The translations under genes were made by a program, and so were the position numbers. The notes beneath the pieces were generated by a model, which saw nothing but the letters and a program-made list of their open reading frames with translations, searched no databases and was not told the DNA's origin. Below, piece after piece: positions 1 to 64,000 of a stretch of DNA of 64,000 nt; the stretch's first letter is position 1, and every line of letters starts with the position of its first letter. Origin of the DNA: Paenibacillus polymyxa M1. Its GTDB lineage: Bacteria > Bacillota > Bacilli > Paenibacillales > Paenibacillaceae. The stretch covers positions 2,824,501-2,888,500 of the forward strand of contig NC_017542.1 in assembly GCF_000237325.1 (NCBI RefSeq). Direction: 5' to 3'.

Positions 1-2
1 CA

Positions 3-74
3 ATAGAATTTGAAGATTCAAAAGTTGGTAAATCCCGGATGGTTTCTACCGTCATTTCTTGTTATAGGAATTGA
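3..74 (+). pseudogene. Possible tail of an upstream gene
   Basis: A reading frame is open from the window edge and ends with TGA at 72-74, giving about 23 residues (ending VISCYRN). It could be the C-terminus of a gene lying mostly outside the window or chance. The family is not recognisable. Nothing else is visible before the MFS gene at 162. Confidence 0.2.
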
Positions 75-161
75 TTTTTTTAATGTTAACCAGGATTTAT
101 GTTCATATTAATTGATGTATTGAGAGGTAAATTGAATTTAGAAGGGTGACAGGTCAGTCTC

Positions 162-1403
162 ATGGAGAATTCAGGAGCTAAAAATGCGAAATTGTTTAAT
201 TCCACAAAGACCATGATCGGTGGTTTAGTTATGCTCATTATTGCAATGGGAATCGGACGTTTTTCATATACTTCCATACTTCCATTGATGCAATCACAAG
301 CTCATCTATCCGCTACGGAATCCGGATATTTGGCAGGGAGTAATAACTTGGGTTACCTTATCGCTGCCTTTGGTGCAGGTTTCATAACCTGGGGATCCCG
401 AAGAGCCTATCATCTTCGGATGCAATTGGTACTCTGCATCATTTTAACGGGACTTATGGGAATCACTTCATCATTTTTATGGTGGATGATTTTGCGCTTT
501 CTTGCTGGAATTAGCAGCGGCCTTATTTTCGTTCTATCATCAAGTTTAGTGTTGGATGCGTTGTTTTCAGATAAGCGTGAAAAATGGGTAGGTATATTTT
601 ACGGAGGAGTTGGCGTTGGTATTGTTTTAGTTGGTTTACTTACGCCTTTTCTTAGCATTTTCACTTGGAGGGGGCCTTGGATCGGCCTTTTGATCATTAG
701 TATCATCCTTATCGTACCCGTTTGGTCATTTATCCACGATAAAGAGCCGAAACCTATAACTCAAAATGCTGAATCCCTGAGTTCATCAGCGGAAAATCCA
801 TCTATTTTCGGCTGGCTACTTATTGCTTATGGACTTGAGGGGTTAGGTTATATAGTAAGCGCGACGTTTCTTGTAGCAATGGTTAAGCAAATGCCTCATA
901 TGTCAAGTTTTGCTGACTTTAGCTGGATTATCGTTGGGATAGCGGCGGTACCATCAACAGTGATCTGGTCCTGGTGGGCGAGTAAAGTCGGTTATATCAA
1001 ACCATTGATTATTGCGCTTATCCTGCAGGCTGTTGGGGTCATACTGCCTGTATGTCTTCCCAATATATTCGGCGTAACGTTAGGATCTGTCCTTTTTGGA
1101 GGCACTTTTATGGGCATCTCCATGCTTGCTCTCGCCGAGGCTCGTATGTCTAGACCATCCAGTGGTAGTAGAGCAATTGCTTTGATGACAGGATTTTATG
1201 GCATAGGTCAAATACTCGGTCCAATCGGAGCCGGAATCGTGTTGGAAATGGCGCATAGCTACAACCTATCACTACTTCTTGCCGCTTTGGTGCTTGTTGT
1301 TGCTGCTATAATATTGCTATCCGGTGCAGTCATTTCAAGTCAAAAAGGAGCGGTAGGAAATTTAAACCATGCTCACATTCATCCTGGTCAAGAGCTTAGT
1401 TAG
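162..1403 (+). CDS. MFS transporter, YbfB/YjiJ-like
   Basis: 413 residues with about 12 hydrophobic segments separated by short loops, so an integral membrane secondary transporter. The first segment, with an ATGIGRF-like motif (MGIGRFSYTSILP), and the following Ser/Gly-rich turn (SGYLAGSNNLGYL) are typical of the YbfB/YjiJ branch of the major facilitator superfamily. The substrate is unknown for most members. A charged loop between the two six-helix halves lies around residues 190-215 (HDKEPKP). The start at 162 is the only ATG ahead of the first helix; upstream GAAGGGTGA at 141-149 is a weak ribosome binding site. It stands alone, 72 bp before the racemase gene, with no evident functional link. 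Confidence 0.85.
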   Translation: MENSGAKNAKLFNSTKTMIGGLVMLIIAMGIGRFSYTSILPLMQSQAHLSATESGYLAGSNNLGYLIAAFGAGFITWGSRRAYHLRMQLVLCIILTGLMGITSSFLWWMILRFLAGISSGLIFVLSSSLVLDALFSDKREKWVGIFYGGVGVGIVLVGLLTPFLSIFTWRGPWIGLLIISIILIVPVWSFIHDKEPKPITQNAESLSSSAENPSIFGWLLIAYGLEGLGYIVSATFLVAMVKQMPHMSSFADFSWIIVGIAAVPSTVIWSWWASKVGYIKPLIIALILQAVGVILPVCLPNIFGVTLGSVLFGGTFMGISMLALAEARMSRPSSGSRAIALMTGFYGIGQILGPIGAGIVLEMAHSYNLSLLLAALVLVVAAIILLSGAVISSQKGAVGNLNHAHIHPGQELS

Positions 1404-1475
1404 ATCCTGGGCAGTTTGCTTTGGAATCAGATACAAATGGAATTGTGAATTGATTCCTTATTGGAGGAATAAAAA

Positions 1476-2264
1476 ATGCAAATAGGTTTTTTTGATTCTG
1501 GTATTGGAGGCATTACTGTATTGCATGATACATTAAAAGTTTTACCTAATGAAGATTATATGTATTACGCAGATACATTAAATGTTCCATATGGGCACAA
1601 AACGAAAGATGAAGTTAAAAAGTATGTTTTAAATGCTATAGAATTTATTAGCCAGCAAAAAGTAAAAGCGATAGTGATTGCTTGTAATACTGCCACAAGC
1701 GCAGCAATCGAAGAAATAAGGGGAAAATACAGTATTCCAATCATTGGTATGGAGCCTGCCGTAAAACCAGCTGTTAAATCAAAAAAAAATATAGATAAAC
1801 GAGTTTTAGTAACTGCTACTGCTTTGACTCTAAGGGAAGAAAGACTTCAAAATCTTATTACTAAATTAGATAACGAGCATGTTGTTGATTTATTACCTCT
1901 TCCGAAATTAGTTCAGTTTGCAGAAAGTTTTGAGTTTAACGAGCAAATAGTGCTGCCTTATCTTCAAGAACAATTATCTATATATGATTTAAGTAAGTAT
2001 GAAACTATTGTTTTAGGATGTACTCACTTTTCTTACTATAAAGATATATTTAGAAAATTATTTTCATCGGATGTTAATATAATTGATGGAAATAATGGTA
2101 CTGCAAAAAATCTAAAAAAAGTACTGGAAGAAATGAATTCTTTAGATGAAGGCAATGGCAATATTTCATTCTATTGTTCAGGGGTCAAAGTCGAGGATAA
2201 GGCTAAATTAAAAGAGTTTAATAAACTGTTCAAAAGATTGGATGCTATTAACGAATATAATTGA
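1476..2264 (+). CDS. murI: Glutamate racemase
   Basis: 262 residues. Interconverts L- and D-glutamate to supply D-Glu for peptidoglycan in the cytoplasm. The N-terminus has the substrate-binding FFDSGIGG motif. The two catalytic cysteines are visible as Cys70 in ACNTATSA and Cys182 in GCTHFSYY. Length is typical of the family. A clear ribosome binding site (GGAGGAA, 1461-1467) precedes ATG 1476. The gene is AT-rich compared with its neighbours (many AAA/TTA codons), which may point to a different origin and suggests an accessory second copy. The gene after it is a decayed oxidoreductase fragment, so no operon is implied. A Racemase_asp_glu family member with another substrate cannot be fully excluded. 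Confidence 0.88.
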   Translation: MQIGFFDSGIGGITVLHDTLKVLPNEDYMYYADTLNVPYGHKTKDEVKKYVLNAIEFISQQKVKAIVIACNTATSAAIEEIRGKYSIPIIGMEPAVKPAVKSKKNIDKRVLVTATALTLREERLQNLITKLDNEHVVDLLPLPKLVQFAESFEFNEQIVLPYLQEQLSIYDLSKYETIVLGCTHFSYYKDIFRKLFSSDVNIIDGNNGTAKNLKKVLEEMNSLDEGNGNISFYCSGVKVEDKAKLKEFNKLFKRLDAINEYN

Positions 2265-2267
2265 AAA

Positions 2268-2471
2268 GTCTGCCAGCCTTTCGGAGTAAACTTCTATCTG
2301 CCTGAGCAATCAGAAGATTCGGAAGAAGCAGTTTACCGGATCACAGATTATCTGAATAAATACCGCATCAAACTTAGAACTGCTCAAAATCCATCTCATA
2401 TAAAGTTTTCAGAATCATTTGAAGAGCAGCTACTGGTACTGTTGGAGGAGCGTGTACCCTTAGTCCGATAA
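2268..2471 (+). pseudogene. Nitronate monooxygenase fragment
   Basis: An open frame without a start codon encodes about 67 residues (beginning VCQPFGVNFYLPEQ, later FEEQLLVLLEERVPLVR). This resembles the N-terminal third of the FMN-dependent nitronate monooxygenase / 2-nitropropane dioxygenase family, where 'PFGVN' and 'LEE.VP.V' are conserved. The flavin-binding C-terminal part and the extreme N-terminus are missing. It begins 3 bp after the racemase stop codon, so a deletion or recombination joined the two genes. Confidence 0.6.
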
Positions 2472-2539
2472 TTTTCTTTTATTAGAATGGTTGATAATAA
2501 ATAGGGAAAAATAATTTTTATTAAAGGGAGGAAGTTAAA

Positions 2540-2932
2540 ATGCCATTACTTCGTTTTGATCTTATTAAAGGACGAGATAAAGCAAGCCTAAAAAAACTTT
2601 TGGATGTTGCCCACCAAGTTGTTGTGGAAGCTTTTGACGTTCCTGAGCGAGATCGTTACCAAATCGTTCACGAACACCCGGCGGACCATATGATTATTGA
2701 GGATACTGGGCTAGGATTTAACCGTACCGATAGTCTAGTTATTCTCTCCATAATAAGCAAAGCCCGGCCAAAAGAGAAGAAACAAAAGCTCTACTCCTTG
2801 CTGGCTGAAAGGTTAGAAGCTGAATGCGGCATCGCACCAACCGATTTAATGGTATCTATTGTTGAAAATAATGATGATGATTGGAGTTTTGGACTGGGGG
2901 AGGCACAATTTTTGACCGGTAAGTTAAGCTGA
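2540..2932 (+). CDS. Tautomerase family protein
   Basis: 130 residues beginning [12 protein letters not shown]. After Met removal Pro1 would be the catalytic base, as in 4-oxalocrotonate tautomerase-like enzymes. The length and two half-repeats fit the Tautomerase_2 group of double-length subunits; [12 protein letters not shown] and the acidic EADCGI-like C-terminal half ([15 protein letters not shown]) are typical. A strong ribosome binding site (GGGAGG, 2526-2531) precedes the start. Substrate unknown; relatives act on enol/keto acids. Transcribed alone and convergent with the GNAT gene on the minus strand. Confidence 0.85.
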
Positions 2933-2978
2933 TTCAATGCTAGTCGTTTCGATCTTAATCGGTAATATCTCTAATTCT

Positions 2979-3021
2979 AATCGCCCTTAAATTGGCCTGG
3001 TAGGCTAGTTGAAGGGCGATT
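2979..3021. terminator. Hairpin between convergent genes
   Basis: A perfect 10-bp inverted repeat, AATCGCCCTT (2979-2988) and AAGGGCGATT (3012-3021), lies between the convergent tautomerase and acetyltransferase genes. The T-run is weak on both sides, so it is a possible bidirectional terminator. Confidence 0.55.
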
Positions 3022-3089
3022 TCCATGAGGTTTGGTATTGAGATGGTAAAATAGGCTTATGGATGGTCCAAAATTACAATTACATCCAA

Positions 3090-3641
3090 TCATTCTGATG
3101 TGAAACAACCCAATTCATAGTAAGTATTATTGTTGAAATCAAAGCTTTTAATCACGTCAAGACCAAGCTTTTTGGTATGGGCAGCGTAAGATCTATGATT
3201 GATGTGGTTTATAAAAGTTATCAATATCGGATATTTTTTACTCATTTGCATTCTGGAAAAATCAAAAACCTTTCGGAGTACTACCGTCCCCCTGTAATCC
3301 GTATCAATGCAAATTGGCCCATACTGATAAGTGTTTTCAGTAGAAAGCGTAATCCCCTTATATTCTGTATCTTTCAAATCGTCAATCATAAATTGAAAAA
3401 GAGGCCACTTAGCCCAATACTTCCATGAGGCAGCCATCACATAAGCAATAATCTTCTGGCCATGACATGCAATTGTAATTCCATTTTCTTTTTCAATTAA
3501 TTCCTTAAATTGTTCTTCTGTAAATAAGGTTGTTACGAAGCCATCGGGTTTGTCTTTTTCACTAATGGTTGTAATGTGATATTTTTTTTGTAATTCCACT
3601 ATAGCAGATATATCATCAACAGTAGCGTTTCTATAAATCAT
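3090..3641 (-). CDS. GNAT-family N-acetyltransferase
   Basis: 183 residues. The N-terminus MIYRNATVDDISAIVEL and the central beta-strand pattern (ITIACHGQKIIAYVMA) fit the acetyl-CoA-dependent GNAT fold; the later TFINHINHRSYAAHTKKLGL matches the family's 'N..S...Y.KLGF' region that closes the acceptor pocket. The acetyl-CoA loop (DTDYRGTVVLRKVF) is degenerate compared with RGxGxG. Start supported by AGGAGG just upstream (3648-3653). Substrate unknown; no operon partner. Confidence 0.78.
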   Translation of the reverse strand: MIYRNATVDDISAIVELQKKYHITTISEKDKPDGFVTTLFTEEQFKELIEKENGITIACHGQKIIAYVMAASWKYWAKWPLFQFMIDDLKDTEYKGITLSTENTYQYGPICIDTDYRGTVVLRKVFDFSRMQMSKKYPILITFINHINHRSYAAHTKKLGLDVIKSFDFNNNTYYELGCFTSE

Positions 3642-3893
3642 TGTTATCCTCCTATATGAAATGAGCTTAAAAAAACTTTACTTCAGCATTCGACATATTG
3701 CAACCTATAGGTTTTTGCGAGAGGAAGGCTACACTATGATCAGGAGAGCGTTAACAGGGGGAGAGCGACTGGAATTTCTATTATCCTACCTGTCTTACAA
3801 GGGAACATTGGAAAAGTTTTTTAAGAATTTTCCCAAGAGGGAGAGGATTTTCAGATCGACCCACTGCAGATTAGTGTAGCCCCTGACGAATAA

Positions 3894-4568
3894 GCAAATG
3901 GAGTTAGAATTGATACAGGGCTTGGGATTGATAGTATCAAAAGAATAACAGAGCAGTTGACATCTTTACCTCTAAAAGTTATTACGACACATGTCCACAA
4001 TGACCACATAGGTAACCATGGCGAATTTGAACGGATCTTTGTCCATAAAGGAGATGAAGACTGGCTAATTAACGGGATTCAAGGCTTAACAATAGAGCAA
4101 ATCAGGAAGAATATTAGAAGAGATATAACCTTGCCTACTCCAGAAAGGTTTAATCCGGATACATACCAACCCTTTAAAGGAAAGCCGACAGGTTTGTTGA
4201 AGGATGGTGATATATTCGATCTAGGGGACAGAAGATTAATTATATATCACACTCCAGGACATTCTCCTGGTCATATTTCAGTTTTCGATGAAACAAAAGG
4301 GTATTTATTTACTGGCGATCTGCTCTATGATGAAGCGCCAATATATGCCTTTTATCCTTCAACGAACCCTGTTGATTTAGTGAATTCATTAGAAAAGATT
4401 GCAAGAATACCCAACGTCAAAATGGTATACGGTTCTCACAATACATTAGGACTTAATCCAATAATTTTAGTTGAAGTAAAAATTGCAGTTAAATTTCTGA
4501 GGGAACATGATCTCGTCAAATTTGGAACTGGGATTCATAAATTCAACGGATTTAGTGTTCAGTTCTAA
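3894..4568 (+). pseudogene. MBL-fold metallohydrolase, 5'-truncated
   Basis: The frame is open from 3894 but has no usable start; the first ATG/TTG (TTG 3957) lies inside the domain. It encodes IDTGLGID followed by THVHNDHIGNH, the HxHxDH zinc motif of the metallo-beta-lactamase fold, then TPGHSPGHISVF and the metal-ligand region FTGDLLYD, and ends ...GSHN. Roughly the first 40-50 residues, including the first strands, are lost. Segment 3661-3890 upstream contains no recognisable remainder. Its last ~60 bp plus the following noncoding sequence recur at 9033-9144. Could still be translated from TTG 3957, but activity is doubtful. Confidence 0.72.
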
Positions 4569-4582
4569 TAATCTTGTCAAAC

Positions 4583-4632
4583 TAACGGGAAACGTTAGCT
4601 CAATAAAATAGCGACAGTCTAGGACTTTATTT
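4583..4632 (+). repeat. Dispersed 50-bp repeat, copy A
   Basis: Forward copy of a repeat found about ten times here: AACGGGAAACGTTAGCTCAA, then TAAAATAGCGACAGTCTAGG, then ACTTTATTT. It starts 15 bp after the metallohydrolase stop codon and is followed by an IS110 remnant. Function unknown; see the finding on the repeat family. Confidence 0.75.
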
Positions 4633-4639
4633 CGTGTTA

Positions 4640-5049
4640 TTAGATCAATCAGAGATTTCTGGTTGGCCTTTTTTCTTAGGCATCATATGATGGCGGTAGC
4701 CGAGAGAACGTTGACTTTATTGGGGCGGGCCCGTCGTGAAAACAGTTCTCTCACTGCCCTCAATGACCATGTTTGAGCTGGTTGAGACAGGGATCTCGTA
4801 TCACAAGCGAAGCTATGGGGGAACCATCGTGGGAGTGGCCGCAACTTTAATATTAGGGAGTGTGTTATGGAGCCGGTTGTAGGATTAGATGTGGATTAGT
4901 TTCCTATTTTAATACGCGAGGAGTGCAAGCATTTTATAATCAATCCACTTCAAACTAAACGTGCGAGAAACATGCAACTGCGAAAAGTAAAAACCGACAC
5001 TGCAGATGTCAAAAGATTGAATTTATCAATAAATAGGCAAAATGAATAA
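4640..5049 (+). mobile_element. IS110-family element remnant
   Basis: Two pieces of one decayed transposase are visible. ATG 4867 begins MEPVVGLDV and stops at TAG 4897-4899; this is the start of IS110 transposases, where the Asp begins the RuvC-like DEDD site. A second open piece (4916-5049) reads HFIINPLQTKRARN then LRKVKTDTADV, matching the conserved 'INPLQTKR...RKVKTDAADA' block. About 60-70 residues between them and the whole C-terminal serine domain are lost. The 230 bp before ATG 4867 correspond in place to the IS110 noncoding end that in active members encodes the bridge RNA. Confidence 0.72.
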
Positions 5050-5051
5050 AG

Positions 5052-5096
5052 TCCCTGGACTCTTAATGCGATGTGCATGCGGATCGGGGACTTATC
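5052..5096. terminator. Hairpin after IS110 remnant
   Basis: AAGTCCC (5051-5057) pairs with GGGGACTT (5089-5096) across an AT-rich loop. It lies upstream of the DeoR gene and downstream of the broken transposase. T-run absent, so termination is uncertain. Confidence 0.35.
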
Positions 5097-5231
5097 ATGT
5101 GAAATACTCAATATAAGCGGTTTGCTTAATTTCTGAAAAAACACTTAAAAACACTTAACAAAAAGCGTTAAATTGCTTATGATGAATATAGGGAAAGGGG
5201 GAGGGATTATATTCACCAAGAGGAACGACTT

Positions 5232-5978
5232 TTGAAAATTTTGGAGTATCTCCAAAGCCGTAACCAATTATCAAATTCGGAAATTTGCGATTTATTGAAC
5301 ATCTCGAGAGATACGGCAAGAAGGGATATTGTTAAGCTTGTTCATGAAGGGGGGGTTATCAGAACCCATGGAGGTATTGCCTTACCCTTATTAAAAGAAG
5401 AAATAAGAGCCTACAAGGAACGTGTAACCTCAGCAACAAAGCAAAAGATGCTTATTGCAAAAGCAGCTTCTGAGCATATCGCTGACGGAGATGTATGCTT
5501 CATGGATGTATCGACTACCATTCAACTGCTCTGTGGGCAATTGGACAAGAATCTGACGGTTTACACACACTCGTTGGATAATGCAGAAGCTTTATCAGCA
5601 AAAAGTGAAATTAACATAAATTTGCTCGGGGGCAAATTTAATCATGAAAACCGTTTTTTTTATGACTACGACACGGCTATGCAGTTGAACGATGTTTTTT
5701 TTGACAAAGCTTTTTTAGGAGCTGCCGCCATTATGGAAGACGGAGTGTATTTTGCGAACCGTGATGATGCTTTAGTTAAAAAGCTGGTATCGAGGCGTGC
5801 CAGAGAAGTATTTTTACTTGCCGATTTCAAAAAATTTAATTTAACAAGCCCGTTTAAAGGTCTGAATTTTTCCGAAATTGATATTCTAATTACAAATCAG
5901 GATGCCCCGAAGCATTCATTGCTGATGTTGCAGGATAGCGGAGTAGAAGTTATCAAGGTGCTTGAGGAAGAAAAGTGA
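5232..5978 (+). CDS. DeoR/GlpR-family transcription regulator
   Basis: About 248 residues: an N-terminal helix-turn-helix (ILEYLQSRNQLSNSEICDLL ... SRDTARRDI) and a DeoR sensor domain of the sugar-phosphate-isomerase type (ADGDVCFMDVSTT, NLLGGKFN, DKAFLGAAAI). These proteins usually repress sugar operons and sense a sugar phosphate. The TTG at 5232 is poorly placed because family members begin 'M.QEERL..IL'; the residues QEERL are encoded just upstream. GGGGGAGGG (5197-5205) is spaced correctly for an ATT codon at 5211, giving (M)HQEERLLKIL, so the real start may be ATT 5211. Translationally coupled to the HAD gene by a GTGA overlap. Confidence 0.87.
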   Translation: MKILEYLQSRNQLSNSEICDLLNISRDTARRDIVKLVHEGGVIRTHGGIALPLLKEEIRAYKERVTSATKQKMLIAKAASEHIADGDVCFMDVSTTIQLLCGQLDKNLTVYTHSLDNAEALSAKSEININLLGGKFNHENRFFYDYDTAMQLNDVFFDKAFLGAAAIMEDGVYFANRDDALVKKLVSRRAREVFLLADFKKFNLTSPFKGLNFSEIDILITNQDAPKHSLLMLQDSGVEVIKVLEEEK

Positions 5979-6004
5979 TAAAAAATCGCAAGGGAGCATG
6001 GGCC

Positions 6005-6859
6005 ATGATACAAGCAATCTTTAGCGATATTGACGGGACGTTGTTAAATTCAAAACATCAAATTACATTCGACACCAAAAATACAATCCAAAAGGTTGTG
6101 GGAGGAAATATCCCTTTTGTACTCGTTTCAGCGAGAATGCCAAGCGGCATTTTTCCTCTTCAGCAAGAGCTCAATATTAACGCTCCCGTCATTTGTTATA
6201 GCGGTGGTCTAATATTGGGCTGTAATAGGGAAATCCTCCATAGCATCTGTTTATCGAAAAAGAGCATTAAACAAATATACGATATTGTATCGGATCATTA
6301 TCCTTCTATTAGTTTTAACTTATATGGCTATGACCAGTGGATCGTTGATAACACTCAAAATCCTTGGGTAATTCAGGAAGCGGGAATTATTAATGGCTCT
6401 CCCATACAGAGGGTGCTTTCCTCATATATAGAAGAAGATCATGATACTCACAAAATTTTATGCATGGGACCTCCCGAAGACGTTGAGCGGCTTGTACAAC
6501 AAATCAAAAATGAAGTTACTGGTATCAGTGTCTATAAATCCAAGGGAACCTATCTGGAAATTATGGATGAGATGGTGTCCAAATCGTATGCCATTCAGGA
6601 ACTCGAGGGGATATTTAATATTACTCATCGTGAATCGATGGCCATTGGAGACAACTATAATGACATGGATATGATTTTGTACGCAGGCCTAGGAATTGCA
6701 ATGGGGAATGCGCCAGAGGAAGTTAAGAAAATTGCCGACTGGGTCACATCGAGTAATGATGAAGACGGTTTGAAAATAGGCTTGGAGAAATACATTTTGT
6801 CCGTTTGGAATGATCCAGTGACATTGGATATACAAACACCAAAAAACTGTAGGCATTAG
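6005..6859 (+). CDS. Cof-type HAD-IIB sugar phosphatase
   Basis: 284 residues from ATG 6005. HAD motif I is FSDIDGTLL (nucleophile Asp and acid/base Asp), motif II the LVSAR segment, motif III Lys in SKSYAIQEL, motif IV GDNYNDMDM; a C2-type cap lies between motifs II and III. The family dephosphorylates sugar phosphates or flavin/pyridoxal phosphates. The frame is open back to GTG 5975, which overlaps the DeoR stop, but the family starts at MIQAIFSDIDGT and AGGGAG (5991-5996) sits 8 bp before ATG 6005. It probably forms a two-gene operon with the DeoR regulator, which suggests control of a sugar-phosphate level. Substrate not readable from sequence. Confidence 0.85.
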   Translation: MIQAIFSDIDGTLLNSKHQITFDTKNTIQKVVGGNIPFVLVSARMPSGIFPLQQELNINAPVICYSGGLILGCNREILHSICLSKKSIKQIYDIVSDHYPSISFNLYGYDQWIVDNTQNPWVIQEAGIINGSPIQRVLSSYIEEDHDTHKILCMGPPEDVERLVQQIKNEVTGISVYKSKGTYLEIMDEMVSKSYAIQELEGIFNITHRESMAIGDNYNDMDMILYAGLGIAMGNAPEEVKKIADWVTSSNDEDGLKIGLEKYILSVWNDPVTLDIQTPKNCRH

Positions 6860-6951
6860 AAATAGAACAGAGGGGGACACATAACCCTGAGGATACTGAG
6901 TTTGTATCTTCTCGGTCTGCGAGTGACGAGAACGGTAGAAAAAGAAAAGCA

Positions 6952-7015
6952 GAGTGAGACGACAAAAAGAGATCAACGTGTTTCGACCGTTGATCTCTTT
7001 TTGTTGTGCTCACTC
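6952..7015. terminator. Strong bidirectional terminator
   Basis: A 17-bp perfect stem (ACAAAAAGAGATCAACG 6962-6978 with 6988-7004) has A-runs on the left arm and T-runs on the right, and is extended outward by GAGTGAG/CTCACTC with one bulge. It should terminate the DeoR-HAD operon and read-through from the right. Confidence 0.85.
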
Positions 7016-7400
7016 AGCACGACAGATTACAAAAGAGATGAGGAAAGTTAGGTTGGGAGTTTGGTCGTCTGGATTTGTAGTGAAGAGCTTATTTACCTGT
7101 AATGCAGAAGAGCAGAAGGGATTAGCGATGCACGTGGCATCAAAAGTCAAGTTTATTAAACTAAAGGGCAGGATAGTCAATTTTTTCACAAATACTTTAC
7201 ATTTGAAAGAAATTTGCGAAATTCGTAGATAAGAGGTCATGAGAAAGTGATGTAAGCTTTTGGATGCTAGGTGAACAAGGAGAGCCTGCTTACCTTATGA
7301 CGGATTTTCTTATAATGGACTGGTTAAAACCCATGAAAACGTGGATTCTTTCATAGGACTTTAGCAGTTAGATACCATTCATAGATATAGTGAATAAGTG
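7016..7400. other. Intergenic region, nothing recognised
   Basis: About 385 bp of AT-rich sequence between the terminator and the promoter of the next gene. Short frames exist but none has a ribosome binding site or a recognisable product. Confidence 0.5.
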
Positions 7401-7407
7401 GATAGTG

Positions 7408-7434
7408 TATAATGAAGAAAATAGGAACGGAGGA
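7408..7434 (+). promoter_or_regulatory. -10 box and RBS for the gene at 7442
   Basis: TATAAT at 7408-7413 is a perfect -10 hexamer, and GGAGGA at 7429-7434 is a ribosome binding site 7 bp before GTG 7442. The ATG at 7412 overlaps the -10 box and so cannot be the start if this promoter is used. No clear -35 is visible. Confidence 0.55.
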
Positions 7435-7441
7435 CAAATCG

Positions 7442-8185
7442 GTGAAGATACAACTATTGGTACTAATCATTTCTATTGGTGGAGTAGTATTAGCGACATT
7501 CATTTCTGTGTTTGCTGTGCTTCGATTGAAAAAGAGTCATCAAACGGCGAGTGACGAACAGAAGAATAGTAGAAAAGTAAACTTAGCCATACCGTCTAAA
7601 ACATTTGAAGTTGAACTCCATCAATCACTCTTTCAGGACTGGGGAAGTGGTGTGAAGGAATCATCGTTTCAAGACGATAAATCTAGTGTTTATCTAGAAG
7701 TTTATAATCATGGAAATATCCCAGCAGAAAATGTCATGGTTGAGATTGCGGTTGATTTTGATGAATTAAATGATTTTATGAAAGATCATACAGCTTTCAA
7801 TGATGAAGATAATCATTCATTTTATCTTTCTGAGGAAGAAGAAAAAGTCGTTATTTCATTTAACAAAGTAGAAAATATCAAACATGAAATCAGTTTTCAT
7901 CTTGAGGAATTGGGAACGATTCATCCTGTTGGCGCAGAAAAACACGGTATAAAAATACATCTTCCTAGATGGTACATATACTTATTGAACATAAAGGCAT
8001 TTAATGAAAACTTGGATTTATTCAGTTTGAATATCATATTGGTGTACAAAGATCCGAATAATGAAAGTAAATTATGTACAGAAGAGTTTTTGATTGAACC
8101 TGAGATACATATGGCGAAGAGGGAAGAAGAGCATTCTAATAATAAGGTGAAGTATAGAATTAAGGGTGAGTTAATAATAGAATAA
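7442..8185 (+). CDS. Membrane-anchored protein, unknown function
   Basis: 247 residues from GTG 7442. The N-terminus is a single transmembrane helix (IQLLVLIISIGGVVLATFIS) followed by basic residues (RLKKSH), so the bulk of the protein is probably cytoplasmic. The rest is a charged beta-rich domain (SSVYLEVYNHGNIPAENVMV) resembling an immunoglobulin-like fold in pattern only. The start codon was chosen from the ribosome binding site and promoter position. No family recognised. It is isolated between a terminator and a transposon-end array. Confidence 0.6.
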   Translation: MKIQLLVLIISIGGVVLATFISVFAVLRLKKSHQTASDEQKNSRKVNLAIPSKTFEVELHQSLFQDWGSGVKESSFQDDKSSVYLEVYNHGNIPAENVMVEIAVDFDELNDFMKDHTAFNDEDNHSFYLSEEEEKVVISFNKVENIKHEISFHLEELGTIHPVGAEKHGIKIHLPRWYIYLLNIKAFNENLDLFSLNIILVYKDPNNESKLCTEEFLIEPEIHMAKREEEHSNNKVKYRIKGELIIE

Positions 8186-8331
8186 CTGTTTGGCACGGTT
8201 TATACGGCTTCCAGTAGGTAGTCGTTCTTTTTTTTGTTTCAAAAGATACTTAACAATATGGCCAGCTACAAGGCAATTAAAATGAACAAATGGACTTCAA
8301 GGATCAATGTGAAATCGGTGAACCTATTTAG

Positions 8332-8424
8332 GTAACTTTGCGTCATTAATGTAGGAACATTTTTGTCATTGGATAAAAATGGGGAGAATATGGACTAAGT
8401 AATTGTAGTGACACAAATCTCCCC
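8332..8424. mobile_element. Transposon-end site array, locus 1
   Basis: Two direct sites (GTAACTTTGCGTCAT 8332-8346; GAACATTTTTGTCAT 8355-8369) end in TGTCATTGGATA (8364-8375). After 30 bp an opposed site, GTAGTGACACAAA (8405-8417), begins. The same arrangement with better matches occurs at 22513-22757. This looks like two abutting ends of IS21- or Tn7-type elements. No transposase frame is next to it. Confidence 0.4.
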
Positions 8425-8502
8425 TAAGTCTAGCCTCAGGGATAAATACAGTGAGATTGATGAATTTTACCTGATTTATATCATGAAGAATCCACGTTGC
8501 TA

Positions 8503-8545
8503 TGCGGGTTTTCTAAGACATCTTCACAAAACCCGTATTTCTTTT
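8503..8545 (+). terminator. Hairpin with T-rich tail
   Basis: CGGGTTTT (8505-8512) pairs with AAAACCCG (8528-8535) and is followed by TATTTCTTTT. A closely similar loop and right arm (TATTCACAAAACCCGTATTT) occurs at 22606-22625, also beside a transposon-end array. Confidence 0.55.
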
Positions 8546-8616
8546 AGTTTGATTAAATTATTATTTAGTCTTTATTTAATAAGGGTTTTATATATTGTGT
8601 CACAATATATATATAT

Positions 8617-8870
8617 TTGATTGTAAGTATAGGTTTAAGCCATAGACACATCGGCAGAGGAATAGCCACAGAAGCAACAGCGAAAGCGATAGCTCCTATC
8701 CATTATGAAAAGAAACATGAATTCATTCATGCTTTTTGCAATCCTGCTTCTAATGTCATTTGTCGCAAGCTTGGCTTCTTCTTATTGGTGAATGTGATTT
8801 TGAATACCCTGTTGGTACTACCATACGATGTAATGACTGGAGGCTGAGGGTCGGGGACGGCTTATCTTAG
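8617..8870 (+). pseudogene. GNAT acetyltransferase, truncated and frameshifted
   Basis: The frame starts inside the domain: HRHIGRGIATEAT is the acetyl-CoA loop (R/HRGxGIAxEA), and NPASNVICRKLGF is the typical C-terminal motif. After this the frame must shift at about 8785 to continue GECDFEYPVGTTIRCNDW, which is the expected end of this RimJ/RimL-like branch, with stop at 8868-8870. The N-terminal half is missing. Confidence 0.65.
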
Positions 8871-9032
8871 TTGTGTAAAATAGATATTAATTGTAATTTG
8901 CAAGAAATATGTCGTACCGTTCGGCACAATAGCATGCAGCGCTTCCATGAGCTTGAGTGAGGAAACTAAATCATTTCCAGGGAGCTTAATGATTAAGTGG
9001 ATCAATTCGAAAGATCCCAGGAAATAAAGAAA

Positions 9033-9144
9033 TGATCTCGCCAAATTTGGAACTGGGATTCATAAATTCAACGGATTAGCATTCAGTTCTAATAATCTTG
9101 TCCAACTCACGGGAAACGTTAGTTCAATAAAATAGCGACAGTCG
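9033..9144 (+). repeat. Duplicate of metallohydrolase 3' end plus repeat copy B
   Basis: This segment is nearly the same as 4508-4614: it encodes DLAKFGTGIHKFNG, continues through the former stop region (AATAATCTTGTCC), and includes the repeat copy GGGAAACGTTAGTTCAATAA. An indel destroys the stop codon. The gene body is absent, so only about 110 bp was copied or left behind. Confidence 0.75.
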
Positions 9145-9202
9145 GTAAGAAGTTCTCTTGTTTTCAACTATCCATTCCCCTTTATATATTAATACCAATT
9201 AC

Positions 9203-9235
9203 AAAAAAGTCTCAAAAACAAATGTTTTTGAGACT
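9203..9235 (-). terminator. Intrinsic terminator of the MFS gene
   Basis: AGTCTCAAAAACA (9208-9220) pairs with TGTTTTTGAGACT (9223-9235). Read on the minus strand it is followed by TTTTTT (9203-9208). It lies 40 bp beyond the stop of the minus-strand transporter. Confidence 0.85.
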
Positions 9236-9274
9236 GGGTTAAAAACCAAGTATTCTTGTTTACTGACTGGTATC

Positions 9275-10495
9275 CTATGCTACATATTCATTTTTTCCTG
9301 CGCCTATACCCGTGATAAAGATAATAACAGAAGTTAAAACTAACATCAGTAAGGAAGTATTCCAATTATGTGTCACATCATGCAACCATCCAAATAAGAC
9401 AGGGCCGATAGCAGACAAAAGATAACCTAATGATTGAGCCATACCGGATAATTCTGCTGCCTCATTCGTATCTTGAGTACGTAAACTAAAAAACATCATA
9501 GCTAAACTAAAGGCAAATCCCACTCCAATTCCAACCATAATTATCCATATTGGAATAAGGATCGTGCTTCCGTGTAAGATACCGAATACCCCTCCAATAA
9601 GCAAGACGACTGAAACCAGTACTAATGAATGCTGCTTCTTTAAACGTCCAGCTAAAATAGAGACAATAAACGTAGTAGGAAGCATAGCAAATTGCATTAA
9701 AGACAACATCCAGCCAGCTTCATGAGTGTTCAGCCCTTTTTGTTCAAGAATTTCAGGAAGCCACGTTATCATGGTATAAAAGATTAAGGATTGAAAACCC
9801 ATAAATAACGTGACATTCCATGCTAGTTTAGAATGCCATAAGTTTATAGATTTAACTTTCTTTTTAGTTTGTACAAATCTAATAGATTTATGTTGATTTT
9901 GTATTAGTGGTAACCAAAAGAAAAGTGTAAGAAGAGATAAGATTCCCCAGCATCCGAGACCTCCTGACCATCCTAACCCTGATAATGAGGAGATGGAGAT
10001 ACTTATACCGGATCCAATAGCTCCACATAAATTCATAGAGACTATATAAATCCCTGTTATCATTCCTACATTTTGTGCAAAGTTATGTTTAATGAGACTG
10101 GGGAGTAATACATTACCAATGGCAATACATGAACCAATTAAGATTGTTCCTATAAATAAGGTTATTACACCACCAAAAGAACGTATTCCAAATCCAATGG
10201 TTAATAAGATTAAAGAAATAAATAGGATAAACTCCGTACTAAAACGTTGAGCTAACTTAGGGGCAAAAGGGGATAAGAATGCAAAAGTAAGTAAAGGTAC
10301 TGTAGTTATTGTCCCTGCTAGTATATTAGATATGCCTAAACTGTCACGTATAGAATTTATTAGTGGACCCACTGATGTTAGTGGGGCTCTGAGATTGGCT
10401 CCCATTAGGATGATACCTATAATAAGTAATCCTATTCTAGGCTTTAGATCCGGTTTCGGTTGTCCTAGTTGATTGGTTTTTTGTGAAATACCCAT
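9275..10495 (-). CDS. MFS transporter, CynX/NimT family
   Basis: 406 residues with about 12 transmembrane helices. The opening GIILMGANLRAPLTSVGPL is the signature of the CynX/NimT branch (cyanate or 2-nitroimidazole-type transport in named members). The start at 10495 has GGAGGAT about 10 bp upstream. It follows a DHDPS-type lyase gene and a broken cupin gene on the same strand, and a LysR gene is divergent, so it may import or export the substrate of that module (inference). Substrate not predictable from sequence. Confidence 0.85.
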   Translation of the reverse strand: MGISQKTNQLGQPKPDLKPRIGLLIIGIILMGANLRAPLTSVGPLINSIRDSLGISNILAGTITTVPLLTFAFLSPFAPKLAQRFSTEFILFISLILLTIGFGIRSFGGVITLFIGTILIGSCIAIGNVLLPSLIKHNFAQNVGMITGIYIVSMNLCGAIGSGISISISSLSGLGWSGGLGCWGILSLLTLFFWLPLIQNQHKSIRFVQTKKKVKSINLWHSKLAWNVTLFMGFQSLIFYTMITWLPEILEQKGLNTHEAGWMLSLMQFAMLPTTFIVSILAGRLKKQHSLVLVSVVLLIGGVFGILHGSTILIPIWIIMVGIGVGFAFSLAMMFFSLRTQDTNEAAELSGMAQSLGYLLSAIGPVLFGWLHDVTHNWNTSLLMLVLTSVIIFITGIGAGKNEYVA

Positions 10496-10697
10496 GATCG
10501 CTATAGATCCTCCGTATTTAATACTAAAGGCTTTTCTAAATTAGGTAATCAATTCATTTATTGTTTGGATTGCCACACTTCCATATTGTTCCACAATAGT
10601 AACCGTAAAGCAGAGAACATAATAAAATGTTGTTTTCTACTTGACGGTTACTTTTAAACATTTTAATTAAATTAAGCGAATTTTTGGACTTCTCCCG

Positions 10698-11495
10698 TTA
10701 GTTAATAGGAGAACGACATGCCCCTACTTTTATACCTAAAGAATTATAGTGATTTTTTATGTTTATGATGGCTTGACCACTTGTAACTTTATTAATTAAT
10801 TGTTTTATCTTCCAAAGGTCTACTGGTTTATTCATTAATAAGTCATTAAAAATTTGTTTGATTTCTTGTGGGTAAACATTTCCTACCATACTAGAAAGTC
10901 CATTACATCCATTCATTATCTTTTCTATAAGATTTACATCTCCACCAGCAAACATGATGAAATCATCTGGTAAGTCAGTATTATGGTGACGTTTGGCATC
11001 ACTCTCTTCTTTAAGTCCTACAAGGTTAGAGTACTTCTGGTTAATAACAGTCTTTAATGATTCAGCACTTAGCTCAAATCCTGTTCGGAAAGGATTATTA
11101 TAAAGGACAACGTTTTTGGTGGTATGTTGTAGCAGCTCATTGATATAAGAAATAGCTTGTTGTTGTGTCGGCTGAATGTAAGGTGGAAACTGAATTAGAA
11201 TAGAATCAAAAACAGATTCCTCAAGCTTTTTAACCAGTTTTATTGCATTTCTTGTTGTTGTAGCTGATACGCCAAACATCAGTTCAACATTTACAAATTT
11301 TTGTTGATTAAAATAATCAATAATATGGATACGCTCTTCAATGCTCATTGAATTTTGTTCGCCTGTCGTAGCAGACACAAGTAGTGAATCTATCCCGTTA
11401 TCTGTTAAATGTTTAACAATAGGATTGAATCCTTCTAAATATAAGCTCTCATCATCACGAAAGGGAGTTGGAATAGCAACATTAAAATTTTTCAT
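10698..11495 (-). CDS. DHDPS-family aldolase/lyase
   Basis: 265 residues of the (beta/alpha)8 dihydrodipicolinate synthase family. The catalytic features are Tyr132 in YNNP and Schiff-base Lys162 in GLKEES; the ATTGEQ segment (residues 42-47) is the pyruvate-carboxylate loop. Start has GGAGGA upstream. Because it sits beside a gentisate-type cupin remnant, a LysR gene and an MFS gene, a catabolic pyruvate lyase or hydratase-aldolase is more likely than lysine biosynthesis (inference). It is about 25-30 residues shorter than usual: it stops at RSPIN, where the DNA (CTCCCGTTAGTTAA, 10692-10705) resembles one end of the dispersed repeat, so the C-terminal helices may have been lost. Confidence 0.78.
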   Translation of the reverse strand: MKNFNVAIPTPFRDDESLYLEGFNPIVKHLTDNGIDSLLVSATTGEQNSMSIEERIHIIDYFNQQKFVNVELMFGVSATTTRNAIKLVKKLEESVFDSILIQFPPYIQPTQQQAISYINELLQHTTKNVVLYNNPFRTGFELSAESLKTVINQKYSNLVGLKEESDAKRHHNTDLPDDFIMFAGGDVNLIEKIMNGCNGLSSMVGNVYPQEIKQIFNDLLMNKPVDLWKIKQLINKVTSGQAIINIKNHYNSLGIKVGACRSPIN

Positions 11496-11670
11496 CAGTT
11501 ATATCCTCCAGTGTATATACATTACAAGAACTAATTTGTACATAAGGCCAAATACTAAATCCTTTCAGATAATTTTTAAAAGGTATATTTGAATGACTAA
11601 ATTGTTCTATGTTCATGTTGTTTAAAGTTTGGTTACATTCTTACAGGCCAAAAGTATTAACTAATCTTTT

Positions 11671-12202
11671 CTAGTTATTCTTTGTTTGTGTATCTGGTTT
11701 GACTATGTGACGAGGTGTACTACCCACCGGTTTCTCTAAAAACCAAGTGCCCATTGAAGTAAGAACCGGTACATTTTGAAACGTGTAAATAATAGCATCC
11801 TGTTTGTTAAGTGTTGCAATGCTCATGAGCAGAGCAAGGAGGAGCTAAGAATAGGTCACCTTTTTTCAATTCAATCTTTTCTCCATCCACGATACTATAA
11901 CCCTCGCCCTGAAATACTAGATTGAGAGCTACATTAGTATGACAATGAGCTTTATTATGCCCACCAGGTTTAAAAATTTGGACGACTACTTTCATAGTTG
12001 ATGAAGTTCCATGCGTATCCCCTGTATGATTATGAATGAGTGACAATGTTCCACGGCCACTTTAAAGAAAGCCTTCCGATACAGATTAATTGAGTAATGG
12101 ATAAATGTCTTTCCATTTCCATGAACATGCTCGAACGGCAGGCTTCCTACTCTTTATTAAAAACTCACTGTAGTAGATAATCTCTGTTTTTTGACTACCC
12201 AT
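11671..12202 (-). pseudogene. Gentisate-dioxygenase-like cupin, disabled
   Basis: Read from ATG 12202 (GGGGGTGA before it), pieces of one cupin oxygenase appear in order. They are an N-terminal KPAVRACSWKWKDIYPLLN, then SGRGTLSLIHNHTGDTHG, the cupin motif HNKAHCHTNVALNLVFQGEG with metal-ligand histidines, ELKKGDLFLAPPCSAHEH, and in a shifted frame IIYTFQNVPVLTSMGTWFLE. Two in-frame TAA codons and a frameshift near 11815 interrupt it. The family includes gentisate 1,2-dioxygenase and 1-hydroxy-2-naphthoate dioxygenase. A 79-residue piece (11807-12046) remains open. Confidence 0.75.
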
Positions 12203-12337
12203 CTTATCACCCCCACAAAATTTTTACACAGTTTAAAGAATTTATACTTTTAGGATTAAAGACTTTACTTTGATCTCTGTGCAACTAATAGTCTAAGACA
12301 GTTCAATCAATAGTACAATTCAATTATTTATATAATA

Positions 12338-12363
12338 ACCATAGGTTTAACCTATGGTATAAT
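12338..12363 (+). promoter_or_regulatory. Palindromic operator overlapping a -10 box
   Basis: ACCATAGGTT (12338-12347) and AACCTATGGT (12349-12358) form a 10-bp-arm palindrome with the T-N11-A pattern expected for LysR proteins. TATAAT (12358-12363) follows at once. It lies between the divergent cupin remnant and the LysR gene, which suggests autoregulation. Confidence 0.65.
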
Positions 12364-12468
12364 GTGTAATATCTAAGATTGTTTATAGTATTCCTATTGA
12401 ATTCATGTTAATGAACTTGCAAAATGCAAAGGTAGGAACTATTACCGTTTAAATCAGGAGGCTTAAGA

Positions 12469-13383
12469 ATGGAGTTAAGACAACTTGAATATTTTTACGC
12501 TGTGTGCCAAGAGCTACATTTTACAAGAGCAGCAGAAAAGGTAGGGATTTCTCAACCTTCTTTAAGTCAACAAATTCGTTTGTTAGAACATGAAATTGGC
12601 ACACTTTTATTTGATCGCATGGGTAAAAAGACGGCTCTTACGGAATCAGGGGAATTACTCTTAAAGTATACACGTAACATTTTTCATGAACTGGAACAGG
12701 CAAAAACCTCAATAGATGAACTAAATGGCCTTCAAAGAGGAACCATTTCTATAGGCACCTTGTTAACCGTTGAAAATTACCTCATTCCGCCCACATTACG
12801 TAGTTTTCATCATCTATATCCTGGTGTTAAGATATCTGTGTTTGGATTACGTACTGGGGATATAAAAAAACAACTGTTAGAAAATAAGCTGGATATAGGC
12901 ATTGTTTTTTTACCTATGAAAGGGGATGAATTAGAAACCATTTCTTTATATAGAGAGGAAATGGCGTTTGCAGTGCCTGTTGGACACCCGTTAGAGAATC
13001 AGGATAAATTAGGTATAGAAGTCTTGCAAACAACACCTTCCATCTTACTTCCTGAACAATACTTTATAAGACAGCTTATAAATAAAGCTTGTAAAGATGT
13101 GGGGTTTATTCCAGAACCGGTCTTTGAAATTACAACCATGCAATCTTTAATTAATATGGTTATAGATAGGATAGGGGTAACTATATTACCGCGACCTTAC
13201 TTAGAGTACCTTAACCATCCTCGTATCAGAATTATTCCCATTTTAAATGTTAATCTTGCTCGATATATAGGAATTATCTACAGGAAAGATAAATACCTGA
13301 GTGCTGCGACACGTATTTTTATTAATACTCTAAAAGAGGCCTCACTCCATTTGACTCAGAATTTTATGAAAGGCACTGATTAA
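12469..13383 (+). CDS. LysR-family transcription regulator
   Basis: 304 residues: winged helix-turn-helix at 1-60 (ELRQLEYFYAVCQELHFTRA) and a LysR substrate-binding domain from about 90 on (GTISIGTLLTVENYLIPP, LDIGIVFLP). The pattern resembles the CynR/BenM-type group. AGGAGG lies just before the ATG. It is divergent from the cupin, DHDPS-type and MFS genes and probably controls them through the palindrome at 12338. The regulator is intact although the first gene of its presumed target operon is broken. Confidence 0.9.
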   Translation: MELRQLEYFYAVCQELHFTRAAEKVGISQPSLSQQIRLLEHEIGTLLFDRMGKKTALTESGELLLKYTRNIFHELEQAKTSIDELNGLQRGTISIGTLLTVENYLIPPTLRSFHHLYPGVKISVFGLRTGDIKKQLLENKLDIGIVFLPMKGDELETISLYREEMAFAVPVGHPLENQDKLGIEVLQTTPSILLPEQYFIRQLINKACKDVGFIPEPVFEITTMQSLINMVIDRIGVTILPRPYLEYLNHPRIRIIPILNVNLARYIGIIYRKDKYLSAATRIFINTLKEASLHLTQNFMKGTD

Positions 13384-14196
13384 AAAGTCCACTCATTTTT
13401 ATTAATCTTTATTTATATACTACTGGACATATAAAAGAAAGAAGCTACGACGGTCAGTTCTTTTTTGGATTGGAAAAGTCAGAGGGAATAGCTTCAGGTG
13501 CTATTAATATGTAAAGAGAACGGAAAAGTCACCATTTCAATAATAATAAGGTCATCTTGAATCACTGATTGAATCGTATCAAAGGGCAATCGCGTAGGTA
13601 AAGATGCGTACGAAAAACCGTATTGTGATGGTGGGCAGACTTGAATTATCTCGATTCAGATATGAATTTGACTTTTGAGAAAATAATGAGGTTTTTAGAC
13701 TTTCAGACGAACTACTTGCCAAAGACAACGGAGAGTCACCGTCAAAAGGCTTCGGCTTGCGCCGAAGCCTTTTGTTTTTTGAGATGTCTTGGACATTTTC
13801 AAAAAACTTAATTAAATTCGTTATTATTAAGCAGTGAATCCCCATTTATACAATATGCCGGCTTTGATCTCTTCCTGAAGTTAGCCTATCTTCATTTTAG
13901 AAATATCGACAAAAATTAGCTCATCTCCGTATTTGAGCACCGCACACTCATTCAAAAGACTAGTATTACAGGCAGCAAAGTGAAATCCACATCGCCAATG
14001 TGTCGCATGATGCTACTTACCTGCACGGATGTTGATGACTAACCAGCTACAAACTGGTCGGCATCATAAAATTGAGGTGCAACAACCAGCAGAGATTTAC
14101 TCTACTCTGCGTCTATGTTTTGGTTAGAAAAAGAATCATTAAGAGCTAGGCATTAGAAAAAGTTTTAAACATATTATAGGTAATATCCGTTCAAAT
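13384..14196. other. Intergenic region with scattered remnants
   Basis: About 800 bp without a supported gene. A minus-strand tail (about 13905-13985) reads NECAVLKYGDELIFVDIS, a coherent C-terminus of an unidentified protein. A strong terminator lies at 13744-13773. The rest shows no recognisable coding. Confidence 0.45.
13744..13780 (+). terminator. Intrinsic terminator
   Basis: AAAAGGCTTCGGC (13744-13756) pairs with GCCGAAGCCTTTT (13761-13773) around a TTGC loop and is followed by GTTTTTT. The gene it served is not recognisable; it may be the relic of a lost gene. Confidence 0.8.
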
Positions 14197-15309
14197 ATGG
14201 TGGGGAGGATATTAAAAAAAACTATGTTACCTATGGAAGAATATTTCGGTAAGTTAGAACTCGTTTATTCATTTTATGGGGCTATGCCTACAGGCGTTAG
14301 TGTGTCAGAAACCGGGCGTATCTTCATTTGCTTTCCGAAATGGGGAGATGACGTTAGATTTACGGTAGCGGAAATTGTTGAGGGTCAGTTGCAGCCTTAT
14401 CCTAATTTAGAAACGAATTTGATCAACCCATTGAATATCGCTATGTCCTTCATCAGTGTCCAAAGTGTTGTTGCAGATGGAAGGGGAACCCTGTGGGTAC
14501 TGGATACGGCTGCACCAAATTTTTCTGAGCCAATTAAAGGAGGGGCAAAATTAGTCGCGGTAGATTTAGAAACAAATACAATAAGAAAAGTATATACATT
14601 TGCAGATGATGTAGTCTTGCCGACAACGTATTTGAATGATGTCCGATTTGACTTTCGTGTAGGTAAAGCAGGTTACGCATATATAACGGATTCTTCTTCC
14701 AATGGTCCAGGCGCTATTATCGTCGTAAATTTAGAAAACGGAAATGCGTATAGACGGTTGCATGGAGCCAGCTCAACCTCGCCCGATCCGTATTTTGTAC
14801 CGAAAGTGGAAGGCAAAATTTTGATGAATCGAAACGCGGATGGTTCGACATCTCCCTTTCGGTTGGCCTCTGATGGTATAGCCATTTCCCCTGATGGAAA
14901 AATGTTATTCTATTGTCCATTAACCAGTCGCCAGCTATACTCAATCTCAACAGAATCGTTAAGAGACAGAACGATACCGGATTTCAAGTTAAGTGATCTT
15001 GTGCAGTATTGGGGAGAGAAGGGGGCATCTGATGGGATGATCACGGACGCAAAAGGAAACGTTTATGCTGGAGATTATGAAAACGATAGTATTCGAAAGA
15101 TATTGCCGAATGGAATCATGGAAACCATCGCCCATGATCCCAGAATTTTATGGCCAGATACTTTTTCTATTGGTCCGGATCAATACTTATATGTAATTGT
15201 GAACCAATTACATAGACAGGCAAGATTTCATTATGGAAAAGACCTGCGAAAAAAACCGTATAGTTTAGTACGTTTGAAAATTGATGAATTACCTGCACCT
15301 ACCTTTTGA
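14197..15309 (+). CDS. Yellow/major-royal-jelly-type beta-propeller protein
   Basis: 370 residues in the family that bacterial annotation calls 'L-dopachrome tautomerase-related'. Motifs include LELVYSF, MPTGVSVSETGRIFICFP, GTLWVLDTAAP, YLNDVRFDF, GYAYITDSS, and ASDGIAISPDGKMLFYCPL; repeated beta blades and a SMP-30-like metal-site arrangement are expected. No signal peptide is visible, so it is probably cytoplasmic. The start is uncertain: ATG 14197 has no ribosome binding site, GGGGAGG (14202-14208) lies 15 bp before ATG 14224 (MLPMEEYFG), which is the other candidate. Stands alone; substrate unknown. Confidence 0.75.
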   Translation: MVGRILKKTMLPMEEYFGKLELVYSFYGAMPTGVSVSETGRIFICFPKWGDDVRFTVAEIVEGQLQPYPNLETNLINPLNIAMSFISVQSVVADGRGTLWVLDTAAPNFSEPIKGGAKLVAVDLETNTIRKVYTFADDVVLPTTYLNDVRFDFRVGKAGYAYITDSSSNGPGAIIVVNLENGNAYRRLHGASSTSPDPYFVPKVEGKILMNRNADGSTSPFRLASDGIAISPDGKMLFYCPLTSRQLYSISTESLRDRTIPDFKLSDLVQYWGEKGASDGMITDAKGNVYAGDYENDSIRKILPNGIMETIAHDPRILWPDTFSIGPDQYLYVIVNQLHRQARFHYGKDLRKKPYSLVRLKIDELPAPTF

Positions 15310-15407
15310 TAAATAGAACCCATTGTTCAAATTGACTCTATTGCGTAGATCATGCATTTTATTATTTTGAGGAATTTAAAGGTTTCCGAACGGCTGTCTA
15401 CTGAATT

Positions 15408-15451
15408 AAGGGGAACGATAGCTCAATAAAACTAAAAGAGGCAGTGTTTCA
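15408..15451 (+). repeat. Dispersed repeat, copy C
   Basis: GGGGAACGATAGCTCAATAA, then AACTAAAAGAGGCAGT. Forward orientation. It pairs as an imperfect inverted repeat with the copy at 15571-15609, enclosing about 120 bp of unique sequence. Confidence 0.6.
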
Positions 15452-15570
15452 CGATGTTGTGATCTCAAACGGGATGACATGGTCACACGAGTACAACCCT
15501 CGTCATGGACATACCAGCCAGTGCTTAAGTAACCCAGCCCAGCCAAACAGCGCATAGTTCAGCTGTTCGT

Positions 15571-15609
15571 TGAAAATAAAGTATTAGACAGGAGTGATTG
15601 ATTTAACGC
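15571..15609 (-). repeat. Dispersed repeat, inverted copy
   Basis: TGAAAATAAAGTATTAGACA followed by GGAGTGATTGATTTAACG. This is the reverse orientation of the repeat and faces copy C at 15408. Confidence 0.55.
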
Positions 15610-15695
15610 GGTCTTTGAAAAGAAGAATCGTCAACTTTTGAAATATAAGTTTTAAACTGCTCCATTAATGAGAACAATGGCGTTCTAGGACTTGT

Positions 15696-15751
15696 TAAAT
15701 AAAGTCTTAGACTGCCGTTGCCATTAAACTAACGTCTCCCGTTAGCTGAAT
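15696..15751 (-). repeat. Dispersed repeat, copy D
   Basis: AAATAAAGTCTTAGACTGCC, then GTTGCC, then ATTAAACTAACGTCTCCCGT and TAGCTGAA. This is the reverse complement of copy A with high similarity. It lies 70 bp beyond the end of the broken dehydrogenase. Confidence 0.72.
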
Positions 15752-15821
15752 CGTTTTCTCTTTATAGAAGATTACATGTTAGTACTATTTCCACTTTACA
15801 AACAAATTCCGAATAAGCATC

Positions 15822-16711
15822 TTATCTCGCAACTCTAACGCAAATTTTTCCAAACTTCCCGCCACTAGATAGCCGACTGAAAGCGTCTCGGATATTATCT
15901 ATGTCATATATAGAATCAATAGCTGGCTTGAGATTACTTTGCTCGACAGCTGCAACCATTTGTTCCATGTGTTCTGTACTGCCAACACGAAAACCTTTTA
16001 GTGTCAGGCAACGTTGAGTTATTTGGGTAATATTGAATTGGCCTATACCGCCAGTTACATAACCGACCATGACTACAGTTCCGTTTTGCTTTGTACATAA
16101 TAGTGTCTTGTCGAACGTGGCATTCCCAATGGTCTCAATCGAACGTCAACACCTTTGCCCCCAGTTAGTACCAAGACCTTCTCGTGCCATTCCGGATTTT
16201 CAGTGAAATTAATGCATTCATCGGCACCCAGTTCTTTAGCTTTTGCAAGAATTTCATCATTAATTTCCGTAATGATGACCCGTGCACCGGCTGCTTTGGC
16301 AAATAATAGACTGGCGACACTTACTCCGCCTGTTCCTAATATCAAAATGGTTTGCCCAGGTCGGATTTCACCCTTATTAATTACTGCATTCCAAGCTGTA
16401 ACCCAAGTACAATAGATGACACCAGCCTCGTCCCAATTCAAGTTCTTTGGCATCCTTACAAGTGCATTTTCGTTAATTGTAAATAATTCTCTCAAACATC
16501 CGTCAGTTCCAAGGCTAAGATCAAGTCCTGTAGCTTCTTTTTCTGGGGTCAACAGTCCATCATGCCACATTGCGTAATCACTTGTTATGACTTTGTCTCC
16601 GACCTTAAACTTCGTGACTTTATCACCGACAGCGACAACCTCTCCTGAGGCATCACAGCCGAGAATCGGGTTATCCCTACCTCTGGAGACCCTACCGTTT
16701 ATCAAATACAA
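15822..16711 (-). pseudogene. Zinc-type alcohol dehydrogenase, truncated and frameshifted
   Basis: Two frames together cover most of a medium-chain dehydrogenase. The first (16073-16711) begins inside the catalytic domain (DNPILGCDASGEVVAVGDKV) and carries the NAD(P)-binding Rossmann motif TILILGTGGVSVASLLFAKA and LGADECINF. The second (15822-16070) continues GGIGQFNITQITQRCLTLKG and ends GGKFGKICVRV, as expected. A frameshift near 16075-16140 separates them, and roughly 50 N-terminal residues are missing. The family is an NADPH-quinone-reductase/alcohol-dehydrogenase type without the structural zinc site. Confidence 0.78.
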
Positions 16712-16775
16712 ATTTTAATTTCCCCTTAAATTTCCCATACATACCTAAAGAGGGGATTTTGACACACAGCAAGTA

Positions 16776-17879
16776 CTAACGATGATATTGATAAGAAGGA
16801 ATTGCCGGGAGCGGGTTGAGTGTAAGGTGAACTTTCACCTGATAATTTAGACTTCTTTTTGTTTTCTGCCACTCTTCTCCAGAAATAGGCTTTGAGAATG
16901 GATGAAGTGCTACATATCCCATAGATAACGGGTCTACATCCCACTTCTGCATTTTCTGAAGAAGTTCCGTTGTACGCTCCTTCAGAAAGTTTTCAATTTC
17001 ACTTTGCAATTCCATCAGGTTGTTTGTATCGCCTAAATAACGATCTCCCTGATATTCCACCAGTCTGGCGTACAAATTGACATTCACCGCGTAAATGCTG
17101 TCGCCGCGGTTCCAATGAAGGTCTACTTTTGAGCGAACCTGGCCGAGAAGAATGGAAAACTCAGGGAGGGGCAAAAGTTTAATATAATTTACATTATCCA
17201 GCAGCTGAAAGATGTGGTCTTGCCGGAGGGAAAGTTTTCCCGCCATTTTATCCTTCTGGAAGAGGCCGGTGCCTTCATACTTAAAATCATCCGGAGTTGC
17301 TTCAAAAACGGGTAGGACCGGATCGGATAAAGGATTATGATATTTTTGCAAAAAGCGGTGCAGATTGATGACCGTCATCGTACCCTGCTGTTTGTTTTCA
17401 TAATGTTTAAACATACGATACAAAAAATACTCCAAATCCTTCTGTTTCTCAGTATTAGTCATGATATATTCATCGAAATTTCCGTCGACAACAACAAGAT
17501 ATAATCGCTGTGTTGTTTCCGGGTCCAATAAAAGAGAGGTAACTATTGACGCAATTCCCTTGCGGGCAAGAGATTCGCTGATAAAGAGCATCCGCAGCTG
17601 CCCGAGCTTGTATTCGCGGAAATAATTAAGGCTGAGATACTTTCTGCCTTCTTCGAGCATATGCACCTCTTTAGTAACCAGCTTTTTGGAATCATGGGTA
17701 AGCGGAGGTGCCAGTGTGCTGATTTTGATTTTACCTTCGCTGCCTTCGCTGAGAGAAAGAAAGGTCACAGGGGCAATTTCTTCGATGGTATTGTTCTCGG
17801 TAAGCGATGCACAAGACGTCATTAGCGGCAAGCTTAATAACAATGTCAGGATGATAAGCGATGCTTTCCGTAGTTTCAT
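16776..17879 (-). CDS. gerC: Spore germinant receptor lipoprotein, Ger(x)C
   Basis: 367 residues from ATG 17879. The N-terminus is a lipoprotein signal (SLPLMTSCASL, lipid-anchored Cys at about residue 25), and the body is the three-domain GerC fold; KVDLHWNRGDSIYAVNVN and the ending HFS.P region are typical. It is the outer-face C subunit of a nutrient germinant receptor in the spore inner membrane. The ATG overlaps the stop of the B-subunit gene by 4 bp (ATGA), so the two are coupled. The frame is open further upstream, but that portion would destroy the signal peptide. Confidence 0.9.
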   Translation of the reverse strand: MKLRKASLIILTLLLSLPLMTSCASLTENNTIEEIAPVTFLSLSEGSEGKIKISTLAPPLTHDSKKLVTKEVHMLEEGRKYLSLNYFREYKLGQLRMLFISESLARKGIASIVTSLLLDPETTQRLYLVVVDGNFDEYIMTNTEKQKDLEYFLYRMFKHYENKQQGTMTVINLHRFLQKYHNPLSDPVLPVFEATPDDFKYEGTGLFQKDKMAGKLSLRQDHIFQLLDNVNYIKLLPLPEFSILLGQVRSKVDLHWNRGDSIYAVNVNLYARLVEYQGDRYLGDTNNLMELQSEIENFLKERTTELLQKMQKWDVDPLSMGYVALHPFSKPISGEEWQKTKRSLNYQVKVHLTLNPLPAIPSYQYHR

Positions 17880-18997
17880 ATATATGTATTTCCTTTCCGC
17901 CGCATTGCGATCAGCAAAAGTATAGGAACCAAAAGAAAGGTAGCCGCTTCTGAGTACATAAAAAATCCGGGCCAAAGGTTCTGGAGTGTATCGGCTTTCC
18001 AGAGCTTTTCGTTTGCAATGACAAGGAGGGTGCCCATAAGGAAGCAGCTTGCTAAATATCCGAACCGGCTGTTTTTTTCGAGAGTTTTGCCTGCCGTGAT
18101 CTGCAGGGCACCATAGAACATCAACAGAAACAGCGAGACGGCAAAGACGACGTTAAACATAAAAAAAGAAATTAGAAGGATTTCAATCCGTTCGAATATA
18201 GGTGATTGCAGGTAACTGATCATATTGATTACCGGATACCCGGCCGTTTTCAAATACTCGTGTCCATAATAGAGGACTGTGGCAACAAAAAGAAGCAAAT
18301 ACTCAAGTATAGTGAATAGATTAGCGATGGTCAGGTGTTTAATCGTTTTTCGATCCGGCTTCAGCCATGGCACTAAAAAGATAAGATACTCCGGACCCGA
18401 CAATGCCGACCAGCAGATGACAATACCTCTCCAGGAGTCCAGCGGCGGGTGGAGCGGTATCAAGGGATACAGTTGTTTATAATCTGCGACCGGCGGGAAA
18501 TAAAAAGGAAGATAGCAGAGGGTGAGCCATATGGTACCGAAAAAAGCAATCACAATGAAACGGAGAGCCCTTTCCATTCCATTAGAGGCTAAGTAACAGC
18601 TCATCAATAGAATGGCGATCAACGGAACAGTCCTATTCATCACGGGGAAAATATACTCATGTACAATCCCGCTATATCCCAGTACGATCACAGAAGTTTT
18701 GAGGAACAGCGGAATCAGCCCGACCGCAGCCAGCAGACGAACGGTTTTGGGACCAAACAGTTCCTTAAAGCCTTCAAGTCCCCGTGTCGCCCAGGGAGAG
18801 GTCAGCCACTTGCACAACATCCACAGCATCAGCTGAGAGAGAAGTCCCAGTCCCAGGATCACCCAAAGCATATAGAAATGGGCCAGGTACATAGGCATGA
18901 TGAAAAAATAATAAAGCATTTGAAGTCTGTTTATGAGCAGCCCGGCATACAAGTTGCCAAGCGTTTCCTTTTTACCGAACAGCGTGAATGCGGACAT
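17876..18997 (-). CDS. gerB: Spore germinant receptor permease, GerB type
   Basis: 373 residues with about ten transmembrane helices, in the spore-germination branch of the APC (amino acid-polyamine-organocation) superfamily. It is the B subunit that binds the germinant. SALSGPEYLIFLVPWLKP and NVVFAVSLFLLMFYGALQI match conserved helices. It lies between the A subunit (1 bp apart) and the C subunit (4-bp overlap) in an A-B-C operon. The individual nutrient recognised cannot be predicted. Confidence 0.9.
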   Translation of the reverse strand: MSAFTLFGKKETLGNLYAGLLINRLQMLYYFFIMPMYLAHFYMLWVILGLGLLSQLMLWMLCKWLTSPWATRGLEGFKELFGPKTVRLLAAVGLIPLFLKTSVIVLGYSGIVHEYIFPVMNRTVPLIAILLMSCYLASNGMERALRFIVIAFFGTIWLTLCYLPFYFPPVADYKQLYPLIPLHPPLDSWRGIVICWSALSGPEYLIFLVPWLKPDRKTIKHLTIANLFTILEYLLLFVATVLYYGHEYLKTAGYPVINMISYLQSPIFERIEILLISFFMFNVVFAVSLFLLMFYGALQITAGKTLEKNSRFGYLASCFLMGTLLVIANEKLWKADTLQNLWPGFFMYSEAATFLLVPILLLIAMRRKGNTYI

Positions 18998-18998
18998 G

Positions 18999-20447
18999 TC
19001 ATCGTCTCCTGCGGCTGTATCGCCATTTTTTCAAAGGTTTCAAATAGGAAGGTCGCGTTTCCATCCAATGAAGGCTTACCCTGATTATAAAATCTTTCCA
19101 GTCCTTAAAATAAAGGGGAGTCAGAGGAGCCAAATACGGCTCTCTCAGTGAAGTTAATCCGTTCAAATGCGCCAGCAGAGCGATTAAACCTAATATGATT
19201 CCGAAGATGCCAAAATAAGCGGCTAAACAGAGAAGAGTCAACTGGATGACCGTGTTTGCTTTGGATATCTGGTAATTAGGCGACAGAAAAGAGGCGATCC
19301 CCGATACACCTAGAAGAACGATCAGCACTTTGCTGGCAAAACCGGCTTCAACCGCTGCCTGTCCAATAACGATGCCGCCTACGACACCTAAAGTTTCACT
19401 CGTTTTGTTCGGCATCCTTAAACTTGCCTCTTTAATAATTTCCAATATTACGAGCATGATCAAACCCTCCCAAAATGGGGTGAATGGAAGCTTGCTTCGG
19501 GATTCAATCAGGACAAAGAGGAGAGGCAGGGGGATCATCTGGTAGTGGTGGGCCGTTAAGGCAACATATACCGGAATTAGTATCAGCGACAAAAAAAAGC
19601 TGAAGAACCGGAGTAAACGCAAAAAACTAGCGACTATCCAGCGGTGGATATAGTCTTCGGGCGATTGGAAAAGATGAAAAAATGTTATAGGTCCGATCAG
19701 AGCAAATGGAGAATTGTCTACCAGGATCACGACCTTGCCCATGGCCAGCGAATAAGCGCATTGATCAGGTCGATCCGTTTGCTGCAGCTGCGGAAAGAGG
19801 CTGTTGCTGTGATCTTCGATAAAAACTCCGATTTGGCCAGAATCAAGGAATATATCATAGTTCAAGGCAACTAACTTCTCTTTAGTGTTAGAGATAAGGT
19901 TAGTATTGGTTAAACCCTCAATGTATAGCAGAGAGACTGAAGTAGAACTAAGCGAACCGGCTGTGAACTGTTCCGACTTCAATGTACTTAAAGGAAGCCG
20001 CCGGCGAATCAAAGTTATATTCTGATCAATCTGCTCCGTAAAACTATCCTGCGGCCCGTAAATAATGGTTTCCGTTTCTGATTTTCCTACAGGACGACCC
20101 AGTGTAATCGGAAGAAGAGTAGTCCACCATTGATTTAACGCAGGCTCATGTACGATCACCGCTGCCCGCATCAGTTGCTGTTCTGCATCTTTAAGTGTAT
20201 GAATTTCTGTGAATTTACAGTTTAGAATACGCTCCGGAACCGGTCTGTCATTTATAGTAAGCAATGGCTTCAGGATGGATTCATTGATGCGTGCCTCATC
20301 GACCAGCGTATCCAGATATATAATCCAAATTGGATTTCCGGAAGGTGGGCAACGTTCAATGATACTGGCTTCTGATATGCCGGCAAGCATCGTTTTTAAA
20401 ACATCAAGGGTTAACCGATAGGTATTTATTTCGGAAGATTTCCACAT
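18999..20447 (-). CDS. gerA: Spore germinant receptor protein, GerA type
   Basis: 482 residues: a soluble N-terminal region (about 1-235) built of two RecA-like/thioredoxin-like subdomains, followed by about five transmembrane helices. Family signatures are GPQDSFTEQIDQNITLIRRR, YSLAMGKVVILVDNSPFALI and ESRSKLPFTPFWEGLIM. It is the A subunit of a nutrient germinant receptor. First gene of the three-gene operon. The ribosome binding site is weak, and forespore (sigma-G) control is expected from the family; no clear sigma-G promoter could be confirmed by eye. Confidence 0.92.
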   Translation of the reverse strand: MWKSSEINTYRLTLDVLKTMLAGISEASIIERCPPSGNPIWIIYLDTLVDEARINESILKPLLTINDRPVPERILNCKFTEIHTLKDAEQQLMRAAVIVHEPALNQWWTTLLPITLGRPVGKSETETIIYGPQDSFTEQIDQNITLIRRRLPLSTLKSEQFTAGSLSSTSVSLLYIEGLTNTNLISNTKEKLVALNYDIFLDSGQIGVFIEDHSNSLFPQLQQTDRPDQCAYSLAMGKVVILVDNSPFALIGPITFFHLFQSPEDYIHRWIVASFLRLLRFFSFFLSLILIPVYVALTAHHYQMIPLPLLFVLIESRSKLPFTPFWEGLIMLVILEIIKEASLRMPNKTSETLGVVGGIVIGQAAVEAGFASKVLIVLLGVSGIASFLSPNYQISKANTVIQLTLLCLAAYFGIFGIILGLIALLAHLNGLTSLREPYLAPLTPLYFKDWKDFIIRVSLHWMETRPSYLKPLKKWRYSRRRR

Positions 20448-20790
20448 GTAATCACCATTATCTTTATGGATTTTTCATTAAGCTTTATTATGGGCATTTG
20501 ATTGGAAAATCATCCGTTCTTAGTTGAATTTAAGTGCCTTAAATGAGAAGGGACTCGCATGAATTGAGCCGCGTCTGTGCAAACGTTGGAAGAAATAATC
20601 GGGCTTAACGAGAGGAGTGACGTTAGATGAAAGATAAATTAGATAATGCAATCTATTCAAAGGCGTGTAACACCTTTCGGAAGTGTCTTGGAGGAAGTCC
20701 CCGTTCAACAAGCGGATGACGAAACTTATGCCAGAATAATGAGCAGCGTAGTTATACCTGAACCGATCGTTCCGACTGGTTGGAATTCAG
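20448..20790. other. Intergenic region, possible remnant
   Basis: No supported gene. One frame on the plus strand (about 20655-20790) reads coherently (FGSVLEEVPVQQADDETY, VVIPEPIVPTGW) but has no start and no recognised family. Confidence 0.35.
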
Positions 20791-20914
20791 AGTGCAATCC
20801 GCGATGGCGCATTGGAAATTGAGAGCAATGATCTTCAGAAGCTGCTTGGACGGAGGTCCGACCACGTCACTCGAAGAGGGTCTGCGTCAAATCGCAAACG
20901 AAATTCAGGCTTAA
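20791..20914 (+). pseudogene. NAD(P)-binding SDR-type oxidoreductase, C-terminal stub
   Basis: One frame gives SAIRDGALEIESNDLQKLLG and, after a one-base shift, PTTSLEEGLRQIANEIQA with TAA at 20912-20914. This is the usual end of NmrA/azoreductase-like SDR proteins (IESDDLQKLLGR.PTPL.EGL). The Rossmann part is absent. Confidence 0.55.
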
Positions 20915-21051
20915 TCGAGCGTGCTAAACAGAGGTTGTTCTCAAAGGTCTATTGCGAACGGAGGGAATGCGTCCTTTTTATGCGGGAATGGAAAGTCTCG
21001 AGAATGTTTGGGGAATAGTAATTCATTATGACAGTAATGGAGCGTAGAGGA

Positions 21052-21495
21052 ATGAAAGTATTATCCATGATTCAACCATGGGCGACTCTGCTTGTCCAAG
21101 GCGAGACTCTATATGAAACCAGATCCTGGAAGACCCGGTACCGCGGACCGTTGGCTATTCATGCAAGCCAGAAAGTCGATAAGCAGGCCTGCAAATATGA
21201 ACTCATACGTTCTTTACTCGCCAAGAATGGCTATACGGAACAAAGCCTTCCTACGGGGGTTATCCTTGCTACTTGCGAGCTTACAAATTGTTATCAAGTT
21301 ATCGACGCTAATCATACGTCAGCCATTCTGGATTGCGGGAAGGTTGTGACGGGTGAGGACTTCCTGTTAGGCGATTACAGTCCAGGTTATTTTGCGTGGC
21401 AAATAGCGGGTTTCCGTCTGCTGAAGCCCTATATTCCAGCGAAGGGTAAACTGGGACTATGGGAACATCCGATAGACGAAGAGTTGATGATATGA
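21052..21495 (+). CDS. ASCH-domain protein
   Basis: 147 residues from ATG 21052. The opening MKVLSMIQPWATLLVQGETL, then ETRSWKTRYRGPLAIHAS, is the ASCH fold signature: a beta-barrel related to PUA that binds RNA or, in some members, acts as an amidohydrolase or acetyl-cytidine hydrolase. The ending GKLGLWEHP is also typical. The open frame reaches ATG 21028, but GGAG at 21039-21042 fits 21052 better. It has no intact neighbours; a DNA/RNA-modification role is unproven. Confidence 0.82.
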   Translation: MKVLSMIQPWATLLVQGETLYETRSWKTRYRGPLAIHASQKVDKQACKYELIRSLLAKNGYTEQSLPTGVILATCELTNCYQVIDANHTSAILDCGKVVTGEDFLLGDYSPGYFAWQIAGFRLLKPYIPAKGKLGLWEHPIDEELMI

Positions 21496-21536
21496 CCTAT
21501 GTAAACAATTAATTAATGGAGGTTCTGACTTCAGTC

Positions 21537-21892
21537 CGTCCTGCAATTTACTGACCAGCCACACGACGATTGTGTTTTCCCTATACATACTGCTGGCGTG
21601 GCATCATCGGAAAAGCACGGATGCGCGTTCCTTTGACAGAATGTTTTATTTGTTGTGCAACGAAGTCGGTACGCTCGATTGGGTCGTTGCCCTGCAACAG
21701 CTGCGGATTTGATCAACCAAGTAGCCCTAAAAGCCGATAAGAAGATTTCAGTTCTTATTCGGCGTCAACTCCAGCAATGGATTGCCACTTTGACCAGTTA
21801 CATCAAGCCTTGTTTCATGCTGCGAAAGTTGAGTTAGAATGTATGGGAGACCACTGCAAAAACACCCCCCAATATATTCGTTATGGAGAATA
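21537..21892 (+). pseudogene. Decayed gene of unknown family
   Basis: Stretches in three frames join into plausible protein: VLQFTDQPHDDCVFPIHTAG, then (shifted) RSFDRMFYLLCNEVGTLDWV, and finally FHAAKVELECMGDHCKNTPQ followed by YIRYGE and TAG. At least two frameshifts and one stop are present. I do not recognise the family. Confidence 0.35.
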
Positions 21893-21943
21893 GGACGGGG
21901 CTCTGCGGGAAAAATCAAATTAAAAAAATAAGGGGGTGGGCGC

Positions 21944-22048
21944 GTGGTAAACCTTTCTGATGGGATGTCTTTGCCCCGGATCGGTCAAGGTACGTGGTAT
22001 ATGGGGGATAAACCGTCCAAGAAAAATGAAGAGCTTCGCACGTTTTAA
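21944..22048 (+). pseudogene. Aldo/keto reductase N-terminal stub
   Basis: GTG 21944 after AGGGGGTGG starts VNLSDGMSLPRIGQGTWYMG, the first strand of aldo/keto reductases ('MPRIGQGTWYMGD'). It stops after 34 residues at TAA 22046-22048, where unrelated stalk-domain coding begins at once. This is a recombination junction. Confidence 0.65.
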
Positions 22049-22446
22049 ATATTAATGGTAGCATGGCCAATGAACAGAATCCCATTGTTATAGACAATGT
22101 AACATTGGTTCCAATACGAACAGTTTCTCTTATTCCAAATCTAAAAGTGGACTGGGATAACAAAAGCAAGACGGTTATGGTGACCGATTCAGATACGAAA
22201 AATAAACTGAATCTAACCGTAGGTAGTAATAGTGCGTATGTCAACGATAAGAAGGTTTCTGTGAGCGTAAATCCTACTGTTAAAGAAGGCGCTGTATATG
22301 TACCTTTTCGTTTTATAGGGGAGGCACTAAATGCAAAAGTATTGTGGCATCCTGATTCTAAAACAGTTGTTACTTATAAGCCTAGTCAAACTCTACTCCA
22401 ACGCTATGCCAGCAATAAACTAGATTATACCTTTAAAGAAGGATGA
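22048..22446 (+). pseudogene. Stalk-domain (copper amine oxidase N-like) fragment
   Basis: Open without a proper start from 22048. Two Cu_amine_oxidN1 / 'stalk' repeats are visible: VIDNVTLVPIRTVSLIPNLK VDWD and AVYVPFRFIGEALNAKVLWH followed by KTVV. In Paenibacillus such repeats sit in secreted cell-surface proteins. The signal peptide and the start of the first repeat (up to NINGS) are missing because the segment is joined to the reductase stub. ATG 22063 could start a cytoplasmic 127-residue product, probably nonfunctional. Confidence 0.65.
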
Positions 22447-22512
22447 TACTAGAAATATGGAGCTCAAAAATATTTTTTGGCTTGTTCCAACAAAAGTCAT
22501 ATAGGAAAAGGG

Positions 22513-22757
22513 GTAAACTTGTTGTCATAATCTCTAATACGGCAAACTTGTTGTCACTGGACAAGAACGATTAATTTAAATGAATTACGAGTTTTCCCTT
22601 ATACATATTCACAAAACCCGTATTTTGTACATATGTATTACATGAGCTGCTGAGATAAAACTTCTTCTCAACGATTGTACATCTGTCCAGTGACACAAAG
22701 CTTACCTCTTTTTTGACACAAAGTTTGCCCCTTTTGAATTAATGACACAAAGTTTAT
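22513..22757. mobile_element. Transposon-end site array, locus 2
   Basis: Left half: direct sites GTAAACTTGTTGTCA (22513-22527) and GCAAACTTGTTGTCA (22542-22556), ending TGTCACTGGACA (22552-22563). Right half, opposite orientation: TGTCCAGTGACA (22684-22695), then TGACACAAAGCTTAC (22691), TGACACAAAGTTTGC (22714) and TGACACAAAGTTTAT (22743), spaced 23 and 29 bp. Multiple transposase sites behind a TGTCCAGTGACA tip are typical of IS21- and Tn7-like ends. The two tips point at each other across 120 bp. No transposase gene is adjacent. Confidence 0.55.
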
Positions 22758-22846
22758 CCTCTTTTATTGCAAGTTGTTAGCTAGAACTAGGTCGATATAG
22801 AGAAACTTGCGCTATTACATCTTGTAAGGGTACTGCCGGTATACCC

Positions 22847-23281
22847 TTGAAAGGCGACATTTGTTTGGAAATTGTCAGCGAAGAGTGTCAACCATTATTC
22901 GACGAAGTTCAGGCCTACCTCAGCCAATCCAAGGATGTTATTCCTTTGGAGCAACTTTATCAAGTCATCGTGAGCTATGTTTCCTTTTTGGAGTCGAAAG
23001 TCCCCTGGCTTTGCGCCGTCAGCCGCGCATCTACCGGACATCGCCCGCTTCATTCGCCGCTATGTCAATGGATGCGTACAACATGTAGATATTTATATAA
23101 CGAGGCTTCAGCAAAAGGAGATATTTCGGACGTTGACATTGTATACACCGTAGAAGCTTTACTGGCAACTCTCCATAACATTGATTTTCATTTAAAAGAT
23201 GAAGGACTTTCGACGAAACAAATTTTGAAAGGAATTCGCAGACTTTACATTGATGGCTTGAAAGCGTCAAAAAGTGGATGA
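22847..23281 (+). pseudogene. TetR-type regulator, C-terminal remnant
   Basis: The open frame has no DNA-binding helix-turn-helix. EQLYQVIVSYVSFLESKVPW and, after a low-quality middle, DISDVDIVYTVEALLATLHN then STKQILKGIRRLYIDGLK look like the ligand-binding half of a TetR protein. The middle (23010-23110) reads better in another frame (DIARFIRRYVNGCVQHVDIY), so two compensating frameshifts are likely. It begins 90 bp after the transposon-end array, which suggests insertion removed the N-terminus. Confidence 0.5.
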
Positions 23282-23322
23282 CCCTACGATCAAATCGAAA
23301 TGACACTTAAGATCGGAAACGA

Positions 23323-23355
23323 CAAATAAGCGCTGCATAGTTCGGCGCTTATTTG
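23323..23355. terminator. Hairpin after TetR remnant
   Basis: CAAATAAGCGC (23323-23333) pairs perfectly with GCGCTTATTTG (23345-23355). There is no T-run beyond it. It lies between the TetR remnant and the end of the GH5 gene. Confidence 0.5.
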
Positions 23356-23501
23356 CATGCGTTGTCATTTAGGTGGCAATTCGCTTAAGAAGTTCTATAA
23401 ACATTCCAACGACTAACAAATGGGTGCAGTTTTTTGCCTAAATTCAGTTTAGATGAGAAATTCGAGGTCATTCGTAGGTATCAGCGTTGAAATTATTAAC
23501 A

Positions 23502-24848
23502 TCATTCTGATTGTGCGTCAGTCGGTGTAGTAGTGTATGTATCTGTAAGCACATCAGTCGGTGCAGCCGCAGGCACATTCTCCGTTGCTGATTCACTGTT
23601 CTGGATTAGTGCTCTCGGATAGGTCCGTGCACGTTCATTGTACCAGTCAAACAAGAAACGGGCCATCGCCTGACGTCGCGTATCCCCATCCCACTTTAAC
23701 CCGGCCGTTGGGTCTGCAAATGAACTCCTTGCTCCTGCTTCCAGCAGAAATCCATTCATGTGTGCGGTCATGCTGACATTACCAGCTGCTGTAAAAATCG
23801 ACTTCGTGTTTTTCCCAAATCCATCATTAGAGCCGTTAAACAAGTTCCAATACTCTGAGTCGCCGGGCTGAGTTTTGAACCAGGTAAACTCTGTAATATT
23901 TATTGGATAGGCTTGAGCTGCCGCTTTAATGTTGGAATTCCATTGCGATTGTAGCTTGTCCTTGTCATCATGTGCTCCGTAGCCCGGATACCAGTGGACA
24001 GCATAGCCGTAGTTGTTCAATGGGTCCATCAGCGGGTGTTTTGCTGCCGGACTGTAAAATTGGTCGTATCCAAGCCCTGCAGCCCATATAACATTATCCG
24101 CTCCTTTACTTCTAATCGTGGAAATGATAGAGTTTTGGAATCTTCTGAGATCATTCCAATGGTCAACAAAATCATTTTCGCCGGCATAGCCCCCCCAATG
24201 CCCATTCGCATACGACTTAATGGGCTCGTTGATTAGTTCAAACATGACGTTATCCGCGCTCTTAATAGCTGGCTGCGAGGCAAGATACCCCCATATTTGA
24301 TTGAATTTGTCTAAATTGGATTGTGTGGTAGCTTGGTCGTTAGCCAAAGTGAAATCGAGACCAAGAGTCACATAAATACCCTTTGTTTTCGCATAATTGA
24401 TATATGGTATAATCACATTTTGTGTAGCTGCTTGTAAACCTGAAAAGTTGTATGAACCTGCGGCCACATCTCCCATATCCTGGCGATCAATAAACAATCG
24501 AACCTGATTCATATACCAGCCGTGGTTGCTTCCATACTTTGGTCTGGTGTCTGTAAAGGTGTCGGTGATATCCTTCAAATAGGCCAAAATTGCTGCATGA
24601 CGATTGTTACCATTCAAATTGAGATAATAATTACTGTTTTGATAGGTCCAGTATGCACCAGACGGCTGATGCCAGCCATTCAAAACAATAGGTTTTCCGC
24701 TGCTGTTCACCAATTGATTGCCCCTGACATGAAGCTTTCCCATAGGCATACCTGACCATGCATCTACATGTTGACCAAAGGTCGGTGTTAAAGGCGTTAA
24801 GAATACAAGTATCAGAACTATTTTACATACCATCCCTAATTTTTTCAA
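23502..24848 (-). CDS. Secreted GH5 endoglucanase-like enzyme
   Basis: 448 residues. An N-terminal signal peptide (KIVLILVFLTPLTPTFG) is followed by a glycoside hydrolase family 5 (beta/alpha)8 barrel: GKLHVRGNQLVNSSGKPIVL then NGWHQ, the acid/base Glu208 in FELINEP, HWYPGYG, and the nucleophile Glu320 in NITEFTW. Predicted to be exported and to cut a beta-linked glucan or related polysaccharide; the subfamily and substrate are unclear. The last 45 residues are Thr/Ala/Pro-rich (AAPTDVLTDTYTTTPTDAQ), like a linker whose carbohydrate-binding module is absent. A ribosome binding site (GGAGG) precedes the ATG. Monocistronic. Confidence 0.85.
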   Translation of the reverse strand: MKKLGMVCKIVLILVFLTPLTPTFGQHVDAWSGMPMGKLHVRGNQLVNSSGKPIVLNGWHQPSGAYWTYQNSNYYLNLNGNNRHAAILAYLKDITDTFTDTRPKYGSNHGWYMNQVRLFIDRQDMGDVAAGSYNFSGLQAATQNVIIPYINYAKTKGIYVTLGLDFTLANDQATTQSNLDKFNQIWGYLASQPAIKSADNVMFELINEPIKSYANGHWGGYAGENDFVDHWNDLRRFQNSIISTIRSKGADNVIWAAGLGYDQFYSPAAKHPLMDPLNNYGYAVHWYPGYGAHDDKDKLQSQWNSNIKAAAQAYPINITEFTWFKTQPGDSEYWNLFNGSNDGFGKNTKSIFTAAGNVSMTAHMNGFLLEAGARSSFADPTAGLKWDGDTRRQAMARFLFDWYNERARTYPRALIQNSESATENVPAAAPTDVLTDTYTTTPTDAQSE

Positions 24849-25269
24849 AGAAAGACCTCCTCTTTAAAAATTAATTGTCCATTATGCCAAAACAATAAAA
24901 TGGTATAAACATGTAGTAGCCTGCTTCCTGAAGCTACCCCAATTCAAAATCATCATTCCCCCCTTTAAAGAATATTTTAATTCTAATTTGCATTTCTTGT
25001 ATCTAATTGTAGTACTTACATTTACAAACCACAACTTGATAAATTTTTTTTTTTTTGAAATTATTAGGTTTACTATAGTGTTCGCCCTGATTACAAGCCA
25101 CGACAACGATACCAAATGTGTAATAACTAAAGACTGTCCTCTTTTGTACGATCGTTATTATCTCAAAAAAATTATTACGTAGTTCGTTAGTTTTCTAAGC
25201 AAACGGGACATGATAGTTTAAAAGTAAAAAAACAGGAACCTGCGGTCCGAGTAACGTAGGCGCTGTTGA

Positions 25270-25386
25270 GGGCTTAACCGTCGGGAGGGGCTGCTCACCA
25301 ATCGGATCGATCTTGGCATTGTTTATCTACCGCTGGATCACAAGCAGCTAGAGAGCAATTTTGTTGAACCCTTCCATTTAGCATAA
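25270..25386 (+). pseudogene. LysR regulator fragment
   Basis: An open stretch encodes LLTNRIDLGIVYLPLDHKQL then ESNFVEPFHLA and TAA. 'L.. .DLGIVYLP.D...LE' is the middle of a LysR substrate-binding domain. Both flanks are missing. A partial copy of the dispersed repeat follows within 15 bp. Confidence 0.5.
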
Positions 25387-25396
25387 TGCCACTATT

Positions 25397-25430
25397 AGTC
25401 TATAACTTTATTTTCACAGTCTCATGTAGT
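25397..25430 (+). repeat. Dispersed repeat, partial copy
   Basis: AGTCTATAACTTTATTTTCA then CAGTCTC. It matches only the right part of the repeat, and closely matches the tail of copy F at 38698-38740. Confidence 0.45.
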
Positions 25431-25463
25431 GCTTCCTCTGTTAAGTTCTTTGTTTTTCTATGC

Positions 25464-25489
25464 AAAAAAACCTGTCATTTCGACAGGTT
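25464..25489 (-). terminator. Terminator of the PanE-like gene
   Basis: AACCTGTC (25469-25476) pairs with GACAGGTT (25482-25489). On the minus strand it is followed by a run of seven T (25464-25470), about 100 bp beyond the stop of the reductase gene. Confidence 0.75.
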
Positions 25490-25586
25490 GAATAATCATA
25501 AAATATGCAGCGTAAAAAACATGGAGCGCATCATTTCTGTTAAAGAAGTCCAGAGGGATGTCCTGCCGGCTCCAAACCTATGTTTC

Positions 25587-26618
25587 TTATTGGCTATTCA
25601 ATAACTCTTTAAAAGCTTTTAGATTTGTATCAAAATTAGGCACAGTTTGAGATTCTTCTGCAGATTTGACTTGGGCTACAACTAAATCATTAAATGGTGT
25701 TGAAATACCAGTCCCTTCTGCCATTTTGGGAACCACACCATTAATGTAATCAATTTCAGTTTTACGTTTCTTCTCAAGATCCTGAAGCATACTTGCTCTT
25801 AGCAGCCTGGACGGTTCCATGACTACCCTAGAGGTTTGGATACGTTCAGGAATATCATTTTCGCTTCTTAATTCCAAAGATTCTATATCAAATCCACCCA
25901 TTTTAGCAAATTTGACACCCTTTGCGTGTCCAATCTTGATCGTCTCATCTGCGATATGAACTGCACAAATAATGCTAATTTCATTGTCAAGAATGTCTCC
26001 ATATTCTCCGTTTAATGCTGCAGATAAACCACTGAATGCATTATTGATCAGTAATTTTGACCACTTCGTTCCAACTAAGTTATCGGAAATGTGTGTTCCG
26101 CCGACAAGGTCTAAAGCCGATTTAATACGTTGTATTCTTTCTGTGACTTCGCCGTTTAATTCTCCAATTTGAAAAGCGTACTTTTTAAATTGCGTATACT
26201 CGGTTGTAAGGCTAGATACGCCTGGTTCAATAAACGTAGCACCAAATTCAACAGAACCTGCAATAACACGTTCTTCACCAACAATTGAAGCAACGTTCTT
26301 TTCGGGTATACCGTTTTGTAGAGAACATACAACACTATCGTCCCTTAGAAAAGGAAGTAACTCTTTAAGAACAGAGTCGTTATATAATTGTTTTGTTAGC
26401 AGTAAAACTAAATCATACTTGCCTGACTTGTTTTCAGGGATGATGGCTTTTACCTTTGCTTGAAATTCCGTCGTACCCACTACTTTAGCACCTATTTGAT
26501 TTAAAGTATCTACATGTGCTTTGTATGCATCAATCAACTCAACATCCATTCCGCCAGCAGCAAGATATGCTCCAACTATGGTTCCTAAAGACCCTGCTCC
26601 TAAAATTGCAATTCTCAT
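25587..26618 (-). CDS. Ketopantoate-reductase-family oxidoreductase
   Basis: 343 residues. N-terminal Rossmann motif RIAILGAGSLGTIVGAYLA for NADPH, followed by SLQNGIPE (the conserved 'QNG' segment) and the catalytic-lysine region GTKWSKLLINNAFSGLSAL-like, then the C-terminal signature KRKTEIDYINGVVPK. The family is 2-dehydropantoate 2-reductase (ApbA/PanE). It lies 13 bp after the acetoacetate-decarboxylase-like gene and is probably cotranscribed, with a divergent LysR regulator. That context suggests a specialised keto-acid reduction rather than coenzyme A biosynthesis (inference). Confidence 0.85.
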   Translation of the reverse strand: MRIAILGAGSLGTIVGAYLAAGGMDVELIDAYKAHVDTLNQIGAKVVGTTEFQAKVKAIIPENKSGKYDLVLLLTKQLYNDSVLKELLPFLRDDSVVCSLQNGIPEKNVASIVGEERVIAGSVEFGATFIEPGVSSLTTEYTQFKKYAFQIGELNGEVTERIQRIKSALDLVGGTHISDNLVGTKWSKLLINNAFSGLSAALNGEYGDILDNEISIICAVHIADETIKIGHAKGVKFAKMGGFDIESLELRSENDIPERIQTSRVVMEPSRLLRASMLQDLEKKRKTEIDYINGVVPKMAEGTGISTPFNDLVVAQVKSAEESQTVPNFDTNLKAFKELLNSQ

Positions 26619-26631
26619 CTCAAAGTCCTCC

Positions 26632-27378
26632 TTATTTTTCCTCTAAGTAGTTGTATACAGGTTGTGCAGCGTTTAAGGTTAAATCCGTAAGGATATGAGA
26701 TGCTGAAACGACTTCTAATACAGGCAAATCTGCAAGAGGTGCCAGTGCATGCTCAAATAATTGAAGTCGAGCAGGACCTGTCCAAGCCCCTTTAACCTCT
26801 ATATTCGTTATTTGTGTTCGTACTAAGTCGCAGATTCTTAAATCTCCATTGTAATCAGTAGCAATCTTAACCATAAAGTTAGGTCGACAAATTTCATTTT
26901 TAGCTAGTTCCTTATCCATCTCAAAATGCTTGTACCCCATGGTGGCTGTGGCTACGCGAAGTGTACCGTAATCAAGTGTGCCAACAAGAGTATCTGAATC
27001 TACATAAAGCTTGGGAGCACCTAACTTCTTCGGATATGCAGTTAGCTCCCGACCACTTGCAATCGCTGGAAAGTTGTCAACGTACATCGAATGCACGTAA
27101 TCTCCGTCCTCTCCATTAAATCGGACAGGAATTACTTGTCCAGCCTCAGTATAAGCACCTAGTCCGGAAACATCGGGCATCCACATCACTTCGAATTTAA
27201 CCAAGGGATCACCGATTTCTAGGGGTTCCGGCACTGCTGTCCGTAAAGCTTTTTCATCCGTTCGGTAAATAATGTTAAGATATTCACGATTAACAAATTT
27301 ATAGGTTGGCACCGAATATGCCGGTGCTGTTAATGGTGTATTGAAATTTTTGAATGTGTTATTTACATCAATTCTCAT
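26632..27378 (-). CDS. Acetoacetate-decarboxylase-family enzyme
   Basis: 248 residues from ATG 27378 (AAGGAAGG upstream); the longer open frame adds 29 unlikely residues. Family signatures are VKFEVMWMPDVSGLG, ASGRELTAYPKKLGAPKLY with the Schiff-base lysine among Lys117/Lys118, and the C-terminal GPARLQLFEHALAP. Members either decarboxylate acetoacetate or act as aldolase/dehydratases on related keto acids. First gene of the presumed two-gene operon with the PanE-like reductase; LysR divergent. Confidence 0.85.
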   Translation of the reverse strand: MRIDVNNTFKNFNTPLTAPAYSVPTYKFVNREYLNIIYRTDEKALRTAVPEPLEIGDPLVKFEVMWMPDVSGLGAYTEAGQVIPVRFNGEDGDYVHSMYVDNFPAIASGRELTAYPKKLGAPKLYVDSDTLVGTLDYGTLRVATATMGYKHFEMDKELAKNEICRPNFMVKIATDYNGDLRICDLVRTQITNIEVKGAWTGPARLQLFEHALAPLADLPVLEVVSASHILTDLTLNAAQPVYNYLEEK

Positions 27379-27495
27379 AGAAAGTACCTTCCTTTCTTGC
27401 TCAAATTTTGCACTTTTCATTATATGTCGCTTGAGTTTGATCTTGTTCACTTCACTTGATGACATTATCTTATATCTATATTTACATTTAATCTA

Positions 27496-27515
27496 ATACA
27501 TAATAAGGTATGTAT
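27496..27515. promoter_or_regulatory. LysR-type operator
   Basis: ATACATA (27496-27502) and TATGTAT (27509-27515) form an inverted repeat with the ATAC-N-GTAT / T-N11-A character of LysR sites. It lies in the 170-bp divergent gap between the decarboxylase-like gene and the LysR gene. Confidence 0.5.
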
Positions 27516-27548
27516 ATATTTATCATAATAAATAAGGAGACAAGCTAA

Positions 27549-28433
27549 ATGGAGTTGCTTCAACTCAAATACTTTCAGACAGTTGCTTATACCGAGCACT
27601 TTACTAATGCAGCCAGACAATTGAATATTGCTCAGCCCTCTTTAAGCCTGACTATTAAAAGACTTGAAGAAGAATTGGGAACAACCTTATTTGAAAGGAA
27701 AGGGAGAAATATTCAACTGAGTTCGTCAGGAAAGATTCTTTTGAAACACGTAAACAGGATTTTTACGGAGATTGAAAATGCGCAAATGGAAATTAGATCG
27801 GAGGAACATCAAATTGCCAACACCATAAGAATATCAATTTCCAATTCAAGATTCCTTACAGGACTCATCAGTGAATGTATTACCCGCTTTCCTGAATCAA
27901 AAATACTTCAAACCATCGGAGTCAAAAGCGAAATATTGACAAGTTTAAAAAAAGGAGAAATGGATTTAGGAATAACAGGTCATCCTATTCAAGATGAAGA
28001 GCTAGAGAGTTGTTTACTGGTAAATGAAGATATTGTTCTGGTTTTACCTTCGAACCACAAACTTACGGGTAAAAACGAGATCTCATTAAGTCATGTAGCC
28101 AATGAACCATTTATTACTCTTGCTAATAATGTAGAATATAGTGACTTTACAACCATGCTTTGTGAAAAAGCTGGATTCATCCCAAATATTTCCTTTGAAG
28201 TCGATTCTTATTTATTGGTTGAAATTTTAAAGGTTAATCAGGGAGTGGCTTTACTCCCTATTTCAATTTGTAGAACACTAGGGTTGAATTATATTAAAAT
28301 TACGGATAAAGCTTCAAAATATCCTGTCAGCTTATCTTGGAAAAAAAATAAATTGTTATCTTCTTCAGTGAGAAATTTTCGTGACTTTATTATTTTGTTC
28401 TATAAAGATAATTATGTAATTTTCAAGATTTAA
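27549..28433 (+). CDS. LysR-family transcription regulator
   Basis: 294 residues: helix-turn-helix at 1-60 (ELLQLKYFQTVAYTEHFTNA, ARQLNIAQPSLSLTIKRLEE) and a substrate-binding domain with KKGEMDLGITGHP and NQGVALLP. Ribosome binding site AAGGAGA before ATG 27549. Divergently arranged with the decarboxylase/reductase pair, its likely target. Confidence 0.9.
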   Translation: MELLQLKYFQTVAYTEHFTNAARQLNIAQPSLSLTIKRLEEELGTTLFERKGRNIQLSSSGKILLKHVNRIFTEIENAQMEIRSEEHQIANTIRISISNSRFLTGLISECITRFPESKILQTIGVKSEILTSLKKGEMDLGITGHPIQDEELESCLLVNEDIVLVLPSNHKLTGKNEISLSHVANEPFITLANNVEYSDFTTMLCEKAGFIPNISFEVDSYLLVEILKVNQGVALLPISICRTLGLNYIKITDKASKYPVSLSWKKNKLLSSSVRNFRDFIILFYKDNYVIFKI

Positions 28434-28549
28434 AAAATATAGTTACATAATTATCTTAGATTATCCTACATTTCCCGGATTGTTCCCGAAAACTTCTTTT
28501 AAAAATGAGGCACAAAAACCTTATAGTTGATAATCCTCTTCAATTACGG

Positions 28550-29188
28550 TTAACCATACATGTTCTTGTTTTTTCGGCTAACGATATCTGTTCTTGGCTT
28601 TTGGTTTGGACAAAAACAGATATTGTTAAAACAAAAAGCCGCTGCAACGCGACTATTAAGCTTGTATATACTTGATTTGTTCTTTAGTAGACCATCTATT
28701 ATGTAGACAGCTTCCCATACTCCGCAGGGAATGAAGTGACTAAATAAAGCAATGTAGGTATCTGAAATATGATGATAAGCAATTCCGCCATACCCACCAT
28801 AACGAATATGATATTCAGATAACAAATTTTCTTCGTACAAATCGAACATCGTTCCGTCTGCAGCAGCTGTCTTCCCGTCTCCCCATAGTTTAGGCAGGCT
28901 TAGTGTATTGTATTGATTCAGAATGTCACGTATGGCTGCATCGATCTTCTGGGCAGTTACATGTCGGCGGTTTACAAATGAGAGCATATGGGGTGTAACT
29001 AAACTTCGCATATGTTTGGATGTTTGGGCTGGCCCAAGATTGCACCCGTATCCATCGGTAATCCGATCAGGAAAATGTCCCATGCGTTCGCGCAGGTGTG
29101 AGTTATAACGTAAATTGAGACTGTTTATCTCGGACATTCCGTCGCGGGCAGAGGAAACGGTCGGGCCGAGATGGCAGCAAGCTGGCAC
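28550..29188 (-). pseudogene. Tn3-family transposase, C-terminal fragment
   Basis: About 200 residues match the catalytic C-terminal part of Tn3 transposases: NLGPAQTSKHMR, LSFVNRRHVTAQKIDAAIRD, LPKLWGDGKTAAADGTMFDL then YEENLLSEYHIRYGGYGGIA, and SHFIPCGVWEAVYIIDGLLK. The first ~700 residues are missing and the last 35 look unrelated. The conserved D and E residues of this block remain, but the protein cannot be active. It joins the serine-hydrolase terminator at about 29175. Confidence 0.82.
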
Positions 29189-29220
29189 CGGAATAGGAAA
29201 TTTCCGGTGCCAGCTTGCTG
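29175..29220. terminator. 19-bp perfect hairpin
   Basis: CAGCAAGCTGGCACCGGAA (29175-29193) pairs perfectly with its complement at 29202-29220. It lies 7 bp beyond the serine-hydrolase stop (minus strand) and so is its probable terminator, although a T-run is missing, perhaps cut off by the transposon fragment. Confidence 0.7.
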
Positions 29221-29226
29221 GTGTTC

Positions 29227-30378
29227 TTAATGTGATGAAGAGCCAATGAGTTGCTCGGCAATGCTTTTGGAAAGAGGCAACGTATTAATTTCAGAAGGCA
29301 TCGCATTGATATTAAGGGTTTGTACATAATCCCCGCCGCGAGTTCCACCTGCGAACGTTGCGAATCCTGGAAAGTTGCCGCCATGCCCCCAAATCATAAT
29401 ACCATTCGTCAGCTTTGTTCCAAGGATCCCCAAGCCGTATTCACCTGCTGGAGTTTCAACCCCAGTTAACATCTGATCTAAAGTAGCTGGTTTTAATAGC
29501 TTGCCACTAAGTATAGCTTTGAAGAATGTATTCATATCATCCGCTGTGGAGATCATAGATCCCGCAGCATCTGCCCAAGAGGGATTCATTTCAGTTCTGT
29601 CTATGAATTGACCGTCGAGTACGAAGTATCCTCGTGCATGTTCACCTGGAATAAACGAGTAGTCGTCGGGTACATAAGTGTTCGTCAGATTAAGGGGAGC
29701 TATAAAACGTTTCCTAATATGTTCCCCGTATGTTTCTCCAGTAGCCTTCTTAATAATCATCCCTGCTAGTACCGTATTCGTATTGGAATAAACCCATTTC
29801 TCTCCAGGCTTGGAGGTTGCCTTCATGCTCAGTCCGGTACGAACTAATTCGTCTGCAGTAAAGGAATGTAACGGGTTTGGGAGTAATTTATCGAGAATAT
29901 CCTTGTGTTCTGAATAGTCAGGAATACCGCTTGTTTGGTTTAATAGTTGCCGAATCGTGATATGTTCCCCTTCATATTCTGTACCCTTAACAACATCAGG
30001 CAGCCATTTTTCTATCGTGTCATCCAGGCTCAGTTTTTGTTCATCAACAAGCTGAAGAACGACCATTGCAGTAAACGTCTTTGTTAGACTACCGATCCGG
30101 AAAGTAAAGTTCGTCTTAACCGGGTCGGTACCGTAAATGCTTGCTTCACCGGAAGCATATGCCCATTTTGATCCTTTGTTTGAGGAAGCTACAATTATGC
30201 CCGGTATATTTTGATGGTTAGCAGCTTCATCGATAAGTTGCTTGGCTTTGGTCTGTGAATTTTGACTGTAAGTAGTAACGAGGGGATCCGCCTGCTTTGC
30301 AAAACCAGTTCCTTGTAATGGCAGTAATAGAGCCGCGGTAATCATTGCCGATACAGTGAGCATAGAAATTTTGTTCAT
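29227..30378 (-). CDS. Secreted beta-lactamase-family serine hydrolase
   Basis: 383 residues. Signal peptide (SAMITAALLLPLQGTGFA), then the penicillin-binding/class C beta-lactamase fold: Ser97-x-x-Lys100 in GSLTKTFTA, YSNTN (the YxN motif) and HGGNFPGF (in place of KTG). The family includes D-alanyl-D-alanine carboxypeptidases, esterases and beta-lactamases; the HGG third motif favours carboxypeptidase/esterase-like activity. It follows the erythromycin-esterase-like gene by 30 bp on the same strand, probably one operon. Confidence 0.87.
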   Translation of the reverse strand: MNKISMLTVSAMITAALLLPLQGTGFAKQADPLVTTYSQNSQTKAKQLIDEAANHQNIPGIIVASSNKGSKWAYASGEASIYGTDPVKTNFTFRIGSLTKTFTAMVVLQLVDEQKLSLDDTIEKWLPDVVKGTEYEGEHITIRQLLNQTSGIPDYSEHKDILDKLLPNPLHSFTADELVRTGLSMKATSKPGEKWVYSNTNTVLAGMIIKKATGETYGEHIRKRFIAPLNLTNTYVPDDYSFIPGEHARGYFVLDGQFIDRTEMNPSWADAAGSMISTADDMNTFFKAILSGKLLKPATLDQMLTGVETPAGEYGLGILGTKLTNGIMIWGHGGNFPGFATFAGGTRGGDYVQTLNINAMPSEINTLPLSKSIAEQLIGSSSH

Positions 30379-30408
30379 TTCGTTTCTCCTTTTGATTAAG
30401 GATTCGTA

Positions 30409-31764
30409 TTATTCATTCATTTGTGATGGAGTGACCTTTTTGATATAGAAAAGGATGTCAAATGTCTTGCCGAATGCAGCGTCTACAAACAAAGGTACTT
30501 CAGGTCCCAATTTTGTTATTCCGGCAAATGTAGGACGGGTTTCATCTAACCAAGTTTTCACCGAACCGCTTGCTTTGCGCAAGTCTACAAAAAATTGATC
30601 ATGTTTGACTTGTCCGACGGTATAGTTAATGCTATTAGGGTCATCGATTCTAACCGTTCCGTAAGGACCGAATTTGCCGCTTTCATTAACAACGTTATAT
30701 GAACCTGAATGGATTGAAGTCCCGATGGATACGTATTTGTCGCCGTAATGTTTAGCCAAATGTTGTCCTGACATCTCCGGATATACGAATGGAAGAGTAT
30801 TGGTTTTGGATATATGTCCGTTATGACCCCATACAATGGTTTTCCCCCATTGTTCTTGTGTCCACTTCGCATTTTCATACATTGCAATATCATGTCTTAA
30901 GAAGAACTCCGGCTGTTGTTCAGCTGAAAGCATATGAATAAATTGCTCGATAATACGGGAGCTATGCAATGCCCATGCGTAAGCTTCTTTTTGCTTGCCG
31001 GCATTAGCTTTATTTTTTTCTAGCAGCTCAATAATAGACCGGGCATTGGAAAGATGCTTTTCTTTCTCATCTTTCGGCAGTTTCTCAAAACTTTCTTCAT
31101 CTTTTGCTGCGGAAATAAGCTCTTTCATTTTGTCATTTAATTGAGAAACCAAATCCGGATGATATTGTTGGATATAGTCCGAAATTTTGTTAAACACAGG
31201 TTCATCTAATTTTTTTTGATCCATCCCGATTACACGTATTTTGTTGGGATGTTTGGGATTGGCATTGTAGTCACGAATCCATTCCAACATTTGCGTCATT
31301 TCTTTATTGTTAAACACGGGGCTAAGAATTTTGTCTGGATGCCCTTTACCTGTAAGAACATATTGATCAAGCATCAATCCTTTCCCCCAGTCCTCCTCTA
31401 AGACGAGGTTTGTAAACCCCAATTCCGTAACCATATACTGTACGATACGGTGTTTCATCGTGAATACTTCATGCATGCCATGAGAAGCTTCGCCTAAACC
31501 AACAATCGAAGCAGACCCTATCATCTCTTTAAGTGGTTGTAAATCTTCCAAAGAAGCACGAGGCTCTGTTGTTGTTAATTTGCTTGCATTCTTCTCCAGC
31601 CACTGTAATGGAGTCTGGTTGTCCTTCATGGCAGTTTCAAGTTTAGATGCAGGCGTATTGCCCGAACTGGATGGTGTTGATGGGATTTCTTCTGTGGAAC
31701 AACCGGCCAAACTTATACTACATATTGTAGTAAGTGCCAGCCTCGTTAATAATTTCTTGTTCAT
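30409..31764 (-). CDS. Erythromycin-esterase-family lipoprotein
   Basis: 451 residues. Lipobox SLAGC (Cys about 22) predicts a membrane-anchored extracellular protein. The erythromycin esterase domain (about 60-440) shows GLGEASHGMHEVFTMKHR, LVLEEDW, VIGMDQKK and TIVWGHNGHIS, carrying the His/Glu residues of the Ere-type active site. Known Ere enzymes open macrolide lactones, but most family members, especially lipoproteins next to serine hydrolases, have unproven substrates. First gene of the pair with 29227-30378. Confidence 0.85.
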   Translation of the reverse strand: MNKKLLTRLALTTICSISLAGCSTEEIPSTPSSSGNTPASKLETAMKDNQTPLQWLEKNASKLTTTEPRASLEDLQPLKEMIGSASIVGLGEASHGMHEVFTMKHRIVQYMVTELGFTNLVLEEDWGKGLMLDQYVLTGKGHPDKILSPVFNNKEMTQMLEWIRDYNANPKHPNKIRVIGMDQKKLDEPVFNKISDYIQQYHPDLVSQLNDKMKELISAAKDEESFEKLPKDEKEKHLSNARSIIELLEKNKANAGKQKEAYAWALHSSRIIEQFIHMLSAEQQPEFFLRHDIAMYENAKWTQEQWGKTIVWGHNGHISKTNTLPFVYPEMSGQHLAKHYGDKYVSIGTSIHSGSYNVVNESGKFGPYGTVRIDDPNSINYTVGQVKHDQFFVDLRKASGSVKTWLDETRPTFAGITKLGPEVPLFVDAAFGKTFDILFYIKKVTPSQMNE

Positions 31765-31897
31765 TTTTTTCCTCCCCAGGGTTATTGTTTGACATTCGTT
31801 GCGAAGCGATTTGTCTCCCCGAGTATTGCAAAGTAATTGTCATACTGCCAAGATGCCATTATGTCACCATGATGCGTTTTTACTGTCATATGACGGC

Positions 31898-32765
31898 TTA
31901 TCGCCCGATTAGGACGGGATTATGATGGTCCTGACCAGCATTTTGTCCAACAAGTCCTCCAGCTCGGTTGACGGTCGTTGTGACTGAACCCGTTGAATAA
32001 GAATTGCTCACGATTCCGATAGGATTGTATCCGACTAAACCACCAACGCGGGATAGTCCATCCACTTGGCCAGTTGCCATAACTTTGGCTGACGGTGCCA
32101 CGCACATTATAGCCTGCAATTCCTCCAACGTATCCAGCAGATTTGGTTCCCCTCACGTTGACAGCCGATATAGACTGAGTAATCGATGCGTTGTTAACAC
32201 CGACCAGACCACCCGCATAATCATAGGCGCCCTCTCCGAGCGCTTCTACACTGCCGGATGCAAATACATTACTGATTTGATCGAAACTTGTACCGGTAAC
32301 ACTTCCTACGTTCCTATTTCCGATTATGTTAACATCCATTAACCGGACGTTACGAACAACACCTGTAGCCGTTAAATTGCCAAAAAAACCGACATCCATT
32401 GACAAGGGCTGATTAATCGTCAAGCCAGAAATCGTGTATCCGTTCCCATCGAACGCACCCGCGAAATTGGCAATCGGGTTCCAAGTATAATCCGTTAGTT
32501 GGATATTAGCACCCAATTTGTAATAAGCGCTCGGATTAGTCCTGATGTCATCCAGCATCGCTGCCGTCGTGATGATATAAGGGTCCTGTTCCGTACCGTT
32601 TCCCGTTCCGGAAAACGCATGTGCCCGTGAAGGGGCGACGGAAACAATAGCTACGGCAAGAATAATGACCACTAGGATTAATTTTAAATAAGAAGTAAGA
32701 TTTTGGTTTAAGCGAAATTTCTTAATTAATGGTAACAATAAAAGTTCCTCCTTCTTGTGCGACAA
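31898..32765 (-). pseudogene. Secreted GLUG-repeat protein, frameshifted
   Basis: Signal-bearing N-terminus (LILVVIILAVAIVSVAPSRA) followed by SGTGNGTEQDPYIITTAAML and GLUG repeats (FAGAFDGNGYTISGLTIN, YAGGLVGVNNASI, GYVGGIAGYN). Near 32085 the frame shifts; the other frame continues SRVGGLVGYNPIGIVSNSYS and AGGLVGQNAG and ends at 31898. These repeats form a beta-solenoid in large surface adhesins or peptidases, so the C-terminal effector part is also lost. Confidence 0.75.
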
Positions 32766-33140
32766 ATAAAATCATCTGAATGGTTTAGGCTAATTCCACC
32801 TCATCTCATATAGTACTAAGTACAGCGACTCTATTTTCTCTCACGTGAAAATTTAAATTTAAGCATGAAAAATAACCGTTCATTGAAAGAACGGGTACCC
32901 GCTTTTCAGACTCTCTTTATTTTATCGCCGCTGCCCTATAATCAAATAACATTTATCTGTTATACCAAAATTAGGATGTTATTATATGCCTTGCAGTATC
33001 GACATACATTTAATAAATATTTATATGAAACAATGCTGCTTCCCTGTTCACAATCACTCTCTCTCCTTATGTAGGTTTTGGCTGTTATTTTGATACGAAG
33101 ATTTTAGCATGGTATGACTGAACAAATTCTGAACATTCAC
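32766..33140. other. Intergenic region, nothing recognised
   Basis: AT-rich sequence with one short hairpin (AACCGTTCATTGAAAGAACGG, around 32874). No supported gene. Confidence 0.4.
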
Positions 33141-33614
33141 ACTCCTGTTTCTTCGAAGAATGCACTAATCCAAAATCTGGCTTAGATTATAGAATATTTG
33201 AGAAGAACAATAAAACTCTTTCTAAGAAGCCAAAGACTGGTGAGGATTTATATAAGTTTTTAGTTGATATTTACTATCAGCGATACAGCAGTATATCCCC
33301 TGTAAAGGATAACCTTCCCTACATCAATGATGATCAGAAGAATGCACTGGCCACGTATTATGGTTCAGGACAGCAACAACATCAACAGAGAAAATGCACG
33401 CACGAGGCATTTGGTTGTACAAGGGAACTGTTTAGAACAATTCCAGGAGAGCCTGAGAGTTAAGATTAATCAATTTGGAGGGGCATTAGAGGAGTTGGTG
33501 ATACAACCTGACGTGGAGTTCAGTGAACCTAATGTGGAGATTGATGGAGTCATTCCGTGGCCAATTAATGAAATCACCGAGCTAGTTCTTAACGGGTTGG
33601 CAGTCGCGCTTTAG
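33141..33614 (+). pseudogene. Decayed gene, unrecognised
   Basis: One frame without a start reads CFFEECTNPKSGLDYRIFEK, then TGEDLYKFLVDIYYQRYSSI and INDDQKNALATYYGSG (to about 33370). Another frame continues HLVVQGNCLEQFQESLRVKI and VEIDGVIPWPINEITELVLN to TAG at 33612-33614. They may be one frameshifted gene or two stubs. No family recognised. Confidence 0.35.
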
Positions 33615-34037
33615 ACAAAATGAAGGGTAACATCAATAGCAACATGACGATTAGCCTATTGTTCCCGCGGCTTAATGGGGTAGGATACTTTAATTTTGGA
33701 TTTGATCATGTGGATTTTTTGAGAATAGTTTAGTAATCGTCACAGGTATTGCAAGTGATGATTAACATCCTTGGAATATGATATTTCTTTAGAATTAGTG
33801 GAAGCTTTGAATGGAAAAAATTCAGAGTACCGCCTTTTTTTTGTTTTTGAACTGTTGATCAAACTCACATGTATGTCAGTTATCCGTTGAAGGCGGGCAA
33901 AGGGAAAGAAAGTAAAGAACTGCCTGCGGTTAAGCCGGCATGACCAGGCTGAGACTCCCCTTGGTATATTACCGGTTCAAACCGAACGATGTTTGTTGAA
34001 CAAATGTCTCTGCGGTGATGAATTTTTAAAGTTCATA
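33615..34037. other. Intergenic region, nothing firm
   Basis: A short tail reading YPLKAGKGKESKELPAVKPA ends at about 33942 and could be a gene remnant. No promoter or terminator is convincing. Confidence 0.3.
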
Positions 34038-34421
34038 TCATTTAGACGTTTCAGGCTTTGAGCCAGCAACTCCCCATGTTTCCCCGTCAACTTTATAATC
34101 ACCGCCTCTCCAATGAAGTATGTAGTCTCCAGAACGCAAACCATCGCTGAAACCTTGGTCGTTAGAATTCCAAGTCACTGTATCGTGAGGAGCGATTACT
34201 AAACTTTCGATATATAATTTGTTTGAATCAATGTGAGTTAAACTTACCTTTACTGGATGATCAGAATGATTCTTCAAACAAAGTTTAACATGACCCCCGC
34301 CTTTAGGGACACTAAACACTTCTCTTACTGTTGCGCTTCCGCCCGATCTTTGAGAAATAATATTGTCTCCGCTATTTTTACTTGGTGAGGCTGCAGCTTT
34401 TTCCTTCATGGTTTTCCACAC
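34038..34421 (-). CDS. Small protein of unknown function
   Basis: Up to 127 residues (GTG 34421; ATG 34409 gives 123). No signal peptide or membrane helix. A disordered Ser/Lys-rich start is followed by an alternating hydrophobic pattern (GGHVKLCLKNHSDHPVKVSL) and a Trp-rich end (YILHWRGGDYKVDGETWGVA), which suggests a small beta-sandwich. No family recognised, no convincing ribosome binding site. Codon use looks genuine. Confidence 0.5.
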   Translation of the reverse strand: MWKTMKEKAAASPSKNSGDNIISQRSGGSATVREVFSVPKGGGHVKLCLKNHSDHPVKVSLTHIDSNKLYIESLVIAPHDTVTWNSNDQGFSDGLRSGDYILHWRGGDYKVDGETWGVAGSKPETSK

Positions 34422-34586
34422 CTATCTCTTGATATGGTTTACCAATTAGGGACTAGTGAATACAATCTGGTAGTCGCTTTTCTTATCTTCTCTATATTCA
34501 AATGCACAACTCTATAGACAAAAACGCCAAGGATAATGAATGCGATTTTTGTTGCCCAGAATACCACTTTTCCACTTTTTGAAAAC

Positions 34587-34623
34587 ACAAATAGGTCACT
34601 CTGAGCCCAAGTGACCTATTTGT
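34587..34623. terminator. 14-bp hairpin
   Basis: ACAAATAGGTCACT (34587-34600) pairs with AGTGACCTATTTGT (34610-34623). It lies between remnants; the gene it served is unclear. Confidence 0.55.
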
Positions 34624-34655
34624 TAAACAGTTTTATACCAGACGATCTAATACAA

Positions 34656-34850
34656 TCATTGGCTCAGTCTCTTCCCACATCGGGTGCACGATTTATCCAC
34701 GAACGCTCTACTTTGCGAAATATTTTGAACATCGGAAACCGGTGGAATGTCTTCTTCTTTCAGATGGGCAAGAGCAGGGTTTTTGGCCCACTCCCGGTAT
34801 GATGCTAAATCCTTCCATCCCATCTGCCAGGAATCAACAGCATTAACAAA
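34656..34850 (-). pseudogene. Gene fragment, unrecognised
   Basis: A minus-strand frame without a start reads NAVDSWQMGWKDLASYREWA then KNPALAHLKEEDIPPVSDVQ and stops at 34656. It looks like real protein sequence but I do not recognise the family. Confidence 0.3.
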
Positions 34851-35179
34851 GCCCTAATTAATGATTACGCTTGAAGATTTGCGGAGTAGTCCTGTGTAAA
34901 AAACCGGCAATATTGCACCGGGCTTAACGCTTAATTTTATTTCCCGAAAATATCGTTTAGTTTTGTACCGACCACTTCCTTTATGGTAGAAGCCATTTTG
35001 CATTTTTAAGCGTGCAGCGGAATTTACAATGCTTATCCGGTACGACAGCGACATCCGATAAAAAGGAAAGTTTGAAAGTTAGCGTGATTAAATTTTTATT
35101 GCCCTGCAACCGCCGGTGTAGTATTCTACATCCTGAGTATTTTAACCACTTCATTACCGAACCTCAGGGGGAAGACATC

Positions 35180-37624
35180 ATGATGCTTCGAACACGCACG
35201 AGACGATTCGCCGCGCTTATCGCGGCGGCAGTAACCTTCACTACACTAGTCCCAGGACTCCCGGCAAGCGCGGACGCAAGCCCGAACCCGATGGAGGGGA
35301 TCGTGCTCACGAAGCATGAACGACTCGGTCCCGAAGGGTTTGGGACCATCAGCTATGAGGATGGGATCTTCTACCTCACTGGAAAGAACAACCGTGCGTA
35401 CTCCGACGACGGTGGGTCGAGCTGGAAGAAGCTGTACGGCAATAACGCCCAGATGGACACGGCCGGCGACGGCAACGGGAATTTCCTCACCGTCGTCGGT
35501 TCTGGCGGATATATTCGCTGGGATACGACCACACGGGCATTGGAATCGTTCGAAAAAACCATCTACTACCCGGGATTTAAGCCGTCCATGCCAAGCGTGG
35601 CCTACTTCAAGGGGTCTTTTTATGCGGCAGGCTACGAGACGGCCACGATGCCGCAGCTCGGCAGAATCTTCAAGCTGAACGACGACGGCGAATCCTGGGA
35701 ACACATCGCGGTGCAAGGTCCTGCGCTGGAGAACAAGCGGTTCAATAAAATCAGAACGAACGGAACCACGATGGTCGCCGTCGGGGAGTACGGTCTGATC
35801 GCGACCTCGACGGACGGCGTCACGTGGACCCAAAGAGAATCCGGGTCGAGTCAGCACTTGGTGGACGTCACGGTCCCGGCCGACGGAAGCCCTATCATGG
35901 CCGTGGGCATGTACAATACGATCACGATCTCCGAAGACGGCGGGGAAACTTGGCAAGCGTATGGCTTCAAATATGATGACCCGGATATTTACAGCGTTAC
36001 TTATGCACGCGGGTATTACGTCATCTCCAATGAATACGGAAAAATCCTTTACTCAACCGATGCTCGGAATTGGTCGGAATTCAATCACGGCTTCGGAAGA
36101 ATAGGGATTAACGCCATTAATATCGACCTGCCGGGGCAGATGGTGCTTGTCAGCGGAGGTGGCTTGGTATATTCCGTAAGTAAGGCTACTACCTCTACAG
36201 CGTTAGCAAGCAGCGCGAATCCGGCTTCGGTCGAACAAGAAGTCGTCTTTACGGCAACCGTGTCGAAGCCGTCGAATTCCCCGGTGACGGCCGCGCCGAC
36301 GGGGACGGTTACGTTCAAGAACGGCGAATCGGTACTGGGCAGCGCTCCGCTCACGGTAGGACAGGCGACTTATTCCGTGTCGGATTTAAGCATCGGGACG
36401 CATCAAATTACTGCGGTATACAGCGGCGATGGAGCGTTTGGGACAAGCGCCTCCGCTCCGCTTGGTCAAGTCGTGACCGACGCAGTGCCGAAGAAGTCCA
36501 CGACCACGACCGTGACGAGTACGCGAAATCCGTCTACGGTGGGTCAGTCCGTCACGATTCACGCGACGGTAACGGGACCCTCCGGTACGCCGACAGGTAC
36601 CTTGACCTTCAAGGATGGCGACACGGTGTTGGATGCCGTACCGATGACGGTAGGCGCGGCAACCTACTCGACGACGCAGTTCATGGTAGGCGTGCATCCC
36701 ATTACTGTGACGTACAGCGGAGACGTTCAGTTCGAAGGCAGCACCTCCGCCACGCTCCATCAGACGGTAAACGCCGACGATTCCGGCAACTCCGATAACG
36801 GGTCCGGCGGAAGCGGCGGCGGAAGTGGCGGTGGAAGCGACCCGACGACGGGAACGACCCCGACGGCGCAGCCAACGACGCCGGAACAGCCGGATGCGCA
36901 GAAGCCGGAAGGAAACGGGGAAATCCCCCAAGACCCGAACGATATTTTCAGAAGCCAAGTCGTTCGTGCGGACAGCAACGTCATTGCCGGCGTTCAAGCG
37001 AGAACGGCAGAAATCTTAGAAAACGGCGGACAATTCGCGTCGATTCAATACAACGATCTCGGGGATCACTGGTCTATCCCGAACGTCGAGAAGCTGACTA
37101 AGCTCGGCGTCATCCACGGGTACCCTACCGGTGGCTTCGAGCCCGATGCGGTCATTACGCGGGCCGAATTCGCGGCGATGATCGACAGGGGCTTCGTGGA
37201 TATGGCTAGTAGAAAAGTTGAGATCAATGAGGAAGATTTCGCGGCCTTCAGCGATATCGAGGGGCATTGGTCTTCCGATAACTTAAAGCAGCTTGTAGCG
37301 GTCGGCGTTATGACGGGATACGAGGACGGCACGATCCGTCCGGAGAAGTTGATAACGCGCCAAGAGATGGCCCTCATGATCACTCGAGTACTGAATGCAT
37401 ATATTTTGAACCGCGATACATCTGATGTAGCGTTTAGCGATTTGGACGGCGCGTACGGCGCGGAGGCGATTAAGAAGGCTGCGGCACTGGGCATCTTCAC
37501 TGGGAAGACGAAACAGCGCTTCGACCCGTTTGCGGGTGCGACGCGCGCCGAGTCCCTCCAGACGATCATCAACACTTATACGTTAAGCCCAGCCATCAAG
37601 GAAGCATTGGACAGCTTGAGTTGA
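35180..37624 (+). CDS. SLH-anchored surface protein with beta-propeller and Ig-like repeats
   Basis: 814 residues from ATG 35180 (GGGGGA 7 bp upstream). Order: signal peptide (FAALIAAAVTFTTLVPGLPA); a BNR/Ycf48-like propeller (about 40-375) with repeated SxDxGxxW Asp-box motifs (YSDDGGSSWKK, ATSTDGVTWT, TISEDGGETW); two bacterial Ig-like domains (about 385-530, PTGTVTFKNGESVLGSAPLT and GTLTFKDGDTVLDAVPMTVG); a Gly/Ser linker and a TPTAQPTTPEQPD linker; three SLH domains (about 660-800; DLGDHWSIPNVEKLTKLGVI, DIEGHWSSDNLKQLVAVGVM). It should be exported and bound to pyruvylated cell-wall polymer. Its GC content is clearly higher than its neighbours and codon use differs, so it may have been acquired. 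Stands alone. Confidence 0.92.
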   Translation: MMLRTRTRRFAALIAAAVTFTTLVPGLPASADASPNPMEGIVLTKHERLGPEGFGTISYEDGIFYLTGKNNRAYSDDGGSSWKKLYGNNAQMDTAGDGNGNFLTVVGSGGYIRWDTTTRALESFEKTIYYPGFKPSMPSVAYFKGSFYAAGYETATMPQLGRIFKLNDDGESWEHIAVQGPALENKRFNKIRTNGTTMVAVGEYGLIATSTDGVTWTQRESGSSQHLVDVTVPADGSPIMAVGMYNTITISEDGGETWQAYGFKYDDPDIYSVTYARGYYVISNEYGKILYSTDARNWSEFNHGFGRIGINAINIDLPGQMVLVSGGGLVYSVSKATTSTALASSANPASVEQEVVFTATVSKPSNSPVTAAPTGTVTFKNGESVLGSAPLTVGQATYSVSDLSIGTHQITAVYSGDGAFGTSASAPLGQVVTDAVPKKSTTTTVTSTRNPSTVGQSVTIHATVTGPSGTPTGTLTFKDGDTVLDAVPMTVGAATYSTTQFMVGVHPITVTYSGDVQFEGSTSATLHQTVNADDSGNSDNGSGGSGGGSGGGSDPTTGTTPTAQPTTPEQPDAQKPEGNGEIPQDPNDIFRSQVVRADSNVIAGVQARTAEILENGGQFASIQYNDLGDHWSIPNVEKLTKLGVIHGYPTGGFEPDAVITRAEFAAMIDRGFVDMASRKVEINEEDFAAFSDIEGHWSSDNLKQLVAVGVMTGYEDGTIRPEKLITRQEMALMITRVLNAYILNRDTSDVAFSDLDGAYGAEAIKKAAALGIFTGKTKQRFDPFAGATRAESLQTIINTYTLSPAIKEALDSLS

Positions 37625-37670
37625 TGTCGGGCGTCTATAACATAAACCGATAGGACGACCCAAATATATA

Positions 37671-37723
37671 AAACCAGCGGCAGTCAAGGACCTGAAAATA
37701 AAGTCTTAGACTGCCGCTGGTTT
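37671..37723. terminator. Terminator hairpin built from the dispersed repeat
   Basis: AAACCAGCGGCAGTC (37671-37685) pairs perfectly with GACTGCCGCTGGTTT (37709-37723). The right arm is part of repeat copy E. It lies between the SLH gene and the convergent gene at 37730 and is likely to end both transcripts. Confidence 0.75.
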
Positions 37724-37747
37724 ATTGAACTAACGTTCTCTGTTAAT
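37693..37747 (-). repeat. Dispersed repeat, copy E
   Basis: TGAAAATAAAGTCTTAGACT, then GCCGCTGGTTTATTGAACTA and ACGTTCTCTGTTAA. Its end supplies the last codons (RINRER) and the stop of the minus-strand gene at 37730. Confidence 0.75.
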
Positions 37748-38545
37748 TCGACCATATCTGGCGCACGGGTCAGCACTTTCCGATGCGACTTGCCGAGAAT
37801 CCTCTGATATTCCTCGAATCTTCGTTCGATGAAATGTTGAAAAACCGCTCTGTAAACGGGCGGTTTTCTTATCTTGCATGAATGCTTCTAACGGCTCCAG
37901 AGTCGAGAACGTCTTCTTTGCATCCTTCTTCCGTTGCTCATCATAGAGTTTGGTTAACTCTACGAATGATTCAGCTTTAATCTTCGTATAACTCGATTTG
38001 GTGTATCTGATTATGTACGTCTTTTGCCCTTCCTCTTCAACCCATTCGTAAACGACGTCATATTTGTCCCTCAAATTCTTCAAATGAAGTGCCCGGCGCA
38101 ACACTGCATAGTGTTCTTCAATGGCTTCATCGCATTCCTCCATAATCTTCTCGTATGCGCAGCCAACTCGCATCATAATCTCTAATGCCCGTTCATCGCC
38201 GTATCTCGCGAGAAATTCCTTCAACGAAACCAGCGCATATAGCGTTATTTGTTCCTTGTCATTCGGATTTCTGTATTCATAACAGCCTACAACCAAATTG
38301 CGGTCGGTCATTTCCTCCTTACTGAATTGCATCTTAAACAAATACTCGAGTGTCTTCTGCTTCATAACGGTTTCCAACATCTGTTCTTTATCAATCCTGA
38401 TGCCCGTTGTCACCCACGGAAACGGTAGTTGGCCGTTACTTTCACGCGGTATGCTACCCCTAATATTCAAAATCGGCAAACCCGTAGCAATTGCGTACGA
38501 CCTGTTATATCCTTCGTCCGCGAATATTTCCTGTTCTTCTCGCAT
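37730..38545 (-). CDS. Hypothetical protein, 3' end replaced by a repeat
   Basis: 271 residues from ATG 38545, which has AAGGAGGGG just upstream; the frame upstream of it is ignored. A soluble, charged alpha/beta protein: NRSYAIATGLPILNIRG, a central helical part (MRVGCAYEKIMEECDEAIEE) and LRDKYDVVYEWVEEEGQKTY. No family recognised. The stop codon and the last residues (RINRER) come from the dispersed repeat, and the preceding residues (TKIRGISEDSRQVASESADP) look unlike the body, so the natural C-terminus is probably missing. Confidence 0.6.
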   Translation of the reverse strand: MREEQEIFADEGYNRSYAIATGLPILNIRGSIPRESNGQLPFPWVTTGIRIDKEQMLETVMKQKTLEYLFKMQFSKEEMTDRNLVVGCYEYRNPNDKEQITLYALVSLKEFLARYGDERALEIMMRVGCAYEKIMEECDEAIEEHYAVLRRALHLKNLRDKYDVVYEWVEEEGQKTYIIRYTKSSYTKIKAESFVELTKLYDEQRKKDAKKTFSTLEPLEAFMQDKKTARLQSGFSTFHRTKIRGISEDSRQVASESADPCARYGRINRER

Positions 38546-38669
38546 GTGTCCTGCCCCTCCTTTTAGTACCAAGTTCCATTCGGCGCGAAGTGCCACCAGT
38601 TGTCTGCGAAGTGAATCTCCGCTCGATTGTATCATATGAGAACCATAAGTTCATCTAATGGTTGCATTA

Positions 38670-38740
38670 TCCTGCCCGTTGGCTAATGCCGGCTGCCAGT
38701 CTACAACTTTATTTTTCAGTCTAACACTTTATTTTCACAG
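38670..38740 (+). repeat. Dispersed repeat, copy F (extended)
   Basis: Begins ATCCTGCCCGTTGGCTAATG and contains CTGCCAGTCTACAACTTTAT, followed by a second tail CAGTCTAACACTTTATTTTC. This copy has the tail twice, as if two copies were nested. Confidence 0.6.
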
Positions 38741-38905
38741 AACAGCGGTAACACGGCTCTCTGGCAGTCGCCTTAATTAAAGGCGGCTTACAAGGTGGGC
38801 TTTAAGAGGAAATACTTCTGCATAAATGCTTGTATTAATGTCGGTGTACATATTTTTCATAGATTAAGGTAATGATAGAAAAAAAATTATGGGAGTGAGC
38901 ATGAG

Positions 38906-39528
38906 ATGTTTAAAGACTGGGTGTACAATATACCTTCTTTGAGACACTGGCTAAGTAAGTTGCCTTCCTTACCTTATCCATTAAAAGCATTGTTGATTGT
39001 AGTGGTTGGAATTATGCTGTTTCGTCTTGCTGGAAAAAGATCGCTCGCAGAAATGACAGTGGCGAAGCCGTCATAAGAATAGCCATAGGTACGGTACTTA
39101 TCCAACCCCTTGGTATGAAAAATGAGTGGGAGGCAATTTATGGAGGCACTCTGCTCATTATTGTAGTTATAATCATAACGAAAATGATGCAATACATACC
39201 GAAATTTAGGGATCTTATGATCGGCGTCCCTTCCGTAGTTATTAAAGACGGTGAAATGATGCTGAAGGAGATTAAAAAGGCCAAGTTAACCACTGGTGAG
39301 GTGGAAGTTAGCCTACGACAAAACAAAGTCGGTAATATAAAAGATGTAGATTTGGCTATTTTCGAATCAAACGGTAAATTATCGACTATTCTAAATAATG
39401 AGCAAGCTGCGGCAACAAAGAAGGACATCCAGATGACCCTGGATGTCCTAGCCAACAATGGTTTTCGCATTCCTGAAGAAAAAATTACCGAAGGGAAAAC
39501 AGCACCATTATTTGAAAGAAGCTTATAA
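38906..39528 (+). pseudogene. DUF421 (YetF-like) membrane protein, frameshifted
   Basis: From ATG 38906 the frame runs through one or two transmembrane helices to FRLAGKRSLAEMTVAK, then a frameshift at about 39072 is needed to continue EAVIRIAIGTVLIQPLG and on through a further helix and the cytoplasmic DUF421 domain (PSVVIKDGEMMLKEIKKAKL) to the stop at 39526-39528. Relatives such as YetF/YdfS act in spore or membrane physiology by an unknown mechanism. A single-base sequencing error would restore the gene. Confidence 0.75.
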
Positions 39529-39682
39529 GGAGGCTGAAAAAGTTGATAACATACCAAATCAGTATTGAGTTTGACTCATATTTTTTTCTGCTGACTGGTT
39601 ATGTAAACAGCTTACTATAAGGTATCCGAGAAATCCAGGCAGGTACGTGTAAAAAAGTTTCCAGATCGATACTAGCATACTT

Positions 39683-39925
39683 CGTCAGAATTATCTTAAC
39701 GCAAGAATTTATTATAATAGTGCTGATCGCCAGCTTTCTGTATCCCATGAAAAATCTGATTGGCCTTTTAACACGTTTAGCCTTGTTCGGAATGATGGCC
39801 TACACTCTGTTTTCAGGCTCTATTCCGAATTGGGGGGATAAATTATTGCAATGGTCATATTGTCCTTGCCTATCCTCATAAATTTGTTGGTTAGATTCCT
39901 GAAAATGAAAATAATAAAGGCTTAA
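39683..39925 (+). pseudogene. Small membrane protein remnant
   Basis: FIIIVLIASFLYPMKNLIGL, LLTRLALFGMMAYTLFSGSI and, after a one-base shift near 39850, AMVILSLPILINLLVRFLKM, ending KIIKA and TAA. About three hydrophobic helices. Family unknown; it follows the DUF421 gene and may have been its operon partner. Confidence 0.45.
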
Positions 39926-39928
39926 ACC

Positions 39929-39955
39929 GTCCTTTCAACAGGACATTTTTTTTTC
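39929..39955 (+). terminator. Intrinsic terminator
   Basis: GTCCT (39929-39933) pairs with AGGAC (39940-39944), followed by ATTTTTTTTTTC. It lies 4 bp after the membrane-protein remnant, which supports that piece being a former gene end. Confidence 0.75.
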
Positions 39956-40075
39956 AACACATAACAAACTAAATGTCTGCTTTAAATACTCTCTTATATC
40001 AAATTTCAACTTACAAAAATCACTTATATTATTATTCAACTGTATATCAATCTTCTCATTTATTCTAAGTCCAGC

Positions 40076-40345
40076 TGATCGACTCAACAGCTGCCGTTAG
40101 ATCTACAATGCCAGGGGTCGTGTAGATCATTGTCATCTAAATCCCATCTTCCTTGTAGTGTCCCATTAATATGGTCACTTGCTGTAAATCATTCCCGCAC
40201 TAATTAAATAATGGCCAAACGTGTGTCTTAGCGCATGCAAAGTTAGATGTTCAATCCGCGTTCTATTCCGGTAATTCTCCACAATATGCTGTGCACCGCG
40301 ATCGGACAATTTCTTCGATCGCTGAGAAACAAAGAAATAAGGACA
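40076..40345 (-). pseudogene. Tyrosine recombinase, C-terminal fragment
   Basis: Reading minus from about 40345: QRSKKLSDRGAQHIVENYRN, then HLTLHALRHTFGHYLISAG, then (shifted) LQQVTILMGHYKEDG and MTMIYTTPG. HALRHTFGHYL is box II (H-x-x-R) and MGH..... Y the final His and nucleophile Tyr region of integrases. Frameshifts and missing N-terminus make it inactive. Repeat copy G lies 105 bp upstream of it. Confidence 0.7.
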
Positions 40346-40449
40346 AATTCATATTCTATGACCATTTCGAAGCGCAGTTCAGAAATTTTAGAAAACAGGC
40401 AACTAGGTGCTTGATGCTATAGAAATTTTTAAATTTTGCATATTGTCAG

Positions 40450-40500
40450 CAGAAAATAATGTTTTAGACTGTCGGTGCTTCATTAAATTAACGCACAGAA
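40450..40500 (-). repeat. Dispersed repeat, copy G
   Basis: AGAAAATAATGTTTTAGACT then GTCGGTGCTTCATTAAATTA and ACGCACAGAA. Reverse orientation. Confidence 0.65.
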
Positions 40501-40912
40501 TACCACGGAAATTAAACGTGAAAATTGAGAAGGTATAGAAAAATAAATTGAGACAGTAAATGATTAATAAACGAATCCATCAGGGGACTAACGTAAGATG
40601 AGTGTGCGGGCGTTCAGCGAATAACCGCTAGAGGGATGACGGCGCAGCATCGACTTCAAACTTACGATCATGGCCAGTAGGACAACGGACGCTGCTCGGC
40701 TAGTCGACTTTCGGACGCTCATGTTCAGTATCCGGCATGTTGAACCTTCGCCGCCATTATATGATGAAGACTTTGACAACGAATAACGGACTATATAATG
40801 GAATGCGTGGTTACTGGGTATATTAAGCCTGTATGACATTAGGAGGTCGATATCATAAAAGAACAGAAGAGGCAACAAGCGATAGTAGAAGGCGGACGTA
40901 ACGAAGGGATGC
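40501..40912. other. Intergenic region before the papain-like gene
   Basis: No supported gene. A plus-strand stretch reading DAARLVDFRTLMFSIRHVEP looks coherent but has stops on both sides and no start. No clear promoter. Confidence 0.35.
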
Positions 40913-41497
40913 ATGGTCGTGGAATCAAATAAATATCAAAATATCCGAGATCAAATTAAAAATGGAGATTTTCTAATTTGTAGTGGTAACGGACCAATGA
41001 GTGAATTAATAAAAAAAGTAACCAATTCTCCTTATAGTCACGTTGCTTTTATTATGTGGTTCCACGATCGCCTTATGGTTCTAGAGAGTGTTGAAACAAT
41101 CGGCGTGCGCATGGTGCCGTTATCATCCTATGTACAAAATTATAACAATACAAATAAACCTTATGATGGGGATGTATTTATCGGTAGACATAATACTCTT
41201 TCTCATCTATTGCTTAGTCAAAATACAGAAAAAACTACTACGTTACGTATAATGCAACGCGCCCTAGATTTACTGGGAAAAAAATATGGAACAAAAGATT
41301 TAGCGAAGATTGCATTAAGACTTACTGTTGGTTTAGGTAGACGAGAAGATGACGATGAATACATCTGTTCTGAATATGTCGCAGAGTGCCTTAGCCCTGG
41401 AGGAATATCTTTTACAAACATTGGAGGGTTTATTGTTCCGAAGCATATAGCGGAGGATCCAATGGTAAATGTGTGGAGTAGAATCAGCGTACGTTAA
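40913..41497 (+). CDS. Permuted papain-like (YiiX/NlpC-P60) hydrolase
   Basis: 194 residues. The circularly permuted NlpC/P60 order is seen: His43 in SPYSHVAFI comes before the catalytic Cys152 in YICSEYVAECL. KNGDFLICSGNGPMSELIKK at the N-terminus is the family's opening. No signal peptide, so it is cytoplasmic or membrane-associated. YiiX/LRAT-like members hydrolyse amide or acyl bonds of lipids, peptidoglycan or other substrates; the specific one is unknown. The start is either ATG 40913 or a nearby GTG; the ribosome binding site is weak. Confidence 0.78.
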   Translation: MVVESNKYQNIRDQIKNGDFLICSGNGPMSELIKKVTNSPYSHVAFIMWFHDRLMVLESVETIGVRMVPLSSYVQNYNNTNKPYDGDVFIGRHNTLSHLLLSQNTEKTTTLRIMQRALDLLGKKYGTKDLAKIALRLTVGLGRREDDDEYICSEYVAECLSPGGISFTNIGGFIVPKHIAEDPMVNVWSRISVR

Positions 41498-41791
41498 ATA
41501 TTCCTCCTTAATTTAGGCTTTGTCCAGGAATAATAACATCTTCAATGGGTACCATATGGAAAAACCGAACTTATGAATTGGAGTCGTGACCATGATGGTA
41601 ATCATTGGCGTATTGTTGAGCAGACCCTAGATATTGGGCTGTGTTATTTTTTGTTTTTTTAAGTTCCCTTTCTTGCTGTCGCTGGCTACTTTTGATTTCG
41701 CTCCGTCAGTCAGCAGCATTTCATAACACAATTTTGCCAGCGCCAGTGCTGCATTCGTACCTACAGCAGACGGAGTATATCCTTCGCTTGA
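41498..41791. other. Intergenic/decayed region before PocR-AraC gene
   Basis: Probably holds the ruined 5' part of the next gene, but no PocR sequence could be read in any frame. A minus-strand frame (SEGYTPSAVGTNAALALAKL) looks coherent and may be another remnant. Confidence 0.3.
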
Positions 41792-42691
41792 TCCCATTGG
41801 CTCTGCCAAAATGTACGCAAAGATCCCGAACTGCTTCCCTACTGCCAAAAATGCGATTCACGCGGCGGGCTGGAAGCGGTTCGGTTGAATGAACCTTATG
41901 TATACCTGTGTCATTTCAATATTATTGATATCGCCATTCCCATCACCATTGATGGGAAATACATTGGAGCCGTGATGGCAGGGCAAGTTAAACTTGCAGA
42001 TCCGGACAAAGGCACCCATCTGGAACAGATCGTCTCTTCCAAAAATGTGCCCATGCATGAAGCGAAGCTGCAGGAACTGCAGGACGATTATGAACAGCTG
42101 CCTGTCATGACCTATGAAGAGATTGTAAAAATCTCCAACATGCTGTCCCCGCTGTGCAACTATATTGTAGAGGAAGCTCTCAATAAAAACTTGCTGGTGG
42201 AGATGTTCGAGAAGGCTTCCGGCTCCCAGGAATCCGTTAATCTATCCACGATTTTGCCTGGGTACTCCATTCGCAATATTGAATCCATCAAAAAGGAAAT
42301 GACCAATGCGATTGCGGATGCCTATCTCAAAAACTGCCCAAGCGATAATGCATGTACCAGCCCTGCGTTACAGCCTGCTTTTGAATATATTCACAGTCAC
42401 AAGAGTGAGCAGGTGACATTGAAACACATGGCAGATCTATGCCACCTTAGTCCAAGCTATTTCAGCAGACTATCTGCCAAGGAAACCGGGGAGAATTTCA
42501 CAACCTATCTGGCCAAGCTCAAAATCAAGTGGGCCAAGCAATTGCTGGAGGTTACCGACATGCCGATCTCACAGATCAGTGATGAGCTGGGTTTTAACGA
42601 ATCAGGGTACTTTATCAAAATTTTCAAAAAATTCGAAGAGATCACGCCTGCCCTATATCGCAAATACATTCAAGAGCAATCTGTCACCTAG
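41792..42691 (+). pseudogene. PocR-AraC regulator, 5'-truncated
   Basis: Open from 41792 with no good start (TTG 41885 is internal). PocR sensory domain: PELLPYCQKCDSRGGLEAVR with the conserved CxxC, then YVYLCHFNIIDIAIPITIDG and KYIGAVMAGQ. AraC DNA-binding domain at the C-terminus: EQVTLKHMADLCHLSPSYFS and PISQISDELGFNESGYFIKI. Such proteins sense small molecules such as 1,2-propanediol or other diols. A TGA at 41789-41791 and the missing first 30-40 residues suggest it is inactive, though a shortened protein from TTG 41885 is possible. Confidence 0.72.
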
Positions 42692-42696
42692 TCTGA

Positions 42697-43170
42697 CTAT
42701 TTCATCTGTTCCTGAACCCAGATCGCAGAACCGGCCAGCATCTCCATCAATCCGTTAAAGTGAGGCGCTACCTCCTGAAATGGATAATCTCCTGCATAGT
42801 CGTGGATAAGCATCAGAACTTTACCCGAATTCCGTTCCAGAACAGCAATGCTTCCTTCTCCAAAACCGCCAATCGGGAACGGATTCAGGTCTTCAGGCAG
42901 GTCGTACTCTTTCTTATACTCATGATACGCTTCCAAAAATGCAGGGTATGCCCAGTCCAATTCCTGTACGGAATAGAGCGCAGGATCACCGAAGTGGCAG
43001 GCACCGTAGTACAGCAAAAGGTCCCGGTACGACTCGGGAAGAATAACGTTGTGCTTTTTCTCAAAATCAACGATCGCCTGCTCCGATTCCCGCGTACAGC
43101 TCTTCCCCATTACGGTCTGATATGCCTGATTCAAAAGAGCCCGAATTGGTTCTAATGCCGCTGATTCCAT
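42697..43170 (-). CDS. SMI1/KNR4 (SUKH) family protein
   Basis: 157 residues from ATG 43170, with AGGAGG at the right distance. SUKH-fold signatures are EQAIVDFEKKHNVILPESYR then DLLLYYGACHFG, and NPFPIGGFGEGSIAVLERN with the end region FNGLMEMLAG. Many bacterial SUKH proteins are immunity proteins of contact-dependent or polymorphic toxins. No toxin gene is found within this window; convergent with the PocR-AraC remnant. Confidence 0.82.
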   Translation of the reverse strand: MESAALEPIRALLNQAYQTVMGKSCTRESEQAIVDFEKKHNVILPESYRDLLLYYGACHFGDPALYSVQELDWAYPAFLEAYHEYKKEYDLPEDLNPFPIGGFGEGSIAVLERNSGKVLMLIHDYAGDYPFQEVAPHFNGLMEMLAGSAIWVQEQMK

Positions 43171-43322
43171 GAAACATCCTCCTTTTATAGGTGAGATAAA
43201 GCCTGCCATCATTGTACCGATGTAAAATATTATTGATTAGGCCCTCGATCTAACGAATTCGAGTTCGTCCCTCACTGTTAATAACAATACAACCCCGATA
43301 GAGTTTTATGAAATAGAATTTT

Positions 43323-43712
43323 TTAGCCCCTGGTTGTCATTATCTCCAGCAAGCGACGTAATGCGGCCGATAGATGTTCACTTTGGGCATGTACAAGTCC
43401 CACTTCCAACCTGCAGTATGGCTCTGGCAAAGATATCACTAAAACCTCTCCTCTTAATTCGGCTTGAACAGCCGAAGATCGCGGGAGTAAAGATACCCCT
43501 ATTCCGGCAGATACACCACTTAGGATCGTGTTCAGTGTACCAAATTCCATTACATTGAGCGTATGGACACCACGGCTATGTAGAAAAGCTTCAGTTTGAA
43601 TTCTGTGTGTACACCCGATCTCAAAGAACAACATCGGTTTACCTAATACTTCGGGCATCTGATGCAAGCCGGGTTCCGCAATCAGAACCAGTTCTTCATC
43701 AAACACCTTGAT
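43323..43712 (-). pseudogene. LysR regulator, C-terminal half
   Basis: Starts inside the substrate-binding domain: EELVLIAEPGLHQMPEV, LFFEIGCTHRIQTEAFLHSR, MEFGTLNTILSGVSAGIGVS and LLPRS. The helix-turn-helix and hinge (about 165 residues) are gone. Its 5' edge is joined to the truncated PLD-like gene at about 43705. Confidence 0.7.
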
Positions 43713-44126
43713 TCAAGGATTCCATTGAAGTAATCGGAACATTCATTAGCAAAAACCGGTTCATTCTCTATTAACATACCAAATTCATGGTTCTTATAGA
43801 AACCATTAAACGTAAAGTTAGCAGATCTGGTAATAACCGAAGTCCCATCGAATATATATAGCTTTGAGTGTAGGTCCTGCAGCGCATATATGTTGGCACC
43901 AGCACTTAACAATCTATCTAAGCCATCAATGTTGCTTGCGCCTTGTATAAAATCCTCCCGATAGAAGCGGGTTATGATGTTGCACTCAAGCTCCTCATCG
44001 CTTTCTAAAACCGCAGAGAGACTTATGGCCGTGTTTCTCCCTATGAAAGGAGAAATAATGTTGATTTGCGTTGTACAGTTGTCTAGAAGCCTTAAATCTT
44101 CCCTGTTAGGCTTTGTCCTCTTTTAA
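43683..44126 (-). pseudogene. Phospholipase-D-like domain protein, truncated
   Basis: Open without a start from about 44126: INIISPFIGRNTAISLSAVL, then ECNIITRFYREDFIQGASNI, LLSAGANIYALQDLHSKLYI and FDGTSVITRSANFTFNGFYK then NHEFGMLIEN. LHSKLYI...SANFT is the HxK...N motif of PLD-superfamily proteins, a type common in nucleases and restriction-linked proteins. The N-terminus is missing and the end is fused to the LysR fragment. Confidence 0.68.
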
Positions 44127-44180
44127 GTTCATTGTTGGGAATCAAATTCAAACGCAAATCTGATGATATCACCCTTGGTA

Positions 44181-45025
44181 TCAATTTCCTTGCATTCTTC
44201 GGTACTCGATCGGAGAGAGACCATTGCGCTTTTTGAACGTTTTACTGAACTGGTATACGTCAGAATAGCCACAGGCTCTCGCGATATCTGTGACGGAATC
44301 ACTTGTGAACAGGAGCCGGCAAACCGGCAAACGGCATGCTCATTGCGAAGATGATTCAGGTACTCCTTGGGACTGCACCCGTACCGGGATCCAAAGGTTC
44401 TGCGTAAATAAACAGGTGAGAAACCCGTCTGCTCCGCCAATTCGGTAATCCGCAACTCGGTAGCAAATGCCGTATCTAACTTCTCCTTGAATTTACGAAG
44501 AGCCTCTACTATTCCGTCCCCATCGTTGTGCCTCCCTCCTGCTTCCGCTGCCTCGTGTACCTCTTGTACCAAACGATACCAGACTGACTTTACTCTGGTC
44601 TCTCGCACAAGATCTCCAGGTACCCATTCCCTTTCCGCTTCCCGGAATTGTTCCCCAATCCGGCCCGCACGCTCACTCTGTAGAGGCATAAGAAATGGAA
44701 GCCGCAGCCGCTCAATCGACTTTGGCGTATCCCATTCGTTCTCATTTTTTATGAGCGAAGCGCAATCAAACAGTATCATCGTCATTCGGAGTGGATGTGC
44801 ATCAGACGATTTCATGTAAAGAGGCAGTCCAGGCCATAGGTATACCAATGTTCCCCCGCTAACCTCTAGATCACTCTCCTCACAACGAAAGGTTCCCTTC
44901 CCACTGTAAATGTAATAAAAGGTATGTCCTGATACCGTCTGTCGTATATCTTCCCAGCCTGGCAAGGGCGGCTTAGCGATTACCCAATGGATATGCACTA
45001 CCATATTTCCCAAGGCGTAGTCCAT
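44181..45025 (-). pseudogene. AraC regulator with a frameshift in its DNA-binding domain
   Basis: ATG 45025 has GGAGGA upstream. An N-terminal cupin-like sensor (GHTFYYIYSGKGTFRCEESD) is followed by the first helix-turn-helix (LAEQTGFSPVYLRRTFGSRY). A shift of one base near 44335 is required to read the second: LFTSDSVTDIARACGYSDVY then QFSKTFKKRNGLSP, ending YRRMQGN at 44181. Without repair the product loses its second helix-turn-helix. It is divergent from the GH2 gene and probably regulated it. A sequencing error cannot be excluded. Confidence 0.78.
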
Positions 45026-45174
45026 ATAAATTCCTCCTTTCCTTAATAGTATCATTTATGACAAATGATGAAGATTGTTTTTGCCATTGTCGCTGGCTTG
45101 GTACCAATGCTACACTCCCAACATACAGGCCATCCATGATGTTCTATTGCAAAAATATACTGGAGATGATGAAT

Positions 45175-46911
45175 ATGATTCGAACGTTTCAGCAGCATCG
45201 ACTTAGGGAATCCCAACAGCTTGATGGATTATGGGATTTCGTTTTTGACAAGAATAATGTTGGATTATCTGAAGAGTGGAATACGAATTTCCCTTCCAAT
45301 TATGATCGTGTGCCTGTGCCAGGTTGTTGGAATAACGAGCTCGGCAAATACGAATACGAAGGTGTTGCGTGGTACCGGACATGGGTAACCCTTGACAATC
45401 CCAGCCATCTACGTCTACTGTTCCACGCTGTCATGGGACATGCCGATGTATATTGGAATGGACAGCATTTAGGGTACCATTATGGTGGATTCACTCCTTT
45501 TGACTTTACTATTCAGGATGTTACCTCTGGTGTACACGAACTCATTGTCCGCACAGACAGCACTCTGGGGACCAATACGTTACCCTATCATATTGTAGAC
45601 TGGTTTCATTACGGTGGAATCATCCGGCCCGTTGAGGTTCAACTTTTGCCTGATGTCTGGATTGAGGGGATGCGCATCACCTATGAAATGACTGGAGATT
45701 CCAGTGCAGATGTCCGAATCCTACTTAAGCTCTGCTCGATGTCGGATAAACCCGTCGAAGTACCTGTCTCTCTCTATCGAAACAATGAGATGTTTCAAAG
45801 TGATAGCGCTTACCTTTCTGCTAAGGGTAGCACGGAACTTGTGCTCGAACAAGCTTGGTCAGACCTCCAACGATGGGACACGGACGATCCTGCCCTATAC
45901 ATGATCAGAGCAGTCGTGGGTCAAGACGACCGGACAGATCGCATCGGGTTCCGTACCGTGGAGACGCGGGACAAGAAGATTTTACTGAACGGCAAGGAGC
46001 TTTATCTGCAAGGAGTTAATCGTCACGAAGAGCACCCGGAATGGGGCTTCGCTTTTCCCAACAAATTGATGACCAAGGAGCTTGGTATTATCCGCCAGAT
46101 GGGATGCAACACGATACGCGGGTCACATTATCCTCAGAGTGAGTACTGGATCGACCTGCTTGATGAGCAAGGTATCCTCTTCTGGAGTGAAATTCCGATT
46201 TGGGGCGCTGCTTTTCCCGCTGAGGAGACAGATGATCCCCTCTTCGTGGAACGAGCATTGACCATGATGGATGAGATGATCGAGCGAGATTTTCACCATC
46301 CTTCAATCCTGTTCTGGTCTGTACACAACGAGATTGATACACGCTCTCAGCAGGCTTATGATCTATCTGTCAAAATGACCGAGCTCGTTCGAAGCAAGGA
46401 TCAATCCAGACTGGTCGCTTTTGCCACGATGCACCCTATGACAGACATCTGTCTTGGACTATTCGATGTCATCGGGATTAACTATTATGGCGGATGGTAC
46501 TTCGGACATGTCGAGTTTGAGGAGATGCTAGAAGCCTTTCATGAGCGTTGCAATGAGTATGGAGCCGAGTATACCCCGGTGCTCATGACCGAATTTGGTG
46601 GAGCTGGTGTATATGGAGATTCTGGCTGGGAACCGCGCTTATTCAGCGAGGATTATCAAGCTGATTTGCTCGGCAAGTCGCTGAAGCTCTTCCGAAGCGA
46701 CCCGAAGATTAGTGGCACTTACGTTTGGCAATTTGCAGATACACGGGGCCAACTTCTGAGCCATCAACCGCACTTCAGAGACCGGGCACGCTCCTTCAAT
46801 AACAAGGGGCTGGTTAACGAATATCGCAAACCCAAGCTTGCCTATCGTGTGGTGAAGGGTATTTACACCGACCACAGTGATCCGTATGACTGGGGTTCTA
46901 CACTGAAATGA
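45175..46911 (+). CDS. GH2 glycosidase (beta-glucuronidase/galactosidase type)
   Basis: 578 residues from ATG 45175 (GGAG 9 bp upstream; the frame is open 117 bp further). Three GH2 domains: jelly-roll (GLWDFVFDKNN to about 170, WYRTWVTL), Ig-like (about 175-270) and barrel from about 275 (LLNGKELYLQGVNRHEEHPE). Acid/base Glu386 is in SVHNEI and nucleophile Glu473 in MTEFGG; the ending YVWQFADTR and FNNKGLVNEYRKPKLAY are typical of the UidA/beta-glucuronidase group. No signal peptide, so it acts inside the cell on imported glycosides. Divergent AraC gene is its likely regulator. Confidence 0.85.
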   Translation: MIRTFQQHRLRESQQLDGLWDFVFDKNNVGLSEEWNTNFPSNYDRVPVPGCWNNELGKYEYEGVAWYRTWVTLDNPSHLRLLFHAVMGHADVYWNGQHLGYHYGGFTPFDFTIQDVTSGVHELIVRTDSTLGTNTLPYHIVDWFHYGGIIRPVEVQLLPDVWIEGMRITYEMTGDSSADVRILLKLCSMSDKPVEVPVSLYRNNEMFQSDSAYLSAKGSTELVLEQAWSDLQRWDTDDPALYMIRAVVGQDDRTDRIGFRTVETRDKKILLNGKELYLQGVNRHEEHPEWGFAFPNKLMTKELGIIRQMGCNTIRGSHYPQSEYWIDLLDEQGILFWSEIPIWGAAFPAEETDDPLFVERALTMMDEMIERDFHHPSILFWSVHNEIDTRSQQAYDLSVKMTELVRSKDQSRLVAFATMHPMTDICLGLFDVIGINYYGGWYFGHVEFEEMLEAFHERCNEYGAEYTPVLMTEFGGAGVYGDSGWEPRLFSEDYQADLLGKSLKLFRSDPKISGTYVWQFADTRGQLLSHQPHFRDRARSFNNKGLVNEYRKPKLAYRVVKGIYTDHSDPYDWGSTLK

Positions 46912-46988
46912 GTTTGTAGAGATTCTATAAGCTTTTTTTGAACTCGCACTAATTAGGGGGTACTTTTGGAACACGTACTTATATGGTC

Positions 46989-47012
46989 ATAGGCTATCCT
47001 TTTGAGGATAGC
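46989..47012 (+). terminator. Terminator of the GH2 gene
   Basis: AGGCTATCC (46989-46997) pairs with GGATAGCCT (47004-47012), about 77 bp after the GH2 stop codon. T-run weak. Confidence 0.65.
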
Positions 47013-47042
47013 CTCAAAATATAAAGCCGTTTTATAAACCGT

Positions 47043-47183
47043 CATCCCAATGGTAATGGCAAAGCCGGCGAAATTCCAATCTTCATGTCGGCAGGCGAGT
47101 TAGCTTTTGCGGGTGCCTTCGGAACCCCTGTCGGTTTCTACCAGGAGAATGACACCGTCAAATACGGCCCGATTATAGTTTAA
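47043..47183 (+). pseudogene. ABC sugar-binding lipoprotein fragment
   Basis: A 46-codon open piece reads HPNGNGKAGEIPIFMSAGEL then AFAGAFGTPVGFYQENDTVK and YGPIIV with TAA at 47181-47183. 'DPNGNGK.DEIP' and 'AFG.P.G......VKYGP' are signatures of the LipO-type extracellular solute-binding proteins of CUT1 transporters, such as the intact one at 57823. Both sides are missing. A repeat fragment (CCCGTTAGCTTAATAG, 47185-47200) follows directly. Confidence 0.6.
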
Positions 47184-47232
47184 GCCCGTTAGCTTAATAG
47201 CTTGTATCTTTACCATTATGAAAGCTTATTCA

Positions 47233-48165
47233 TCATGCTTCATGGAGATTAAGCTCATAAGTCTGTTCAATGTGACGTTTACCCCAAGATTCGTTTTCTT
47301 GTTCGGAAATCTTCTGAAAACCTGCTTTCACATACATGCCAATAGCCGTTTTCTGGTCCTCTGTCGTTTCCAGAAAAATGAACTGGTAACCTCTTTCTTT
47401 GCAGTAACTGATCGCCTCATGTAAAAGCTTTTTCCCGAGTCCCATTCCTCTGGCATCCGGATGCAGCATAAACCACCTTAACTGCGCTTTTTCATTAGAA
47501 TGGCTGATGATAGCTATGCTGCCAATTATTTCGCCATTGGCTTCCGCTAGCCAGAAACGGTCCTTGTCCGAGCTGTAGGTTTGAAGCAAGTCGTAAAACG
47601 TCTTGCAGACATATCCTTCAAAAAAAAGATTATAACCGCACTCCTTTGCATAGATCCATCCGTGCATATGAATGAGCATTCCTACGTCTCCTGGTTTCAA
47701 TTCAGTCCGGATGCTTACGCTCCGCTCTGTAGGATTGTCCGATAGCTCTCTTTCAATGTTAGTCATGCTTCTGGCAATGCTTACTTGGCTTTGATACGGC
47801 AATCCGATGATCATATTGCGAATCTGATTATCGGACAAGGTATTCATTTTTGACAACGTCTCCTCACCGAGACTCGACAAGTACAGAAAAAAAGATCTGC
47901 CATCCTTCTCGGATTGGACCCGGTAGATTACGCCCAGCTTTTCGAACCGTTTGAGAATCCGGCTTAAATAGCCCGCGTCGATACTTAGAAGGTCGATGAG
48001 CATTCTGGCCGTGCAATGCTCCGTGTTGCCGATTTCGTAAAGAACTCGGGCTTCCGAAAGTGAAAAATTGCTATCCAGAAGGTGCTTATCAAGCAACCCG
48101 AGCACCTTCGTGTAGAATCGGTTAAATTTGCGAATAGTCGGGATTAAGGACATTTCCGAACCCAT
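47233..48165 (-). CDS. MarR-type regulator fused to GNAT acetyltransferase
   Basis: 310 residues. Residues 1-145 form a MarR winged helix (NFSLSEARVLYEIGNTEHCT, DAGYLSRILKRFEKLGVIYR, QSEKDGRSFFLYLSSLGEET); residues 155-305 a GNAT domain (FWLAEANGEIIGSIAIISHS, LHPDARGMGLGKKLLHEAIS with the RGxGxGK acetyl-CoA loop, MYVKAGFQK). This fused pair recurs in Firmicutes, presumably linking regulation to acetylation of an unknown metabolite. AGGAGGC lies 7 bp before ATG 48165. The strong promoter upstream overlaps two palindromes, so it is probably autoregulated. Confidence 0.88.
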   Translation of the reverse strand: MGSEMSLIPTIRKFNRFYTKVLGLLDKHLLDSNFSLSEARVLYEIGNTEHCTARMLIDLLSIDAGYLSRILKRFEKLGVIYRVQSEKDGRSFFLYLSSLGEETLSKMNTLSDNQIRNMIIGLPYQSQVSIARSMTNIERELSDNPTERSVSIRTELKPGDVGMLIHMHGWIYAKECGYNLFFEGYVCKTFYDLLQTYSSDKDRFWLAEANGEIIGSIAIISHSNEKAQLRWFMLHPDARGMGLGKKLLHEAISYCKERGYQFIFLETTEDQKTAIGMYVKAGFQKISEQENESWGKRHIEQTYELNLHEA

Positions 48166-48209
48166 TTGTAAGCCTCCTAAATTAACTGAACTACATTAAT
48201 CCTTATACT

Positions 48210-48272
48210 TTAATTGACTAATATCAACTAAGTAAAAAATATAATGATTTTAATTGACTTTGTCAACTATAT
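48210..48272 (-). promoter_or_regulatory. Sigma-A promoter with two MarR-type operators
   Basis: On the minus strand TTGACA (48261-48266) and TATATT (48238-48243) are spaced by exactly 17 bp. TTAATTGACTTTGTCAACTA (48250-48269) and TTAATTGACTAATATCAACT (48211-48230) are related inverted repeats, one over the -35 and one downstream of the -10. They are likely binding sites of the adjacent MarR-GNAT protein. Confidence 0.75.
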
Positions 48273-48290
48273 TAGCAACAACAGTTGGAA

Positions 48291-48343
48291 TTATCCTGTC
48301 CGTTAGCTTAATGAGGCTACGATAGTCCAACACTTTATTTTCT
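48291..48343 (+). repeat. Dispersed repeat, copy H
   Basis: TTATCCTGTCCGTTAGCTTA, then ATGAGGCTACGATAGTCCAA and CACTTTATTTTC. Forward orientation, between the MarR promoter and the terminator of the fructan cluster. Confidence 0.6.
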
Positions 48344-48672
48344 TTGGACAACAACCAGCCGCCGGAGCTTACCGACAGCTGGTTGCTTATATACAAAGTT
48401 TCTAATTATTAATGAAAAAATTCCCGAAAGATTTTTAAGTATATCAGCAAACAGACATGCCTGTATTAACAGCAGCACAGAAGTTTATCGATATAATAAA
48501 GGTTTAGTTTATATAAGTAGTACGAAAAAACTCAAAGGTTTGATCTTATGCTTTACCCATAACGAACTTCATTTGATTAGCAAAAAAGGCGTTCCCTTCA
48601 GCTGAATATTAAACTATAACACGAAACCTTTCTCTAACTAAGGTTAGAATTTATTATTTTTCATTAATGTGC
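48344..48672. other. Intergenic region, nothing recognised
   Basis: AT-rich, no supported gene or promoter. Confidence 0.4.
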
Positions 48673-48704
48673 GCTCACAAGCCATAATCCTATGGCTTGT
48701 GAGC
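48673..48704. terminator. Hairpin beyond the secreted GH32 gene
   Basis: GCTCACAAGCCATA (48673-48686) pairs perfectly with TATGGCTTGTGAGC (48691-48704) over a 4-base loop. It lies about 165 bp past the stop of the minus-strand gene and is the best candidate for the end of the fructan cluster transcript, although no T-run follows. Confidence 0.6.
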
Positions 48705-48867
48705 ATTAAATTAAATACACTCTTATCTCCCATCCAAATAAAAATTGATTCAGTTTCGTTTTACAAGTACCTGCCCTTCTCCTTTGCCATTTCGAATGAC
48801 AAGCTATCTGACTATTCGGTTTGCTCGGAGGACTACAGGACTCACGGGTATTCTGTATTAACAAGAG

Positions 48868-51800
48868 TCAGTTGTTGGTTTTCTTCTTTACCTGAACAGG
48901 CACATTAAAATCATCGACATTAATATGTCCAAACCCGCCTTTGGATTGGTCGACCACCTTTATATAAAGCTCCTCGCCGATATAATCCGACGCATCCCAA
49001 ATCTTCCGTTGATATTCCTCATAATTGGTTGCTGTCTCTTTAAATAACTCTTTGCCGTCCGACGCCCGAACCAGCGCAACATACAGACGATCTATATCCC
49101 GGCCGCCGCTGATAAGGAAGTTGATCTTACCGTTCCCACCAAGGACGAAATTTTGAGATCTTAGCGATCCGGTTAAGCTATCGCCGCCGGCTTGCTCGTT
49201 GAAGCCCCACAAATGGTAGCCGCCCGGAATTTTATGCGACGGGTTGAAGTAAATGTTGTCCCAGAAGAACTGGGTATTGGTCACATGGACATTCTGGAAG
49301 GCGTCTCCTTCCGTTATCCACCCCGTTAAGTCGCCCGTAGCAAAATCATGGTTAGGCAGCTCTGTAATATCCTTATACACAGAATTATCCCACTTATCGG
49401 GTACATAGACCGGAGCAGCCGGTTTACCCGTTAAAGCATTCATATCCCATACTTGCATGGATTTGATATTGATATCGCCATCGGCCCAGACCTGTAAGCC
49501 TAAGGAGTCGTATCTGCCTATATAGACACGAGTTGTCAGCTTCTTCTTGTAATTTGCAAAGGCTTCAATGACCGAGCGATCGAGAAAGATATGGAGTTTC
49601 AAGTTCTCTCCTTTAAGATCTACATATCCTCCTTGAATGCCGTCCACACGCACATCCGGATCAATGCTGCTCTTGGTTCGATCCACGTTAAATGTCCCGT
49701 TCTTCTTGTCGTAGTAAATGAGCGTCTCTTCTTGGCCTTTTTCCGAGCGTCTCACCTTGAGACCAAATTTCTGGGCTTCACGCGGATCAATCTCCATCAC
49801 AATCTCTAGCATGTCGCCTTTGACATTCTTAATCAATTGATTGGCACTCTCCAAATTTTTGTCCGAAAAATCAACCCACTTTTTCCCTCGAAGACTCTGC
49901 AGTTCTTTAATCGGTTCGATATGCAATTTATCATGCTTATCGAGGCTTAGGGAAACCGGCAAAGATAAATTATGAGCCCATCCGGATTGATATTCAGCTT
50001 GCGGTGTTCTAACATTTTGCACCATGGAGAATACGACCGTTCTTCCGTCGGGTGTGACCAGACCGCTCTCTGCGGTTAAATAGCCGTCACCTACATCCAT
50101 TTTGGAGGGTGCCTCCTGATCAGGAATAAATTTAAAGTTATCCCGGTCCCAGGTCCCGATCCAGTAAAAGACCTCAACATCTCTTTGCACATCGTTCGCT
50201 GGAGGAACATGCTCCGGCTTTTCATGGGGATTAATCATGAAAATATATTTTTGCTTGCCCGTACTATCCGTGCCTAACGGCAATAACACTGGTAACTCCC
50301 ATACCGTACCCAACTCCGGATAACGGCTTCTGTCACTAACGTATAAAGGCCCCTTATATTCCCAATTGTACATATCATCGGATACATACACCAAAGCTGT
50401 GCCGCTGCTGAAGTCTGGAAGACCAGATGTCACTAACTGATACCACTTGTCCACCTCTTTGTCGTACCATACAAACGGATCGCGGAACTCGTTGTGGATG
50501 CCTTTTCCGTTCTGCTCCGTTACCGGTTTAGGATATTTCACCCATTTTTCCAAATAGGGATCGGACAAATCCGCCGGAGTTGCCAACCCTGTTCTTTGGT
50601 TCGGCGACAAGGAGTCGTTGCCAGCGGTATAGAACAGAACAGGATTGCCGTTTCGATCATACGCTGCACTGCCTGACCACGTGCCGTCCGGATCTAGGGT
50701 GCCCGCTTCGGGCACAAGAGCAGGTCTTACATTTTCCCAGTTCACCATATCGTCACTCACCCAATGCCCCCAGTGGATTTGATGCCAGAATGGACCTTGC
50801 GGGTTATGTTGATAAAATAAATGGTATTTGCCGTTATAGTAAATCGGTGCATGTGCTTCATTCATCCAGTTTTGCGGAGGCATCGCGTGGTACTGGGGTC
50901 GGTGCTGATCTCCGTCAAACACACTTGGATCCTCATCAATGTCCGCATTCGGAATTTTCGGAATTGAACCTCCATGAAGCGCCTTCACGCCCTCATATCC
51001 AGCAAGTATCTCCTGGTTCGTAAGGGCTTTATTATGCAGCTTCACTTCATCTAGGAGTCCGCTGAACATATTGAAGGAGAACACCCCTGCTAACTCTACA
51101 GGTTTATTATTTTTCCCGATGATCAGGCTTTCGGTAGATGGTGTGATCGGAACGTTGAGGGGGGTTACTTGGGAAGCCACTTCCTCACCGTTTAGATATA
51201 ACTTAATTTTTCCATCTTCTTTACTGAAAGTAGCGGCCACATAATTCCACTTGTATTTTTCCAACGGGTGATCCTTTACCCATACCTGAATCCACTGACC
51301 GCCAATGCCTACTTGCATCGACCATGTACCGTGCCGATACATACCAAGAGAAAAGCCTTCCGCTTTATCCTGGTCGGATTGGTTTACGATCGCAGACAGC
51401 TTGTTTCCGTCTCCCCACTCATAGCTACGCGGTGCAACCCAAGCTTCGATGGTTAACGCGTCGCTTACAGGCACAGTATCGTTTGCATTGACCTCAATAT
51501 AATTCGAGTATCCATCGAACAATAAGGCGCCGCCTTTTATTCCGCGCGGAGTCCATCTCGGATCCTTCGATGCCATATACCTGGCGTTGTTAAATACATA
51601 GTTCACATCGTGCTTAAGATTGTGTACTTTCTCCAACGCCTTCTTTCCTGTGCCTTCATCAAGGTTTAAGTAGAAAATAGTACCCTTACCACTTGCTTGG
51701 AAACTATCAACGGCAATGCTGGCTTCATTGGAATGATCGACAACCTTTACATAGAGCTTCTTGTTGTAGTGTTCTTGCACTTTCCATGAGATTTTCTCGT

Positions 51801-52869
51801 TCGCACTGACATTCCCGGTTTTCATAAGCAATGTATTGCTGTTCGCATCGTAAAGTGCAACATAGGCGTTTTCTGGTTTGAGGATATCCAAAACAGTAAA
51901 GTTAATCGTTCCGGTTCCCTGAAGCGTGAAAGTATTAGAAGTGATGGAGCCCTTTCCTTGCAGGGAGGATTTGGCATAGAAGTTCCCTTCTTTGCTCGCA
52001 TGAGCTTCATCAGTCACTTCAAAAGCATCTCCCTCAACCGTCCAGCCATCGAGATTTCCGGTTTCAAAGCTTGGATTATCGATTTCATAGCGCTTGAAAT
52101 CTGGCTTGATATCTGTCGCAACAAATCCTTCAGCTGGCTCCGACTCATGGTACATGGAGAATGCGTCCGCAAAAATGACTCCCCAATCCGAGGTTGCATT
52201 ATCGACGACCTCCACATACAGTTTCTTGCCCAAATATGTGGAAAGATCCGCCTTGTATTGCACCATATTGGCAAGCCGCATGCCCAGCGCGGGATCTGGG
52301 AAGCCCACGTCGGCGAATGCGCTATTTCCGTATCGGGCAATAACTTGTCCCGTATCGACTTCCACAATATTTATAAATACCTTGTCTGGGTTCTTCGCAC
52401 CGCCAAGCCTGAAGCTGATCCAGCCGCTGCCACCCAGCACGAAAGTGCTGGAATGGAGTATACCTGTCGCAGATTCGTCATACTTCCAGCCGTTTAAATG
52501 ATAAGCTCCTTCCTGGTTATACGGTATTTTTTCCGCCCACCAAGTCGTTTCGTCGGTTACGCTATTCGGACCGAACGCATCGCCTTTGACAACGGTCCAT
52601 CCCGTCAAATCTCCTGTTTCAAATCCAGGATTCCGGATTTGATAGACTGAATCCGGAACTGACAATCCCATGTCATTCTTAGGAATATTCTTGATTTGAT
52701 AAATCGTATCCGTAACCGATGATTTCACATCATTCTTAGGAATGTGCGTTTCTCCAGCAACAGTTCTATTTTCGGATGCGACAGAGATTCCCGGAACAAC
52801 AAGCTGGAGAACCATAGCCCATATAACCATTCCCAATATCCAACATTTTCCTATTTTGACTTTCCTCAT
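48868..52869 (-). CDS. cft: Secreted GH32, probable cycloinulooligosaccharide fructanotransferase
   Basis: 1333 residues from ATG 52869 (GGAGG upstream). Signal peptide (ILGMVIWAMVLQLVVPGISV), then two related carbohydrate-binding-like modules starting NPGFETGDLTGWTVVKGDAF (about 45-230) and NPSFETGNLDGWTVEGDAF (about 235-385), a LamG domain (about 390-630), the GH32 five-blade propeller and beta-sandwich (about 660-1150), and a third module (NHDFATGDLTGWITEGDAFQ, about 1165-1325). The GH32 triad would be Glu671 (WMNEAHAP), Asp797 (EFRDPF) and Glu858 (WELP); the first is Glu where most GH32 have Asp in WMNDPNG. The size equals what I recall for the Bacillus (Paenibacillus) macerans CFTase, which makes cyclic inulooligosaccharides from inulin. 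An exo- or endo-fructanase is the alternative. Own operator at 52976. Confidence 0.8.
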   Translation of the reverse strand: MRKVKIGKCWILGMVIWAMVLQLVVPGISVASENRTVAGETHIPKNDVKSSVTDTIYQIKNIPKNDMGLSVPDSVYQIRNPGFETGDLTGWTVVKGDAFGPNSVTDETTWWAEKIPYNQEGAYHLNGWKYDESATGILHSSTFVLGGSGWISFRLGGAKNPDKVFINIVEVDTGQVIARYGNSAFADVGFPDPALGMRLANMVQYKADLSTYLGKKLYVEVVDNATSDWGVIFADAFSMYHESEPAEGFVATDIKPDFKRYEIDNPSFETGNLDGWTVEGDAFEVTDEAHASKEGNFYAKSSLQGKGSITSNTFTLQGTGTINFTVLDILKPENAYVALYDANSNTLLMKTGNVSANEKISWKVQEHYNKKLYVKVVDHSNEASIAVDSFQASGKGTIFYLNLDEGTGKKALEKVHNLKHDVNYVFNNARYMASKDPRWTPRGIKGGALLFDGYSNYIEVNANDTVPVSDALTIEAWVAPRSYEWGDGNKLSAIVNQSDQDKAEGFSLGMYRHGTWSMQVGIGGQWIQVWVKDHPLEKYKWNYVAATFSKEDGKIKLYLNGEEVASQVTPLNVPITPSTESLIIGKNNKPVELAGVFSFNMFSGLLDEVKLHNKALTNQEILAGYEGVKALHGGSIPKIPNADIDEDPSVFDGDQHRPQYHAMPPQNWMNEAHAPIYYNGKYHLFYQHNPQGPFWHQIHWGHWVSDDMVNWENVRPALVPEAGTLDPDGTWSGSAAYDRNGNPVLFYTAGNDSLSPNQRTGLATPADLSDPYLEKWVKYPKPVTEQNGKGIHNEFRDPFVWYDKEVDKWYQLVTSGLPDFSSGTALVYVSDDMYNWEYKGPLYVSDRSRYPELGTVWELPVLLPLGTDSTGKQKYIFMINPHEKPEHVPPANDVQRDVEVFYWIGTWDRDNFKFIPDQEAPSKMDVGDGYLTAESGLVTPDGRTVVFSMVQNVRTPQAEYQSGWAHNLSLPVSLSLDKHDKLHIEPIKELQSLRGKKWVDFSDKNLESANQLIKNVKGDMLEIVMEIDPREAQKFGLKVRRSEKGQEETLIYYDKKNGTFNVDRTKSSIDPDVRVDGIQGGYVDLKGENLKLHIFLDRSVIEAFANYKKKLTTRVYIGRYDSLGLQVWADGDINIKSMQVWDMNALTGKPAAPVYVPDKWDNSVYKDITELPNHDFATGDLTGWITEGDAFQNVHVTNTQFFWDNIYFNPSHKIPGGYHLWGFNEQAGGDSLTGSLRSQNFVLGGNGKINFLISGGRDIDRLYVALVRASDGKELFKETATNYEEYQRKIWDASDYIGEELYIKVVDQSKGGFGHINVDDFNVPVQVKKKTNN

Positions 52870-52975
52870 TCTCGAGCCTCCTTCGAAACTTGTTATACTT
52901 GCGAACATCGATACCTCATTTCGAAATGCTCTCCTTGTACAAAGATGAATAGTCATGAAGAAGGGAGAATATGAA

Positions 52976-52988
52976 TGAAACGTTTCCA
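52976..52988. promoter_or_regulatory. LacI-type operator upstream of the secreted GH32 gene
   Basis: TGAAACGTTTCCA, a near-perfect palindrome identical to the sites at 61474 and 61654. It lies 107 bp upstream of ATG 52869 and probably overlaps the promoter of this gene. A CcpA-type (cre) reading is possible because cre sites share the AANCGNT core. Confidence 0.75.
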
Positions 52989-53058
52989 AACGGAGGAATG
53001 CAAAGTTTCTTGATCATTTGTGCATACCCCATTCGTAAGGAGCGCCTAAACAACCGTC

Positions 53059-55332
53059 TTACCAAATGGACTGCATATCCCATATATCCAAGGATTTAAC
53101 AAACGGTTCTCCATCTCCCCAAATCTCGAGTCCCAAAGCATCCATACGGCTCGGATATACCCGGGTTGTCAGGCTTTTCAATCCGTTTGCATAGGCTTCG
53201 ACCATGGAGCGATCCAAATAAATGTGGAGCTTCAGATTTTCCCCAAGTAGCTCCAACTTTCCGCCTTGAACCCCTCCACACTTTTCTCCCGGGTGCAGCG
53301 TCGTTTTCGACCGGTCGACCAAGAGCATCGTTTGATTCCAATCATAATACAGCAGAGTTTCTTCCTCTCCGTCCGGCGTACAACGGACCTTGACTCCGAA
53401 TTTTTTGGCGCTGCCGGGCTCCAATTCCAATTGAATCTCAAGCATGTCACCATGAACATTCCTAAGCTGCACATTAGTTTCAGCCAATGACTGGTCCCGA
53501 AGCGATAGCCGCTTAGGGCCACGCAGCGATTGAAGCTCCTGAATCGGCTCTATTCCCAGACGCCCGTCATCCCTCAAATACACGCTTAACGGCAAGCCTC
53601 CGTTATGAGCCCAACCCGACTTATATTCCATCTCAGACGTCCGGTCGCCTTGGGCTATCGTAAAGACGATATTTCTGCCGGTCTTCGGATCAACCATTCC
53701 GCTCGGTCCGGTAAAATGGAAATCCCCGACATCAATCAATTGAGGCTTTTCTTGATCGGGGATGAACGAAAGATTTTGCTTGTCAAGTTGTCCGATCCAA
53801 TAGAACACCTCGACATCTGCTCCTTTTCCCACAGGGCTGACAAGCAGCAGATGTTTGTTCACCCCCAGCTTGTCCCTGCCAAGGGGAAGAAGCACAGGGA
53901 GCTCCCAGATGGGTCCAAGGTAAGGAAACTTCTGAATATCCGCTTTAAAAAACGGCCCTTTATACGTCCAATTCAGCATATCTTGTGACGCAAATGCCAG
54001 TGCTGCTCCACCTTCAATTCCGGACCCGACCAAAGCGTACCAGCCGTCATCGTCCTTCCATACGAATGGATCTCGGAAATCCCCAAATGCGCCCATTCCC
54101 TTCTTCTGCACGATCAACGGCTCTGGATGTTTGACCCACTGAACCAGATCCGGGTTTCCGTCAAGGGTATAAGTGCTTCGGGCAAGCGCTACGCTCTGAT
54201 TCGGAGAAGCGCTGTCATTACCTGCCGTAAAGAACAAGACAGGAAGTCCGTCAGCATCATAGGTTGCGCTTCCCGACCAGATCCCGTCCGGTGCGAGCTG
54301 ATCCTTTTCGGGCGCCAGGGCCACGGGTAGATCACGCCAATGCACCAAATCCTGACTTACCCAATGTCCCCAATGGATCTGATGAAAGAACGGCCCCTGC
54401 GGGTTATGCTGATAGAACAAATGATATTGCCCGTCAAAATAGATTGGTGCATGGGGTTCGTTCATCCAATGGGCCGGCGGGCTAACATGATATTGCGGTC
54501 TGTGCCGATCAAGTAGCAGTGGCGTCCGGTCTAGCTTGATCTCGTCATAGTTTAATTGTGGCCGGATACCTTCATGAAAGGTGTCCAGCACATGACGATA
54601 AGAAGCGGCCACTTCTTCCGCGCTCAGCGCCCGATTATAAATCTTGAGTTCATCAATGATACCGCTAAACATGTGAAGGCTGAACACTTCCGCCAGCAGG
54701 CTGCTATGGTTATTCTTGCCAATCAGGAGATCTGTTTCCGCCGCCTCAGCCAGACGGGAACCACGAGGCACGGCAGCTGAAGCGATTTCACTGCCGTTTA
54801 AATACAGCTTGATTTCCCCTTGGTTCCCATCGAACACAGCATTCACGTATGACCATGCATTCTTGGGCAGTTCATGGCCGTCCGGCGACCAAAGTTCCTT
54901 CCAGTCTCCTCCTTCCAGCCCGACTTGGAAGGACCAGGAACCGTGACGGAACATGCCGAGCAGATAACCCTGCTTGCGATCCAGGTTGTAGCGGTTCACG
55001 ATGGCGGATAATTTGCCATCATCCCCCCATTCATAGGAGCGTGGGGCTACCCATACTCCTATGCTTAACGCTGATCGGTACTCTGGCTCGGTGTTCTGAT
55101 TTCCCTCATCGAACGAATGCGCAATGTAAGTCGAATAACCATCGAACAGAAGCCCATTTCCAATTACCCCCTGTCTCCACCGTGGAGGGCAAGGTTGAGT
55201 AAACTCCGCTTGGTTAAATACGTACTGGATATTATCCTGGACTTGGGATACGCTCTCCAGAGCGCTTGTGCCGGTTCCTTCATTGAAGGCCCAATACATA
55301 ATCAATCCCCGATTATCGGTTGCATGGCTCAT
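53059..55332 (-). CDS. Intracellular LamG-GH32 enzyme, CFTase-like
   Basis: 757 residues, no signal peptide. LamG-like domain at 1-250 (MYWAFNEGTGTSALESVSQV, WVAPRSYEWGDDGKLSAIVN) followed by GH32 catalytic and sandwich domains. It is a cytoplasmic homologue of the LamG-GH32 core of the secreted enzyme. The same active-site change is seen: Glu292 (WMNEPHAP), Asp421 (DFRDPF), Glu477 (WELP). It has none of the three carbohydrate-binding modules. Start ATG 55332 overlaps the fusion gene's stop (ATGA) and has GGAGGG in that gene's end, so it is translationally coupled. Likely role: opening or hydrolysing imported cyclic or linear inulooligosaccharides (inference). Confidence 0.82.
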   Translation of the reverse strand: MSHATDNRGLIMYWAFNEGTGTSALESVSQVQDNIQYVFNQAEFTQPCPPRWRQGVIGNGLLFDGYSTYIAHSFDEGNQNTEPEYRSALSIGVWVAPRSYEWGDDGKLSAIVNRYNLDRKQGYLLGMFRHGSWSFQVGLEGGDWKELWSPDGHELPKNAWSYVNAVFDGNQGEIKLYLNGSEIASAAVPRGSRLAEAAETDLLIGKNNHSSLLAEVFSLHMFSGIIDELKIYNRALSAEEVAASYRHVLDTFHEGIRPQLNYDEIKLDRTPLLLDRHRPQYHVSPPAHWMNEPHAPIYFDGQYHLFYQHNPQGPFFHQIHWGHWVSQDLVHWRDLPVALAPEKDQLAPDGIWSGSATYDADGLPVLFFTAGNDSASPNQSVALARSTYTLDGNPDLVQWVKHPEPLIVQKKGMGAFGDFRDPFVWKDDDGWYALVGSGIEGGAALAFASQDMLNWTYKGPFFKADIQKFPYLGPIWELPVLLPLGRDKLGVNKHLLLVSPVGKGADVEVFYWIGQLDKQNLSFIPDQEKPQLIDVGDFHFTGPSGMVDPKTGRNIVFTIAQGDRTSEMEYKSGWAHNGGLPLSVYLRDDGRLGIEPIQELQSLRGPKRLSLRDQSLAETNVQLRNVHGDMLEIQLELEPGSAKKFGVKVRCTPDGEEETLLYYDWNQTMLLVDRSKTTLHPGEKCGGVQGGKLELLGENLKLHIYLDRSMVEAYANGLKSLTTRVYPSRMDALGLEIWGDGEPFVKSLDIWDMQSIW

Positions 55333-57797
55333 ACTTCAACCCTCCTGGATGTCTGCTCCGTTGGACCATTAGGAATATGAATGGAGTTAAGAGCATGCAT
55401 ATAAAACGAGTTCACTACAACTTCCCCTGATTTCGCACTTATCTCAATACGATCCATCGGAGCATCAGGGAATATTTGATCCGTCAGTGCAACCAAGCCC
55501 TCATTCGCGTACACTTCAACCGCGTTGCGATCCAGCCAGATATGCAGCTTGATCTTCCCATTCTCCGAAACCATTCTAGCACCGTGCTTGCACGCAAACG
55601 ATGGATGGAAATCAGTCAGGCCCGATTTCGAGCGGTCGATGAATAGCCATTGGCGCACAGGGTCATAACCGATAATAGTCTCACTTTGCCCAGAGGACTT
55701 CATTTTAATATGAACCTCGTCTTCGGAACGAATGTCGATATCCGCTTCAATTTCAAGCAGAACATCATTCGTTTTTTGCGTAAACGGCACCTCTGGCGTA
55801 ACCTTAACCTCATTCCAGCAGAGCGTTCCTTTCCGCAGTTGCTCTATTTCCCGAACAGGCATTTGGGTCAGAACTACGCCCTCGTCTCGGCTGGTCAATG
55901 ATAAGACGCGAGGCAGAGTCATTGTGCCTCTCCAGGCCCCAGTAGGCGTTTGGTTAGCATATTTCCAGTTGCTCATCCATCCGATGATCACACGCCGTCC
56001 GTCCTGCTCAGCTATATCCGACCAGGTGACCCCCGCATAATTGTCCCGGCCATAATCCAGCCACAGGATATGATCGGCCGGATGGTCATTGATGAACGTA
56101 TTTCCGTCGAACTCTCCGATAAAGTATTGCGTGCGTGAGCCTTCCGGGCAGTTGGGATTATCTCCGATGCTTATGATAAGTACCCATTTGGAATGTCCGC
56201 TGTCATCAACCGGCAATTCAAAGAGATCAGGGCATTCCCAAACTCCGTCATGCGAGCCTTCACTCTTTCCGAATTCGCCTGACAACGACCATTCACGCAA
56301 ATTGTCGGAACGATAAAACCGAACGTGGTCTCCCGCGACAAGAGCCATAATCCAGGATTCACTTGACGAATGCCAGAACACCTTGGGGTCCCGGAAGTCG
56401 ACCAGATCATGCTCGTCGAGTATTGGGTTCCCCTCATATTTGTGCCAAGTTCGGCCTTTATCGCTACTATAAGCCAGGCTTTGCCGCTGGCGAGGTTGTC
56501 CGGTCTCCGGACAGCTGTCTGCATGAGTGAAGAGTGCGATCAATCCATGGGAACCATCGAACAGTCCGCTGCTATTATTCCAGTCAACCACACAGCAACC
56601 AGAGAAAATTGCGCCATGCTCATCCGGGAACAGAGCGATAGGCATATGCTCCCAATGAACCAGGTCTTGGCTTACAGCATGACCCCAGTGCATTGGTCCC
56701 CATTGGTTACTATAAGGATGGTGCTGATAAAACAGATGATAGACTCCTTCGTAATAGACTAATCCGTTGGGATCATTCAACCAATGGGAGTGAGGTGAAA
56801 AATGAAAACCCGGCCTAAATCTATCATCATCGTGCTGTTTATTTGTCTCGATTATCTGGGTAATTTCATCTGTCGTCGGCATAGATTGAAGAGCCCCTTT
56901 CCGTGTGGTTACTAATGCACCGCCGGCATTAGCAAAAGTTAGCATACCGATGATTTGCTGTTTGGTCAGCTGATTCAAAGAAATACCGGCTTTCAGTATC
57001 TTATATAACAAGCAGCCCAGAAAAGCGTCGCCGGCTCCTGTCGTATCAGTGACCTCTACTTGAAAACCCGGCACATATCCGTCATGACCCACTAATCGGT
57101 AATAACAGCCTTTTTCCGCTAAAGTTACGAAGATCCCGGCGATGCCGAATTGCTGTTGCAACTCTAGCGAGCCTTTTTCCACATCAGTTGTACCCGTTAT
57201 AAAGTGGAGCTCATCTTCTGATATTTTCAGGATGTCGGCATACTTCATGCCCCAAAGGATATTCCGTTTCGCTTCCTCTTTACTCTCCCATAAAGCAAAC
57301 CGGATATTCGGATCGAATGAAAGCAGGACTCCTGCCTCTTTAGCCTTCACAACTGCCGCTCTTGTTGCCGTACGGGCCGGCTCATGGGTCATCGACAAAG
57401 AACCAAAGTGCAGTGCATGGCAGTTTTCAATCCTATCGAACGGGACATCCTGCGTGCGCAAGTATGTATCCGCTCCTGGTTTCCGGTAGAAGCTGAACGA
57501 TCGGTCTCCGTTGTCATCCAGATGGACAAATGCCAGCGTTGTATTAGCTTCATCTGTAAACGTAAGCGCAGACACGTCGATGCCGCCGTTCATCAAGGTA
57601 TCGTGCAGCAAGGAACCGAATTGATCATCCCCTACTTTGCTAATCAATGTCGCTCTAGCTCCTAAACGGGATAGAGCAGCTGCTACGTTAGCCGGAGCCC
57701 CTCCAGGATTGCATTCAAACTGTTCGTTGCCTCCCGCTGTACGACCTGATGGCGTAAAGTCTATCAATACTTCCCCAATGGTTATTACATCAAGCAC
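55329..57797 (-). CDS. Fructokinase / GH32 beta-fructosidase fusion
   Basis: 822 residues in one uninterrupted frame. Residues 1-315 are a PfkB sugar kinase (DVITIGEVLIDFTPSGRTAG, NPGGAPANVAAALSRLGARA, and the phosphate-site DTTGAGDAF with catalytic Asp257). A short linker (NKQHDDDRFRPG) leads to residues 330-822, a GH32 enzyme with all canonical residues: Asp342 (WLNDPNG), Asp470 (FRDPK) and Glu521 (WECPD). It has no signal peptide. It should release fructose from fructans and phosphorylate it. Most relatives have these as separate adjacent genes, so this is a gene fusion. It follows the binding-protein gene by 25 bp. Confidence 0.88.
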   Translation of the reverse strand: MLDVITIGEVLIDFTPSGRTAGGNEQFECNPGGAPANVAAALSRLGARATLISKVGDDQFGSLLHDTLMNGGIDVSALTFTDEANTTLAFVHLDDNGDRSFSFYRKPGADTYLRTQDVPFDRIENCHALHFGSLSMTHEPARTATRAAVVKAKEAGVLLSFDPNIRFALWESKEEAKRNILWGMKYADILKISEDELHFITGTTDVEKGSLELQQQFGIAGIFVTLAEKGCYYRLVGHDGYVPGFQVEVTDTTGAGDAFLGCLLYKILKAGISLNQLTKQQIIGMLTFANAGGALVTTRKGALQSMPTTDEITQIIETNKQHDDDRFRPGFHFSPHSHWLNDPNGLVYYEGVYHLFYQHHPYSNQWGPMHWGHAVSQDLVHWEHMPIALFPDEHGAIFSGCCVVDWNNSSGLFDGSHGLIALFTHADSCPETGQPRQRQSLAYSSDKGRTWHKYEGNPILDEHDLVDFRDPKVFWHSSSESWIMALVAGDHVRFYRSDNLREWSLSGEFGKSEGSHDGVWECPDLFELPVDDSGHSKWVLIISIGDNPNCPEGSRTQYFIGEFDGNTFINDHPADHILWLDYGRDNYAGVTWSDIAEQDGRRVIIGWMSNWKYANQTPTGAWRGTMTLPRVLSLTSRDEGVVLTQMPVREIEQLRKGTLCWNEVKVTPEVPFTQKTNDVLLEIEADIDIRSEDEVHIKMKSSGQSETIIGYDPVRQWLFIDRSKSGLTDFHPSFACKHGARMVSENGKIKLHIWLDRNAVEVYANEGLVALTDQIFPDAPMDRIEISAKSGEVVVNSFYMHALNSIHIPNGPTEQTSRRVEV

Positions 57798-57822
57798 AGT
57801 TTTCTCCCCACCTATCGTTTGA

Positions 57823-59448
57823 TTATTTATTTTTTAAATTTGCATTATATCGGTCCAACCCTTTTTGATAGATTTCCATTAATTCGTTTAGCCCCATCTT
57901 CTCGAGTGTCTTCACATAGCTGTCCCACTTTTCATCTACCTCGCCATCGACGATGAACTTGCCTCTTTGGGTATTTACATATTTAATAAGTTCTGGCTCG
58001 ATCCGATTGATTTTATCTAGTTCGTCCGGTTCAAAGAAGATGCTCGGATAGTTTTCCTTTTTCATATATGGAGTGTAATATTTCTCCAAATACTCAGCAC
58101 GCTTCTGAGCTCGGGGTTCCATATCAACAACTTTTCCGAAGTCATCGAAAGTAATGACGCCCGGATTTCCTGTGCCAGGAGCCACTTTTTGGCGGAATTC
58201 ACCTGCGGAGACTCCTTGGGGAAGCGGCAGGTTCACCATTTTTCCTTTTTCGTCCTTCTTGAATACGACATCCAACGGACCCCAGTGAATTTGAGCCGCC
58301 ATGTAAGGGTCATACTGTTGATCGATCCAACGCATCGTCATTGCCGGATAACGGTTCTCTTTTGTAATCACAAAGCTACCTCGTCCCGGACCGCCGCCGT
58401 TGTTGCGACCAATCATTTGATCTCCATTTGGGCCTTTAAGCGGGGGGAGCAGAGCATAATCCTTACTACGCTCCGGTCCGACAACTTCTTCAACTTCCCA
58501 CCAAACGTAGGAGCCGAGCGTTTCATCTAGTGTTTTGCCTTTTGCTAAATACTGAGCGGCATCCTGGGTGAACGATTCAGGGTCAATCAACCCCTGCTTA
58601 TACCAGTTATCATGAATATATTTTAATGCTTCCTTATATTGAGGTTGCGAAGCGGTAAAGATCACTTTACCTTCGCGGACGATCCGATGTTCCAAATTAT
58701 CCGGAATACCGAAAGCACCGAATATGCCAGCAATGTCACTACACCACTGCATGTGCATAAAGCTTAATGGGATTTCATCAGCCTTGCCATTGCCGTTCGG
58801 GTCCTTCGTTTTAAAGGCAATCAAAGCCTGCGTGTATTCGTCCAGCGTTTGAGGTACTTTTAAACCCAGTTTATCGAGCCAATTTTTATTGATGACGTGA
58901 AAGAAGGGGTTGGTATCGAGCTTATTCTCTTCCCACGACGGCAGCCCATAGATGTGACCGTCTGGTGCTGTGATGGCTAGTTTAATGTCAGGCCGACGAT
59001 CAAGAAGCGCTTTCAAATTAGGCGCATATTGATCAATTAAATTCTCCAGCGGAATAATGGTTCCGTCTTTACCGTAATTGATTAGCTCGTAATCTGTGAA
59101 TCCGGCTCCGTAAAAGGCATCTGGCAAATCTCCGCTGGCCAACAACAAATTTTTCTTTTCTGCAAAGTCAGTGTCCGGAATGTTTTCCCAATCAATTTTT
59201 ACGTTTGTTTGTTTTTCCAGCCGCTTAAATATTTCCATTTTCGAGTAATCTGGCGCTAAAGCAGCTTTTGGGGACACCATCTTTAATGTCACCGCTTTTT
59301 TAACAATCGGAAGACCGGTTTTATTAAAATTTGCATCCTGATCCGGATTCACCGTCTGATTTTTTGACTCGCCACCGCCTCCCGAACATCCGCTAAGAGC
59401 AAACACTCCAGCCAGCATTAGAATTCCAGCCCTTTTGAATAATTTCAT
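57823..59448 (-). CDS. Sugar ABC transporter substrate-binding lipoprotein
   Basis: 541 residues from ATG 59448 (GGAGGG upstream). Lipobox FALSGC (Cys about 21) then a Gly/Ser stretch. The large binding protein is of the LipO/YtcQ type common in Paenibacillus (TVKMVSPKAALAPDYS-like start, DPNGNGKADEIPLSFMHMQW). It would capture oligosaccharide at the membrane and pass it to the two permeases; no ATPase gene is nearby, so a shared MsmX-type ATPase is expected. Together with the enzymes around it, fructo-oligosaccharide or cyclofructan is the likely ligand. Confidence 0.87.
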   Translation of the reverse strand: MKLFKRAGILMLAGVFALSGCSGGGGESKNQTVNPDQDANFNKTGLPIVKKAVTLKMVSPKAALAPDYSKMEIFKRLEKQTNVKIDWENIPDTDFAEKKNLLLASGDLPDAFYGAGFTDYELINYGKDGTIIPLENLIDQYAPNLKALLDRRPDIKLAITAPDGHIYGLPSWEENKLDTNPFFHVINKNWLDKLGLKVPQTLDEYTQALIAFKTKDPNGNGKADEIPLSFMHMQWCSDIAGIFGAFGIPDNLEHRIVREGKVIFTASQPQYKEALKYIHDNWYKQGLIDPESFTQDAAQYLAKGKTLDETLGSYVWWEVEEVVGPERSKDYALLPPLKGPNGDQMIGRNNGGGPGRGSFVITKENRYPAMTMRWIDQQYDPYMAAQIHWGPLDVVFKKDEKGKMVNLPLPQGVSAGEFRQKVAPGTGNPGVITFDDFGKVVDMEPRAQKRAEYLEKYYTPYMKKENYPSIFFEPDELDKINRIEPELIKYVNTQRGKFIVDGEVDEKWDSYVKTLEKMGLNELMEIYQKGLDRYNANLKNK

Positions 59449-59573
59449 CGTACATACCCTCCCTATGTCAGTCCACAAGCTGAGAACTTCCCTTGTCCTT
59501 GTTACTTTATTTGTCTAAATGCTGAATTTATGGTTTCTGTTGCACATTCCCCCTTTCAGGCACCCTGGCAATG

Positions 59574-60470
59574 TTAGCCTTTGATCGAGCCGATCATCAC
59601 GCCTTTTACAAAGTATTTTTGCAGGAAAGGATACAAAATCAGCAACGGTAGGCTGGATACCATGATGACACCATATTTGATAAGCTCTGTAACGCGCATC
59701 TTTGCTGCGTAGGATTCCACATCGATCATCATGCTCGAGTTGGCCTGATTCTGGACAAGAATGTTGCGAAGGACCAGTTGTAATGGATACTTGCTTTCAT
59801 CGTTTAAGTAAATCAAAGCGTCAAAGAAACCATTCCAGAACCCGACAACATGATACAGTACCATTACGGCTATAACGGACTTAGACAAAGGCAATACAAT
59901 GCTCCAAAAAAATCTGGTATTGGAACAACCATCAATGGAAGCGGCCTCCCACATTTCATCCGGGATGGTCGACTGAAAAAAAGTCCTTACGATAATGACA
60001 TTAAACACACCTCCCGCTCCAGGAATAACAAGTGCCCAGATCGTATTCAGCATATGAAGATCTTTGATCAGCAAATAGGTTGGGATCAACCCCCCACTAA
60101 AAAACATGGAGATCAGTAAAAACCACATTATCACCGGCTTTCCAGCCAGTCCTTTACGGGCTAACGGGTAAGCTGCACATACGGTCACGGCAACTCCGAT
60201 TAAGGTTCCTAGACTCGCATATAAAATCGAATTGGCATATCCAATCCATATAGATGAATCGCTGAATATTCGCCCGTATCCATCCAGCGTAAACCCTTTT
60301 GGAAAGAACCATACTTCACCTGAGTAGATGAGATTGGGGTCACTGAGTGAAGCAATCAATACAAAATACAGCGGGAATAATACAAGCAACATAACTATGG
60401 TCAGCATGACGTAGTTGATGATGTCAAACCATAAGTCTCCTTTACTTTTTCTCTTTAATAATTGATTCAT
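59574..60470 (-). CDS. CUT1 ABC transporter permease, YtcP/LplC type
   Basis: 298 residues, six transmembrane helices. The ATPase-contact EAA loop is EAASIDGCSNTRFFWSIVLP. It ends QKYFVKGVMIGSIKG, typical for the LplC/YtcP group. It pairs with the permease at 60484, 13 bp away. Confidence 0.9.
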   Translation of the reverse strand: MNQLLKRKSKGDLWFDIINYVMLTIVMLLVLFPLYFVLIASLSDPNLIYSGEVWFFPKGFTLDGYGRIFSDSSIWIGYANSILYASLGTLIGVAVTVCAAYPLARKGLAGKPVIMWFLLISMFFSGGLIPTYLLIKDLHMLNTIWALVIPGAGGVFNVIIVRTFFQSTIPDEMWEAASIDGCSNTRFFWSIVLPLSKSVIAVMVLYHVVGFWNGFFDALIYLNDESKYPLQLVLRNILVQNQANSSMMIDVESYAAKMRVTELIKYGVIMVSSLPLLILYPFLQKYFVKGVMIGSIKG

Positions 60471-60483
60471 AATGATCTCCCCC

Positions 60484-61437
60484 TTACCACAGGCTGGTTT
60501 CCGTCAATTTTTTTGCGATCCGGTTGACGGTGACTATCAGGATAATATTTACAACCGAATTAAACAGGCCAATTGCTGTAGAAAAGCTGTATTGTGCTTT
60601 TTGGATCCCAATTTCATAAACGTAGGTCGGAATAATATTGGAGGTGGCATAATTCAAATCGTTCTGCATAAGGAAAGCCTTTTCAAAACCGATGCCCATA
60701 ATGTTGCCGAGTGCGAGAATCAATAAGATGACGATCGTCGGCAAAATGTTTGGAATATCCACATGCATTACGCGCTTCCATTTGCTTGCTCCATCCATGA
60801 TCGCCGCTTCATGCAATTCCGGATTGACCCCTGCCAAAGCTGCAAGGTAAATGATGGTAGCAAAACCTGTCTCTTGCCAAACCCCTGATAATATATACAA
60901 AGGACGGAACCACCCTTCGTCGGCCAAAAACATAATGGGGTCCCCTCCAAACCAAGTGATGATGTGATTCACAATTCCGCTGTTTGGAGACAGAAAAACA
61001 TTAAGCATACCGACGAGCACTACGGTAGAAATAAAGTGTGGTGCATAAATTACAGTTTGTACAATTTTCTTGTATCTCTTGGCCAGCATCTGATTGAGCA
61101 TAATTGCTATAATAATCGGAGCTGGGAAGCTAAATACAAGCGATAGAACACTGAGTGTAAGCGTATTAGTCATGATCGTCCAGAAGTTATAGGAATCGAA
61201 AAAATCAATAAAGTGCTTAAAGCCTACCCACTCGCTTTCCCAGATTCCCCGACTTGGTGAAAAATCCTTAAAAGCAATTTGTATTCCATACATCGGATAG
61301 TACTTAAATACGAGATAAATAATAATGATTGGCAGCAAAAACAAATACAGTTCATAATCGCGTTTGATCTGGTTCCATATTTTGCGATTTGGCTTAATCG
61401 TGGAGTGATCTAATTCGCTAATTTTTGTATTCACCAT
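60484..61437 (-). CDS. CUT1 ABC transporter permease, LplB type
   Basis: 317 residues from ATG 61437 (AAAGGGA upstream); the longer frame is rejected because it would run through the operator. Six transmembrane helices; the EAA loop is HEAAIMDGASKWKRVMHVDI. N-terminal FLLPIIIIYLVFKYYPMYGI and IAFKDFSPSRG are family motifs. First gene of the transporter-enzyme operon, with a LacI-type palindrome 37 bp upstream. Confidence 0.9.
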   Translation of the reverse strand: MVNTKISELDHSTIKPNRKIWNQIKRDYELYLFLLPIIIIYLVFKYYPMYGIQIAFKDFSPSRGIWESEWVGFKHFIDFFDSYNFWTIMTNTLTLSVLSLVFSFPAPIIIAIMLNQMLAKRYKKIVQTVIYAPHFISTVVLVGMLNVFLSPNSGIVNHIITWFGGDPIMFLADEGWFRPLYILSGVWQETGFATIIYLAALAGVNPELHEAAIMDGASKWKRVMHVDIPNILPTIVILLILALGNIMGIGFEKAFLMQNDLNYATSNIIPTYVYEIGIQKAQYSFSTAIGLFNSVVNIILIVTVNRIAKKLTETSLW

Positions 61438-61473
61438 TACATTCCCTTTCTTGACATAGGATATTTTCATTTT

Positions 61474-61486
61474 TGAAACGTTTCCA
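61474..61486. promoter_or_regulatory. LacI-type operator before the transporter operon
   Basis: TGAAACGTTTCCA. On the minus strand it follows TTTATATCAAAT, so it would sit just downstream of a -10-like sequence (TATATC) and repress the operon starting at 61437. Confidence 0.75.
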
Positions 61487-61559
61487 ATTTGATATAAAAA
61501 AACGTCAATCGGCAGAGCCATACATGAACCACCGATTGAATTCGAGTTTTTCTAAAATC

Positions 61560-61665
61560 AAAAACAATCTTGTCTAAAAAAACGGGAAGACGATGCATTT
61601 GTTGATCCAAACTTATTCCTTTGATCTTTTAACAAAGTAGTTTCATCTCCAAATGAAACGTTTCC
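61560..61665 (-). pseudogene. Scar of a second LacI gene (C-terminal tail)
   Basis: Minus-strand reading gives KIKGISLDQQMHRLPVF, which aligns with the intact regulator's end KMDGITLDQQVYRLPVIFRQ. The DNA is also similar (ACGGGAAGACGATGCATTTG against ACGGGGAGACGATACACTTG). A stop codon precedes it. This is a tandem duplicate of the LacI gene with almost everything deleted. Confidence 0.7.
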
Positions 61666-61666
61666 A
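61654..61666. promoter_or_regulatory. LacI-type operator, second copy
   Basis: TGAAACGTTTCCA, same sequence as at 61474. On the minus strand it follows TATAATAAAT, a good -10 context. The two promoter-operator units are 180 bp apart. Confidence 0.75.
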
Positions 61667-61745
61667 ATTTATTATAAAAAAATGACGAGTTTATAGATTC
61701 AAACAGAGATCCAACTGAAATGAGCTAATATCTTTACATTTAAGA

Positions 61746-62714
61746 TCATGTCGTTTCGCCTTGCCTGAAGATAACGGGGAGACGATACACTTGCTGATCT
61801 AAAGTTATACCATCCATCTTTTGATACAGCAGTCTGATTGTCATACGTGCCATTTCCTCCACTGGCTGCCTGATTGTGGACAATATCGGATGAAAATAAG
61901 GATGATTCTGAATCCCGTCGTAACCGATGACCTTTACATCCTCTGGAACGCGAATACCCTGCCTGCCTACTCTTTCTATATATTTAGCGGCTAACATATC
62001 GGTAATAGCGAAAATGCCGTCCACATCCTGATACTTATGTAGAAATTCGCTAAAATAGGCATCGTCGTTCACAATAGGGTCTGGTTTCTCGTATACAACA
62101 TAGTCGACACCTAATTTTTTCGCCTCATCAATGAAACCTTTTCTTCGATTCATGGTTTCACTAAATACGGAAGTTACACTTCCTATAAAAGCCGGCCTCT
62201 GGGCTCCCGCTTTAATAAGTTCCCTTAAAGCCATACTCCCTCCCTTATAATTATCCGAGGTCACACAGGTAATTTTTTTGCTAAAGTGTCTGTCAATACT
62301 TACAATCGGAATGTCATTGCTTATGCTATTCTCAATATCATTGTAGGTAATGCCGACAATTCCAGCCACTTTATTTTGCCGTAGCATATCCAGATAATAC
62401 AGTTCCTTTTCGGGCTTGCCACCGCTATTACATAGCATGAGCTTAAAGCCTTCCCTATCCAACTCATCCTCAATGTAATAAGCCAGTTCAGAAAAAAAAG
62501 GATTCCAGATACTTGGAAGTAGCAAGGCTACCATCTTGGATTTCCTCATCTTAAAATTTCGAGCGACTTCATTAGGGATATAATTCAATTCTTGTATAGC
62601 TTTTTCCACCTTATGGCGTGTATCTGGTTTTACAGAGCCCGAGTTGTTAATAACACGGGAAACAGTTCCCACAGCTACGCCAGCCAGGTTAGCGACATCT
62701 TTAATACTTGGCAT
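61746..62714 (-). CDS. LacI-family transcription regulator
   Basis: 322 residues. LacI helix-turn-helix at 1-25 (SIKDVANLAGVAVGTVSRVI), hinge (NYIPNEVARNFKMRKSKMVA), and a periplasmic-binding-protein-like sensor domain (PSIWNPFFSELAYYIEDELD, VPEDVKVIGYDGI). Local repressor of the fructan cluster, expected to release DNA upon binding a fructo-oligosaccharide or phosphate. Its own upstream region carries TGGAAACGTTTCA at 62758. Divergent from nothing intact; the XerS remnant begins 130 bp away. Confidence 0.92.
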   Translation of the reverse strand: MPSIKDVANLAGVAVGTVSRVINNSGSVKPDTRHKVEKAIQELNYIPNEVARNFKMRKSKMVALLLPSIWNPFFSELAYYIEDELDREGFKLMLCNSGGKPEKELYYLDMLRQNKVAGIVGITYNDIENSISNDIPIVSIDRHFSKKITCVTSDNYKGGSMALRELIKAGAQRPAFIGSVTSVFSETMNRRKGFIDEAKKLGVDYVVYEKPDPIVNDDAYFSEFLHKYQDVDGIFAITDMLAAKYIERVGRQGIRVPEDVKVIGYDGIQNHPYFHPILSTIRQPVEEMARMTIRLLYQKMDGITLDQQVYRLPVIFRQGETT

Positions 62715-62757
62715 TTAGCCCCCCCTCTCTCTTATGAAAATTATAATAACACGAAGT

Positions 62758-62790
62758 TGGAAACGTTTCAATAATCTTTGAAACGCTTTT
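62758..62790. promoter_or_regulatory. LacI-type operator plus half site before lacI
   Basis: TGGAAACGTTTCA (62758-62770), the same palindrome in the other orientation, followed by TGAAACGCTTTT (62779-62790), which resembles a weaker half site or a CcpA cre box. Autoregulation of the LacI gene is likely. Confidence 0.7.
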
Positions 62791-62846
62791 TTTTGACTTT
62801 TTTTCCTAGCCCATGTAGCTAAATCAAGTGTAATCCGGTCAGAAAG

Positions 62847-63272
62847 ATGATAAGCCAGCTTCCTGATCTTTCTCCTTCTTCACTACTCGAATACATATAT
62901 GATTATGAAACCTTCTTTAACTATCTTCTGGCTGAAGGACTTACTCCTGCTGGCCCTATTAGTCAAATTCCGTTAGAAACTCTTGAGAAGCTTTCATTGG
63001 ATTCAATTCTCGGATATAGATTTCATCTTCTCACCAAAGCAGGAAACTCAAGAACGACAGTATCAAGAAAGCTATCATCGCTTCGAACTTTATTTAATTA
63101 CTTGAATCAAAAAGCTGAGGACGAAAACTTCAATCCTTTACTAATTGGAAATGTGATGGCGAAAGTTGATATTTGCAAAAAGAAGAAATCTAAGTATACA
63201 GCAGCTAGCATCCTAGCTGGGAAATTGCTTCGAGATAATGAGATTACTGAATTTGTGGAATATATAAATTAA
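62847..63272 (+). pseudogene. XerS-like tyrosine recombinase, N-terminal part only
   Basis: 141 residues: LPDLSPSSLLEYIYDYETFF, PLETLEKLSLDSILGYRFHL, SRTTVSRKLSSLRTLFNYL and NPLLIGNVMAKVDICKKKKS. These match the core-binding (SAM-like) domain of XerS-type chromosome dimer-resolution recombinases, which are about 355 residues. The first ~25 residues and the entire catalytic domain (R...H-x-x-R...Y) are missing. It abuts the DUF4180 stub at about 63280. Cannot catalyse recombination. Confidence 0.78.
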
Positions 63273-63282
63273 AGGATACGAA

Positions 63283-63460
63283 AAAGTTTGGTAGTTAACG
63301 AACTTTTGGAGTACTTCTCCGGCAAGACGTATTTTCAACTCAAAGAACTCATCACATATTTCAGACTTGTTTAAAATAATACGATTACAATCTACTTGAT
63401 ACCTGACCGTTGCCATCAGATCTATAGCGGACTGAACATCAGTGATTAATTTTTACCACT
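63283..63460 (-). pseudogene. DUF4180 protein fragment
   Basis: Minus reading: LITDVQSAIDLMATVRYQVD then CNRIILNKSEICDEFFELKI and RLAGEVLQKFVNYQ. This is the middle of DUF4180 proteins (about 120 residues). The N-terminal ~20 and C-terminal ~40 residues are lost. Confidence 0.7.
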
Positions 63461-63575
63461 AGTAACATAGACAATTCCTATTCCATTGCATTAATTTTCC
63501 TAATGTTTATCATCTTCTTTTTCCTCATTTCAATCTTATACTTATAAAATAGTACTCTATTCGTCATGATTCGAT

Positions 63576-63700
63576 TCATTCATAAACAAGAACCCAATAT
63601 CTCGCCCCAGGCTCTCCTTCCTCGACAACGGCTTTCCAACCCCGCTTCTTATAGAAACTCAACGCATTATTATACAAAAACTCTGCTCTCTTTCTTATAG
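63576..63700 (-). pseudogene. GNAT acetyltransferase C-terminal stub
   Basis: Minus reading: EFLYNNALSFYKKRGWKAVV then EEGEPGARYWVLVYE with TGA at 63576-63578. 'NALSFYKK.GW' is the typical GNAT C-terminal motif. The rest of the domain is missing. Confidence 0.6.
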
Positions 63701-63719
63701 GTCAGCGCATTTTTTTTCT

Positions 63720-63869
63720 TTACCAGCCCAGGGTTTGAATCGTCTTTGGACTCCATTTGCTCGTCTGGGTAAGTGTTTCAATGACTTCGTTGGTGTTGAT
63801 CGGCGTATGACTCCAGATAATTTTCATTACTTCGAATTCGGCTTCTGATATTTGCAGCAATTCTTTCAT
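63720..63869 (-). pseudogene. BlaI/MecI-type repressor, truncated
   Basis: ATG 63869 with GGAGG upstream encodes 49 residues: ISEAEFEVMKIIWSHTPINT then NEVIETLTQTSKWSPKTIQT, the winged-helix start of BlaI/MecI/CopY repressors (about 125 residues). It ends LGW where LIRLV is expected, so the recognition wing and dimerisation domain are gone. Confidence 0.75.
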
Positions 63870-64000
63870 CGTAGGAACCTCCAATCGCTGTTGACCCCAA
63901 ATTTCTCAATTATATTTTTAGCGGATGAAATTCAGGATCAAATGCGAACGCTTCGATTTATCGGAATTGCTTCATTATTTCCGCTGCTGCATGCATAACC
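63870..64000. other. Window end
   Basis: About 130 bp upstream of the BlaI-like stub. No supported feature. Confidence 0.3.

Follow-up and report, generated by a model that had tools for sequence, protein, structure and literature searches.

A candidate pathway for cyclofructan production, import and ring opening in Paenibacillus polymyxa M1

Gene content of the locus

The window analyzed here is a 64,000-nucleotide stretch of the Paenibacillus polymyxa M1 genome (NC_017542.1, positions 2,824,501 to 2,888,500), and its minus strand carries seven open reading frames (ORFs) that are all co-directional. Their coordinates and domains agree with the original prediction of a LacI regulator, two permeases, a lipoprotein binding protein (SBP), a fructokinase-GH32 fusion, a LamG-GH32 protein (here called the twin) and a secreted 1333-residue GH32 enzyme. 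The genes and related features are as follows:

61746..62714, minus strand: LacI-family regulator, 322 aa (ORF; PF00356 and PF13377)
60484..61521, minus strand: CUT1-type permease 1 (PF00528)
59574..60470, minus strand: CUT1-type permease 2, 298 aa (PF00528)
57823..59448, minus strand: lipoprotein SBP, 541 aa from ATG, FusA-like class G (PF01547; PDB 5g5y/5g60)
55329..57797, minus strand: fusion of PfkB and D-type GH32 domains, 822 aa, GTG start (domain search)
53059..55332, minus strand: LamG-GH32 twin, 757 aa, proposed ring-opener (domain search; alignment with CFTase)
48868..52869, minus strand: secreted CFTase, exactly 1333 aa from ATG (LamG and GH32 domains; identity to named CFTases)
54457..54459, minus strand: codon of Glu292 of the twin at the GH32 nucleophile position, WMNEPHAP (motif alignment)
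50857..50859, minus strand: codon of Glu671 of CFTase at the GH32 nucleophile position, WMNEAHAP (motif alignment)
48673..48704, minus strand: candidate transcript end after CFTase, a perfect 14-bp hairpin with no clear T run (by eye)

The start of the twin overlaps the stop codon of the preceding gene by 4 bases. Permease 1 probably starts near 61437, giving a protein of 317 aa, because one operator site falls within the longer ORF and the orthologue in the CFTase-less genome G139 has 317 aa.

The secreted enzyme

The secreted protein consists of a signal peptide (a hydrophobic N-terminal sequence, judged by eye), a CBM38-like N-terminal region, a LamG domain (residues 452-621), the GH32N (661-986) and GH32C (989-1142) domains, and a C-terminal repeat. 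The CBM38-type region was assigned from the alignment with O52973 and the definition used for the P. macerans CFTase (PMC10076258), not from a CBM38 profile. Over its 1333 aa the protein shares 98% identity with one from P. polymyxa that is named CFTase, and it is 85% identical over residues 76-1329, and 88% over residues 380-1180, to B. circulans O52973, whose name in nr begins with 'cycloinulo'. Identities of 98% and 85% to CFTases rule out an ordinary levanase, and by sequence the enzyme is a CFTase, as originally proposed. Enzymes of this family convert inulin to cycloinulo-oligosaccharides CF6-CF8 by intramolecular transfructosylation. CFTases are known from B. circulans, B. polymyxa and B. 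macerans according to PMC4835578, which also reports that CFTase activity in strain LX16 was maximal with inulin; the LX16 enzyme is described there as a dimer with 56- and 45-kDa subunits, unlike the 1333-aa protein.

Glu-type active site in CFTase and its cytoplasmic twin

The twin is 51% identical to CFTase over the LamG and GH32 domains and has no signal peptide by visual inspection. At the position of the GH32 Asp nucleophile (WMNDPNG) both proteins have Glu, E671 in CFTase and E292 in the twin; the other catalytic positions of CFTase are D797 and E858, and E292, D421 and E477 are conserved in all 48 aligned twins. Despite this replacement the Pfam GH32 models still match both proteins strongly. 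All eight other GH32 proteins of the M1 genome have Asp at the nucleophile position, and Glu is found in the best 120 of 1202 CFTase matches.

A quickly built tree of 55 GH32 domains has a single branch (SH-aLRT 100) that separates 44 Glu-type from 11 Asp-type sequences, although the program warned that the two sides join on long branches; the known WQNE domains P0102, P0112, P0113 and P0116 are absent from the Glu-type set because the motif pattern missed them. The CFTase and the twin fall in a single GH32 clade with Glu in place of the Asp nucleophile. To our knowledge, the only characterized enzymes with such a site are CFTases. Compared with CFTase, the loop around residues 884-893 is shorter by some ten residues in the twin, so that this enzyme, whose ring-opening activity is putative, may act on linear substrates. 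In some Bacillales, a twin-like gene is located near genes for large, probably secreted proteins that also bear an ordinary D-type GH32 domain.

Importer and fusion enzyme

The SBP has a lipobox, LSGC (by eye), and its residues 54-537 match FusA (5g5y), the nearest PDB entry, at 387 bits. This relation, together with the larger size (541 aa), places it with the FusA-type class G proteins, and an EF-hand-like stretch common to both was seen by eye. The 5g5y entry is the S. pneumoniae protein FusA, which binds fructo-oligosaccharides and whose structure was determined with linear nystose (PMC5287374). A second, divergent type of SBP likewise has FusA as its best match. Among the seven genes of the locus there is no ATPase; a UgpC/MsmX-type ATPase scoring above the curated cut-off is encoded elsewhere in the genome (G000:C1:187485-188585). 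The fusion protein has no signal peptide by eye, its GH32 domain retains the Asp nucleophile (WLNDPNG), and its scores against the NCBIfam fructokinase and scrB families are both below cut-off.

The likeness to FusA, which binds linear fructo-oligosaccharides, is the main caution on import of a ring, and it raises in part the objection, foreseen in the original prediction, that the SBP binds linear sugars. The locus could accordingly encode an importer of the FusABC type for linear fructo-oligosaccharides, accompanied by two fructosidases in the cytoplasm. In that case the twin would hydrolyze linear inulo-oligosaccharides and CFTase would be present for its side reactions on inulin, with cyclofructan as a by-product. 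The FusA match of both SBP types and the D-type neighbors of the Bacillales twin-like genes favor such a system. However, the twin bears the active site characterized only in CFTases, as far as we know, and the fusion already supplies a D-type GH32 domain for linear chains. Taking also the genomic distribution described below, we consider this explanation unlikely, although it deserves serious attention.

Operator sites

The shared operators of the original prediction were recovered as the sequence TGGAAACGTTTCA, which has exactly four exact copies in the 6.23-Mb genome, all of them at the locus:

62758..62770, plus strand: TGGAAACGTTTCA operator in the lacI promoter (exact match)
61654..61666, minus strand: operator upstream of permease 1 (exact match)
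61474..61486, minus strand: operator within the 5' end of the long permease 1 ORF (exact match)
52976..52988, minus strand: operator between the twin and CFTase (exact match)

With one mismatch allowed, none of 100 shuffles of the window reached a count of four. At the same stringency, the operator precedes lacI in 39 of the 44 loci with a LacI match and permease 1 in 21 of 50 loci, and lies between the twin and CFTase in only 8 of 33. Homology to the CFTase-less G139 stops exactly at this last copy. An assignment of the operator as a CcpA cre site was rejected, its spacing being unlike the cre consensus and the exact sites being confined to the locus.

Distribution in the family

CFTase orthologues were found in 51 of 394 family genomes. 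In all 51, a twin-type gene adjoins the CFTase gene or sits one gene away, and the genome also encodes a related SBP; a LacI orthologue heads the operon in many Paenibacillus loci. SBP matches (E<=1e-140) occur in 98 genomes and twin-type matches (E<=1e-100) in 99, and the two sets overlap in 98 genomes, compared with 24.6 expected for independent genes with kinship ignored. The cut-offs (1e-100, 1e-250 and 1e-140) are our own choice, and the best two candidates per genome were scored in two of the surveys and the best three in another. Such recurring linkage and co-occurrence of the cassette genes rule out a chance gene neighborhood. The import and catabolic half of the original prediction is supported as a unit tied to CFTase, by gene linkage across genomes and, in M1, by the operator sites before lacI, permease 1 and CFTase. 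The presence of twin and SBP in every genome with a CFTase orthologue, and of a twin-type enzyme in every genome with an SBP at E<=1e-140, also argues against import of linear chains as the main role. Among the irregular cases, the CFTase match contains a stop codon in two of the 51 genomes (G152 and G384), the twin is partial in G168, the SBP of G331 lies about 40 kb from CFTase, and P. terrae (L054) has a partial CFTase gene and no cassette within the fetched stretch.

The import and catabolic cassette occurs without CFTase in 17 genomes, two of which have only the two cytoplasmic GH32 proteins and no further GH32; G245 was excluded from this set, being 71% complete with a CFTase-like ORF that reaches the contig end. 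Therefore the cassette needs no CFTase of its own, a point that again favors a linear-oligosaccharide importer. It also complicates the original idea that the ring is denied to competitors, since these relatives possess the import half and lack the producer gene.

On a tree of the twins, from which the long-branched L022 and L027 sequences were excluded, the presence of CFTase switches 10 times, 8 of them firmly. This pattern would suit a trait of variable benefit, for instance if cyclofructan served mainly in stress protection, metal binding or signaling and was recovered later by the cassette; the active-site type common to both enzymes would in that case allow the twin to cyclize inside the cell. 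Nevertheless, catabolism is the better fit for an operon that also encodes a CUT1-type importer, a fructokinase and a regulator, and CFTase activity in LX16 was highest with inulin (PMC4835578), albeit for an enzyme described as a 56 + 45 kDa dimer, so that a mainly non-nutritional role seems improbable. In operons with swapped importers the SBPs are 47-51% identical, and the twins in the same operons are still 81-87% identical. The distance correlations of CFTase with the twin (0.60) and with the SBP (0.03) carry little weight, since swapped operons are few and some loci come from the same genomes.

The six-gene cassette might instead serve cyclic fructans of smaller size, difructose dianhydrides for example, with CFTase recruited later. 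Within the fetched stretches, a DUF2961/GH172-family gene occurs in 7 of 32 CFTase loci (one match weak) and, among the 17 CFTase-less loci, in 6 (two of these matches weak, at 26-30%); DFA I is the substrate of the enzyme on which family GH172 was founded (PMC8605356). On the other hand, 25 of the 32 CFTase loci have no GH172 match, none of the seven proteins matches the GH91 family, and the M1 genome has no DUF2961 match, a weak argument as control genomes are silent too. Of the explanations considered, we regard this one as highly improbable.

Proposed pathway

At the gene level, a secreted enzyme of the cyclizing type, an importer and a cytoplasmic GH32 protein are encoded together. The locus probably represents a three-stage cyclofructan pathway, in which the sugar is made, imported and opened. 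Outside the cell, the CBM38-bearing CFTase would bind inulin and convert it to CF6-CF8 rings. Uptake of the rings would rely on the FusA-like SBP, which has a large cavity, and on both permeases together with a shared MsmX-type ATPase. The imported sugar is thus taken to be cyclic, and the Glu-type twin is the presumed opener of the ring, yielding a linear inulo-oligosaccharide. From it the D-type GH32 domain of the fusion protein would release fructose units, to be converted to fructose-6-phosphate by the kinase domain. Judging by the sites, the LacI protein may control the whole set including CFTase through the TGGAAACGTTTCA operators.

A broader and more tentative hypothesis, to which we give somewhat less than an even chance, is that one Glu-type subfamily of GH32 specializes in cyclic inulin. 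Its secreted members would close the ring and its cytoplasmic ones reopen it, served by an importer dedicated to this sugar. Relatives that lost the ring-maker many times or never had it would keep the cassette, making cyclofructan a currency common to soil producers and scavengers.

The observations we count as new are the Glu clade, the linkage of CFTase, twin and SBP, the 17 CFTase-less cassettes and the locus-confined operator. The locus gives cyclofructan a testable role, provides candidates for the ring-opening enzyme and the importer, and draws attention to a GH32 subfamily whose nucleophile is apparently different. With producer and scavenger genotypes both present among the relatives, nature offers a way to test whether cyclic sugars withhold food from competitors.

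Comparison with known systems

The cyclofructan literature, by titles and abstract openings and with subscription journals mostly outside the search, deals mostly with chiral separations; in this material none was found on uptake or breakdown, and none states what the producing bacteria do with cyclofructans. Three-stage pathways have been described for cyclodextrin, CMM, cycloalternan, DFA III and DFA I (PMC8605356), and the word 'cycloinulo' is absent from the main text of that paper. The CFTases of B. circulans (O52973), P. polymyxa and P. macerans are likewise secreted GH32 proteins with a CBM38-type N-terminal region and LamG, and nothing notable distinguishes the M1 enzyme itself. The papers examined on them cover enzyme and product, whereas the M1 locus adds candidate genes for uptake and catabolism. 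The SBP resembles FusA of S. pneumoniae in sequence (387 bits), a class G protein solved with linear nystose.

The cyclodextrin, CMM and cycloalternan pathways also combine a secreted cyclizing enzyme, an importer and a cytoplasmic degrading enzyme (PMC8605356), but the M1 sugar is a fructan, and the ring-maker and the proposed opener are both of the Glu-type GH32. For DFA III (in Arthrobacter and in the Blautia GH91 cluster), ABC import of a cyclic fructan, intracellular opening and a GH32 finish have been proposed, as in M1 (PMC11538131; PMC8605356), and the DFA I pathway with GH172 is proposed to follow the same import-open-GH32 scheme (PMC8605356). In these two cases a GH91 or GH172 enzyme opens the ring of a disaccharide, whereas the pathway proposed for M1 would involve rings of at least six units and a GH32 opener.

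Gene organization and identity of the secreted enzyme

Seven co-directional genes on the minus strand, extending from 62714 to 48868, were recognized by reading the ORFs of the window, which belongs to a genome of two contigs (6.23 Mb in total). The naming of the closest protein matches points to a Paenibacillus related to P. polymyxa. From 62714 downwards, the domain search gave the following order:

minus strand, LacI regulator
minus strand, permease (PF00528)
minus strand, permease (PF00528)
minus strand, lipoprotein solute-binding protein (SBP)
minus strand, PfkB-GH32 fusion protein
53059..55332, minus strand, LamG-GH32 protein of 757 aa, by eye without a signal peptide (the twin)
48868..52869, minus strand, secreted LamG-GH32 protein of 1333 aa

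The best named match of the secreted enzyme is 'cycloinulo-oligosaccharide fructanotransferase [Paenibacillus polymyxa]' (1333 aa, 98% identity, full length). O52973 of Niallia (Bacillus) circulans, called beta-fructofuranosidase in UniRef and bearing an nr name that begins 'cycloinulo', is 85% identical across residues 76-1329. Sources of this enzyme (CFTase) named in PMC4835578 include B. circulans, B. polymyxa, and B. macerans, and its product is described there as rings with six to eight fructose units. In the CFTase of P. macerans, PMC10076258 places the N-terminal region in CBM38. We regard the sequence as settling the identification of the 1333-aa protein as a CFTase, whose activity is predicted.

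The ORFs and domains of the downstream neighbours in 44129-48165 gave no sign of operon membership:

within 44129-48165, AraC-like ORF (by eye)
45058-46911, GH2 enzyme
47233-48165, MarR-GNAT fusion

The gap between lacI and the first permease gene (61474-61660) contains, by eye, a second stretch like the 3' end of lacI and a second operator copy, and looks like the result of a duplication of about 180 bp.

Glutamate-type active site

The nucleophile of GH32 enzymes is the Asp of the WMNDPNG motif. At this position the CFTase carries Glu (E671, in WMNEAHAP), as does the twin (E292, in WMNEPHAP), the remaining catalytic positions being kept in both (D797/E858 and D421/E477, respectively), whereas Asp occupies the nucleophile position in all eight other GH32 proteins of the genome, the fusion protein among them. 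We infer that the Glu serves as the catalytic nucleophile. WMNE occurs in 115 of the 120 matches listed, out of 1202, in the CFTase search, its position having been checked by alignment with the CFTase for one two-domain protein; the aligned domain of the other five listed matches has WTNE (one) or WQNE (four). A quickly built tree of 55 GH32 domains, for which the program warned of long branches, splits 44 Glu rows from 11 Asp rows by one branch (SH-aLRT 100). Comparison of 10 CFTases, 10 twins, and 11 Asp enzymes revealed 28 further columns, three of them gaps, that CFTases and twins share against the Asp enzymes, as well as many columns differing between CFTase and twin, with a cluster of these around CFTase residues 929-952. 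Some Bacillales proteins of about 1790-2050 aa combine an ordinary Asp-type GH32 domain and a CFTase-like Glu-type one in a single chain, in either order (loci L041, L042, L043, L044, L046; proteins P0102, P0112, P0113, P0116).

Linkage of the CFTase to the twin and the transporter

We collected 32 loci with a CFTase of at least 75% identity (L009-L040; 31 from Paenibacillus and one from Cohnella, with L032 and L035 from one genome). In all 32, a Glu-type protein similar in length to the twin (700-794 aa) is encoded upstream of the CFTase, with at least 57% identity to the window twin in 30 loci and 47-50% in L022 and L027. The kinase-GH32 fusion is present in 24 of these loci and a separate GH32 in the other eight, one of which (L024) has a ROK-family kinase nearby. 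Among 394 family genomes, an overlapping rather than independent collection, 51 have a CFTase orthologue (77-100% identity; a stop codon lies within the match in G152 and G384), and 50 of these carry a twin-type gene 38 to 4325 bases away by match coordinates (partial in G168). One gene separates the pair in genome G331, where the SBP and CFTase genes are about 40 kb apart. SBP matches (E<=1e-140) were found in 98 of the 394 genomes and twin-type matches (E<=1e-100) in 99, with 98 in common, a count inflated by relatedness; at these cut-offs one genome (G015) has the twin-type enzyme without the SBP, and none the reverse. The fetched stretch of P. terrae (L054) has a partial CFTase only (window 48704-50357, 92.5% identity) and lacks the cassette. 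The locus is present twice in some genomes, the SBP reading frame being broken in one of the copies (L032 and L035; contigs C84 and C122 of G219).

Candidate operators

The sequence TGGAAACGTTTCA has exactly four exact copies genome-wide, all within this locus, and 16 sites when one mismatch is allowed, versus 6 when the pattern is reversed. At this tolerance, a copy precedes lacI in 39 of the 44 loci having a LacI match; two of the misses start inside lacI (L012, L022), and the other three (L024, L104, L105) have a LacI only 28-29% identical. A copy likewise precedes the first permease gene in 21 of 50 loci. The LacI protein would be the regulator binding these sites. Since an operator lies between twin and CFTase genes in just 8 of 33 loci, the CFTase gene may elsewhere be transcribed from upstream.

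Ligand of the importer

The closest solved protein to the SBP is 5g5y/5g60. According to PMC5287374 this is FusA, which serves S. pneumoniae as its SBP for fructo-oligosaccharides; it was solved with nystose, and its cavity reportedly measures about 2218 cubic angstroms. This likeness supports a fructan importer with space for larger ligands. It also favours an importer and cytoplasmic enzymes serving linear fructo-oligosaccharides, an alternative that we consider rather improbable. In other species a second SBP type (47-51% identical, with other regulators) accompanies the same twin, and the best match of the one tested is again FusA.

In several operons (L010, L013, L038, L104, L105, L107; the genomes of L013 and L107 are identical or almost so) the SBP, permeases, fusion enzyme, and, where seen, regulator are of the second, divergent type; the twin there is nearly unchanged (81-87%) and the CFTase, where present, is 84% identical. 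Near the cassette of other species we also observed genes for a DUF2961/GH172-family protein of about 555 aa and a divergent GH32-like protein of about 474 aa (L011:14886-16556 and L011:16553-17977; also L010, L012, L034, L037, L038, L091, L099, L100, L105). A GH172 match occurs in 7 of the 32 loci with a CFTase and in 6 of the 17 without; for the 474-aa protein the counts are 19 and 7, respectively. A number of the matches to these extra genes are weak (26-48%).

Cassettes without a CFTase

A twin of at least 79% identity is present in 63 genomes (partial in G168), 45 with and 18 without a CFTase. Exclusion of G245, an incomplete genome with a CFTase-like ORF at the end of one contig, leaves 17 CFTase-less genomes, three of them single-contig (G139, G048, G249). 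All 17 conserve the order LacI, two permeases, SBP, GH32, twin, and retain E292, D421, and E477 in the twin; LacI identity is just 28-29% in L104 and L105, and the GH32 lacks the kinase part in L094, L095, and L099. On a tree of 48 twins, 31 from loci with a CFTase and 17 from loci without one, CFTase presence switches 10 times, and well supported branches force 8 of these changes. Homology of G139 to the window spans 62803 to 52988, ending at the operator before the CFTase gene. Beside the operon, a short ORF (62847-63272) matches the phage-integrase N-terminal SAM-like domain (24.0 bits against a cut-off of 22.3, no stretch being below 0.001 alone), which together with the abrupt homology ends in G139 hints at a mobile island.

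In G048 and G060, both 99% complete, a GH32 family search found the fusion and the twin only, and hence no secreted GH32. As far as this family is concerned, these bacteria would have no extracellular start on inulin of their own and would import what others release; their gene set fits scavenging of cyclofructans and of linear fructo-oligosaccharides equally well.

Proposed pathway and comparison with known systems

We propose that the CFTase closes the ring outside the cell, the importer would then bring it in, the twin would open it inside, and the fusion protein would free fructose and subsequently phosphorylate it. Gene content, the identity of the CFTase by sequence, the Glu-type site common to CFTase and twin, the linkage, and the operator sites are observed; import and opening of the ring, binding of the regulator, and the sequence of steps are proposed. 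This scheme of making, importing, and opening cyclofructan is on balance the probable one, with the twin as candidate ring-opener. The three-stage strategy is laid out for cyclodextrin, CMM, cycloalternan, DFA III, and DFA I in section 15 of PMC8605356, and a DFA III cluster is described from Blautia (PMC11538131). Cyclofructan is absent from the sugars named in that section, and among the matches listed in our literature search there was no report of its uptake or breakdown; we therefore rate the proposed cyclofructan system as a new version of a strategy already known from the cyclodextrin, CMM, cycloalternan, DFA III, and DFA I pathways.
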